A stretch of 64,000 bases of DNA from Oxyruncus cristatus (Eukaryota; Chordata; Aves; Passeriformes; Cotingidae): positions 124,001 through 188,000 of the forward strand of contig VXAY01006167.1 in assembly GCA_013399855.1 (NCBI GenBank). The letters are read 5' to 3'. Below, piece after piece: positions 1 to 64,000 of this stretch. The stretch's first letter is position 1, and each line of letters starts with the position of its first letter. The notes beneath the pieces were generated by a model. That model had not been told where the DNA came from. It did no database searches and saw nothing but the letters and a program-made list of their open reading frames with translations. Made by a program: the position numbers and the translations under genes.

Positions 1-1442
1 TATGAGAAGCCACTTGAGCTTGTGAGTCAAAAAATGGAGCTTGGTTTCAACTCAGGGTGAACTTGATCTTATTATTGGAGTCTGTTTTAGCTATACAAAA
101 GAAATAATTTCAGTTTCATTGTGTATCTGTCTGCTTTCTGAAAGTTTCATGCATTTGTGACCCTTGCCTGCCTGCCTCTGGTTTCAACTAGAAGAAAAGA
201 TGTTATAAAAAATAGAGCTTGAGGTAAATTTTGCCAAAAGCCAATTAGAGATTTGAAAAACAGATATGTTTTTCAGGCCAACTTGAAGCTTATCAAATTG
301 AGCTTCTGGTGGTTCCAAAAGAGAGTAGAGACTGAACTGACGGAAACATCCAGCAGATGCAGCCAGAGAGATGTGCAGCTAGCTGAGACGGTCTCCTGAC
401 AGAGCATCAAGGTCTGCAAGAAGTCCAGAAAGGTCAGTGGCTGCAATGGGGCATAAAGAAATCAGCCATTTCTTTGTGAAGGAGGTCTCCGACAATGGAG
501 AAATCTGGAAGTCTTGATCACCACCATAAGCTTTGTTTGAAAGCAGCCAGTGACCACTGCAGAATATTTAAAAGACACCTATTTTCTGAACCATGCAGAG
601 TTTCCCAGTTGGCTTCATAAAGAATAAGCTGCACCACTCCAGCCTAGGGACTGCAAAAATGTTGGCATAGGCCTTGATTTTGACTCAAGCATGGGAAAAC
701 TTGGGGTTTCATAATCATGCATGGAATTCATTTGTGATAAAACATAAAAGCATCTTGTATTTCTAGGTTATAAGTCACTAGAGCAAGTTGTGATTTTGTC
801 CATATTTATTTCCCGATTTAGGATAAGGAAGTGACTGCCATGAAAAGAATGCACAGGGAATATGTTGAGAGGGGTAGCTATTTTTAAGTCATTGGTTTCT
901 GCTGAGTCTAAGTCCTATGGCCATTACCTAATCTGCAGGACAGCCACTACGTGTCCCAGCAAGGACTCCCACACATATCCTGTTTTTCACATTTCTGCAA
1001 GAACATCTGTTTGTAGTTCCTCCAAAGGATTTTGAAAATACAAAAGTCACTCATGATGGACCTTTCCAGCATGACCTAAAAGCTCTGATTGTCCATTCCA
1101 GGAGAAGACTGAGTGGTTTGACCATCCAGAGAACTTGGATGTGTCTACTAGTGCTCTAGCTTTCTGAAGGTGGAAACTGAGGTAAACATGAGGGAGAATT
1201 GACCCTTTGTTAATAGTGAAAGAGTAAGGACTTTTGAGATATCGTGAGAAGTATGCCATCTTTTCCAGCAGAGCTATCTGAGGGAGAAAACATGAAAGAT
1301 GATGGTCTACTCCAGCCCTTTCAGCCTGCTACTAATGGGTTTTGGACTTCTTCTCATGCCTTGCTGCTTACTCACAGATGTGTATGCTAGGAATATTGAG
1401 AAATGAAGCCAAAGTTTAAAAAAGGTGTGGTTTTTTTTTTTT
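1..1442. other. Non-coding stretch, nothing recognised
   Basis: No gene, RNA gene or known repeat is recognised here. Open frames are short and unlike any family I know. The stretch ends in a run of at least 12 T (from 1431) that leads straight into an assembly gap, so the gap probably reflects homopolymer difficulty. Confidence 0.6.
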
Positions 1443-1484
1443 NNNNNNNNNNNNNNNNNNNNNNNNNNNNNNNNNNNNNNNNNN
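1443..1484. other. Assembly gap (42 N)
   Basis: This is a run of 42 N directly after a poly-T tract. Any frame that reads across it is an artefact. The true length is unknown. Confidence 0.99.
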
Positions 1485-3560
1485 ATCCCTGAAGAAATGT
1501 CCATGTTTTCCTTTAAAATATGAGTATGTGTGCATTGGAAGGACAAACCAGGTTTGTCAACAGTTACCAGAAGGCAGCACTAGTCTTCCTCCTCCTTTGT
1601 GCCAATGCATCATCTCTAGCTTGGAAGATGATGCAGGGTTAAAAAGCATCAGTCCCAAAGTTGTTACAGTGTACAGCTGATGTAATCAACCCTTCTCTAT
1701 TGCATCTGTGGAAGGAAAAGCTTTGCTCTCTAGACCACTCACTTCAGGAAAAAAACCTCCACCCTTCTTGCTCCTGCATTCAGTAAGAAGTCCTTAAGCT
1801 TTTGTTCCTCCAGTCTGACTGCTAGACTGAACAATACTGTCAAGGTAAGAGCTGGGCCCAGCCCATGCATCCAAATTAGGGGTTCTCTGCTGTGAGATAA
1901 ATAGTTACAGGATGCTATGAAGCCCCTAAGCAAGCAAGAGTGCTCATGGCCAGGAGTTTTCTCTTACAAAGCATTTAATCAGTGGGAAAAAGTATTTTTA
2001 AAACATCAAACCTCCTGCACGAGTATGTGTTTTATTTTCAACATGATTAGAACTTCTTATACAAACTAGAAAGAGAGCTTCTTTCACCCCTAATGACAGC
2101 TTGAGGTGTTCACTCAAAGCGGTGACGTGAATCTCACTCTTATATGTTGGAAATACATGTCTGAAGCACCAAATGGCTCATTATTCTCAAGTGGATATTT
2201 CCCCTCCTCTTCTGTACATACTAGATAACAGGTCTTCAATTCTGAATATTTTGGAATGGTAGGAGAGTCTCTAGCTGTCACGAATGAAAGCTTTTACAAG
2301 GCGTGGGTTGATTCTCCCATGGAAGAAGGGCCCTGTCTTCTTCTATTCCATTTGTGTTTTTTTAAAAAAAAATCTCAAAGTGTTTTTTTTTGGGGATGGC
2401 TAAGCTGTTCTCCCACAGACCTTGTTTTGATAGCTGGAAATCTATTCATAATTTTCAAAGTGATAAGTTGTTTCCTGAGGGCTTTCATTAACCATAAGAG
2501 CGTGACAAGAACAAGTGGCTGGACATGAAGGCCAAGTGTATTCCCTCTGGAAGTGAGACATATATTTTTAATAGTGCCAGCGACTGGCAGAGACCTTCAC
2601 CAGTAGAGGTGACTTCCCCAAATCTTGATATTGTCTGTCACAGGCTAAGTAGCTAGCAGGAATATATATTTAGTCAATGTGATATGAGCATAATAATGCA
2701 AAAACTCTCTGTTCTGTAGCACCCAGAAGACGGAATCAGAAACGTCTGCATCCCCCAGCCTTGTCTTTGGGGAGGCAAGACTCTTCTCTATGCATACCTG
2801 GTAGGAAAAGGCAGGGATGCGCCATGGATGCCCTGCACCGATGGTTTGTGAACGCAGGCTGTACCCGAGGCTGTGGGCCCACGACTGCACAGCTTCATGC
2901 ACATCAGCTGGGCTGTGTGCTTGTGTGCACACCGAGTAACAGCACAGCAGCTGTGCACCACAGGACTAGACGATCGAACACACACCTTAAAATCTGTGCA
3001 AAGATACAAGTACATGGTATGCGCTGCATGGGTAGATCTTGAGCTGATTTTTTCCTCTCTGCCTTCCCCTCTGAATGCTACCACAAGGAGCTTCTTATCT
3101 GGATCATAAGGAAACAGAAGTGGAGCATAAAACGAGAAGGATGTTCCTGGGTTGGTAATAGGCTATAGCTTTGTCCTCTCATCGCATTCATAAATGTGCA
3201 CAGGAAAGAGTTAAGCTATCCTGAAATCACTGCCAGGGATAGGTACTTGCGGAACCTGAATGCTGTTTAAGGAGGCAGGGGGTAATTAGGGCAGTTGGTT
3301 TTTAATTATCACTGAAGTCAGTCCTTGCAAGGCCCCCCAGCCATATCAAGGTTAATGGTCACCAGTGTATGCTGAGTCAGCAAAATACTGGCTCTGGCTT
3401 TCACCGGGGGCTCCCAATCAGCTGAGGCCAGCTCTTTTTGCTGGATGTGCTGAACCTCACTCTGAAGCCCGGATGATTAAAGGAGAAAACCAACCTGTGG
3501 CTTTAATCAAGCTTGCAGGAACATACCTTCCAGATTTTGCGAGACGAGGTATTTGTTACC
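1485..3560. other. Non-coding stretch, nothing recognised
   Basis: No gene is recognised. Around 2780-3010 four short open frames overlap on both strands in a locally GC-richer, TGCAC-rich patch. This is low-complexity composition rather than coding evidence. The segment 3270-3520 contains TAAT and TTAAT motifs and could be regulatory, but nothing in the sequence alone proves it. Confidence 0.5.
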
Positions 3561-3795
3561 TCCTGTCCTCTGGCATGGTAACAGTTTAATGAAAGGCTGC
3601 ATATTTTTCTGTTCGCAGCTCAACCACTTAATTCTTAAGTTCCTTCAGAGCTCTCAGATGTATGCCATCTGGTCATGGTGACTTGTTGCTCTTTAATTTG
3701 TGAATTTGTTCCAGCACTTCCAGTTTTGACACCTCAATCTCTGACAGAGTCTCATCTTCATTACTTGAAAAGAATAGCTCAGAGAGCTGTCTCTG
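3561..3795 (-). mobile_element. Ancient CR1 LINE fragment, N-terminal part of the RT domain
   Basis: On the minus strand this translates in one frame as a decayed CR1 reverse transcriptase start. DETLSEIEVSKLEVLEQ is followed by the family block LKSNKSP*PDGIHLRALKE, where intact CR1 has KSPGPDGIHPRVLKEL. The G of PGPDG is now an in-frame TGA (near 3670-3678), and a second stop follows after KELKN. The left edge (tcctgtcctctggcatggta) also resembles the next stretch of the same CR1 family. About 235 bp survive. Both ends are lost, so it is a dead relic of an old, amniote-wide CR1 group. Confidence 0.8.
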
Positions 3796-6199
3796 TCTCT
3801 TGCATGCATCTTCTTTTAGCTTCAATTTCATTAATACAATTTTAACTTAAAGCAGAATTTATAGCTCTTCCCAAATATGCCATCATTCCACCTCCTACCC
3901 ATCCTGCAATATTTTATTGTGCTCTATTTTTATTCAACAAAAACACATATGAAAACTGCATGGAACTCGTGCGCTCAGGTAACCAATACCTTTGTTATCT
4001 TTTAAAAAGGCCTTAAAGTGCATTTGAAGATATATCTATCACATCCACTAAAGGGATATTATTAGTTCTCAAAAACAGGGAAAATTGGACAGCCTTTTTA
4101 AGCATGTCTAGAATGCACCTTCATGGCCCAATGTTATTTATTTATGTATCATAAATAATATCTATTATTTGCGGTCTATTTGCATTTCAGGTTTTCAGGG
4201 AAGCTGAGTCCCCATTGTAACAGATACTCTACAAGCGCATAATTAGAGGCAATTCCTCTTCTGAGGAATTTACAAATAGAGAAGACAAATGGCTAAGAAC
4301 AGACAGCATGCAAAGAAGTTGTCAAAGATGAATGTCTTTATATTTACATATTTAATTGATTTTCTTTTTATATATGTGGTCCTTCGCTTTCCCTCCCTAG
4401 CATTTCTCCAGGCATCTATCCCCACCTAGTCTCAGCAGGATTTCCTAACATGTTTTATTTCCATCATCTTCCTACTGCAGGAAGATGCAACAACAAAAAC
4501 CTTGGCAGTGTAGCACCCCAGACCGTACCAGACATTTCACCCTCTTCCTGGGAGACCGAAACAGGTTTCCAGAGGCATCTGTGTTTGTGGAGTTTTGGGC
4601 AGGAGGCTCACCTGACTTGCCACCTCCTTTCTCACCCACAAGACACGGCTGGCACGTGTCCTAGCAGCAGAGGCCACTGCTGAAAAGACTCCTTTGCCTT
4701 CAAACGACAGAGGCGGAGAAGCCAGGGCTGCTCCACTGCCCCTCTCCGTGCTTTTAAAGGACATGAAACTTTTCTGCCATGCCATCTGCAAACTTTGGAA
4801 ATGGGCTGTCTGGAAGGAGAGATTATGGATGGGCATGGAAAAGGCAGAAACTCGAAACTGCTCTTTACTTTATTAAATCCAGGAGACGACAGAAGCACGC
4901 TCCCCTTCTGACAAAGTCTGAGGGTCTCTAGTGACATTTATGTCACTGGAAAGGCATATAATATGTACACTGTGGTTTAATTTTATCTTAATGAAACAAT
5001 ATACATATAAAACTATCCATTAAATATAAAACAGTGAAGTAATTTGCAAATTTTCCTACGGCATAATAAATTAAGCATGGAGAGCACTAAGGAATGCAAT
5101 TTGCAGTCATTTATAATGCAGTGTTTTATGTTAATAATTCAAAATCACATGCTATTTGGAGACACTTCTAATTAATGTATTTATGAAATTGTGAACTGTG
5201 ACTGTTTTGGTTCCATTTAGCTAAACATTTCAACAGAATGCGCTTGCTGTTGTTTTGTGTTTGCTTAATGGCACCAGCAAGCATCAAATGTACAACTGGG
5301 GAAAGTTGGGGGTGGTATCTGTTGCTGCTTTTTTTATGGGTATGTGTTTTTGTCTATGTACTATATACATGCATGTGATTACACTCCTGATCTCACTGAG
5401 GAGAAGAAAGTTCTGCAGTAATTTGAGGAGGAAATAAGGAAAGTTTTATGGATGAATAATTAATTGCAAGAAAAGTTCAGTACCTTCCTAAAGAATTTCT
5501 AAAATATTCAATACTTTTCGCATAACAGATTCTTTATACATTGCTATTTCTCCTGACTGGTTACTTATGACTAATACAGCTTGTGAATTTGAATTCATAT
5601 TTTTATTTTGATATATTTTTGTTTTTTTCATCATACTAGGTACTTGTCATGCTGCTTCTATACTATAACATGCCATGATTCCCCAGAAAGCTAGTCTCCT
5701 GAGAGGAGACTTGTAGGGATTTGGGGGTATTTTGAAATTTCAAGTACATTTTAGGAAAAAACCCATACCTATCAGAATTTGTAGTGAATTATTACATGTC
5801 AAGGCCCTGATTCTGAAAGTGGCTTGAAATGAATGGGCTTCTAAGCATATGCAGAACCAGATGCTAATAGTACACTGTTGTAGCTCCGCACAGCAAAGTG
5901 AAGGAAAAACTCTTGAAATAATTCTATATGAACAATCTGTTTCACACAGGAAAAAAGAAAAAAATGAAAGAAACCTGAAACTCCACAAACGAATAGTAGA
6001 GAGATTCAAGGGACTATATGCAGCCCTCCCACTTTCCAGAATAATTCTGAGAATTCAGTGGGATGCTGAATCAAAAATCTTCTCATTTTCTGGTAATTTC
6101 AAAGCTCACTTCCAGAGCAATAACTCCATGTTGAATGCTTTATTTCACAACTGTACTTTCTGTGTGGTTGCTGCTCTTTTTCTTTCTTGGTTGCTTGCC

Positions 6200-6221
6200 T
6201 TTTTTTTTTTTTTTTTTTTTT
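6200..6221. repeat. Poly-T homopolymer (22 bp)
   Basis: An uninterrupted run of 22 T. No polyadenylation signal or target duplication was found that would make it a retrocopy tail on the minus strand. Confidence 0.95.
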
Positions 6222-6870
6222 AATTCTTGGGACAATTTGCATATGGCTGGGAAAATATTTTAGAAGTTCTCCTGGCCTTTAGCTGTGGTCTTGGAAATCG
6301 ACCAATGTAATCACTAGACTGAGAATTAAAGCTGGATTTTGACCACTTTGTGTGATTTATATCTTAAACAATGTAGGAACTGTTAAGATTTAGGAGGCAA
6401 TGTGGCAGTATAGGACCTAGATCCCTATTTCTTGACATCATCTGAATTGTTCTGTCAAGTCTTTCTATTTCCTTGGTATCAAATAACAAATATTGGCAAC
6501 ACATTAGATTAGCTGAATGATAGTCTTCAATAAACTGCTTCTTCCTAAAATGAAAAATATGACTATACCTTCTTCGTCTTTGTCCAGTATGAATGCATTC
6601 TGTAGAAGTCCATGTATTTGTGTATTTGTCTGCTTGTGTTTTTAGTTCCAGACTAAACCGGAATTGCCAGGAACTGGTGAACACAAAGACTGCAATTTGG
6701 GTCATATTTTGGGTGAGTTGCTCTATTTAAATGTCCTTTCTTTTTGGATTTTTAACTAGAATTTGTCTTTCACTAGATGAGACGGATTTGTAGGAGATTT
6801 CATAAATGAGACTCAAATTTTTCGTGAAAATTTTTATCTAAGCTCTGTACTTTAAGAACACCTCTTGGTG

Positions 6871-6948
6871 AGGTTTTTTTGTTTGTTGGTTTGGTTTTCT
6901 GGTTTTGGGTTTTTTGTGTTTTCGCTTTTTGGTTTGGTTTTTTTTTAA
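6871..6948. repeat. G/T-only low-complexity tract
   Basis: About 78 bp composed almost entirely of G and T on the plus strand, in irregular GTTT, GGTTT and TTTTGG steps with only two C. It belongs to the same class as the tracts at 36080-36166 and 37088-37138. There is no fixed period, so it is low-complexity rather than a true tandem array. Confidence 0.8.
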
Positions 6949-8444
6949 TTATATCTGTCAAAGGATTTAAGGAGTTAGAAACATCTGTGGTGCATCAATA
7001 CAGGACGTAAGATGATTAGTGTATCAGGAAATATACCATGAGATAGGGGACTTTGCTGATGAATCAGTTATTACCTGTTTGCCAGCAACTGTGGTGAGCA
7101 GGATACATTACCCAACTTTATTTCAAGCTGTATGCTCCCAGGTTTAAGTCTGAATCGGAGCTTTATGGTTTGTGCCCATCTCAAAAATTATTTTACAGTA
7201 AGATAGAAGGAAAGCGCCTTTGTTATTTTGTTGGGGTTTTTTTCTTCCCATTTGAATGGAATATTTTCACTTTATTTTGAGGCTTGGTGGCTGCTTGCAA
7301 CTTCTGTTTTGGCCCTGTGGTATTCGAGCGTTCAAAAGTTCATGGAGGGCTTATTTCAAAAATCCTTTCTCCAGTGGCGGGAAAATGACAAAACTTGGGA
7401 ACATGTGCACTTTTCTTTTCTCTTTTAATTATTTTGACATGATTTATACAAGTAGATCTACAGCTGCCCATGGTTAAATGGTATTCATAAAAAGTACTGT
7501 AAAACAAAGAAAGCTCAAAACACAGATTCTAACTGCTCTGCTCAAAGCAATATTGCTATTTTTGATGCTAGGTTCATCTGAAAATTATTGTTTTCTTTTT
7601 TAATGTATACCAGTATAAATCAAGAGTAACCATGTCAAAATCAGTCCAGTAACAATGCCTGGGTGTGATTAAACACAAGTTGTAAATATTGTGAGGCTTT
7701 GTCTCACATCTTATTATCAGAGGGTAGAAATCATTGGAGTGCCTGCATGTGGATATTTCAACACATTTCAAACAAGAGTTAAATTAACCACCATGTCCTG
7801 AAAAGAATAACAAACCAAAGCACATTTAACTTGAATGTCTTACGGAACACCACTACGTAACACAGGAATTCTTTCTGATGAACTTTAGAGATCTTCAATG
7901 TGGATGTAATTATTAAATTCAGAAGAGGAGCTCCCATCCTTTGGCATTCTAATTATCTTTCAGGATTTTTATTTAGTGACTTATGTAGAGTTCATCAATC
8001 AGAGTTATTTCTGTAGAAACAGCGCTCTCTTTCTAGGGAGGCCTGTTGCTTTGCCTCTTTTTCAATTTGATATATTTTTTTTTGAAATAGAAGACTGTTT
8101 CTTTAAAAATCATCAAGGACACCAAACTAGTGGATTTGAAGAAAGACAAGAAAACAAAAGCTGGCAGAGCTCCTTATGAAGGAAGAAATGCCATACTTCT
8201 GTCTCTTTTTAACCAATGTCTACTAACCTGATGTCCTGGTTATAACTGTACCTACTTATTAAACTGTAAATGGGTGCTAGCTAAGGTAAACACACCACTT
8301 CTTTTTCAGCTTTCCAACAAAAACCTTGCCTGAAAAGTCCTTGTCCCTCTTCTCTCCCACTTGGGCTGTCAGAGGGCATGCCTATCCTTGTTTCCAGTTC
8401 TACCGAGAACTATGATTTTGATTAGCAAGATATTCACGAGGAAG

Positions 8445-8489
8445 AATAAACGTGTTCCTGAGATGGAGTATAAAAAAAAAAAAAAAAAA
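8445..8489 (+). repeat. AATAAA followed by poly-A run
   Basis: AATAAA (8445-8450) is followed about 21 bp later by 18 A (8472-8489). This spacing resembles the 3' end of a polyadenylated transcript that was copied back into the genome. I could not recognise a parent gene upstream or a target-site duplication, so a chance arrangement remains quite possible. Confidence 0.35.
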
Positions 8490-11400
8490 GGCAAGAAATA
8501 CTGCCAATCTCCTTGATTGCACAGAGAGGTCTTTGGTGCAGGACAAATCCCGTAGAGGCTAAAGTTTTGCGGCTGTGAAAGGGCTAGAGACTGTAGAAGG
8601 AGCAGAAGGTCTGGGTCTCTTCAGTTGCAGGAGCTTAGTAAAACCCTACATAAGGGAAGAAATGGTGGGGATTTTGGTACATTGCAATCGCAAAAAGATA
8701 AATTAACCAATCAGTAAAAGGAAATTCAGCACCTGCTGCAGCAGCAGCATGGTAAGAGGTAAAGGATTTTGCCACAGAGCTTAATCCAGCTCCCACTGAG
8801 ATCCTTGGGAACTGCATTCAGCCTTTTCAAGTCAAAGCAAAGGAAGTTTTCCAAGCTGTTTTGAATATTTTTATTGCCAAAGCTACTGGGTAAGGTGTAA
8901 TCACACAAACAAAAAACCTGAGATACAGTAATTGCCAGCAGTGTATGGAGTTTGGAGCTATCTAGCAGCAGTAAATGAGAAAAAAACCCAAACGTCCTCT
9001 TCCAAATTGTTAAACATTCATCTCAGCCATGTTTGTGTCCCTGTTGCATCTGTTTGCCACATACATTGTAAAAAGGTGCTTGACTAAACCAAATGTTTTG
9101 GGAAAACAGATTTCAAGTGTCATGTTTCTAATATTCTTGGGTAAAGAAGTCAGGAAATCAGAGAAGGAGTTTTATGGGCCAAATTTTCTGAGATGAATCC
9201 TCATGGGCAGCACCAAAGATGCTGGTATTTGGCCTGCAGTTACTCCTGCTAAAGAGCACAGGGAGAACTTAGCAAGACCCTCTTTATGGAGGCCACATCA
9301 TTTGAAGAGAATAAACTCAAGGTAAATAACATTTTCCACATACCACTTAACCACCAGGGCACTTGGGAAAATAATATCTTTGAAGCCATTAAGCAAACTG
9401 AAAAACCGGGGAAAACCTCTGAATCAATGACATGATCTGTGTGAGGTCTCCAGCTCTTTCTCCCTTGCTTGGTTAAGGAGAACTTGGAGTACCGTTTTTT
9501 GAGGCACCTCTCTTCCTCTCTCCTGCCTGTAATTTCATGGTGTTTGAGTCTAACTTAGTTGAGAATTAAGAGCAATGCTGACCAGCACTTCTGCAACCTG
9601 AATTCAAAAGGCATGGGAAAAGCTTCTGGTGTTGGCACTTCTCAGGCAGCGTAGAGGGTTAACAGCCACGGGAGACACAAGTGAGATAATGGAGTAAACT
9701 TGGACAATCCTGAAGTACTGCAAGAAACCAGACTGACCAAAAAAGAAAAAAAGTTCAAACCCTGAACAACCAACTCCTCTCTCCAGGGTATTTATGCTGC
9801 CAAGCAACTTATTTTACATCCATCTATGATGCAAGTGTGTTGTGAAATGTAGCTTACTTGCTAAACGTTGTTTTGATGTGCTGTTTGGGACACGGGGAAA
9901 GAGAAATGGACTGCATTCAATCTCTATTAAAGCAGAGAGATGTCTTCTGCAGAATTTATTTTCAGAAGCTTTGTGTTAACTTCATTTTCTTATTAGCAGA
10001 AATTGCTGGTGAGACACTTTTAGCAATGATGCTAAATGCCTTCATGGAAAAGACGTATCTGTCCATGCTCAATGAATTGACTACTGTTGTGTCAGCCTGT
10101 AGAGAACAGATCTTTACTGTGGGATTTGGGGATCTGGGATTAGGTCCTAGTGATAATTCATGTGCGAAAAATGTTTTAATTAATTACAGGAAGACAAGTA
10201 TATGGAAAGATAGCAAGAAAATGTTACAGGTAGTTAGAACTGCAGGAAAAAAAAAGGAATTTAAAACCCACAAGAAAAGCTGATACTAATGTTTGTGATT
10301 GTTGACAATTGAAGACAAAGAAAAGGGGAGAAATTGAGGGGTTTTGGGAATCAAAAGTACAAAAGAATTGTCTTGAAAAAGTGCTTTTGGGGAATCTTTT
10401 TGTATCATCATGAAACAAGCTTAGAGATAAATTAAACAAATCCAAAACACACTGGGTCACCAGAAAAGCATGTCTTCTGACAATGGTATAGTGAAGCAGA
10501 AAATGAAGAGCATCATGATCCCACTTTTCCTTCAAAGGCTTAGTTCCCTATTTGGGTTACAGCTCTCATAATGCATCTGTAGGGACACAGTGACCATGAA
10601 AAATACCCTCCCTGAAGGAGGAGGCTGCAGGGCATCACAGGAAGCATGAGCTCTTGGGAGGCCAATGTGCCACTAAAAGGCAGTTTGGTATAAGCTCGAA
10701 GTGCTGCAGAATGAACGGTGCAGGTCCTGTTTTATCCTAAGTGTTACCAAGCCAGCATCTTGATAATCTTCAGGATGTTAAGCCATAACTTTCAGGAACT
10801 TGGCAGTGAAGCTTTAACTCTCATGGGGATAGTCTTTACTCCCCCTCACTCTTATGTGTGTATTACGCATTGCACAGGCTACGGAAAGCTGTATCTTTAC
10901 AGGAGCACTTATTTGAAAGACTTGAGCAATAGGTGTAGGGAACTTGGGCATCACATCAACTGCACTGTTCAGGCTGAAAAAAGTCCAGTTATATCCAATC
11001 TTATCTGGCAGCCTTATCTCTAACATTCTCCTCCTCCTCAGGGGTGAAGCATGAGCTCTAACTAGCAGAGGGGCGCGAATCGTTACTGGTGGGTCACACA
11101 GGCACACAGTATGGATTTCAGGTCAGCAACACTTCAGATTACCCTCCACCCATTTGAAGAGCCTGAGGTTAATTTGGAGGGTGTGGAAGGTTGTCTCAGC
11201 TGTAGCCTACTGGAGAAAAACCTGCCATGTCTTGTGCTCCCTTTCAGAGTGAGCTAAGAAAACAAGAACTGCACAGGATGCTGAGCTTTCTCTAAAGGAA
11301 ATGTTGGCACTAATCAAGCTGTCACACTGAAGTGTATGGAAAGCTGCACTGGGGGCTGTCCAGCTGAATTTGTTTAACCAAGACAGTGCCTTTCAGCAGC

Positions 11401-12205
11401 TCCACAAAAATAGTGGTTTTATGCACTTCTGTGCATATATACACACCGAATATATAGGACAATGTTCCATCTGTGTACCTGTCTGTTCAACCCTGCCTCC
11501 AATAACTTCTGCTCATTTCAAGAGAATTTGACATAGATGTTGAAGTTCCTAGGTATTTCTAGATATTTCCCAGTTTATTTTTAGATGTGACAAATCAAAC
11601 ACGGAGCTACACAGAACATGATGGCTGGACATGTTGTGATGGTTCATTTGCAAGATTGTGCTGTTGTTATTCACTCAGCGTTACCCTCACTTTCCCATTC
11701 CTTACTGCTTTTAAAAGCAGCATGAAGAGCAGGAGCAGCTGCTGCCAGGAAAGGGAAACTGCTGGAGGCGGAGGGACACACGTGAGGGAGTGCAAAGATC
11801 CAGGCTTTCACTGCTGATGACCTTGGTTTCTAGCACATACCATGATTAGAGTAACTGCTTCTAGAGCTGGAAGGCATGGGGGCTGAAACTACACATCATA
11901 TTTAGGGCCCAGGGAAAGGAAAAAAATCTGTCCTACTTAACAAAGTGAAAAATCAATGCATTTCTACTTTTCTGCTGCAACCTTTTGAGGAAAAAGTACT
12001 TTCAGAAATTATTTTATTCCTTAAAAGAGACCTACTGCTCTGTAGGTATTAGAAGGAAACAGATCAGTTTGTTTTTTTTTTTTCTTCTCCTTCTGCTCTC
12101 TGCTGTTTCACACTCTCTTGACAGTGTTTTGCTCATTGTCATTACTGATGGAGCATTGCTCTTGTTTTTACCACTCTGAAAGTGCAGCCCTTTATCTCAG
12201 GAGTG
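8490..12205. other. Non-coding stretch, nothing recognised
   Basis: No gene, RNA gene or repeat is recognised. The longest open frame is 9858-10283 plus (141 codons). Its protein is compositionally ordinary, lacks any motif I know, and overlaps another open frame on the other strand. Confidence 0.5.
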
Positions 12206-12300
12206 ATCATAGAAACATCATAGAATGGTTTGGGTTGGAAGGGACCTTAAAGATCCAACTCCCTGCCATGGGATGCCACCCACTAATCAGGTTGCTCAGG
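12206..12300 (-). mobile_element. CR1 LINE, 3' end fragment of avian type
   Basis: Read on the minus strand, the fragment ends with the CR1 signature: GGTCCCTTCCAACCC, then CCATTCTATGATG and TTTCTATGAT, the two terminal octamer copies that mark CR1 3' ends. Upstream of this is the usual CCATGGCAGG-like block. Only about 95 bp remain, a severe 5' truncation typical of CR1. The sequence is close to the form that litters neoavian genomes, and this is the strongest single clue that the window is from a bird. Confidence 0.93.
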
Positions 12301-13421
12301 GTGATATGACAGAATGGTTTACCTTGGCGTGGTTTCCTCTCCAGTCACCTCCTAGTCAAGAATAAGATCTGCTTAGGTGACTGGGGCTCTTTCTGTTAGC
12401 TATTTAGTAGCATTAGCAACTATGCGTAAAACTTTCCAGTAGCTCCTTAGGAAATCTTACCCCAAGGGGTGAAAGATATTGCCAAAAAATGGAGAGTTAA
12501 AGTAAATGAAACTAATGAAGTCCTCCAAAAAGTCCTCTATGCCCTTCTGCAATGATGTCCTTCGTAGAGAATTTGTTTTTTGGTGCAACTGCGTACAAAC
12601 TGAGTTGGAACACCACTAAATAAAAATTATGGGTATCAACTCTTTTGCTAACCATTTTATCAGGTGACCATGGTAGCAGAGAGGTGTAGAAGAATTGTAC
12701 CCCAGAAACGTCCTTGAAATTTGCTCATCTCTGAGGCCAGTATGTAAAATGCCATCTCATTTCTTGGGATGTTGTCCTGTCGTTCCTTCTCTCCCCTTTA
12801 TCTGCTTATATCTCCTTTCCTTTCCTTTTTTTTTTTTTTTTTTCTGTTTTTCTTCAGCCCAGTTTTTCGTTTCCATTTTCACAGCTGGGATGAGAATCTG
12901 ATACCTTCCAATTTGAACACTTGCTCTATGATATTTGAACGCACTAGGAATTACAAAAATAAAGTATTTCCATTCCTTGATGCTTTTAATTTGTGTTCTT
13001 CCCACATATCCCCAAAGACAAAGAACACTAAATGCAGTATAGCCAAACTTAAATATTTAGGTTCACTAAGAAACAATCAGAAATTGCCTAGAAAGTTTGG
13101 AAATTCCTCTGAGGGAAGGTTGTTGGGAAATGATGACTTTTTAATGTGGTAGACATGTATAATATAAAGTCCTGAATATATTTGTCTTGTTGATTTCAGA
13201 AAAGTACAATTCCTGCATAGTATTCTACAGTACTGAGTGAATGTCAATGAATGTTGAATTGGCTTTATAGAGGAAATCTGTAAAAGCATGAAAGTGATCA
13301 TGACCTGATCTCTGCTCCAAGCTGAACTGTATGGTTTAGGAAACAGTTCTTTCCAACTAAAATTTGATTGTGAAATAAATAAGAGGCTATTTCCATGCAA
13401 GTTTGTGAGCTAAAAGGAAGA
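12301..13421. other. Non-coding stretch, nothing recognised
   Basis: No gene is recognised. An 18-T run lies at 12826-12843. The 127-codon frame at 12769-13152 (plus) begins by translating that run as poly-phenylalanine and shows no family resemblance. Confidence 0.5.
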
Positions 13422-13458
13422 GGAAAAACTCAACATGCATCAAGAAACATCTATTTTA
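13422..13458 (+). repeat. Left arm of inverted repeat pair
   Basis: This arm matches the reverse complement of 14072-14109. The first 9 bp (ggaaaaact) are identical, one C/T change follows, then 21 bp match perfectly (13432-13452 against 14079-14099), then one substitution and one base of length difference in a T run. It is abutted on its inner side by a small hairpin (aaaaggtt, 5-bp loop, aacctttt, 13458-13478). No known repeat family is recognised in it. Confidence 0.9.
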
Positions 13459-13478
13459 AAAGGTTTTAATAACCTTTT
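13458..13478. repeat. Short hairpin inside the left arm
   Basis: A perfect 8-bp stem (aaaaggtt / aacctttt) with the loop ttaat. It begins exactly where the left inverted-repeat arm ends. AT-rich hairpins of this size also arise by chance. Confidence 0.7.
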
Positions 13479-14026
13479 GACTAAGCTTAAAACTCTGCTT
13501 CCATTTCCATAGGCATTACAGAGTCACGATAATCAGAATTGTCTGCACTAGGTGTTCCAGTTTCAGTGAAAAAATTAAGGCAAGGTATTTTATTTTTCCA
13601 TCCTGGATTTTTTTCCCTAATCATTACCTCTTGATTCACTATCAAGAATTCTTGCGTATTGTGTTGCTAGGATTTAACCAGCTATAAAATTTCAGACAGA
13701 AAACCGTAAAGAGCAACTGCATCTCTCTTTTAGGTGCACATGGCCTGCAGTATTTGCAGGCACGCTCTGGGGCCTTGTGCTGCTTGGCCTCCATTTACAC
13801 ACCCCACTTTCCTTTGGAAGGAAATTCACAGAATAAGCAGGGAAAGAACTGTGATACCTCCAAGAGGTCAGAGACCAAGTCTGAGGGGAATATGGTGGGT
13901 CATACCTGTCCCACAGTGTGGACACAGATTGAAGTACATTCAGAGTAACTGTATTGATGCTGGCTGATCCCAGTACAGGATGCTAAAACAGCAACATCTT
14001 TGTTCCAACTAAAAAGCTGAACCTGG
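13479..14026. other. Interior between inverted repeat arms, nothing recognised
   Basis: About 550 bp of unique-looking sequence with no transposase-like frame, no LINE or LTR resemblance and only 60-80 codon open frames. If the arms are terminal repeats, this would be the body of a non-autonomous element. If not, it is ordinary host DNA. Confidence 0.5.
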
Positions 14027-14066
14027 AGAAGCCAAGAGGAACTCCTAGATGGAGTTCCCGCCTTCT
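14027..14066. repeat. Imperfect hairpin inside the right arm
   Basis: The arm agaagccaagaggaactcc (14027-14045) pairs imperfectly with ggagttcccgccttct (14051-14066) around the loop tagat. The inner 7 bp (gaactcc / ggagttc) pair perfectly. It lies only 5 bp from the right inverted-repeat arm. Confidence 0.7.
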
Positions 14067-14071
14067 CTATC

Positions 14072-14109
14072 TAAAAACAGATGTTTCTTGATGCATGTTA
14101 AGTTTTTCC
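14072..14109 (-). repeat. Right arm of inverted repeat pair
   Basis: Reverse-complement partner of 13422-13458, about 35 of 38 positions matching, including a perfect 21-bp core at 14079-14099. If transcribed together, the two arms could form a long stem closing a loop of about 610 nt. Confidence 0.9.
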
Positions 14110-17100
14110 TTCTCTCTGAGGGAAAAAGTGAAAAAAGCACTAAGAAAAATTAAAAAAAAAACAAACCCAGCCTTTGCAGAATAACTCATAGCCTGGATTA
14201 TGAGGAAGGTAAGTGAATGAGAGATTGAACTGTGTTCATTATCCTCAGAGTAAAACAAGCCTGGTACCTTTTGGTACCTGCTTCAGTGAGGAAAGGTTAG
14301 AGCTCATTCACTCTGTCTTGCTGCACACTGTACTCTTTTCAACTGCCTCCAGCTGAGGCAAGGCATTTGCGTTATATGAATAGAGGCTCTTATCCTGTGA
14401 GCAATTATACCAGGGGTTAAAGTAGCTGTAAGGCTCTAATGGTCTTGCAAAAAGCTTTTCTCAGTATTCTGTGTTTATAACAGCTATTTTTTAATAAGGA
14501 TATTCTATATGTGCACAAGGTATAACCCCTTTTTGATACACACACAAGTGTTTTCAAGAATTCTTGTTAAATAATATTACATAGACTTGTTTCAGAATAA
14601 AAGCTTTGGCTTCTGTCTGACTATACGCATTTTTGAAAGGAATAGGGGCTTTTTTCTCCTACTGTTCTTTTCCTTTGGCTTTAATTTCATTTGCTTTATT
14701 CAGACCTTAGGTCAAAGAATTTTTACATTTAATATATGTATCCTGATGGGGGCTGAGCACATTTTTGAATCTGGGAATTTAGAAGGGCACCTCTGTTTGA
14801 CATGTGGAGATGTACGCCTGCAAAGTCTCAGCCTGAATCATTCAAACCCGCGGGCCTTACGCCTGTGATCACACACGTTTCCTAATTTGTTCATGTACCT
14901 ATTGTTCCCTTTGACTTCAGAAGCCAAGGAAATTTAATGTCTGGTTACACAGCTCAGGACCCAACGGGAGGAAACCCAGCCTTGGAAAATGCTGCCCTTG
15001 GTTCACAAAAAGTCATCAAATGGCCAAATGCAAGTGCTCCGTGCTTTTACTCTCTGTTGTAGGTGTCACAGCAACATAGCGAGATCCTTTCCTTTTCTTA
15101 TAACAGCATCCCTACCATGCCTTTGAAAGAGCTGAAGTCTTTAGAGCTGTGATTTGTGCCTTTATAAATCCCAGGGAGCAATAGCTCCTGTTCTTCAACC
15201 AAAAGCAAAACAAATTCCCCCTTGTAATTAAGGCTGAACACACAGTAATTATTTCCACCCCTTCTGTGTTATAATGTTATAATGCAAGACACCACCGTGT
15301 GCTTCATAGTGTTTCCCAAGCACAAACAGTAGGGTTGCCCAGCTCGTCCTCACTGAGAAGAAAAAGGCTAGGTTGTAGGCACCTCTCACTGGCTACAACT
15401 GAGTTATGTCACGTGGTGTAAAACAGCTTCTGCCAGCAATGCTGCTTTGTCTCACAGAGAAGCAATTTTTAAAGAGGTTTGATAAATTGTCTTGTCACAT
15501 TTGGATTAAACTATTGATTTACCAACACTCTATGTATGTTGACCCAAGAAAACACAGTGGATGCTATTTAGAATATCAGAAAACCTCTGCCATATGCATG
15601 TTGTCTAGCCTACACTTCAACCCTATCACCTTTCACCAGATTGCTTTAGACAAGAGATCTCATGGGCAGGGAATCTGCAATGCATATAAGCTTACTTGCT
15701 CATTTAATACAAGAGAGTCCTAGACACTGACCTTGTCTATTGCTTGCAGCTTGGCAGGGCTGTAACACCGCAAAGACCTGCAAATCCCTTTTTAACAAGG
15801 CTACCTGAACCCCATGGCCCAGGTCCAAACAGATGAAAACATGAATATGTCCAGCAGATCAGTTGCCTATACTGCTCAGTAGAAAATTGTCTGACGCTGC
15901 ACATACTGGTGTCTGCTTACATGGTTCAGCACCAACTCCTGCCATAAAGGCAGGTCTGTTGTCAGTTCCTAAAACACTGTATATATTGTTTTTTCATTAG
16001 TGAACTGTGCAAGGGTATTTTGCATGGTAGATAAGGAAGTGAAAATTTTTATTCAAGATGTCTCTCAGTTTGAACCAAAAAACATATTCCATCAGAGTGG
16101 ATTTTGTTTTCAATTGTTTCAAATAGACAACAGTTTGGCTTGGAGTTGGAGAGCCTAGAAAAGCGAATGAGAATGAATCTCGTTATCTGTGTGGTTGCAC
16201 CATGACATTAAAGGATGAAAAAGTGTGTGAGTTAGGAAGGTGTTTGGGGAGAGCATGAGGACAGGAAGGTGTGTGGCTTCCCATATTCCCTCAAGCTTGT
16301 TTCTGTAGCCCTTTTCATGAGTCTAGCAGAGGGAATCTGGACATGAAAGCACACACAGTGAGGATTGTCAGCACCTGGGCGCAGCGTGGCATCCTGATGT
16401 CCTGCATGAATTTGCTGCTTCACAATAGTGACCTTCTCTTAGCTGAGGTCAACATTTCCAGTAGCTTCAGTGAAAGAGGGCTTGTCCCATTGTAGTTGAT
16501 ATTCCTGGGCTCTTTAACTGTTTTAATAACCATTGTACGAGCTGTTTCATGTAAGTGTTATCGTACGTCTAGTATCAGCAAGCAATATTAAACTGGCAAA
16601 AAAATATTAAAGGCTTGTGTTGGCCCCAGGGTGAAAATACATAACGATAAAGCCTAAACTGCTGTTCAGCAAAACTGTATCAATTAGGTGTAGCAGTTTG
16701 ACGAAAACAAAACCAAAGACTAATCCCACTTCTGGTTTATCCAGATTTGAAAAGTTCAAGGTAGTGTCAGATATCTATACATGAGTAAAAAGGCTTCACC
16801 TTTGTCCTTCCTAGGAACAGCTTGTGTGTTACAAACTGTGTCATGTTTTCTTTCATCTGTGATAAAGGAGGAATGACATGGCAAACTATAGACTTGCATT
16901 TTAAAACCATAGCTGAGTAACTTGGTAAACTTGCTAACCTATTGTCTATCATATACTTATTTTAATATTTATGGGACCAGTGAGTCCTGTACTGCTCAGA
17001 ATTTCCCATATAACTTTTTTGTGCTGGCTCATGGATAATGCCACTCAGCTTCTATGACGTTAGGTCAAATGATATCATACTGTAGGATGTGATATGCCCT

Positions 17101-20100
17101 GGTGCACTGTGCAATGTTTCAGCCTCTTCAGCTTCTAAACAGAAAGAGAAAAGCACTCTTGAAACCTGGATATATTGCTGCATTGTTGTTTAAATATTTG
17201 GAGTGCCTCTTGACAGAGAAGTTAGTTGAATATAAATATTTCACATGAAAATAATAAAGTGCAAAAACTTGCCACCCACAATGTCTACAGTTAAAATAGT
17301 ACCCCTTTTGTTTGCTTTACATTCAGATAAAATAAAACCAAAAAACCTGAAGTGCCTGCAGAATCACGGAAATCTAAACTCCTCTTAAGTTGCCCTCTGA
17401 AGCTCACGGAAGATGTGCTTTGGTGGGCATATCGAAGGGAGAGCCTCCGGACAAAAGTCCCTGCCTAAGGAAGCACTGCCTCTGAGTCTGACAGCTCCAG
17501 GGACTGGCAGCAAGAGCTACTCAGCTGCACCTATCCCGAAGCCTGGAGGGGGAAAGTGGCAGATGTATAGGCAAAGGTGGTGTCCTTCCTACAGCAGGCT
17601 CTGAAAAATTCAGGGTTGTCACTGACATCTTGAGCAGTGATCAGCAAGGGATGGAAAGTGAGGGTGAGAGTGAAAAATATGATACCTGTGTTTTCAGGAA
17701 GCCCCTGGCAGATAGAAATGGTGGTCATATGCAATTGCTACTATCACTGCTGCTGACACAAAACCACTGTGTGCATCCCAGCAAAAGCACCCAGACATAA
17801 CGGGTGAGGTTTCATTTGCAAATCCCATTTCTCAGCTGTTTTGTAATATAACACATGCCCAGCATTGTTATAGACAAGAAATGAAACTCAAGGGTGAAGA
17901 TCACCAATCTGTGACCATGTGAGATTAGAAACACTGCCCAGAACTTACAACAAACATTACCAAAAAAGAAATAAAATCAGTCAATCAAACTGTTGCTGAG
18001 CACCCAGCAGATAACTCTCACCCTACAGAAGGGAACTACACCTCTTCTTTGTCCACAATTGCCAATACAATGATTTCCAGGCAGGCTCCACTCTGGCTTC
18101 ACTCTTGTAAATTCTTTTCATACACAGATATCCTGTTCACAAAGACAGATGGGGAGAGTACCAATAATGAAAAACACTGTCCGCTAAGTTTTCTGGAAAC
18201 TAATGCAGAAGGATATGCAGGAAAGAAGTCTAGTTAAGAGAGTTGCTTGTTGGCATGCAGATCTCTGGTCCTTGCTGTTCCCTATTTAGGCAGAAAATAA
18301 AATATTTCCCAGTGTAAGGATGGAAAATGTTTGTCATGGAGAAGGTTGCTTTTTGTCTGGATTTCATTCTCTGCTGTTAAGAATAGGGCAGGGTGAAACA
18401 ATTTGATCTTTGTAGGCTGACTGCCAAATAAGAAAATCTCCACCAAATTCTGAATACCCGGGCTATACTTCCCAGAAACACTTGAGAAATTTTCGGTGGT
18501 GATAATCTCTGACTGAATGGATGACATAAATATCCTTTGCAATGGAGAACACTATCTGGAGAATTAGGATTCCTTATCTCAAAATATTCTTTAGGCGGAT
18601 GTTGAAGATACTTCCTGAAAGGCCATAAACTGTTCAAGCACACCCCAAGCATACTTTTCCCTGTTTTTTTCTGGTTGAGAGGTCCTTACAGGTAATGTTG
18701 GTTGTTCATTAACCTTTCCCCCCTTTGAGGAGCTTATAGATTCTAAATAGTGTAAGTTCTTTTTTCTTCTTTTACTTCTGTATAATTTCTAGTGTTACTC
18801 AAAATAATTGCTTCTTACCATTAATTTCATATACAGTCCCATTGTGTCCTCAAGTCAACTTTTTTTCCTGGTTAGGTTTGAGCACTGTCTATGTTTATAA
18901 ATATATATTATGTTATATTTTTATGAATATATACTATGTTTATGAATATGTTTGAAATTTTTAGTGCATGCATTTTGAGGTTGTATTATCTTCCACTATC
19001 TTTCTGAAACTTGGTGTGAAAATGAGAACATCGTGCTTGCGTTGTATTTTACCTCCTATATCTCTGTGAGAGTGATGGGAACAGCATCTACTGTCCAAGT
19101 GACATCCAATGTTATTCTGAAAGCTGTATGACCATCATTGTTCATCCAAGTAGGAATGAAGTCAAGATTTGTGTTTTTGAAGGGAACAGGTTACCCACTG
19201 GTGTTCTTGCAGAAGATCAATTCATATGCCCCTAGTGCAAATGCTGGTGGATTTTATGCAGGTTGAGCTCTGTTCCTCTAGGAGTTTTCCAGTTGCATTG
19301 ACAAATGGACCCTGCCACAAAGCCATTCAGGTCATGCTTGCACACCAGTTGTGACTGTTTTGAACTTAAGCCTGGTTTTTGAACTTATTTGAGTGCTTCA
19401 ACACTAATACAATTTTCACCAAAAAAAAAAAAAAAAGAAAAGAGAGAGACAAAGATGCTATTTATTCACAATCATAATAAAAATCCAAGTTTTGCTGGCT
19501 CTAAGGGACAATTTGGTTTGGACAGATACAAACATACCAGAGAAGGTTAGCAAAGATTCCACACTCCAGGCCCACTGCTGCTGCCTTTTACTGTCACCTA
19601 CCACTACGGTAATCAAATCTTTAGGTGCAGGTTAATGGGATAATTAGCCAAGCAGGATCAAACTTGTATGCTGTGGAGAAATGGGTGTCATAGACACTTG
19701 TAAGGCACTAGGGCAAACTGCCTTGCCTTTCAATGGGCAATAAAGTAGGAGACGAATTAGATGTAGGTTGTTCTGCCTGCTCACGGTGGTGAGAACAGCT
19801 TCACTAGCACTGCATTTTAAAGAGCAAATAATATTAATTAGCAATTGTGGTTGGAATCATATTGGCAGGGAGGTCTTCCGCTCATCGCCCTCCTGAGGCA
19901 GGCCAAGCACTCAAGTCTCAACAGCTTCCCTTTGAGGACTTTCCTAGGGCACAGCACTGCCAAGAGAACTGTCTGCTAAATTGTCCTCTTACAGAGGGCC
20001 CTGAAGACTCTTCATTTTTGGTAATTTTATAATAGAACTGAAATAGGCAGTTTCGATAGCCCATGGAGCTTGCTTACAGACTTGCTCATCTTCACAGCTC

Positions 20101-23100
20101 ATAGCTGACGAGGATCTGACCCATGGCTTGCCTCTTGAGATTGAGAGGGAACAGGCACACGTTCAGACCTAAAAAATTCCAGGAATCTTTTTGGAGGAAA
20201 ATATTTTAACTTTTAATTTGGACTTTTAGGACTGTCACACATGCTTTTCATTCAGGGATCACTTTTTAGATCAGGTTTTAATGACAAAAATGAACTAATA
20301 TTATTATAAAAGTGTTGGCAGAGACTTTATTCACCCTACACTGATGGATGAGGAAGCCCACAGAGTAATTTTTAACTAATGCCAGAAACATATTTTGTGG
20401 TGGAGTTAGGAATGCCATCCCAGTCTTCAGCCTTTTATTACTGACTCAAGAGGCCATCTTCTGCAAAGTCAGTGATTCATGCAGAGTGATTTGAAAGGAA
20501 TGTGTTTGAATGAGTGCATTTGTCACAGTTTATGGCTTTTTAATAACAAATCATTATTACTGTGAATTTTTAAGCCCAAAATCCTCCATAAATCTTTTCA
20601 AACTCATCTCTATTTTTAATCTGGGGAGGAACTTGTTCACTGTTTTTGTTCATTCCACTGCTGTTGATTCATGAATTGTTATATTAAATAGGTTTTAAAA
20701 AGCTAAAATAGTATAGGAGAGGAGATTTTGTTCACAAACTCAAGATTTTTACCTTTTTTTTTCAGTTGTCACAGAGGCCCTGCTTGATTTACACTTCAGG
20801 CTCCACAACTGAGCAGAAAAACCTACTAGAGATTGTAGACTTCCACCCAGAAGAACTAAGTCTGACATGCAGCAGACATTACTCCAGTGAAGTGTATTCA
20901 GCTGTAAATCAGGTGGAAGGTGGTAAACTCACTGACACTGAGTCCAGCACAGTTGCAGCCAGCCTGCCTCCCAAGCAAACTAACTTAAAAGTAGTAACCC
21001 TACACTAGAGCTACTTTCAAGATTACAGTGGAGACATAAACTCTATTCCCCCCCCCCTTTGCTGCATTTAGGAGCAGTAGTTGTCAATGAAGCTAGAAAT
21101 AATGTGATATATATGCAGATAAACACCCCAAAGTTTAAGAAGTCATTTTTAGCTCACAACATATATTTGGACTTTTCTTCCTTGCAAAATTTCCACAGCA
21201 TTCCATTGCAGGATCAGTGATAACATGAGTATGTGAGGGTATACAGAGAGAAGGAATGAAGTGAACCTTTATTTAAATTACTGGAAAACATACAAAAAAT
21301 AAATTTTAAAAAAATCATGATTGTGTTCACTTCCAGTAACAGACTGTGTTTTCTGCTCAGTTGTCACATTGGAGACTTGGGGCTGAAAGCCGGTTTCTTT
21401 CTTTACCAGTTCAGCCTTTCCTATATGTGACCAGCATGGATCCTGAAGCTGCAAGATACTGATAATTCTATAGAAGGCAAAGGCATTTATAATCTCACAG
21501 AAAGTCCTCATTCTCTAGTAGTGTGAGGCCATGATGTTTGTATAGTCTTCTCAACTGGTGAAAGCACTAATTACACTGAATAATGGTAACCCTTTTATGT
21601 TGGCAGACATCTGAAACCTTAGATAATTACAGCTCCTGCTAGAAAAATCCTAGGTCTCTGAATTTTGATTTTAAGTGACAGAAATAATTTTCGGATAATC
21701 CAGTGGCTGCGAAATCAGGGTGTGAAGAACCGGAGTTTTACGTGTATGAAAATAACTGATAGACAGGAGTAAAAGGCTGTTTCTAACCACTTCTGATGAG
21801 ATCACCTCCTAACTCTGAGGATATGGAAAGCATTGACAAATCAGTGCAAAAGTAAACCAAACAAATGCACATAACGTACATTTAGCAAAGGAACACTACA
21901 TAATGGAACATGAAATAATAAGAAAAATATAGAATCCGTCTTGACAAAGATTGGAAAATCTACATGTCAGCAAAAATAAACTTGTTACTTAATAAGGTTA
22001 ATAATAGATAAAGTCCCCTAAAGATAAATTGTTATCACATTTGACGACCATTTTATTGAAATGTTAATGGCCTGAGGCAAAAGCAAACTGTTCCCTTAAT
22101 CTGCCAAAAGAACTGCTTTCTCAGGAATTATACACACCAGAGCACTTCGGATCTGAGCTAACTGTAACAAGCATGTTTGAAAATTGGAGCATCCACAGCT
22201 TGTGAATTTGTGACTAAAAGGAATGGATCTCACATGTCTCAAAATGGCTGTGCCCTTTTCTGCCAAACACAACTTTAACTCTCATTTTCAAATGAAAAAT
22301 CTGTTGGATTCAATTGCTGCAGTCAAAACAGCTGAGGTGTCAGTGACTGAAGGAAAGATTTTTTTTCTTTGCCTTCTTCCATACTAACTGTGAAAAAGGT
22401 ATAGCTTAATAAGTGTGATTGCTGTAATAGCAAACAGACAGAAAATACATTTTCATCAGCACCTCTAAGCACGGCAAAACTGTGAAGCAACCTGGCAAGT
22501 ATGCTAAGCATTCAGTGAATTGTGATAGATTGCAGTATGGTTTGTCTGAGATGAGCATACCAACAAAAAATCCTTCACAAGATTTAATGAAAACTCAGCC
22601 TGCACAGAGAGACTTGCTACAAGCACAGTATCAGCTCAAAATAAAATGGAGCTGATGAAGTCGAGTTCACGTCCTGTATTTCCTTCTAACATATGAAATA
22701 CATATCCCTTGAAGGACTTGGACACCTGAGCAATGTGAAAGAAAAGGAAATCAGAAAACATCTGTGATGCTGTGAGTTGCATTTCTTTTCAATTTATCCC
22801 AATGGCAAAGGTACAAAGAAATACATAAAAAATACATTGTAAATATATGCCTTGCACCCAAATCTCCTCTGCCAAAGTTTACGTGATATAAAAGGGAATG
22901 AGTAAGACAAAACCAATTTAACACAGTCAAGGCTGTTTCCACCTTGGAGAAGGGAGGCATATCCTGGTTCCCAAGTTGTTCCAGCAGGGGGGAATCCAGA
23001 AATGGGTGTCAGTCTGATGTAGCTCCACTACTGAAGCTGGATTGTTTGCATGTGAAGCAGGCAGTCAGACTCTGCAGCCTTTGGTTTGAAGAGGAATATT

Positions 23101-24901
23101 ACCAAACCTTATTTCTTTCTCTCTTTTACCAGAGGTCCATGGCAATGATGGTGTAAGTTTTGCTGTAGGGTTTTGGGGCTGGGGGGCAAGTGTGCTGAGA
23201 GCAGCCCTGTATTGGGCCACAGCCAGGAAGGCTCTGAGATAAATAAGGGTTTCACCGTGACCCAGAAGGCATGTCCCCTGGTAAGAAAACACAAAGGTTT
23301 ATACCATCTTCTTTTCAGTATTCTTATTTTAATCAGTATTCATATGCATAACCTATATACAATTTTTAACATGGCTTCTCCACTTCCACTTGGAGGTCAA
23401 CTGTTTAAAGTGAAGCTTACTCCTGTCTCTTGCCCTCATAAAACAAAAGGCAAAGGTTTCATGGATGTATATCTGATCATCAGTCTTTTGGGGAAGTACT
23501 TACTCTGCTTTTTGTGGAATTTTCTGTGCTATTTGGATCAGAGAGGGAGTACAGATATTTTGGTGCAGAAGTATAGAAGAAGATTTCTAAGACAGTCTTT
23601 CTTATTCTTTTTTTCACACATATGCACACAATTAGTATCCTCTACTGCCTGTTTTCCAGACCAGCTATTAACTTTCTTCAGAGAAAATTTTCTGGGCCCA
23701 GTTTATTTAGCTACCTTGCTACACCTGCAGTTTATTTGGTGATTTCCTTCCACAACAGACACCAGCCTTCCTTAAGAAGTAGGAGATGGTTGAGTATTAA
23801 TCACTAATTACACTCTCACATTCTTTCATTCAGCTTTGTTATAACAGAAATGTGAGTAGCATTCTCACCTCTGAGATAACTTTTCTTTGATGTAAAAACT
23901 ACCACACAATTAGTGGAGTTAAAAAACCCAATGGGGCAAAAAAAAAAAGATGGAAGATGATGTCTGCAGGTATTTCTGCATAGTGAAACGAGCAATATAC
24001 TCAAAACGTGTTTCTACCTGCAATGATGGCACTTAACCCACCTGAGGTTTGTGCTGTGCTTGGGAGGGGTGAAGTTCAGGGTATCTACTCCTGGACTAGC
24101 CTGTGGTATGCTCAACTGAGCCTGACTTGCCCATGCTGCGTCAAGATATTTGGGGTATGCTAAAGCCCTAGGCATGCTCTCTGCCAAAAGGGGATGAATC
24201 TGAGCTGTGTCCATCTTTGTGCTTGAGAAGGCACCATGTTTCTGCAACAGGTCGCCTCTGTGCTGAGGTGATAGGGTAAATGTTTTCTGTGCATCTGCCT
24301 CTTGCCTTTTGATCTGACAATTTTTTTTTATTCTGTTTTGTTTTGTTTTTTCTCTCAGAGCAGCTGTGAGTGCAGATTGCCTGTTGAGTGTGCTCCCCTT
24401 GCAGCAGGGCATGCCAGGCTGGCCTGTGCTTCGAAGGTTGGAGGACTGCAGGTAAGCAGAGGCATCATCCTTGACAGAAACCATGTGAGTCGTAACTTTT
24501 TCAGACGAGTGTAGATAAAGCCATTTCTCTGAAGCAAGAAACAAATGCCATGACACCGAAGTAAGTAAGAACTGTACAAATTTTAACAAATAACATCACA
24601 TTTCTTGTGGGAGTAAAGTCTTTTATCGCCTTTTATTTCTAACCTGATATGCAATGTTGCAGGAAATTCAGGTGTGGTACAATTTGGTGCTAAGTGGAGA
24701 AGAGGAAATACCATGTGATTTAATTAGACTGGAGCACTTCTGCATTATAGTGTTAAGAAATATAGTGCAGCAACACAGGTCCCAGTTTGGCGCTTCTTTT
24801 TGCAGACAGCTGGGCAGATACAGCTGACACCACCCACCTAAAATGCCCACACTGGACTGGGTCCTTTTGCTTTTGCAAGAGTTGTGATCATTCAAAAGCA
24901 G
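14110..24901. other. Long non-coding stretch; AT-rich repeat and possible regulatory segments
   Basis: No gene is recognised. The longest open frames are 24014-24589 minus (191 codons) and 23173-23742 plus (189 codons); neither shows a family motif, a credible start or splice logic, and both overlap other frames. An 80-codon frame at 20766-21008 follows a good splice-acceptor-like pyrimidine tract ending in cag (about 20749-20764) but resembles nothing known. The segments 20500-20720 and 21900-22130 are AT-rich, repeat-free and could be conserved regulatory DNA. A 16-A run lies at 19421-19436. Confidence 0.5.
18888..18952. repeat. AT-rich degenerate tandem repeat
   Basis: Imperfect copies of a tatgtttatgaatat-like unit alternate with TA steps. 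At least three partial copies can be seen. It is simple sequence with no other content. Confidence 0.7.
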
Positions 24902-25260
24902 GACCTGTGTGTTGGCTTCACGCCAAGACATTGAGGGGCCCGCGCAGAGATTCCCCCCCGAGGCTGATGCATGTTTCGNNNNNNNNNNNNNNNNNNNNNN
25001 NNNNNNNNNNNNNNNNNNNNNNNNNNNNNNNNNNNNNNNNNNNNNNNNNNNNNNNNNNNNNNNNNNNNNNNNNNNNNNNNNNNNNNNNNNNNNNNNNNNN
25101 NNNNNNNNNNNNNNNNNNNNNNNNNNNNNNNNNNNNNNNNNNNNNNNNNNNNNNNNNNNNNNNNNNNNNNNNNNNNNNNNNNNNNNNNNNACCTGGAAAG
25201 GGTGTGGGGTTGCAGACATTGAGGGGCCCTCCCAGAGATTCTGCAACGAGGCTGATGCAC
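24902..25260. repeat. GC-rich minisatellite spanning an assembly gap
   Basis: Two copies of one unit flank the gap. The left copy (24902-24972) runs from acctg through agacattgaggggccc and cagagatt to gaggctgatgca. The right copy (25191-25260) has the same landmarks in the same order with scattered changes. The unit is at least 70 bp, and its internal landmarks are 288 bp apart in the assembly. The 212 N between them therefore probably hide more copies, and the copy number is unknown. Frames that read through here are artefacts of the repeat and the gap. Confidence 0.85.
24979..25190. other. Assembly gap (212 N) inside the minisatellite
   Basis: A run of 212 N bounded on both sides by copies of the same GC-rich unit. 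This is a typical collapse or break of a tandem array in short-read assembly. Confidence 0.99.
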
Positions 25261-28200
25261 GGTGTCCTGTCTGTCCAAGGAGCAGGGATGCAGGGAGGAG
25301 GGTGTGCTCTTCAGGCTGGAGTCAGCAGACTCTCATAGCAGTCGGAGGGGTGGCAGGGACCGCTGTCCACGCGGTGGGGCTGGCCCATCAGCTCTCCCAG
25401 AAGATGACAATCTTTTGCCTGGGTGTGCCAAGTTGGGGATGACGCAGCCAGATGTCTCACAGAGCTTGGGAAGAGGGCTGCACTCATGCAGCTATACAGC
25501 TGTCAGACCAGAGAGCACTCAAGCCCAGCCAGCTGAAGCTCCAGTGAGCGACCATGGTCTGTGCCCGGCCCAGAGTGCCCAGAAAGGCTTAGTGATGGAA
25601 ATTAACAGCTTCCATTATAGCACTCTAACTACCCCATGTAGGCAAGCCCTCAGAAGCCACATTAACCCGAGTTCAGGCCATAAATTGAACTCTCTGGCAA
25701 AGGTACTCCTTAACTAAATGCAGAAAATCTCTGTGATGAGCAGTAACGGTGCATATAAAATAAAATAACAGCAGGACTGGGGAATAGCAATGGCACATCT
25801 TTCCTTCCAAATTGAATTGTTCACTTCACTGTGAGAAGGAATAATTATCATGTTTATTGCGTTTGGCTCAATTAGGCTGGAATCTTAGGCCAGGAACCTT
25901 TCTTTTTACATTTCTGTAAATGTTGTCCATGTATGGCTGTGTCAGCATTGATTTTGTTGTCATGAAGGTACCACCGCTGCCTGAATGAACTGGAATATGC
26001 AAAACTGAACTAATTCTTAAAGTGTCTATTTTTCTAGCTTTAATCAGCTAAAATTTCTAGTAAACTGAAGAGGAGCAAGCAAGCCTCTTGTGTTATTTCT
26101 GTAGAGTTCTGCTCTTGAATGTGCTAGGGACAGCAGGATGGGCTGAAACTATTTACTTTTGTACATGGTGCACATATAACTCATAGAACCCATCACGAAA
26201 AGATGGATTAAGACCATATACGCTGAGAGGTTACAAAAGGTGCATGACTTCCATCAGGTGACATATATCTGTGTAAGGCTGGCATAAAGTATAGTGAGAC
26301 CAGACGAGAAGACAGGGAAGCTTGTGCTAGACTCCAGCACGATAAGCAGAAGATAAATACCCAACATGGAGAGGACAGGTACATACAGTTTAGTTAGCAG
26401 CAAGTCTTCTTGGGACTGTGTGCAGCAGTCTCCTACTACTTTCATCTACTGTACATTTACATCCTGAAAGAGGGGTACTCTCAAAGGCATCTGTCTTCAA
26501 GCTCCACTTGGTAGAAATGTCTCATAGCAGGAGAAGGCCAGGATCAAATGTGTAAGGGGAGGAACAACTCAACCACTCCTACAGTTCTAGGATGTCCTGG
26601 AGGGAGAGAAGGTATGTTTGTGTGAGATCACTCAGGAGTCTCTTAATTGTGTATATTTGAATGCTGTGAATATTGTATCAGAATGACCCAGCAAATTATC
26701 AGTTCCACTTCTGCATTAACCTCTTTTCAGCTGAGGAGGTATCTAATTCCATGGTCACTACCAGTGATTGGTAAGGGTGAATAGAAGAATTTAAATCTGC
26801 ATTTCTAGAAACTGATCTAGGCCCATTTCCTTTGATCCTTTGAAATTTCCTTTTCTATACGAACAGACAGAGAAGCATAAAAAAGTACAGTTTATAAACG
26901 TGTAAATAATGCGAGATGAAACGTGAGGGACAATATGTATCTTTAGCAGTAGAAAGAAATTCTGGTTAAAGGCAAACTCTACCTGAGTTAGAGAGATCAG
27001 GTCTTTGGTAGAGAAGTTTGTCATGGGTAGATTAGGGAAAACATGATACGTGCTACTTTTCAAAATTTTCATTATTATGCTTGATATCAGGAAACACTTC
27101 TACATCCAGCCAAAAAATTGAACTAAAGTCACAGCTGAAATATATGCAGGACAGGTTTTGGAATGGAAAAAACAGTCTAGAAATAGACTGGTTTGTCTGT
27201 TGATTGCAATAAGAAAAGGCACTTGAATAAAACTTTGATATTCCACTGTGAGAAGTTGAGGGGAATGAGAATGCATGACAGAGGAAGGGCATGTAAAGAA
27301 AACTGTCAGGTTTCAAATTCATTAGAGCTGTGGCGTAAGATGACCATAATGTCTGCCTGTTAGCTCAATATGTCATAGTGTAGAGAGAGATGTAGCACAG
27401 AGAGATGTAGCACAGAGAAGAGCTGTATTAGAAAGACAGTGTTTGGAGTTTCTTCCTCAGTTCATGCCAAACACCACAAAATGCTTTATGATATCCCAGC
27501 ACATAGATTTCACATCTAGCCTGAACTGTATGGGGAAAAAAACCCAACAAAACAACACTCCAGATGCAGTGCCCTAGGTATGTATAAGACACAGGATGAT
27601 TACATACAACATGCCTAGGTCAGTATCTAAGCTCTTCCATCTGTCTGGTTTGTTCAAACAGCACTTTCAAGAAAGTTAAAGTCTCTTAAATCTGCTGTTA
27701 ACAAAAAAAATAAAATAAAGGGCAATACCAAATCCCACTTTCCACTACTGATGCACTAATTCGGTGTCCAGCTTTGCTTTCAGTTGCCTCAGGGCCTAGT
27801 GGTTTTCCCTGCATCATCATGTGGGATCGCACACTGAGCACAACGCGAGCTGCTTCTCCGATTCTGAGAGCTGCCATTTTAAAGAAGACCGTGGTGAATT
27901 CCTTTGCGCTGGTATGGAGGTACGTGCTAAGCAGGGACCAGTCGCCTCAAGAAGCGAGCAGAAGACTCTCCACTGCACTGTATTGTTCCGTAGCACAGAG
28001 CTTGGTGAAGTTGAAAGGCAGAGCAATTCCGTGCCATCTTCAGTGCTGGCATGTAGGGAGTTCTTGGCAAATCAGATGGTGGGTCATAAATTCTCCTTCA
28101 CTAGTTTGGGGGCTTGATTATTCTTTTGTGCTCTGCTGGAAACATTACTTAGGAGAATTGGGGCATTTTAATTTGGCTGTGTTACCACTTTATTAATATT

Positions 28201-31200
28201 TGAACATCTCACTGTTTTCGGTCTTGGCACAACGGGATCCACAAACAGAGGCTAAAAGAGAAAATGTTCCCCTCCCTGATACTGGATTCCTGCCCTTTTA
28301 TTTTTAATTACTTTGAATTATTTCTGGAACTTTTTATATCATTTTGAGAATACAAATTAAGTTTTGACCGTAAGAAAGAATACCATAGAAAGCAAGCAAA
28401 TGTGACCTTACATGTTCATCCAGAGACTGCATCAAACAAGCAAGGGACAGACACTTGCCAATCTATGCATTATATTCTGGCATAACAATGATCCATTAGT
28501 CTGAGCAAGGTCTATGTGAACTGTATGCACATTTGGCTTAACCCACTCAGTTTATTTAGCCTCTGGTGTGCTCTGGATTAAAGCAGGCAGTCATTAGAGA
28601 ACAGTATTTCTTCCACAAGTGCTGTTTTTCATCATTTGAGAGAAGTGACAGAGCTTTTCAAAAGCCTTTGGTATTTAAGGACAAATACTCCCTTCTTGTA
28701 AACGTTCATCTGGGATTCAATAGGTTTTAACCATTAGTGCTTCTAAAAGCAGAAGTTGATCCTGAGGCTAAAAGAAGACCAGAATCACAGAAGATTGTGC
28801 GCCTTTAGCTGGGGATTCAGCACTTGACTGCAGTGTGTTTCTGTTTCCCAGCAGCTTGCTATGAAAGGCTGAATCCCCAAAGCTCAACCCCCTGACATTT
28901 TCTGAAGCATACCTTGAGATCCCAAAATAAAAGTTACCTCACATAGCAGGATAATTCTGTCCAGTGGATTTCCAGGAGGATTCAGTCAACAAACCAGGAT
29001 TTAGAAGGAAAATGCACCCCAGAGTATCGAATAATTATCTGTCAAATGTAGGGGACCTGATTCCTAGTGGCACTGCAACATTTTTACACCAGTTGCGTAA
29101 AGATCTTTAGAACAGCCTTTTAAGGCCCATTTTAGTCCCCTTCAGGCATTCAGTCTTCAGACCACTTTCCAGGAGAAGAGGGAACTCACTTTGTGTTCCA
29201 GGGCAAGACAGCATCTATTTTCTTAAAATCACATTGGTGTATTTTTAGCAAATTCACTGGGAGAACTATTAGTCATTACTGTAAAGGCATTTAAATACAA
29301 CATGTATCCTTCAGTTAACAAAAAATCCCCTATGGGTTAAACCCTGAATCTAACTAAAATCTGTGTAAATCCTCACATTTTCTTACACTATCCTTAGCTG
29401 GAGAAATTGATTTCTTCTGATGGACTTCGCTGTCTTAGACAGTAGTTGAATTAACAATTTTTTAATGTGTCAAATTTAGTCCAGATATGGTTCTGCTATC
29501 CTGAACTACCAGTTCTGTTGCTGTCCAACATGTATAAAGCTTCATAGATTAACTTAGAAGGCTTCAATTTGCTTTTATATTTTAGTTTGAATTTCAGTCA
29601 TTTGCCATTAATTGCTTTGTGACATGCACCAAACCTATCCACTTTTGAATTTATATACTTTGGAGATTCAGATATATAAATAATAATGTCCAATAAAAGC
29701 AGGAAAGAATTTAAACCAGCTGCTTCCCAGGATGTAGCTGATTTTATGCTTTCCTTCCACTTTTGGAGCACAAAGTCTATATACAGTGTACACCATAGTT
29801 TACTGCGGGAGGATAAAGGCAGGATAAGCATTCCTGAAAACCACTGCTTGCCTACACACAACATTGTCACAGTTCAGTGTTATTCCTTCCTCCTTTCAGC
29901 CGGACCCTAGGGCTGTGCTTTCTGATCGTAAAAAACAACCAGGTGCGGCTTCTGTCTCCATCCCTGAGGAATTATGTATTATGCATGATTGTATCTAAAC
30001 AGGCTGTTTAAAACTCGTTTGTTCATGGTATCAGAGCTTAAAACATTATAATGGGAAAAGACCCAATGGATCTTATTAAGATATTACTTCATATTGATTT
30101 GGTGAAATGTGTTCATTCAATATTAATGGCTCACATGCAAAGATATTTATTGATATAAACCAGAGATGGATATAAGAGAGAATACATGTAGACATTAAAA
30201 AAAGAGATTTAACAAAAGGAACAATTTCCAGAAGTTAAAAGTTTTCCCATTACTCCAAAACACAGACCCAGATTAATGCATCCTAAATTCTACTGGGCAT
30301 AGGATGAATATTTTTGATAGGCTTTGAGAGGAACCAGACTTAGAGCAAGTGACAGCACTTCCTGTACTGGGAAAGCAGTGGACAGGTAGCCTGGCTGAAT
30401 CTGCACAACGACCATATCTCTTTAACTACAGAGACCCTTTGGCAAGGTATGGTTTTGTTTGTTTGTTTTAAAAAACAATTTGAAAGTGTGCAGAGGGGCT
30501 AGTGAGGACCAACAGGTAGGAGGTTAAGTGAACTGCACCAGCAGCAGCCTCCCCAAATAGAGAGCAGGGGCAGTGAAGGGAATGCTGCCATCAACACCTT
30601 GGCTTGTCTCAGCTACTGCCCTCGATAAATCTGTGCGAGACCTCATGTGATAAATGACACTGAGAACCTATAATGGAATCCAGGAGCAAAGAACTTGGTA
30701 CAGAGGATAAAATGCATGGCTATCCTGTCAGAGGTGTCCTGCCTAACTTCAGTCTGTTCATGGAGTCGAAGGTACTGGCAGAGGGCACCTCTTCCTGCCC
30801 TATTTCTGCATAGCTCACCTTGTCTGCCTCCATTCCTCCCAAGTCTGGGAAAGGGTTCGGTGCTTGCAGGTATGTAGAATGAATTCAGGCCACTACGCTC
30901 TCATTGCCTGCAGGGCTAAAAGGCATTTTGAAATGCTATGTCTGCTGTGGTGTATCAAAGACAGAAGAACAACAAATATATCTCCTGGCTGCTCCTGCTG
31001 TTTCCTGTTCCTCAACATTCAGAAATGGATGGGAATCTGTCTGGAGCAGGCTCTGCTAGCTAACAGACCTCCATGAACTAACAGGTTTGTTTTGTGCACA
31101 TTCCCCAAGCTGAGAGATCTTTTTCTCCTTCTTCCCCAGGTTACTTCCAGCTATCTGCCTGACCTCACCTCTGTCTGCTCCCAGTGAGATCAGCCCTACA

Positions 31201-34200
31201 ACATTGAAGCCTGGGATCCAGCAAGCATTAGCAGCAGTTGGTCACAGCTAAGAAGGACTCGTAGGCGGTGCTGTTGTGCTTTATTTCCTCTGCTGTGCAC
31301 TGAACAGAAAGGGAGCCAGACCCCTGCTACCATCAGGAGAGACAACCTATCAGTCTTTTCAACCTGCTCAGTCCCTTCAGAGGGAAAGGGATGGGGCTGC
31401 TGAAAGGCAATGTCATTATTCCTGCCATGTCAGCAGCACTTCATACATCAGAGGCAGCTGACTGATCGCCAAGGAGAGTAGTAACTTTATTAACCACTTC
31501 TGTTGTGTTGAGCAGCTTTAGTAGAAATCTGAATAACCCCCTCCTCCCCTGGGTTTATTGGACGTGGTTTGTTTTGCAAGTGGGAAAACAATCGTGAGTT
31601 TCATGCCTGGATGAGCTAACGTGTTTACACAACACTGCTGACGCAGCAGAAACAGGATACAATATGTGTCAAATATGGCTTCGGCTGCAGGCAAAATAAC
31701 TGTTGAGCTGAAAGGCAGTGCTTAGCACAGGGCTCCTTGTGCCAGAGGCAGCTGCTGGGTACATGTGAGGGAGAGGGAAAGGGAGCAGGTCTCAGTGTTC
31801 CAATCCCCTGTTGCAGAGCAGTTCCCAGAATGAGGAAAAGTTTTCCAAAGTTGCTACTACTCTTCTAATACTTATACTCATCAATCAGTTTGTTTAAAGA
31901 GAAACTTGAATGGTGCATAGACCTCAGCTTCACCCTCAGGATCTGACTCAAAGCCATCCGAAGCCCGTGGGAGACTTTTCACTGACTTTGATGTGTGGCT
32001 CATTTCTTATTTTAGGTTGTAGGGAGATAGATTTTCACAGCCTAATTTCTGCATCAGGATATCTGCACAGCAAGGAGAGAGGGAGATTTGCTTTTTCTGA
32101 CACGAAATATCACCAACCACAGAAAGATGAGCATTTGAGATGATTGGCTTAAAAGAGCTATCCTATAATGACAGCACAATTATAAGCCTGTGGGGAAAAT
32201 TTGTGTGCTTTTGTATGAAAAGGAGCAAAGAAGAACACAAAAAGGTTTTACTGAGTTACAGCGCCAGGGTTTCAGCTACCAGTTCTGCTGGAAAGCCAAT
32301 AAGAGGGTTTAACTAAAGATATTTTCATCATCATCAAGCCCATATACAAAATGGGTAGTTGTGCAAGAGCAGGGCAGGAGGCAGAATGGAAAAAGAGAAG
32401 GGGTTGCAATACCAGGGCAACCTGCTGCAAACAAGAATTGCCACAGAAGGGGGCAAGACCAGCGAGAGTAGAGGCTTTCTGAACCGAGAAGGGTGGTCTG
32501 GTGCTCTCTAAATAAATGAAGATTTTAAAGAACTAAAAGAAAAGAAAAAAAGAGAGCGTGAAATCAGCTGCCAAGGAGTGCTGGGGCCAGAAAAAGCAAC
32601 AAAGCCCTATTTTTAATATAACTTTTTTTCTGCCAGTAAAAAATCAAATGATAAAATAGGCTAGAGAAAGGAAGCAATTGGGAATGGCTGAAGAGGATTC
32701 CCAGCTGTGCTTGCAATCAGTGCAATTCATGACTCACAACATGCTGGCCACATCACTTCCCAGGAGCAACATATTCTCATGAACAAGCAAAACAAGTGGG
32801 AGACAATCTTTAAAGGCTTTTGGGTTCATTCATGGCTTAGTTGTGAAATCACCCATGAAGCAGCTTTCTGGCTTTGAGGGTCAGGGTAATTTGAGGATTG
32901 GTCAACTTTCCTTTTCTTTCCTCTTCAACTGCAGCCCCATCCACCAGCCTATGGCAGCACAGCTGAGGACCTCCATTCTTTTACTTCTTCTGACCAATAT
33001 GAAGATCTGGAAATGAAACGCCTTTATTGGCTTTTGAGTAGTCCTTGTCCTTCCAGTTTCCCATAAGGACCTTCTGCTACCCAAAAAGAGCGAAAAAAGC
33101 ATCTGAAAATAATATTTATAAGTATGTGAAACCAAATATCTCAGAATCGACTGCTTGTATATAGGTCTTATTAGTTCTCACCTGGCTAGCACATAAATCA
33201 TCTGATTCAAGTAGTAACACTGCATGTCCCTTGAAATCTCAGCTTCAATTCAAATGAATCAGACTTCTGCTTTTACTAACTAATAATATTCTAAAATAGA
33301 ATTGTGCACTTGCTCTATCACACAGTGGAATGTTTAGCAATATATATAATTAACACATAGCTACACTGCTAAAATCAAAAGTCCCTAATAGTCCTGCCCT
33401 CTTATGGGACATTGTCTTTGGGGTTGTGCTGGACCTCATCTCAGAGTTCTAGCAAGTGAAGTCTTCCAGTTGAATTCTAGATAAAAACAAGTGTGTGAAA
33501 CTCATGGGTTTTTTTTTCTCTTTTCATTTAGTGTCTAGTTTTCAAGGAGGCACATAATGTCCAATCACTGGGAAATTCAGAGTGTAGCATGTCAGTCAAC
33601 AAGCCATAAGCTTTAACATTTGATTTAAAGTGGCATCCTAAAAAGTGGGAATCAGGGGAATACAATAGCACTGGTTTACCCTTGCAAAGGACAGTTTCAC
33701 CACAAATAAGTCACATCTTCAAGATGTAGGCCTTTGCTTGACAGAACCCCTCCATCCCTCCTAGGAAGTAAAAGGCCAGAGCTTGATCCAAATAACAACA
33801 ACAACAAACCAACAAAAAACCCCAGTAGTTTTTCTGTTGGTGAGAGATTTCATTAAAAAATCCATGAAGTATTGACATATCTGTTGCTTCTTCTCTTTGA
33901 AATTCTTGCTAGACAAGATTTGACTGTACTTGTTTAGTCCAGCTGGCAGAGGCTGCAGGATTGGCTACCTGAAATAACTCTCACAGCAGCATTTATCCCT
34001 GCACAGTTCGGAAATCTAGGGAAACTGCAAATTACAGTATTAAAATGCTGAGCCAGAAGAGAAACAGGGAAATAACGTTTCAATTTTCATCATGAGAAAG
34101 GGGATGTCTCAGCCTAACAATATTTATGAGCTGGTAAAAAACTGTTCATGCCACAGTGGTTGTATGTTCCTTAAATGTCAAGTCTCAATCAATAACCTCT

Positions 34201-34761
34201 CTGAAATCTGACCCTGTTGGGCATGGTGTAGGAGAATTGGACGCTCTCCAGGCTATTGGTTGAAAGGCAAGAAACAGCAAGGAACTGATGAGAAGCTATC
34301 AATAAAACCCCAGTATTGTTTTGAGTTCAATTTCAAGTAATTGCCAGACATCCGAGATTGAGTCTGACAGACATGAAGAGGGCTAATGTTGGTTCCTGGT
34401 AATGAAAAGTAGGTTTCTTGTTCAAAATAGCACAATGGGACCTAATAGTGAAATGGCTTCTCCTTTGAAAAACAAGTTGCTGTATGAGAATAGAAGTCAG
34501 CGAAGCCTATGTTTTTATGGATTTGTGCCCTGTGTCCTTACAGCTTTCTCCTGCGGAAACACCTTTGTCCTTCCCTCTCCTCCCCTGCTACCCCAGCAAC
34601 TCCAATTTCTCCCTCATGTCCTCTGTTCACTGCTTAAAGCAGCATGTGCCCCCCATTTTTTACTCCAGAATTCACCAAAAATTCCAGATTGGGGGGGATT
34701 TCCCCTTTTTCCTTTTTTTATGCCTTCTCTTGCTTAATGACAGAAATTATGCTGGTACAAA
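25261..34761. other. Long non-coding stretch, no gene recognised
   Basis: No gene is recognised. The longest frames are 25262-25717 plus (151 codons), which starts at the edge of the GC-rich minisatellite, and 27774-28196 plus (140 codons). Neither has motifs, and the second is overlapped by frames on both strands. A 15-bp unit (agagagatgtagcac) is duplicated in tandem at 27384-27413. An A/C-only tract lies at 33797-33825. Confidence 0.5.
27384..27413. repeat. Two tandem copies of a 15-bp unit
   Basis: agagagatgtagcac occurs twice back to back without change. This looks like a small slippage or duplication event. Confidence 0.9.
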
Positions 34762-34765
34762 ATAT
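34762..34765. repeat. Target-site duplication, left copy (ATAT)
   Basis: ATAT directly precedes the TGATGCC terminus of the LTR and is repeated directly after the other terminus at 35329-35332. Five- or six-base duplications do not fit at this site. AT-rich context makes a 4-bp match weak by itself, but its exact position at both termini supports it. Confidence 0.75.
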
Positions 34766-35328
34766 TGATGCCTGCGAGCACCTGGACTTAAAAAAACTCC
34801 AGAGCAGTTAATTGGGGTGAGATAAGGAAAGGATTTACTGTGCTAAGGCAAATGGTTATTACAAGATGCGCACGCAGAATACAGCTGTGTTACACCTTTT
34901 ATAATACTAATTGACCAATCCTAAAATGTGTCCGCTTCTTAACTTTTGCTCTGGTCCACCCCTTGACCCTCCTCCAAGAATTGAGTCTGGGGGCATTTTG
35001 GGACCACCCCTTCATCATCTTCATCTTCTTCAGAGCACAAAGTGCATACAGTTACCTAGTCTTTGACCCTGTTTTGTTGTCCAGGCCCTAATCCTGGTGT
35101 TCCCAAACAGTTGAGGCCTTGCCTTGACATGAGACTAAACATCTTCTACTGACTTCAGGGGTAGATTTGATATGGGGAGCATAGAATGGGGTAAAAGGGT
35201 TAGGAATGTACTACGGGGTAGGGGAACGAGGGCTGCTGCTTTTTTAAAACTACTTCTACTGCTTATAAAACTTATAAAGCTTACAAGAATTAGAAAACTA
35301 AAAAAAGCTGTTAGGGCTTAAGGCATCA
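34766..35328 (-). mobile_element. Solo LTR of an endogenous retrovirus
   Basis: This is a 563-bp solo LTR read on the minus strand. It begins TGATGCC and ends GGCATCA, giving canonical TG...CA ends inside a perfect 7-bp terminal inverted repeat, and it is flanked by a 4-bp ATAT duplication. Promoter parts lie in the right order on the minus strand: an inverted CCAAT box (GATTGGTCAA, complement of 34911-34920), a TATA box (TATAAAAGG, complement of 34895-34903), and an AGTAAA polyadenylation-like signal (complement of 34834-34839) about 60 bp further on. No gag, pol or env sequence lies on either side, so the internal part was lost by LTR-LTR recombination. A 4-bp duplication is usual for gammaretrovirus-like ERVs, whereas ERVL and ERVK usually make 5 and 6. 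The family is not identified. Confidence 0.85.
34895..34903 (-). promoter_or_regulatory. LTR TATA box
   Basis: TATAAAAGG on the minus strand, about 10 bp downstream of an inverted CCAAT box. It marks the U3 end of the solo LTR, so any transcript would start roughly 25-30 bp further on and run toward lower coordinates. Whether it is active is unknown. Confidence 0.65.
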
Positions 35329-35332
35329 ATAT
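35329..35332. repeat. Target-site duplication, right copy (ATAT)
   Basis: ATAT directly follows the GGCATCA terminus of the LTR on the plus strand and matches 34762-34765. Confidence 0.75.
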
Positions 35333-36079
35333 GCTGTCTCAATTGTTTTTCAAATGAATTCTCTGCAAAAGTGCCAGCTCTCTTCACAAAATTGGGGTTT
35401 ACTTGACACCCTAAGTTAGAGCAAAGGTCTAAATGATACATTTTGCCTCTCCACTGTAGGCAGGTTAAGTGCACATAGGGAATTACAGTAGCAAGATTGA
35501 GAAAGGGTTGCTTGTTAAGCTGCTCTTAACATAATTATCTGTGATCATGTGTTGGAACCCCCTTTTGATATTATTTAACATGCTCTGCAAAATAATTCGT
35601 CACAAGGTTCTTCAGTGATGCATAATTCAGGAAACAAATCCTTTAAAGAAATGTCTTCCCCCCCTTCTCATACTAGCTAGCTAGCTAGGAGCTTGCCAGA
35701 ACACAAACTTCTGGCCGAAATTGAGCATATAATAGCACCAAAATCATTGAAGAAAATTGCAGACTTCAGGAGGCTTTCACTTCCCACACAGAGCTGCAGA
35801 ACAGTTCTTTCAACTGAGTTCTCTTGTACTCTATAGCATTTCAGGAGGAATACTCAGAGTCAGTGGTGCCATCAGGCTCAATCCTGAGGCTGCATCCAGA
35901 CTAAGTGTTCAAATTGCCCAAAAGAGCGGCTGAAACTACAGAGACAGTGCTCTTACTCTGTTGCTCAGTTACATCTTGAGCAGTAAATAGAAACTTGCTG
36001 CCATTTTTTCATTTCCTTAACCAAAGCCTCATGGAGGCAGGTAATAATATAAAATTAAAGATGTATTTGGGATCTGTTG

Positions 36080-36166
36080 GTGTGGTTTGGGGTTTTTTGT
36101 TTGGTGTGGGGTTTTTTTGTTGTTGTTTTCTTTGTTGTTTGTTTTTGGTTTTTTGGTTTTTTTTTC
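36080..36166. repeat. G/T-only low-complexity tract (87 bp)
   Basis: Almost pure G and T on the plus strand, with G runs of up to four separated by T runs of up to nine. It may be prone to unusual DNA structure, but the G runs are too irregular for a confident quadruplex call. A similar tract of about 50 bp lies 1 kb to the right. Confidence 0.85.
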
Positions 36167-37087
36167 CATTTTGCCCTCTTTGGGAGGATTTTTCTTAGCT
36201 TTATTCCATGGCTTGCCCTCTGCCTTGGCTGTCAACCAGAGAGGACATACACTGACTAAAGCAAAGGTTTGTGATTTACGAAAGTGCATACTGAGTCTCT
36301 GGCATGAAATGGTTCATTTGCAGGTGAATTTTCCTGCCTTTTGCTAAATATTCAGACAATTTTTTTTAGAAAGCATTTTATAAAGCTTCACTATGGAACA
36401 GAAAACCAAGCCTCACTGGACCTACCTGGTGATTAGTCCATCAATAGGACTGCTGATACTACAATAATGTGACTTGGATTTCCAAATCATCTCTCTAACT
36501 TTCTGCAGGTCACTGCACATGCCTCTCCTCACACTCCCAGAATTCCTGGTCTTTTTTCTCTTCCTCCACATACATACAACTCATTTTGAGTTCTTTGTAA
36601 AAAAAAAAAAATTCCTTTGTTTCCATATTTCAGCTGTATTTAGGAGAATTTTAAAACTTGGATTTTTTTTCCTCTTATGGCCAACACATTTTATTGCGTT
36701 TTAAGACACGGGGCAGGAGTCACACAAAGTGGGAAAATGCAATCTGTACCCTCTTTCTGGCAACCAAGCTTTACCACTCCAATAACTAAGCATTCTTCTT
36801 CATCTCTCTGCTCAGGTCTTATATTTGCTGTAGTCAAACACAGGCCTGAGTGTGAATAGGTGCAAATCTCAACATAAGTAGTGCGTAATATTATTTATAA
36901 GCTCTCAGACCAGAAGTCCTGTTAATGTGAGATCTAAATAAAATTTATTCAGGATCTCCTAGTGACCTTGCAACTGAAGCTCCATAACCTGCTGTCATTA
37001 TATTTCCTTTTGCCTGTTAGAGTTCACCTCTTTTGATGGGGGCAGGAGTGGAAGATTCTGAGATTCTGCTATTGCTCTTGATGTGCT

Positions 37088-37138
37088 TTATTTTTTGTTT
37101 TTTTGGGGTTTTTTTTGTTTGGTTTTTTTTTTTTTTTT
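37088..37138. repeat. G/T-only low-complexity tract ending in poly-T
   Basis: T-rich with interspersed G, ending in 16 T (37123-37138). It lies about 120 bp beyond the 3' end of the RTE-like element. No evidence ties the two together. Confidence 0.75.
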
Positions 37139-37261
37139 AATGCTTTCATAAGCTTGATACTAGAGATTCTAGTTCCAGTCTTTCTCTTGACATGAATGTG
37201 GAAATTGCTGTGCTAAAATTCATGGTTAAAAATTCAAGCAACTGCTTCAAGTTGCTTCCTT

Positions 37262-38376
37262 CATGATCATGCTGTTCTCATCATGGCTAGGCCTTGAGAA
37301 TGAAGATTCGAGAAGGACTCTACCCACACTTGCTACAAGCACGTTGATGGCTACGGAGGCGAATGCGAGATAGACAAGTCCGGTTGCAAAAGGCACAGCG
37401 GAAAGTCTCCTTAGGTGGTGTTGGCAAGACTCGGTTCTTTCTGCATTGTCTTTTCTCCTCAGAAATGGTTCTGCGTGTGATCTCAAAGGAGGCAGCAGCA
37501 TTATAGATGGTGTGTCTCCATGCCTTCCAATTGGAGGCCAGAGTAGCCCAATGCTGGCGGTCGATATGGCCGAGGCTGAGATGTTGTTTCAGGGAGTCCT
37601 TGTATCTCCCCTTCGGGGCTCCTCTCTTGCAGCAGCCAGTGGCGAGTTCGCCATAGAGCACAGTCTTGGGGAGGCAGCAGTCCTCCATCCTGGAGATGTG
37701 CCCTGCCCAACGCAGCTGTGATCTCAGCAGCATGGCCTCAGTACTCGTGACTGCTGCCTGTTCCAGAACAGACACATTGGACACTTTGTCAGTCCAGTGG
37801 ATGTTGAGGACTGAGCAGAGACAACGCTGATGGAAGTGTTCTAAGAGTCCCAAGCGGTGGCCGTAGATGACCCATGATTCAGACCCGTATAAAAGAGTAG
37901 ACAAAACAATGGCTCTGTAAACACTGATCTTTGTGCTTTTCTTCAGGTGTTTATTACACCAAACTCTTTTACGGAGTCTCCCGAAAGCTCTATATGCCTT
38001 TGCTAACCTGTTGTCTATCTCTTTGCCAATTTTACCGTCCGAGGAGATGATGCTTCCCAAATAAGTAAACTGCTGGACTGACTTGAGCTCTGATACACCA
38101 ATGATGATATGGGGATGATGGAAAACTTCCTGAGGTGCAGGTTGGTAGAAACCTTCTGTCTTCTTCAGGCTGACTTCCAGCCCAAAAAGCTCAGCAGCGT
38201 CTGCAAAGCAGGATGTTAAACGCTGCAGAGCTGCTTCTGTGTGGGCAACAAGGGCGGCATCGTCAGCAAAAAGCAGCTCATGGACAAGATGATTTAAAGT
38301 CGGAGTGTGGGCCTTCAGTCGCCTTGGGTTGAACAGGCTTCCATCGGTACAATATTGGATGTAGATACTGTTTTTT
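37262..38376 (-). mobile_element. 5'-truncated RTE-like non-LTR retrotransposon
   Basis: This is the insertion that carries the reverse transcriptase segment described in the next entry. On the minus strand it starts abruptly inside the RT domain near 38376, runs through the end of the ORF (TAG at 37320-37322) and a 3' tail of about 60 bp rich in ATGATGA and CATGATCATGA words, and ends near 37262. A short 3' tail with ATG/TGA repeats and no poly-A is usual for RTE-clade elements and unlike CR1, whose octamer tail is absent. 5' truncation fits target-primed reverse transcription. Boundaries are estimates, and I could not find a clear target-site duplication. Confidence 0.8.
37320..38376 (-). 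CDS. Partial reverse transcriptase of an RTE-like LINE (C-terminal part)
   Basis: About 350 codons of element-derived frame remain open without a stop or frameshift. The nominal open frame extends to an ATG at 38526-38528, but its first 50 or so residues are host flank and that start is not real. Using residue numbers of that 402-residue frame: the catalytic FADD box is at 87-90 (LLFADDAALVAHTE), LFGLEVSLKKTE at 114-125, FTYLGSII at 154-161, then LLYGSESW, a thumb-like region with LRWAGHISRMED, and a C2HC knuckle at the end (C378, C381, H394, C398). The endonuclease domain and the earlier RT motifs, including the first catalytic aspartate, are missing, so the copy cannot move by itself. In the family, this enzyme copies element RNA into DNA at a nicked target. 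The block order and final zinc knuckle match RTE-like proteins. The intact frame suggests a fairly recent insertion or a capable source element. Confidence 0.85.
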
Positions 38377-41300
38377 TCATCGAGGTCTGTTCTAAAACAT
38401 ATTAAATTGTACAGCCTGAAGCCTTTTAAAATCTTTATAATAGCAAAGAGTAACTTGATCAAGGGAAGATTTATGAAGTGAAAGTAACTCCAACCATGAC
38501 AGAAAAACAGATTTTCTTTGTGCAACATTCTCAGTGCTTGTCATTCTCAGAGGAAAGTGCCCACTCAGTGCCTCCCTTGTAACAACCCAGTTAAGTGCAT
38601 TCTTGTCTTTGGGTTGAGGTTACTCCCTGTGCTCTGGTTACACACTCTCTGCAGCACTACGTAAGACCAGGACGCTGCATTACAATGGAAATTAGCTTAA
38701 TAGAATTAGAGAGCCCTATCCAGCCAGGAAGTGCCAGTTTCAGGCTGGGCTGTAGCATGTTACAGAGAGGGTCAAGATCACCCTTGCTTCTTGGTAATGG
38801 TATCTGCCTTCACTCTGTACCAACACCAATGACCTTGGGGGAAGAGCACTACTATGTGAATATTTCCCTCGAGTATTTATTATAAGGATGATCTAAGTTG
38901 GATCCATTTGGGTGGTGTGAATTCTGCTTTTTAAATGCTTATTCGAAAGAAATTCAAATAATTTGAACAATATGAGTCTGAGAAACTGGCTTTGGGTGTC
39001 ACTCATCTGTATTACCAACATTCCCAAAGTTGGTCACTTCAGGAAGTATTATGATGTTTAAAAATGTTTATTTTTGGATGAAAATCAAGAGGTCAAAGAT
39101 AAGAAGCTAGTGGTAATAAGAACCATCCTCCACTTTTGAACTCCATTAATGGTTTGATTTGCACTCAGTTAAGTTTCAATCAGATCTGGAGATAAGAGTT
39201 CTTCATTCTCAGCCCCACAGGCTGTGAGGGAGCCATGATAAAATAATTGTCTCTATGGTATATCATTTACTGATAGCTGCCACTCTTCCTGCAGTTTATA
39301 TGGTCTGCATAGATGTAATGGGAAAGACAGTGTCACTAGTTTGCTTTCTTTCTCCATCAAAAATACTTGCAGAGCAGTTCTGGATACAGCCTGCCACCAA
39401 ATTTCTTTTGTTTCTTCAGAATAGGGCAATTTTGGTGCACACTGAAAGCAAATTAGACATTGATCTTTGAGCTGCAGGGAAATGTGATCTGTGGCAAGGG
39501 CAATTCAGCCACTTGAGGCTCTGCTTCATGGGGTGCTTTCTAACTGGGCCCTGAAAATCCTTACCACCATCACACTGTACTTAAAAAGGTCTGCTCCCAG
39601 CATTTGTTGGTGAGGATTCTGTCCCATCAGCAAAGGTCAAAGCAGACTGAGTGTAAAAACAATGACCTAGATAGCAGAGATGACCTTTTTATTTGGTTTT
39701 GTTCAAACTGTGTTTCTTCTCTATTTCTTTTTTTTTTTTTTTCTTCCACTGAGGGATCTGAAAGTGGATATAAGTAGGACCGAGGAAAGATGTCCCTTCT
39801 CTGTTACACAAACACAGTCCATACAGTATGCCAGCCTAACTTAACTTTCTCTGGGAAGAGAATGGAAACAAGAAAGCAGTATTAAAGATTATCTGTATCC
39901 AGGAATGCTTATCCCAAAACTTAGAGCTTGTATTTCCATGAAGCTAATCTATCCTGATAATAGCCATGTGGAGCAACAAATTGATTTCTTGCCCAAGTAT
40001 ATAGAATGCATTCAATCTAACCACCATCCAGCAAAAGGGGTTCAAATTGATTTGCTTGGTTGCATTGTTTATCATCCATTTCCCCATAACTCCCTGTCCC
40101 CAAGAGCATTCATTCCACCTTGACCCTCTCCTTTTCCTTACACTTAAATGAAATGTTGGCATTAGCCCTGAAAATAGTGAGAAGATTTTCATGGTTCTTT
40201 TCCTATGAAGACACCCAAACTGGTGTCAGGAAACCCCATGAACTAGCCTTTCCTGAGGATGCTCTGGCACAGTTACTGTATCATGTTTGACAAAAACTCT
40301 GGGACTGATGACAGGCTTCAAAGAACATTTCCTTTAATTCCTCCCCTATTACCATGGAACTTCCCAGCAGGCCCAGAGACCTTTGCAGAGCTTCTGGAAT
40401 AATAAAGGAGATGAGCTTAGTTTAATAAAGTGTGCTTATGGGAAGTCACTTTCCTGTTTTACTACATTTTCTAGTATCCTTCAAAGAAGAGATGAAGAAA
40501 CCCTTGAACTTCCACTGAGATGTTATCTCCTGTGGGCGGGGGTTGCTGTTGCTTTAGGAGCAATCCTCCCGTGTGCAGCTGTCTGTGGTGCCCAGCCTGA
40601 ACCATCCATTGATCCAGCCAGACCTCTGACAATACATTTCCCCAACAAAAGCAGAGCCTTGCATCTATGGTGATTTTCTTTGATCAACGGTTGTTGATCT
40701 CATTACTTTGAAGACTTGCCTTCTCGGGATTGGTGAGTCAGTAATTTGAGTATACTTTATAATCCAATCTAATAGATGTCAATTACGAAAAATAAGAAAT
40801 GAGAAAGGAAGCAAGCTTGCTAGACTCATTTCTCTTTGGATTTGTCATGAGCTGGTCTTCTAAAGAATGCAGAGAAATATTTCCTTCCAGCCAACTTTGA
40901 ATACATTTGTGGATACAACTCAGGTTTCAGAAATTCAATCTCTGTCAGCTTCCTACCCTCCTGATGGGGTGGTTTTGTTGTTCTAATTGTTTGGGGTTTT
41001 TTTAAACTTTGCTTCACAGATCTAAAAGTTTAGGTTATATTAAGAGTCTCATCGGTCAGAGGTGCAAAAAAGAATAAACTTGAATAATCTCTTTGCAAAT
41101 TTTAAAAGATCCATAGGATCTACAGCAAAAAGAATGTTGCTTTTTGACACCATATAAATACCTAGCTGCATAGGAAGACAAGTATACTGTAAGCATTGAT
41201 AACATGTAGCATTGAAGCAGTGGGGTTTCGGTAAGTCTCCATTTTATTTACCTGTCTCCATGTGGGTACTTGCACGTAGAAATGGGAGAAAGAGTATGTA

Positions 41301-44300
41301 CCCTCCCTTCCTCTTACTTGCAACATGGAATTAAGTTAGTCTCACAAATGGGTGTTTTTTCCAGGTCAGACCCTGGATGTTACCATTACTTCTGTGAGTT
41401 GTTTTGTGGAGTTCTCTTCCTCGAGGAATTGCTGAACATAGTGCCCTAATATAAAGGTTTATGTTTAACACTGGGGCTATTTGCAAGGCTATTTGTAGAA
41501 AGACATGTGGTGTGGGATCAGTCATCATATATCATAGCCTCAGAGTGTCATTAAAACTCAACCTTTTCGTAGTACGCTGTCGTGAACATTTATGATCAGG
41601 CTATAACAAGAGAAGGGAGATAATGAAGCTGAAGGTATTTAGGCTGGTGCTATCTACTTAGACATCATGCAAAATGAGACATCATCTCGTTTTACTTCCA
41701 AAACGAGAATGAAAACAGAGCAGATTCAATACCTGACCTTCAGTTAAGGTGCAGGTTTGGGGGCGAGAGGGGTTGAAAAGGCAGAAAGCAAATTGCAGAA
41801 GCAGATAAGCCCTAACCTGGTCTCAGAGCAGCTTTTGTTCTTGATGTAAATTAAATATCACAACATCCTAAGGATCTTACTGCAGTATCAAAGTGTTATT
41901 CAGATTTTCAGCTTCACAACTCTCATATGTGTGACTGGGATATTAGCGTAGTATTGTACTGTGCACTGTTAAAATGCTGTCCTCCACATCAAGAAACACC
42001 CAGCCTACAGTTCAAACTGAAATCACAGTAGGACACATTATCTTGGGAGAAAGCTCCTACTCTCTGTGCTTGAATGGTAGTCTTCACGAGTTATTTGCTC
42101 CAAAATCCTGTTGGACGAGGCAGCTTGTTACTTATTATCCTAGAAACTGTCAAACTGCAACTCAATGAACCTCCTGAGAAACAGTTTGAGAAACAACTCT
42201 TTTATTAAACCACAATAGTTTTTTCCATGGGTATCACTGATAGCTGGATTTTTTTTAAAAATAATGAAGATTAGCTGCACCTGAGCTCCACAACTTTAGT
42301 TTTACCTCAACTGTAGGTTGATGTGATAGTATGAACTACTGTGAGCACAAGAAACTTGGATGTAAGGGTGTGAGGAAATGTTCAAATTAGATTCAATCAG
42401 AACTTTGAATTATCACTAACATAGCAAATAATTTTATATTTGCTGTGAAAATTTTAATAAAACTGTGATGACTTTTACGCTGAGAGATAATTTTTTTGTC
42501 TTCACGAGAATGCAGTTGCAATGTGATTTACTTCACCCAATGGCAACTTAAAAGAAAATTCAGCATCTGACCTTGCTTGAAGCACAGAAGCATTAGTAAC
42601 TTCCCTCTCCTGGTCTTCAGCTTGCATATCCTGGTGCACTGCTGAGGAACTATTAGGAATTATGGTGTATGCCACAAATAAATATGTGCTCATTTGTTTA
42701 ATTCAGTATATGAATGTGTTTACATTCAGATGAAGAGGAGGTATAGCAAGGTTAAGCATTTTTTTTTTTAATTATTTTATTAAATCCCATTGGTTGCTCT
42801 GACTTCTACCCTGTCAACTGCAGCTCATGAGGCTGTCAGTTTCCTCTGATCTAGGCTCATTTGTACTGAATTACAGAACTGTAATTCACACCACTGTTTA
42901 TATCATATGGGCATGCTGGTCACATTTCACCCTTTCTAGGGAATATTAAATATTACAAACCAGGAAATTATGGATTATGCTTTTGTTACATGGGTATCTG
43001 GTTTTTCTTATGCCTTCTTCAGTGAAAAATAAGTACATGGGTGATTGGTCTATATTGCACTTATAATCAAAAGCAGAAATTGTGCCAGGCTAGCATTTAT
43101 TTTCCTTTATTATTTGGTGATTTTTTTTTTTTTTTGATTGGTTGTTTCTGAGACTAGGTTGGGACAGAGAGTTTGTTTATTAGCCTGTGCATGCAAACAA
43201 AGAGAAAATGCTGCTGTTATAGAGTCTAAAACTTGATGTCATTAAGTTATTTCTGTGCAGATGCCCAGTGGTTTACCAGGATCTGTTGGGGTTTGCTGTT
43301 GGTAATGAATATTGTCAGTAGGAGTTTCACCCACAGAAACCCAGTTTAAACACTTGTCAAGTGCAAACATACTGGCTCTTGAAGTGAATGTGGTGAATCT
43401 CCGATTTAGCTGCTCAGCCTTTATCTTGCCCCACCTTCCTAATTCTGGAAAGCAGACACGTTCCTATGTAATATATATATGTGATATATATATTTATCTC
43501 CTGTGTATAGGAGTTCACACGACAGGGCCAACATTTTCAATGCAAAGATACACAAGCACTCTGCTTCCAGGACCTTATAGGTCTAGCACAGAGGTTGTTG
43601 CGAGCTGCATGATGTGGTCATGCCAGCATGTAATCTCTTGGGTGTGCCCCCGCCACGTATGGCTTCTTGATGATGTCTAGGGAGCTTTATTTAAAGAGAA
43701 GACAAAAGAGTTCAAGCTCTTGCTTAAAAAAATGGAAAAATAAATGACATTGTCTGTAAGCTCAATGAGCCATATTTTTGACTTACAAGCAATGAATTAA
43801 CTGCTAAATAAATGGGTTGACACAATCAGAATGCAAATTGTAGGGAGAGGAAAGGAGAAGAAGGGGAATAATTTGGAAAACTTTAATTGTTCACAGTAGG
43901 TTAAATTCTTACCCTACGGCACATTGACAATAACCCCTTACAAAGCCTTCTCATAGTAGTCAGTGTGTGTACCACATTAGCATTTGAGTTTGGATCAGGC
44001 ATGCACTTCTGTAGTAAATCTCCTGACTGCCCCCATACCATGCTTTGGTTCTTGCTGTGGAGTGGTCTTGGAGTGTGCAAACTGGATTCCATTTGAATGA
44101 AACTCAATTGCAGTACGTGCTCCAGCAGTGCACTAAGTGTGATCCTACTGTCTGTAGTATTCATATCCTTGGGATCAAACTAAAACTAGTTTAAATTAAA
44201 ACCCACAAAAAAGGCATTTGGTGCAGATATGGGATGCTCAGGACCATTTATTTCACTCTATAGATGCTGTTTTGGCCACAATACTTGTTACTGAACAGCC

Positions 44301-44777
44301 AAGGTGCTTGCTACTACTTTTTCTCTGTTTTCACTCTTCTCAGAGACTGCTTCTCAGGCTCAGAAAGTTCAACGGAACTGAGGTATCTGAAGGGTGTTTC
44401 AGCCAAAGTGAAGCCTGGGTTAGTCCCTATGACCATGCACGCAGTAATTGTTGCATACTCATCAGTGATAATCAGAGAGAACTTAAAATCAGAAGGTGCC
44501 AAAAGGGAGAGCTGAATTGCCAACAAAAGAACACAAATGTCTGAGGGGTTAAATCTGAAGTCATTTTTGCGCCTGAACTTTGCAGACTGGGTTTTCCAGG
44601 CTCGCAGCAACTTTGAGATATAGTTTCCTGAGATGAAAATAAGGCCAGAACAAACATCCAGTGCAATATCTTGTGTCTGGTAGAAGAGGAACAATAAGGA
44701 ATATACACTGTGGTTGTAGCTTCAGAAAATCTGAGACTTCCCGACCTGTAAATTGCACCTACATCATGAATTTTAAC
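38377..44777. other. Non-coding stretch, no gene recognised
   Basis: No gene is recognised. T runs lie at 39728-39742 and 43121-43135, and a TA-dinucleotide palindrome at 43469-43494. Open frames of 100-126 codons (such as 44314-44694 minus, opposed by 44218-44544 plus) overlap each other on both strands and lack motifs. The segment 38690-38870 is repeat-free but otherwise unremarkable. Confidence 0.5.
43469..43494. repeat. TA microsatellite palindrome
   Basis: Two TA-repeat arms separated by gtg. It can fold back on itself. Simple sequence only. Confidence 0.8.
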
Positions 44778-46520
44778 CCATCATGGAACTTTCTTCCAAT
44801 GATTTGTATAATTTCTTTTTGAACTCATTTATGGTTTTGGCCTTGCAAGCACCCTGGGTAATGCGTTCCACAATTTCATTATGCAGTGTGTAAAAAAGTG
44901 CTTCCTTTTGCTTTAAGCCTGTTGCCTGATAATTTCATTTGGTATCTTTACTTCTTGTAGAAGAAGTAGAAAGAGGGAATTGTTCCTTATTTACCTTTCC
45001 CAAGTAGTCGTTAATTTTATAGACTTCTTTTATAGCCTTTTCCAACCTCATGTCTTCTGGTTTGAACAAGAAAATCCTATGCAATTAAAAAAACAAACCC
45101 CCAAACAAATGAAAACCCAACCACACTATCCTTTTTGTTCAAAGTGAGATCTGAAGCAACTACCTTCATGTACTGTTCATTGCTTGGTTGCCTCTGGTTG
45201 TACCAAACTAGAAGCTTTGCTCCAGGATTGCTGTAAACATGCTCCAAGTCCTACCAGAAAGAGTAGGGTCCAACCCGTGACTGATTCTGCAGTCAGCTTT
45301 AGCGCCCGTGTGTGGGAAGGACATCCAGCCCGGGTAACTGAACTAAACCTAGCCTGAAATGATTTCCCTTCAGGAGCAGAGCTCTCAACAGCGATTCCTT
45401 TGATCTGTCAGTGCACCCTTCAGCACCCCATTACTTCCTAATGTAGATGTGACCTTACTCTTCCTATATGGAAGCTTTATCTAAACCCCAGTTATTCCAG
45501 TTGCCTGGTCTGCACTTTGTCTCAGTCTAGTAATTCCTCTTTGTGGTGGAGCACACAAAACATTTATACAGTGTCGTATTGATGCTTTCTCTTTTTTTTC
45601 TCTTGATTTCTTTCCTTCTAATTAATAACAGTTATATGCAGTTTTAACCATTGATAGACACTGAATTGATGTTTCAGAGCCTTGTCCACATGACACAACA
45701 AGTCTTTCCTGAGTGGCTAGGGTTTAATCAGAACACACTGTGTGTATGTGTACACACATAGATGCTAATGCATAGTATTTCACAACTGTCAAAATCAGAT
45801 TTACTTTGCCCTGCTATTTTCCAGTTGCTCAATTTCATGAGATATTTCTGAACTCTTTGTAGACAAATTGCGTTTTTGCTGTCTTGAATTATTTAGTAAC
45901 ATCAACACCCTTCATTATTTACTGAGGTTTTCATCCTATTTTATGAATATAGTTCCAGTACACACCACTGTGTGATTCCACTAGACTTCCCTCCACTGTG
46001 AAAACTGGTCATATATTCCTTCGCTTCGTATCTTTTACTAAGTTACCATTCCACATGAGAATCTTATCTTTTGATGTAAGACTTCATTAAAGATTTTTTG
46101 GATATGCGAGTAAACTTTATCAGTGACATTGTCCTTCTCTATCTGTTCACACTTTAAGACCTTCATAGGTGGTGTGACTTCCTTCCTCAGGCTTTGTTGA
46201 CCATGCCACTATATTGAATTTATCTAGGTGTAAGCTGAATACTTCCTTATTCACAGTCATAAGTAATTTATTTGGTGTGGAGCTCAGACAAATTGTCTCT
46301 AGTTTCCTGGACCACCTCCCATCCAGAGTCTCTTTTTAAATAGTGGCATCAGTTCTGCCATCTCCATCTCTGATATCGAGACCGGTTTTGAATATTTGAG
46401 TTTCTTCAGAACTTTTGGTAACACCACATGAATGTAGGAATTAACTATTATTTTGGTGATGTATTTTAAAACCTCTCCTACTGACATTTTGATATTAAAC
46501 AGTTGCTCGGACTCATTCCT
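44778..46520 (-). mobile_element. Ancient CR1 LINE, RT domain to ORF2 C-terminus
   Basis: A decayed CR1 copy lies on the minus strand. From high to low coordinates it holds: the region before RT (mirroring KEL and the steps around it, 46300-46520); RT motif A near 46060-46130, reading VYSHIQKIFNEVLHQK where intact CR1 has VYLDFQKAFDKVPHQR; a motif C remnant near 45900, now DVTK* in place of DDTKL; and the ORF2 C-terminus at 44778-45080, with KEVYKINDYLGKVNKEQF and LWNALP in place of YKIMNGMEKVNRELLF and LWNSLP. The catalytic aspartate of motif A is changed to His (LDFQKAF to SHIQKIF). Segment 45085-45770 aligns poorly and may hold later insertions, including an A/C-only tract. At about 1.7 kb this is the largest relic in the window. 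It is of the old amniote CR1 type and is dead. Confidence 0.8.
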
Positions 46521-49476
46521 TCAGGTTTCACTGTAGAAATTCTCTAAGCTTTCCTGTAATGAAATCTGATACAGAGTGTTAATTTGGGTTCTTGTGATGC
46601 TGGCTAAAATCCTCTATGTTTTAATTCACAAAGATGTCTTACATTTCCATCAATAAAAAATCCTTGTCATTCCCAGTGAAATGTTATGGATCATCAGGAG
46701 TTAAAGAAGTTGCAGAAGGAACAGCCCTATTAGTTCAATTGTTTATTCTCCTTGTCTGCTCTGAGATCACTGTGGGGACTATACCAGATAAAGTTATCTG
46801 TGGAAACTGGGCATTCTCTAATCTCTCCAACGCCCATCAGTGAAATACCAAGATATCTAGGAGACATTTAAAAGTAGAGATAAGTTAATATTTTCTTTTC
46901 TGCCTCACTGCTTTTGCCATTTCTTTTATAGAAATCTTGTTGGAACTTTTATAACTGACAGTATATAAGAAAAATTTTTAAAAAATCCCAATCAGTCAAG
47001 AAGGATTAATTGACCTTTTACGGTTCCTTCACGTAAGACCGTGGCTATCTACTCACAGGACTCACAAGCTGGTTGTTTTCAACTTCTATCAATGATTCTG
47101 GGCTCCAGTTTCTCATGTTGTAGATCTTTAATCATGAGTTACCAGCCAGATGGAACTGCAGGAGAAGGAAAGTTCATACATGCCCTGTGCTCCAGTTAGT
47201 CTCTGTGAGAAGTATACAGAAGCTCCACTCTTTCCATCTAATGCTGGCAGAGAAATTACCAACGGCTTATCACCCCAGCAAGTTTTAAGGTAAGCTTAGC
47301 AGCTAAGTGTTGATACTGGAATATTTGTCATTAGCACTCAGGGGAACCATTCACACCTCGGATTTGTATAAACTTTACATCTTAATGTGAAAAACCATAT
47401 GCATCCAACACATGTAAAGCCGCATTTGAATTCAAATGAGATTAAGAAGTGGTTCCCTGACAGTCTTGCTTATGGAAGTCTGTACTAATGCCTTGCTGAT
47501 GATTTTTTTTCCTGGTCCCTAGTGATACTAAATGCCATTTACTGTGAACTGCTGAACCTGCAATGACAAAAGCAACAGCAAACCTTGGCTGCAATGGTAG
47601 GGGCCACTTCTGGATATCGTGAATTGCTATTCCCATAGATTTTTGCCACTGTTATTTCTTAGGGTTAAGTTCAACAAATGGCCCTTTGTGATACTGATAT
47701 GAATCAATGGAGACACATGTAAGTGGGAGATGACAATAATTGGAGAACCTTGATGACTAAGGAGCTGCTAGCTCTGGGACTCCCAAATAACAACCCAGCC
47801 ATCTGTCCAGCCATTCAGCTGCCTGCTGTGAAGGCTCTGCATTTAAAAATTGTGTTATCAACTTTACAATAAAGAAGCAGCCACTTGAGCATCAGCTTGC
47901 AGAGCAGACAGGACTAAGGGATCCATTATTTAAATATAACCCTTTCAGCTAGGAGTAGGAGGAAAAAGGACAAGATCTCTCCCTTAACACTCAATCAGCC
48001 CAGCATCAAGAAAAGAACAGAGAGAGACAGCTGGAATAGTTAATTCTAGTGCTTCACGTTGCTGGAGGAAAGTCGGATTTGGTGGTGGTGTGTCCTTTCC
48101 ATCTGTTCCCCCCTACCTTCTCCTTCCAGAGGAACTGAAGAAAGTATTGTTTCATTCAAAAGCCAGACAAGACGAAAGCACTGCCAAAACCCATACCTTA
48201 AAAAAAATAGACCACTGAGTGTTTGGGTAGGTGATAAAATAGAAATAAATTGATGGGAATAAAACAACCTCTGGAAGTAGTTAGATAAGCAAAGGTCTAT
48301 GTTGGCCTAAAGAACAACGGTATATGGTTTTGTGCTAAAATGGATGCTTTCCTCCTAGGTAAGCTGATAGAGCAATTTAGGACAGCTTTTTTCTCTTGAT
48401 AAGTTGGAAAAGTTGACATGCAATTGCCAGAGAGAATAAATTCCTCCAGCACCAATTTTACAAGCAGAAAATTTATTTACTGTGTGGAAGATTCACTGGA
48501 CATTTGGTGAAGCTGCCATAAGAAAGCAGCACCCTTCTGCTGTTGTGAATACATGATCTGCTCAATGCAGATAATCCAAGCTCCCTTATTTCTGGCATTT
48601 AGCCTTAATAATAATTTAGATCTTCCTGAGCAGACACTGTAAATGTTGTCAGACTGAAGCAGCCTACCAAAGTAATTTTTCTTGCTATTCTGGGAGCTAG
48701 GTATGGGTTACCATCTTCACTCATACAAACTAATTATTAGCCATTAAGTAGTGTATTTGTAATGAAAGAATAACTGAAATGCTAGTATTGTAGGACTTGG
48801 CAAGTTTCAGGGAATTGTGCAGTAACATACTGTGGGGAAAAGCTGTGAGGTAGGAGATATGCCCATGTGATTTCGGTGATCCAGCATTTATTATTATACA
48901 CAAAACAAAACATGTGTGTATGTACACGTCTACCGTCAAAATGCTGTTTTTAATGGCCAAACAAAACATTATCTATGAATGTGCTCTTCTCATTCTTGAG
49001 GAAAAAAAAGCTTTTTTTTTTTCTCTCATAAATAATTCGTACAATTTATTATTAAAACGTATATTTATTCACTGTCTATGTATTATGCTCATGTGCTGTC
49101 CTATAACTGGTTTAGGGCATGGCTTTACTTCTGTTAAAATTAATAACAAAATCTCATTGTCCTCTATTGTAGTAATGAGCTTACAGCTTTTTAGTGGGCT
49201 CTCAAGGTAGTGCACAACTCTTTGTTGTGCAGTGCATACCAAAAAGATAGTCAACAGCTAAACTTAATGTCAAGGCTTAGACCCTTAGATATGCCTGACT
49301 TGCATAGGAACCACACTTTGCTTTAAGTGCACCTATTTGCTCACTGTGTATCTGTCCCTCTGTGACAGCATCAAGTGAAACAGTAGTTTGGGACCTCTCA
49401 AAGCACTACACTTGCCAATGGAAGGGACAGCACCTCAAATGCTGTTCTGGAACCTTTACTTCATAGAGAACTGGGT

Positions 49477-49518
49477 ACAATCCAAACCTTCCTGGGCACA
49501 GTCCAAACCTTCCTGGGC
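49477..49518. repeat. Two tandem copies of a 21-bp unit
   Basis: The unit (ending tccaaaccttcctgggc) occurs twice with one base different. Its length is a multiple of three, so it also duplicates seven codons in a short open frame, but that frame shows no other sign of coding. Confidence 0.9.
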
Positions 49519-52500
49519 ATCACGACTCTCAAAAAGCAGGAAAGAAAGGTGTATCTCATATCGAATTTCATCTTCCTGATCTATCAGACAGCAGTAATTG
49601 CCAGTCATAAAAAGGAGGCACTCAGTTTTGGGTTTGAAAAATCCGCAGGAGCTCTAATGATGGCTGTGTTTTGAGCCTTATAGTTGTGGTTGCTCCCTCC
49701 ATTTTGTTAAATCTTGTTGATGTTCTTCACTAGTCCTTCTAAAAAAAAACCAGGGTCCCATTTTGGTGGTATGCTGGGCAATTCTGTGGTAAGAAAATAA
49801 TAAATCTGGTTATCTTCCCTTCTCTTCAGGTGAGCTCTCTGCTGTTCTTTTTCTTTGGAAACCTGTTTCTCATCCAGAGAAAAGTGATGAGAGAGACTGG
49901 GAGAACAGACACTGGGAAGTGCAGATGCTTTACAGACAAACTTTTGATTTTTCTTAGCAAGGTTACATCTGTTCCTCAAAGTACTTTATTTTCTCTTCAG
50001 CTTGCTTGGAAACATGGTCCAGACAAGGATCAGATGGTTTTTGTCAGCTCCAGGATGGATTATTGAGTTGTGTCACGTCTGAAGCTGAATGTGAACATAA
50101 CATGCAAGTTCTGGCTGGTATAGAAATTGGCTGTGCACTTGCTGGAGAGTTCAAGCTTGTGCTTGTATCTCTCCCTTACTGATTCCCAGAGCGCTTCCAG
50201 TATTTCTTCATTTCCAGAAGAACAAAAGGTTCAAACCTTTGCTACATAGGACATGCCAGTTTGTTCTAGGAGTTATCCTTCTCCTGATCAGTGCAGATTT
50301 CAAAGAACAAGATGACATATGATAGGCCTAGGAGTCCCTCATTCCTTGCCTTTGGGCCACAGCTGGGTAGGGGGGCACAATCCAGAGAGATCAAGTGAAC
50401 CGTGAGTCTGCCTGCTTGCATGAAGCACTGAAAAAACAACTTTGAGGAGCATATTTCTTTTATGCTTTCAGATCAGAGAATCCTTTTATTCCCATGAATT
50501 CATCAATCTCAAACACAATCTTGACTTTTCTGAATGCCAAAGTGCTAGATACCACAAAGATCACAACTTCTGCTGTTGTGATTTTATGCCCATGGGAGTC
50601 AGTTGATGAGGGACAGCAAATATAATGCTCATCTTAACATCAAACATTGATACCAAGTCTCCTTATGTAATCTTCTTTTGCTTAATTTTGGTCTCCTGTG
50701 GAAACAGGCATTGTAGAGGCTCAGAAAAAGGATAGGGAATTGATGTGCTTAAGTACAGGAAACCCTTTTACTCCTCGCTTCAAAGCTTAAAAGAAAAACA
50801 CAGAGAATAAAAGAGAGTCTTCAGAGTCTATCTTCTGGCCTAAGGCAATGGAACAACCCTATAATAGGCTCCCTTTTTTTTCTTAGGCACCCTGGTAACA
50901 TAAATTACTTCTGTTCTGTCACAAGATCACATTAGGGATGTGTCCTGTAAGATACCACAATCTCAAGGCATGACTCTGAATGGCAAGAGAAAACCACATG
51001 AAGTCTCACAGAGTTATTAATTTCTATCACACCCAGACACAGCCAGATACAGAATGCTGCATGGTAAATTACAGCCATGAGGAGCTTTGGCAAAAATGCT
51101 ACTTGACAACTGAGCTTGTCCCAACAATTTCCCTAAAATTATCCCTCAAAAATGAAGAGGTCTGCTTTTTTTCATATTGCTAACGGGAGGATAGCTACGA
51201 ATCTCAGTGGCTGAGTGCTTTTTGGTCTTCACAGTCAGCGGTAGCTACTAAGGACTAGTACACACAGCCAACACAATCAAGTCACTGCTGTTTACCAGAT
51301 ATTTTACCAGGTGTAACACACTGGTGTATGACCTGTTTAAATAGCCACGCAAGCACACCCCTGACTGAGATTTACACACAGGAGCTGCTTTAGAGCTGTC
51401 CTTGAAGGGCCCATGCTGTCATGCTGACAATTTAGGTCACCTGCTCCTCTTCCTGATGTGTCCTGCAGAACGTTTGGGACATCTGCTTCTCTTCCAGTGC
51501 TCACTTTTCCTTCACAGTCACATACGCCCTTGAATCAAGCAGTACATGGACATTGGTGTGTGGAAGGGGGTGGGGAGGCATTGGGGATGAAGTGGGACAC
51601 CTTCATGGAGTACTGTATGTTAAATAACAGGCTGAGAGAGGGAGTGATGAGTCTCTCAAGGAAGCATAAACACTATGTTCTCATTAGAAGACTCATTATA
51701 AATAAAGTACAGGGAAGGTGCTCTGAGAGCAAGCTTTTTCGTTGGTATTTATTAGGACAAAGAGCTCCTTTAATAGGGTAACTGAAAAGCACTCTGCTGC
51801 AATCGTTAATAGGCATTACCTCTTTTACTGACTTCTTGGGAACAGTTTTGCCCTTCTCACTGCATCTGCATTAAAGGGACAGGCTCTTTATTCCATATTT
51901 ATTCCAAAAAGTACAAACCAGGCCAAGGCTAGGAGGAAGGAGTGCAAAACCCCAAGAACTTTTATATCTCGGCCCAGTGGCAAAGTTTGGCTGATGGAGT
52001 GAAACACAGCAGGCTGCTGATAGACTTGGGTAGGCTCTTCTGCCTGGATTTCCTCTATTTTGGGAGCTCCAACTGGGTACCTCAACCCACCAGAGGAAAA
52101 ATATAGCAAAAAAAGGGGAGTAGGAGAGAAAGAGAGGATCGCACTCTCTTAAGTTTCACTATGTATTTTATCACTTCTGCCAGACTGGAGCAGAGTTGCC
52201 TGCTTTAACTAAGCACTATGCTTCTAGCTTTCAAACCTCAAGGATGGTTGTAATTTGGCACCTGAAAACGGTAGCCATTTTCTCTGTCAGGCTAAGATAC
52301 CCTTTTTTGAAGCTGTAGGGCCTGTCTGCCTGCTGGAACACATCTGTGGTGAATGGGATGGTTTGCTGTTCATATATTTTAGGGATCTTTTTCCTCCTCC
52401 CTATGCAATTTTAAGGTATGAAAAAATTTTTTTCTCGGATTTCTTTCCTGCTTGTTGTTCCATTTTACCAGGTTCCGTTTGATAAATGTGCATGGAAGGC

Positions 52501-55500
52501 TGAGCACTGCAAAGGATTTGCAATTTTTGCATTATGTGATCTTGAGCCAACACATACGATGAGCATTTGGAAAAGGAGATAATAGAAACCATTGTAAAGA
52601 GAAGGGAACTTTGCTATTTTCCTTTAAAGAACATACACACGTAACTTTGAATTGGCTGGCTCTCCTATCTGCACAAGCACATGCACATAGCAGTCCTTCT
52701 GCTTTTCGGAGGGAAATGAAACAAGCGAAATGTTTATTGCTGAAAACCAGTGCCCGCAATTGCAAATCTTGCATCCCATAGGGATATTGCCCCTCCAGGA
52801 CTGCATATTCACCACAGCAAGGTGCGGTGGAGAACTAGTCTTGGAACAATCTGTCTCCTCTACCAGCTGGATGAGCAGTGTGGTGCTGAACCCAAGTTGA
52901 ATTGGTTACATTTCTTCTGGGCCAGAGGCACTTGCTTCAGGCTGTCCCAAAACTTGGAAGGAGTGGACATAAGACAGCCTATGCCTGGAGAGGTCTGTGT
53001 CAGGCCCTGCCTGAACACTGGCAGACAAGCACTGCACAGAATGTGAACTCCTGTGCACCACAGCTTTTGGTCCTTCCTATCTCCCAACTTCTTTTCTCCC
53101 AAGGCAAGCACATCAGCTGCCAATCGAACCCTTGAGAAGACTTGTTCTGCAGTCTCACTCTCTTGGGCCTCTGTGTGTCTATTTCTTCTTTGCTTACTTT
53201 CTCCTTCTCTCCTCTAGTTCTCTTTGTTCAGTTCAACACTGCAAGGTCCCCACAACCCCAGATGTGTGACAGTGCTGTGTGAGATCAACAGTCCGTCCTG
53301 CTCAGCACCTTGCTTCTGAAAGGAGCCAGAACTGGCTGCTCTGAAGAGTTTAAGAATATGCAAAAATCTGGACAGAAATAACATCTTTGCCTTTTCATGT
53401 AGCATTAGGCTTACTTTGGTAGAGAAGATTACTTAGAATCTAGATGAATTCTCTGGTCCATTATTTCTCATTCTTATTGCTGTCACACAAAATAAGTATC
53501 TCTTTCTAGGTTGCCTGTGCTATGTATTTATTAAGGCGAAGTATTGACCATTCTGTTCCCCAAATAACTTTCCTCGGCTGTCTGTAGTGAAGGTTAATGA
53601 GAGAACTGCCAAAATCAGTGTTGAGCTGTGAATTTTGCCCTTGTGAGAAACCTGAAGCCTTTTGGTCAAAGGTTTTCTTTTAATTCATGAACTTAAAAAG
53701 CACATAACACTCTTCAGACAGGCTTAGTTCATTTGAAATCAGGGTTATATCAATTTAGGTTAGACAGACAAGAATCAATGCAAGCTGTCATCAACGCCAG
53801 CCAATGTCAAATTGAACTGAGAGCGACCAAACAGTGCTTTACACCATTTTAATCACTGGTTTAAAAAAGAACTTATATTGAACTGCTGTGACCACCTTGT
53901 AAAGAAAGGACTTTGCTTTACCCTGGTGGGCTTTAGCTGAAACAACAGGGCCAACGATGGGCATTTCGTAGCTTTCTCCTTCTGCATGTATCTCTCATGA
54001 TCTCATAATTCTATCTTATTAGGGTAGAGAGCCCAGGAGATTTAAAGGAAGGGCACACCCAGGTGGTACAACACACATCTGTGTAGAAGTACTTGCTTCA
54101 AGCAAGGTAGCTCAGGGACTGTATGATGTTTGATGCCTCTTGCAGTGATATAGCCAACCTAAGTAAGCTGGGCTGTACCTGACCTAAAAAGTACAGCTAA
54201 GCACAGCACTGTGGGCTGTCTGGCATCCTAGAGGCACATGTCATGAGGAAATGTGGATAAGCTGACCTCCCATTTTGTGCTGCTGAATGCTGGGGTCTGG
54301 GTAGGAACCATAAGATACCTGTTGCTGTTCCTTGTAGCACAGGCTGAACTCAGCCTCCTGGAGCAAGTGGAAAATCCCATCAGAACTAATGCAGACACAT
54401 TTCTGGAGGAGGTTTCTTTCTCTTCTGGGTGGTGTATAGGGGTCTGAGTGTTTGGTTATTTTACAAAAGTCTTTGAAGAACAAATCTAAAAAGCAAAATA
54501 TGGAGAGGTTTGCCTCTCTTCTCAAAAAGTCACCAAAATTTGCAGTCGTGGAAGAACTTGGGGAGTTTGAGCTGCGTTTGATGTCCCAACTCCCTATGAC
54601 ACTGTTTCAACTAACACCACCCTTCCCCCAAAGAAACAAAGGGTAAAAAAATCCCCACAAAACCCAAACAACCTTCCTTAGAGCAGGCCTGTGCTGAGTA
54701 TCTAACTTCCCTGGAAATGAATCTGGACAACTTCCCAGATAACATATCTGTCCCTCTAATTCCTATCTCAAGGATGAAGTTGATCAGAGAAGAACTGTAG
54801 AGGACTGGTGAGTTATTCTCAGTGTTTATCAGGGTAGCACCTGGAGGTGATCTGATCTTCCCGCCTCCTCAAAAAAATAAATCTGTCTTCCCTTGGCTAG
54901 CTCACAAATCTGCACTCAAATCCTTCTGTGCCAAACATGTGCAGGTGTACAGTATGTGTGTTACTACTGAGCCATCTGCAGCCTCCCCTGCATGGCAGTT
55001 GTTTCACTTTGGAGTTCCTTTCCCGACCAAATGGAAGTCCGCAGAACAGTTTCAATAGCACAAATTAAGAAGCTAATGCTTTCTCACACTGAGATCAGCT
55101 TTGCCCGAGCTCACGTTGCAGGAACAGATTTTTCTCTCATCCTGCTTCTCTCACTAAAGAAAATATATGACAGGCAAAGGAAGTGGTAGGGTAGGATCCA
55201 CCTTTATCACCCACACAGGGCATTTGTTGCACAGGCAGTCACAGAGAAGAAAAACAAGTGCTAAGATTAATTTTTACCCTGAGGGTTTTCAGTTAGCTGG
55301 TCAAAGCATCATCGTCTGACAGCACTGAGGATGTGTCCAAATCCAGATCTGGCCCCCTCAGCAGAACCACACCTGATCTCAAGATCCCACTGAGCACCCA
55401 CTGTCAGACGTATGAGGCATTCCTGCTTACCACCCCTCTCTCAAAAAGCTCTGTCTTTCCCTGAGCTAAACCATTCCCTACCTCTAGCCTCCTCAGATTG

Positions 55501-58040
55501 TGACATGCACAGCACTACTGCGAGCAAACAATGCAGCCCCTGTGTTTGTAAGGGAAGGAAGGCAGCAATGTGTCCACAAAACTGGAAACATCACCATTTC
55601 CAGTTCTTGTTCCAGTTGGTGCAATAGAAAGCATCGATGTGCCCTCCTGTTTCCCGCAAACCTCGGGGAGCTGCCAGCCAGCACGCTGAGCTGGTGAAAT
55701 TGATGACTGACTAGCTGAACAAAAGTGCACTTTGGGGACCTCCCCCTAGTCTGTCATTCACTAATGTTGTCCTCCCCTTGACTTCTGTGGGCTTCCTGGG
55801 GAGCCAGCTGTTCCCCACACGTAGGTCGGCAGCTATGCTGTGCTTCTGAGTGTAGGCGCAGCTGTGAGTGGTGAACCAGAAACAGGTAGAGAACTTATCC
55901 TGGTGCCAGCAGGAGGTAGTATGGATGACATGTAATCTGGAGGGCTTTCCAAAGCATCCAGGCACTTCTGCCTAATGTGGCTTTGGGCCCCCAAAGCTAT
56001 GTCCAGCTGACCACAGGGGGCCTACAAATAACGTTCTTTAAAAAAAAACAAAACCAAACCAAACCAACACTGATAAACTTTCAGCCTTACTGAGCAGATT
56101 CATCGTGTAACTTTTTCAGAAATGTCTTCCCAAGAAAAGGCAAGTAGAAACTTTCCTTTGTTTGTGGTTCCTCCTATTTCCCTACCACCGCTATTTAAGA
56201 CATCCTCGCCGCAGAAGCACACTCTGCCTGTGCACGCACCTGTCCATGCCCACAAGTGAGGAGGAAATTGTGACTGGATAACCAAATTAGTGCCTGACTG
56301 CTTCAGAAGAAGTGTTAGCTGAACATTGTCCATTTCTGCTACTCGTAATTTCAAGAGCTTGTTTTATTTGCATGTTTTCCATGCCTTTGTATGGTTCTGG
56401 TTTTTAGCAGGAGGGACAAAAGGACTGGTTAGCCCACGTCATTTGATGAAAAGGAAGAAGTCGGGGATGTAGATGCTGTGTATTGGTGGAAGAAACCTGT
56501 CAGCTCAGATCTTTCTGGACTGAAGTCCAAATGTTTAAAATTTTAAAGTAAGCCACACAGCAAAGGTACGCTTTCCCAAGGAGTTTAAAAACTGAGATAC
56601 TCTTCTTTTTGTGTTATGTAAATAATCTGGAGAGCATAATATTTAATGCAGGGAGTCAAACTGGTTACATAAAGTTGAGTTGCATCAAAGCTTATACTGC
56701 ACTGGTGAAATACTGCCTGTGTTTGCTGAAACAATACAGAGTCTCTGACAGTGCCTCTGCCAAGTGTGGAGGAATTAGGACTTCGCTTCTCTGAGTGCCT
56801 ACAAAGAACTGAGTGTCTGCATCTCTTATAAAGTCACCGATGTCTCCAATTCTAAGAAAGCACTTAAGGTCCCTTCTGTTCTCGTCTATATTCTCTTTGG
56901 GTTTTTGCTTTTTTTTTTCTTCAAATCCCTCCCCTCCCAAACTTCCTTTTGCATGTTAGTGCCAAAATAGAACAAGAAAAGGGAGAAAAGTAGCTCCAAA
57001 CTGGCATTTAATTACTTTAGAAAGTTTTTGTAAGTGCATTTTATAAGTTTCGGTGTGTGTTCCTTCTACTAAAAAGACTTACTAATCCCTCTGGAATGAA
57101 AATGATTCAAAAAACGTCAGTTCAAAGTTATTCAGAGCAGTAATTAGCAACCTTAGCCAGCTCTTAGAAATATCTGTTTAGGCCAAGTCCTTTTGCACAA
57201 AACTTTCTAGTCACTTATTGTGTCTGCAGTTCAGACACAGCCTAACCTTGGACAGATACTCTGTTCACCGCTCATCTCTACAGGCAAGCAGACATTATTC
57301 TGGTGTAAACATCAATATTTTTGTAAAATATAATCTCCCCTCATCATCACTTTACAACTCTGTGATTTACAAAGCCTTAAACTTAGCTAAAATCAGCACA
57401 AACACTGTTTATGACTTAATTACATTGTTCTTTTCCACGATAATCAGGTGTTATTCATACAGAACTTCTCGAGTGTCCTTGGCTCTGACTCAGAACACCC
57501 CCTCTATGAGGCAGAGATGCAAGAGTAAACACTTGGCAAGGGTACCTTCCTTTTTGACCTGCTCCCTCTGTGCACAGTCAAGGATTTTATTTTATCAGAG
57601 ATATTGTATTCCTTCCAATGAACCTGAACACTCTGCTGTCTTACTGACATCAATCTGGCAGTTTCTGTGTGAATGATACCGGTGTCATTCCCACCTAGAG
57701 GAACTGTCCGTAAAAGTGATCAGTGGCATCAGTTTCCAAACAGACTGAAGACAAAGGCTTGTCTTACATATAAAGCATTTTCCAACATGACAGTTGTCAA
57801 AGTGTCTATCTTCCAGTGTCTCGTGTGCGTTTTGTTTTCACATTTTTAAGTGAACTCCAGGCAAAGCACTGATATGCATGCATACCGTATACAAAATTGC
57901 CAATGAAAATAATCCTTTGCTTCCAGCCTCCCCGGGTTTCATGGAAGCTGCATATAGAGAAGAAACCAGCCTGGGATCAAACAGTTTTATACTTACCCCA
58001 GAAGTTTCCACTTTTTAAGTGCCGAGGGTGGAAGATGGCC

Positions 58041-58063
58041 TTTTTTTTTTTTTTTTTTTTTTT
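58041..58063. repeat. Poly-T homopolymer (23 bp)
   Basis: The longest homopolymer in the window. On the minus strand it would be a poly-A run, but no AATAAA lies at the proper distance before it and no parent sequence is recognised. Confidence 0.95.
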
Positions 58064-59064
58064 CCCAGGGCTGCTACATTATTGTATTCTGCAAAAGGCA
58101 GGAACTGAGAGCTTAGCAACATTTGTGAAGCCAAAACATTACTTTAATGGAAGAAGTGATCAAATTAGCCAAAGAAACCTAACTATGACAGATGCCATCT
58201 CGACTGAGCAGTTTACAATTTACTACCACAGAAGGAGCGCAGAGGAAGGTGAATACTGACAAAAGAGCATTCTTTTCCAAGCTAACTGCTTTTGAGATGA
58301 GTGTCAGCTCCTTACTTTATAATGAGACATATCTATAAATCCTTTATGCTAGAGGTTAATAGGAGCTGGCAGTCTTCTTGACTCGTGTGGTTCGTTCAGT
58401 GCTACAAGGAAAGAACCACAGGCGGCACGTTGACTGAAACGAGCCTAAGTGCCAGGAGTCAAAACTGGTATCCCCCACAGTGACTAGATGGCACATTTGA
58501 TATATACTACAGCAGGACAACTGACAGATAGCTGTGTGGAGGTGGCAAGATCTTATATATAGCAACCACTTCAGCTCCTTAGAACTGAGCTATCCCAATT
58601 GCTGCATACGTTTTTTTAAGAAGCCCTAAAAACCTACAGCCAACCACTGTAATGAATTCAGGGGGTAGTTTAATGGAAATCTCAAGAAGGAATGTAATTA
58701 GATGAAGTCAATTAGGCTGCTTGGGGATTTCTAGCTGCTGTTGTTGCTATCTGGGAACCCTAATAGGACGATTAGGATTAACTGAAATCAGCCTGATTGA
58801 TTAGGGCATATAAACCTACATATGCCAAATTCCAGGGGGACAGTGTGCTTGAGCTTGAATCCATCTGGAGCTATGAGTCAGGAGCATGAGTATACTTTGC
58901 TGGCCTTGGAGAAAGCGACAGATCAAGACTACAAACACACAACAAGGAAAGCCAGGCAGTGACACAAAAAGGCTGCCAGGGAAAGGACTGATTTTATCTA
59001 TTATGGCGCTGTGTGTGAAGGCCATCCAGTGTACCCCGAGGAAGGAAAAGCAGATCTTTCCCTT

Positions 59065-59085
59065 AAAAAAAAAAAAAAAAAAAAA
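59065..59085. repeat. Poly-A homopolymer (21 bp)
   Basis: Uninterrupted A run. An AATAAA lies after it rather than before, so it is not the tail of a plus-strand retrocopy. Confidence 0.95.
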
Positions 59086-61899
59086 GTGTATACAACAAAA
59101 TAAATCTACGTATTTTTTGTACAGCTTTTCAGTCTCAAGTCCTTACTCGGTACGGCTGTGAAATTTTCCGGGAAGTCAGAATCTTGTTATTGCAGTTCTG
59201 TTAGTTTCAGAGCCAAATTTGCAAGCGTGAATTTAAAAGTGAATGAAAAAACTGTCAGTGAGTAAATCCTGATGCTTCTGTGTCATGGGGTCAAGCACAC
59301 AAATGCTTATTTGCATACATTAAAAATCCAATCTATGCTGCACAGGGAAACCCCACCTGCAACCTGCTTAGAGGACAACTGAGTTATCCTGGACATATTT
59401 GTTGCAGAAAAAAATCCTTATGGCCACTAAAGGGTTTCAGGAATAAAGGCTGAGGGAAAGAAGGAGCTGAGGGGGAAGTGCAGAGAAGAGGAAGGGAGAC
59501 AGAGAGGATCTCTGTTATTCAAAAAAGCTGCTCTAAAGCAAGGTAAAACAGTGCAGGCAGGAGCCTAAGGGATCTGATCCCAGTCATTACCACTCATGCG
59601 AGGGAGAGGATATGTCAAGGGTAGGGAACGTCTTGGGGGACCTGCAATATGGTAACTCACTTTCAGCTAAGTGGAGAACAACAGCTTTAGCTGTACAGTT
59701 TAATAACAGGCTAGGCCACTTTGTGCACTGGCAGGGCTGTTAATGCACAGTAGTCTGCCTTTCATTGTTAGGAGAGGAACCCCGCAGCTCCCATTTGACA
59801 GCCAGGAGTAAAATTATTTTGTCGCTAACATTTCTCTTTGGCATGAGGCAGTGGGGTTGCACATTACACTCATCCTGCCTGCAGCCCCCTGCACCTGCAA
59901 CTCCCTCCTCACAACACAGGAAGGTTCCCATGGGCTTGGAAGCAAGGGATTTCTGCTTTCCTCCTGTGGCTCTCATGCTATTCAGCTCTATTTGGGTGGC
60001 ATACCCGCCTGTGTACCACGGCTGCCAGCTGTGGAGTGCTGTGCAGCATCCTGGAGTGCCTCCAATGGTATTTTGAACAATTAGTAACCAGCCCGGCATG
60101 ATCATATCCTAATGAATTACTGAACTGTTTTCTTGTGGCTGAATACTGGGCTAAATGCTGAAAGAAAGCGGACACCTGCAGATTGTATTGGCCAGGACCT
60201 GTCAGTGACAATTTGCCTGAGTTAGGACCACAGGACGTGCCTCAACCCTTCCCCAGTATGTCCCATATTTACCTTAATGTTGTTAATTTCTCTTGCTGTT
60301 TTAGGAAGCATGCCTCACACAAGCATCCCATAGCAATTCAAAGGAACAGAGGCCCCTATCATAACATCAAATGCCATAATCACTAAATGGCACTTTCCTT
60401 CGTTACCTGTTGACCCGTGAAAATATTTTTCTTCCATTTACTGGGCTTTATTAGGAAATGACAGGGAGAAGAGGATTTTTTCCCAGTATTGCCTCCTTGC
60501 CCATATTATTAATAATCCAGTTCATGTATTCACAAAGCCAGTGTAAGTCTTTCAAGAGAAAAGTCATTCTAAAAAATAGATTTCTTGGAGGTAAATGTCT
60601 GATTTTATCCAATTTTTTTTTCTCTCTTGCTTTATTTTGCAACATCTTTATCAATATTTTAATATGAATAGCTATAAAAATGCTACTGATCACTCTTGAA
60701 ATAATTCTAATCAAAGCACTTGCTTCACTGAAAAATATTGCATAATATTTCCAGTAACAACCTTAACATAAAATTTGGTGAAAATTATGAAAAGAAATCT
60801 CCTTTGAATTCTGTTCAGTAGAACTATTTTGTTGTTCGCCCCTACCACCCACCAAGTCAGGGATCTTTTTCCTTTTTGTAAATGTTTCATATCTATGGGT
60901 CTGACTTTGCCGTAGGTGTAATCATACAGGTAATTCTTTCAGTGAAACAGATCACCTCTGACAGAAGATACTAGTGTGTTTTCTCTTCTATAACAAAGTA
61001 GTTATAATTGACTGGGGCATCTGCTAACAGAGATCTTCTTTGTGCTGCTTTTTTGTGTGCCATAATATTTTTCATAACCTATTTTTGTCTTTTTTTTTTA
61101 TTGTACCTGGTTCACAGGAAGATTTCATCTGTATCAGAAATGATTTGGCTGTTCATTTTCCATTCTAGTTTAAAAACTAAAATCACCATATTTCATGTAC
61201 TTAATGCCATTTTTCTTCACAACGAATCCCAGTATCCAGAAAATCCTGGATAAGCAAGTGAGACTGCAGCCAGCGCTTGCTTCTGTTGCTAGACCATTTC
61301 ACAGCTTATTTCATATGCTGTAAGTTTTCACAAGATTCGACAGAAAGTCTGTGAGACTTGGGGGGAAAAATACAGGATTGTTTTTAACATGGTGGCATTT
61401 GACCAAACAGGAAGGAGGAGGAGGAACGTGAAAGTCAAAAGTGTAATAGAGGCTGGAAATTCTTGAACAGATGTAGCAGGTGTAAACATGTTTCCTTATT
61501 TTGGTTCCTGGATTTAACATCCTCCTGCAAGACTTCAATGTGCTCAGAAAAAAGGTTATATGTGCAGATGGTAAACTGCTAAAATGCCCAGAAGGTTCAA
61601 ACTCATCTGTGCTTGTGAAGACAGGGAGAATTTCCCATCGACTGACTCACAGGTGTTTGGAGCACTCCAAGTTAGAGGCAGGTTCAGCAGTACTGCTTTG
61701 CTTGAGCAAATGCCTTAGGTCATGTGTTGGAAATGTGCAGACTCTTTTTCTTGTGATGTCCAAGTGGCTAAGAACATTAGGAGAGCTTTCTGGTGCAAGG
61801 AGGTGGGGAGAGACTTTTTGGCGTGTTGTCCACACAGTCATTACAAATTGAGGCTCTGGGCTGTTGCTGTCCCTGGGCTGCTGCTCTCTCTTCCTGACA

Positions 61900-62210
61900 C
61901 ATTGCGCTGCCTCGGGTCACTGCCTCGCTGCTTGCCTGCCCATTGTAGTTTTGATCATACATTCCCTCTCGGCAGAGGACAATTATTTTCTGCATTCTGC
62001 TAGGTCCTCTTCCCGTTTGTCCCCATTAGTCCACGGCCAGCGCAGGAGCGAAAAGAAGCAGGTGTCTTAAACGCTTGGCTGACACGCTGGAATGGGGATG
62101 CACCGGGGACAGCTCTGACTGTGCAAGTGCTGCTCACAGCACGCTCTGACCGGCCGTGCTCAGCACTGACAAGCGGTGAGAAAGCAGGGGGACAGCCTCC
62201 GAAAGGCTGG
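61900..62210. promoter_or_regulatory. CpG-enriched patch
   Basis: About 16 CpG within some 310 bp, in a window where CpG is otherwise scarce, and with raised GC. It could be a small unmethylated regulatory island or a GC-rich accident. No promoter motif, first exon or splice donor was recognised near it. Confidence 0.25.
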
Positions 62211-62689
62211 CCTGTTATTAGTAATAAACATACCTGTCAGGCCTTGTGTGTAGGAGGCAGGATGACACCACCACCAGGTGGGCAGAGGATGGGCACTGCC
62301 TTCTCAGGTTCACCCTCAACCCTGGACTGTCCTGCGGACTCCACTCAGGCCACCCCACCTGCCTCCATTGCAGTGCCCAGCTGAGGCCACCCCACCTCCA
62401 TGTCCGATGTCCCTATCCCCTGATGGCTGACTCCCTGTCTTCAGCTGGATCCTGGGCCAGCCTAGATCAGTTATGTCGGCTGAACAGCTGGACTTACGCA
62501 TGAAGGCCGGCCTTCACCAGCATCTCACCAGCATCTCTTTCCAGTCACTTCAGGCTCAAAAAGAGCTCCTCCCTGAGGAGCAAGTGACTCAATCCCAATC
62601 TGGGTGAGATGCAAGCTGAGCTGATGGAAAGAGGACAAATAAACAAGGTGCCCACTCTTTCCTCCCTCCAGCACCCCTCTGGTTTTGCC

Positions 62690-63720
62690 AGGATCTTAAG
62701 TAGGCATCAAGTCTGTCTGCTGGATTAATACACTAGAAAGGGGTCGAACAGCAAGGTGGCAAACTTGCCGGTGACACAATGTTATTTATGGCAGTTAAAA
62801 CATGACGCATGACAAAAACATCATCTCATGATACTGAGTAATCGGGTGATAAAACAGAGGAAATACAGCGTAGGTATGTGTATTGTAATGCCAGCAGGGA
62901 AAGCAAAGAACTTTTACACACAGACCTGAGGGTGCTGGACTAAATGTTGGCTCCCATAGAAGAAATCCTTGAAGTGCTGTGAAATCTAAACACATCTATG
63001 AAAATGCCAGATCCATTCTCAGCAGTGTTCAAAAAAGCAAACAAAATTTTAGGATTTAATATGGAAGAAACAAAACTGAAAACACTTCTACATCCTGATA
63101 TAAATATATCCAATGTGCCCTGAAAATGGTGTTGTTCTAGCCTGCTAGCTCAAAAATGATAACACTGGAGCCAGAGGAAGGTCCAGGCTTCTGTAATAGG
63201 ATTTCGAAATAAATTAAGTATATATGTCTGGAAAATCAAGGATTTGAGGAGGAATATGAGAGAAATCTGTAAAATCATGAATGGCACCGAGAAGGCAAAT
63301 AGGGAATGATTGTAATTGACTCTCATACCGCAAGAACTAGGAGCATCAGATGAAATTATTAGGTGGCCTGTTCAAAACAAACAAAATAAGGGCTCTTCTT
63401 TAAACCCCGCTTTGTTGGAGCATGCCACTAATTATCACAGGATGCTGCAATGTCAAAAATTGATATGGGTTCAAAAAGCAATTACACAAATTCATGGAAG
63501 CAAAAATCCATCAAGGGCTATTAAATTTAAAGATACCACATCTGTCTCAGGGAAGTCCCTGAGCCACAGCTTGCTGGAGTTTGGGACAGCATGCCAGGGA
63601 ACTATCACTGTGTGCTTACCCCTCTCTTATGCTGTTCCCCAGGCATCAGCTGTTGTTTATGTTTGAGACAGGCTATTGGGCTGGATGGACTTGTCTCAAC
63701 CAGCATGGCTGTTCTTGTGT
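62690..63720 (+). mobile_element. Ancient CR1 LINE, RT motif C to 3' end
   Basis: A decayed plus-strand CR1. Near 62750-62790 the sequence follows the RT motif C region (aaggtggcaaacttg, then gccggtgacaca), where KFADDT has become AGDT after a single-base deletion. Around 63020-63055 ttcaaaaaagcaaacaaaattttagga matches the conserved block after RT. At 63260-63310 the frame MREICKIMNGTEKANRE ends in a stop, where intact CR1 continues. The right part (63555-63720) matches the 3' end of the old amniote CR1 group, with ctattgggctggatggactt and catggctgttcttgtgttt. About 1.0 kb remains, with internal deletions. The left edge is approximate. Confidence 0.82.
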
Positions 63721-64000
63721 TTGGATGCCAGGAAATTAATTTTTCCACATCCAGTCTGTCGGAAATGATGCCCTTTCTTTCATACAAGGACTTGGGTAGG
63801 GTGATTCGTGAATTTGTTAGCTCTTGATTATTGTCATCACCTGTAATGGGATTTGAAGTCTGAGGCAACACAGACGTTGCTCTGAGCAGGATTTGATAGC
63901 ACATGAGAAAAAACAGGGGGTAAACATTTCACATGTTAATTCCAGATCTAGTGCCCACTCTTCAAGGCCTGAGTAGTCAGAGTTTCGCTGATAACCGGAA
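63721..64000. other. Non-coding stretch, nothing recognised
   Basis: No gene or repeat is recognised after the CR1 3' end. A 99-codon minus-strand frame (63605-63904) overlaps the CR1 relic and is not credible. Confidence 0.5.

Follow-up and report, generated by a model that had tools for sequence, protein, structure and literature searches.

Several groups of tropical birds, as well as parasitic worms, harbour the retrotransposon AviRTE (Suh et al., 2016; PMC4844689). Seven bird clades and filarial nematodes are given there as its hosts, horizontal transfer between birds and filarial nematodes is described, and the suboscine lineages include manakin, tyrant flycatcher and antbird; for the outgroup genomes, nothing resembling AviRTE was reported. 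According to the same source, the 5′ UTR measures ∼800 bp and the 3′ UTR ∼40 bp, and the consensuses of different birds diverge by up to 0.151 (Table 1, PMC4844689). Tests on avian and nematode data sets are reported to show that AviRTE is not contamination in them (PMC6542046). The family, its transfer and the suboscine host group are already published (PMC4844689; see also PMC8665684 and PMC6542046), and the locus presented here is one more copy.

The window, meaning the whole 64-kb stretch of DNA that was analysed, very probably carries a 5′-truncated copy of the non-LTR retrotransposon AviRTE in the genome of a suboscine passerine, inserted by target-primed reverse transcription. The first-pass annotation had placed the element at 37262–38376, close to the span of 37279–38386 obtained here. 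The features of the locus are as follows.

37279–38386, minus strand: putative 5′-truncated AviRTE LINE copy, comprising the 3′ UTR and the 3′ part of the RT ORF (homology, primer sites, tree, direct repeat)
38387–38393, minus strand: target-site duplication AGAACAG on the element's 5′ side (repeat search)
37323–38386, minus strand: open coding part, ∼355 codons without stop or frameshift (ORF list, homology, translation)
38316–38337, minus strand: site like AviRTE primer 4F, 19/22 (primer match)
38290–38310, plus strand: site like AviRTE primer 3R, 16/21 (primer match)
38259–38270, minus strand: FADD box of reverse transcriptase (sequence; RVT_1 match)
38154–38183, minus strand: GLEVSLKKTE (sequence)
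38046–38069, minus strand: FTYLGSII (sequence)
37872–37895, minus strand: LLYGSESW (sequence)
37335–37397, minus strand: C-terminal C2HC finger, C-x2-C-x12-H-x3-C (sequence; like the ends of many relatives)
37320–37322, minus strand: TAG stop codon of the RT ORF (sequence)
37279–37319, minus strand: 3′ UTR, 41 bp (sequence; compare ∼40 bp in PMC4844689)
37277–37295, plus strand: site like AviRTE primer 4R, 15/19, at the element's 3′ end (primer match)
37272–37278, minus strand: target-site duplication AGAACAG on the element's 3′ side (repeat search)
12220–12298: fragment resembling an avian CR1 3′ end, with octamer (CR1 3′-end probe, E 1.5e-14)

The minus-strand ORF runs from stop to stop over 37320–38540 (406 aa) and is the longest among the ORFs listed for the window, where the runners-up reach 217 aa (partly N) and 197 aa. 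The count of ∼355 open codons agrees with the ∼350 claimed at first, and all four segments that had been read as a minus-strand RT (FADD, GLEVSLKKTE, FTYLGSII and LLYGSESW) were found in the translation. The terminal C2HC knuckle proposed alongside them stood in part: a C2HC motif is present at the C-terminus, with an extra Cys inside it, and its spacing is that of a finger and not of a retroviral-type CCHC knuckle. The C-terminal ends of many relatives carry a motif of the same kind. The match of the ORF to Pfam RVT_1 was weak (E 3.8e-5; 23.9 bits, below the curated cut-off of 29.6), and a search of solved structures with the ORF protein gave 0 matches. The protein search, however, returned relatives with E values down to 4.3e-177, which excludes chance for the RT identity and points to an RT of the RTE type. 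We take these relatives to be RTE elements, following general background and the account in PMC4844689.

Ten AviRTE PCR primers from PMC4844689 were matched to both strands of the window. The 3R, 4F and 4R sites were each the best match of that primer on either strand of the 64 kb, and together they agreed at 50 of 62 bases (81%), on the proper strands and in the proper order and spacing; the next best joint placement, among the 125,800 tried, reached 31/62. The 27 bases between 4F and 3R are the spacing required by the frame LFN-RRL-KA-HTKTLN. The remaining seven primers, which belong to the missing 5′ part, gave no match in the window above 15 of their 18–22 bases. Primer 3R encodes HTKTLN, and the suboscine AviRTE string H[T/S]KTLN is present in 8/9 of the bird proteins spanning the site (the ninth, P0184, having HTETRN). 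The copy in the window reads HTPTLN. The string was found in 0/163 proteins not named as bird, many of them of unnamed source.

The AviRTE match is thus a judgement made on primers, residue string and trees, at a primer identity of 81%, and not on a consensus sequence. All three support the RTE assignment as well as the AviRTE assignment, which had been an inference at first, so that a label given from raw sequence is now confirmed by test; on this comparison the AviRTE identity of the copy appears well supported. A separate RTE lineage, related to AviRTE but outside it, which entered the suboscines by itself, would fit the primer identity of just 81%, and among the matches listed no named nematode or non-suboscine AviRTE anchors the clade. 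We consider this very unlikely: HTKTLN, which comes from the published primer, sets the birds apart from the 163 other proteins, and the divergence of bird AviRTE consensuses among themselves is itself considerable on the published figures (up to 0.151; PMC4844689).

Three protein searches (120 listed of 1246, 1564 and 351 matches, respectively) gave 248 proteins in all. At least 20 of those listed were recognised by name as bird proteins, and they came from 6 species, all manakins, tyrant flycatchers and antbirds: Pseudopipra, Manacus and Corapipo (Pipridae), Myiozetetes and Pitangus (Tyrannidae), and Willisornis (Thamnophilidae). Nematode, parrot, hummingbird, hornbill, trogon, mesite and tinamou copies did not appear by name among the matches listed; the tree therefore holds no non-suboscine AviRTE, and AviRTE is under-represented in these lists. 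In the larger tree (71 rows, the window plus 70 of 178 proteins) the window and 15 suboscine rows formed one group (100/97), and in the smaller tree (32 rows, the window plus 31 proteins, 8 of them bird) the window and the 8 birds did so at 100/100, with the window grouping with Willisornis and Pitangus rows (97/87 and 98/91). Relative to the reported hosts of AviRTE, seven bird clades or filarial nematodes (PMC4844689), the tree sets the copy among the suboscines, which points to a suboscine host. The suboscine AviRTE proteins were also seen to fall into two groups, one of manakins and one of antbirds and flycatchers (P0004, P0062 and P0131 against P0001, P0002 and P0057).

RTE elements of aquatic animals (Penaeus, Narcine, sea slugs, corals, lancelets and fish) share the RT and C-terminal finger layout at ∼50–65% protein identity; they are without the TLN string and fall outside the bird clade. 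BovB, likened here by description only, also belongs to the RTE superfamily and is distantly related to AviRTE according to PMC4844689.

The first-pass annotation had named placement inside a vertically inherited vertebrate LINE clade as the tree that would speak against its proposal, and nothing points to it. Forcing all sampled vertebrates into one clade was rejected (AU p 0.00057, smaller tree), while forcing the birds and a turtle (P0076) into one clade was not (AU p 0.14). With this turtle RTE among the relatives, a vertically inherited sauropsid RTE that some birds retained and others lost draws on the second result. We nevertheless regard vertical inheritance as highly improbable, given that the free tree sets the turtle elsewhere and is 14.3 log units better, that the all-vertebrate clade fails, and that the published outgroup genomes are described as free of any AviRTE resemblance (PMC4844689). 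The high CpG content and open ORF set out below are likewise ill-suited to an insertion of great age, although activity could persist in an old lineage. Horizontal transfer is published for AviRTE (PMC4844689) and is not a result of the window, where the tree alone does not reject the bird-plus-turtle clade.

Target-site duplication together with 5′ truncation is expected of an RTE LINE insertion, and both are present in the copy. The sequence AGAACAG forms a 7-bp direct repeat that abuts the first homologous codon on one side and the 41-bp 3′ UTR on the other. A shared 7-mer or longer arose by chance in 366/20000 random pairs of 21-base zones (1.8%), and the repeat taken alone is moderate evidence for a target duplication; its two copies, moreover, coincide with the junctions expected from homology and from the 3′ UTR length given in PMC4844689. 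The AviRTE 5′ UTR (∼800 bp) and the endonuclease region are absent from the element, a trait of this copy and not of the family. The locus is thus like suboscine AviRTE (PMC4844689) in primer order and spacing, ∼40-bp 3′ UTR, the diagnostic H[T/S]KTLN string (HTPTLN in the window), suboscine relatives and target duplication, and unlike full-length AviRTE in being truncated to 1.1 kb. The duplication is 7 bp long, that of the example given in PMC4844689 13 bp, and the ORF is open throughout, whereas the full-length copies described there all carry frameshifts and stops.

Following known LINE biology, an active AviRTE would have been transcribed into RNA, and its endonuclease-reverse transcriptase would have nicked the target DNA and reverse-transcribed the RNA inwards from the short 3′ UTR, that is, by target-primed reverse transcription. 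An early stop of copying would have left the last 1.1 kb alone inserted, flanked by the 7-bp target duplication. With its promoter, its endonuclease and the greater part of the RT core missing, such a copy was probably dead on arrival, and its ORF would still be open because it has had too little time to decay.

The age of the insertion was considered from its base composition and coding state. The observed/expected CpG ratio of the ORF is 0.49, compared with 0.08 for 2.9 kb of flanking sequence and 0.19 for the whole window; the ORF is also higher in G+C, and its coding origin contributes to the CpG difference. Compared with 15 bird rows, 23/358 residues are private to the window, or 20/355 element codons once the 3 in flank codons are subtracted. 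The private replacement rate drops from 10% in variable columns to 3% in conserved ones, and private changes also fall at strongly conserved columns such as V82, K32 and G346. Under a simple decay model, with the indel rate set to one tenth and the rates being assumptions, the chance of a stop-free ORF is 0.48 at 2%, 0.16 at 5% and 0.11 at 7% divergence, and the joint chance of no stop and no indel is 0.09, 0.002 and 0.0003, respectively. Under this model the open ORF would suit an insertion diverged by a few percent. The end branch of the window (0.13–0.14 replacements per column in both trees) would be long for an open ORF if all changes post-date insertion, which suggests that part of the branch stems from active parents or that the age is underestimated.

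The same ∼355 uninterrupted codons, with a joint decay chance falling to 0.002 at 5%, could be read as a domesticated gene whose ORF is held open by selection for a host function. At 2% divergence, which is near the private load, that chance is 0.09, however, and the private changes reach strongly conserved columns; an ordinary insertion would show the same kind of flanking repeat and truncation, and the copy has no known start codon, promoter or transcript. Domestication therefore seems as improbable to us as vertical inheritance. The preferred reading, an ordinary AviRTE insertion, is consistent with a fairly young copy on the evidence of the open ORF and the CpG ratio of 0.49 against 0.08 in the flanks. 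With its defined ends and target duplication, a copy of this age has a remaining use as a presence/absence marker across suboscine species.

The antbird AviRTE consensus is reported to lie at 0.088–0.090 from those of tinamou, mesite and trogon, against 0.133 from that of manakin (Table 1, PMC4844689), and the window is grouped with a single flycatcher protein and with antbird, away from the manakins (97/87 to 98/91). These figures would allow two AviRTE lineages in suboscines, one of manakin type and one, including the window copy, of antbird/flycatcher type, to have come from more than one entry. We hold this to be unlikely, and a fast-evolving manakin lineage would account for the same numbers.

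The first-pass annotation had argued for late arrival of the element from stop-filled CR1 copies beside it. The open ORF and CpG content are in keeping with a late arrival, but the argument from CR1 neighbours finds no support: the fragment at 12220–12298, 25 kb off, was the only CR1 piece found in the window with a CR1 3′-end probe, and a search of the whole window with four CR1 peptide motifs turned up nothing convincing. Six-frame Pfam scans (stops as X) of 7341–17300, 17301–27260, 27301–37260 and 38397–58316 gave 0 families at E 0.01; short decayed CR1 pieces could escape them. As no CR1 RT was found in these regions, the contrast cannot carry the late-arrival argument, and the high CpG content is the better sign. 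The CR1 fragment at 12220–12298 and the AviRTE clade are the grounds on which the host is taken to be a bird. The claim that the element lacks a CR1 octamer tail held: its 3′ end shows no ATTCTRTG, and the six octamers of the window lie elsewhere. A CR1 insertion was ruled out by this missing octamer and by the different RT.

No second RTE piece was detected in the window by tblastn with 178 relatives (best E outside the element 0.012), and blastn of the element against the window gave chance-length matches only. Pfam indicated no host gene in 7341–37260 (nearly complete) or 38397–58316, and the Rfam and tRNA searches returned 0 matches each. An IMG/VR scan for nucleotide relatives gave 3 pattern matches, 0 of them confirmed. 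A plus-strand open frame of 160 codons without a Pfam family lies at 27714–28196. Runs of N occupy 1443–1484 and 24979–25190 (254 bases in total), and the long ORFs over the second are artefacts. T/G-rich low-complexity runs lie just past the element's 3′ end at 36091–36165 and 37093–37136, and a tandem repeat at 49471–49519 consists of 2.3 copies of a 21-bp unit with 92% matches.
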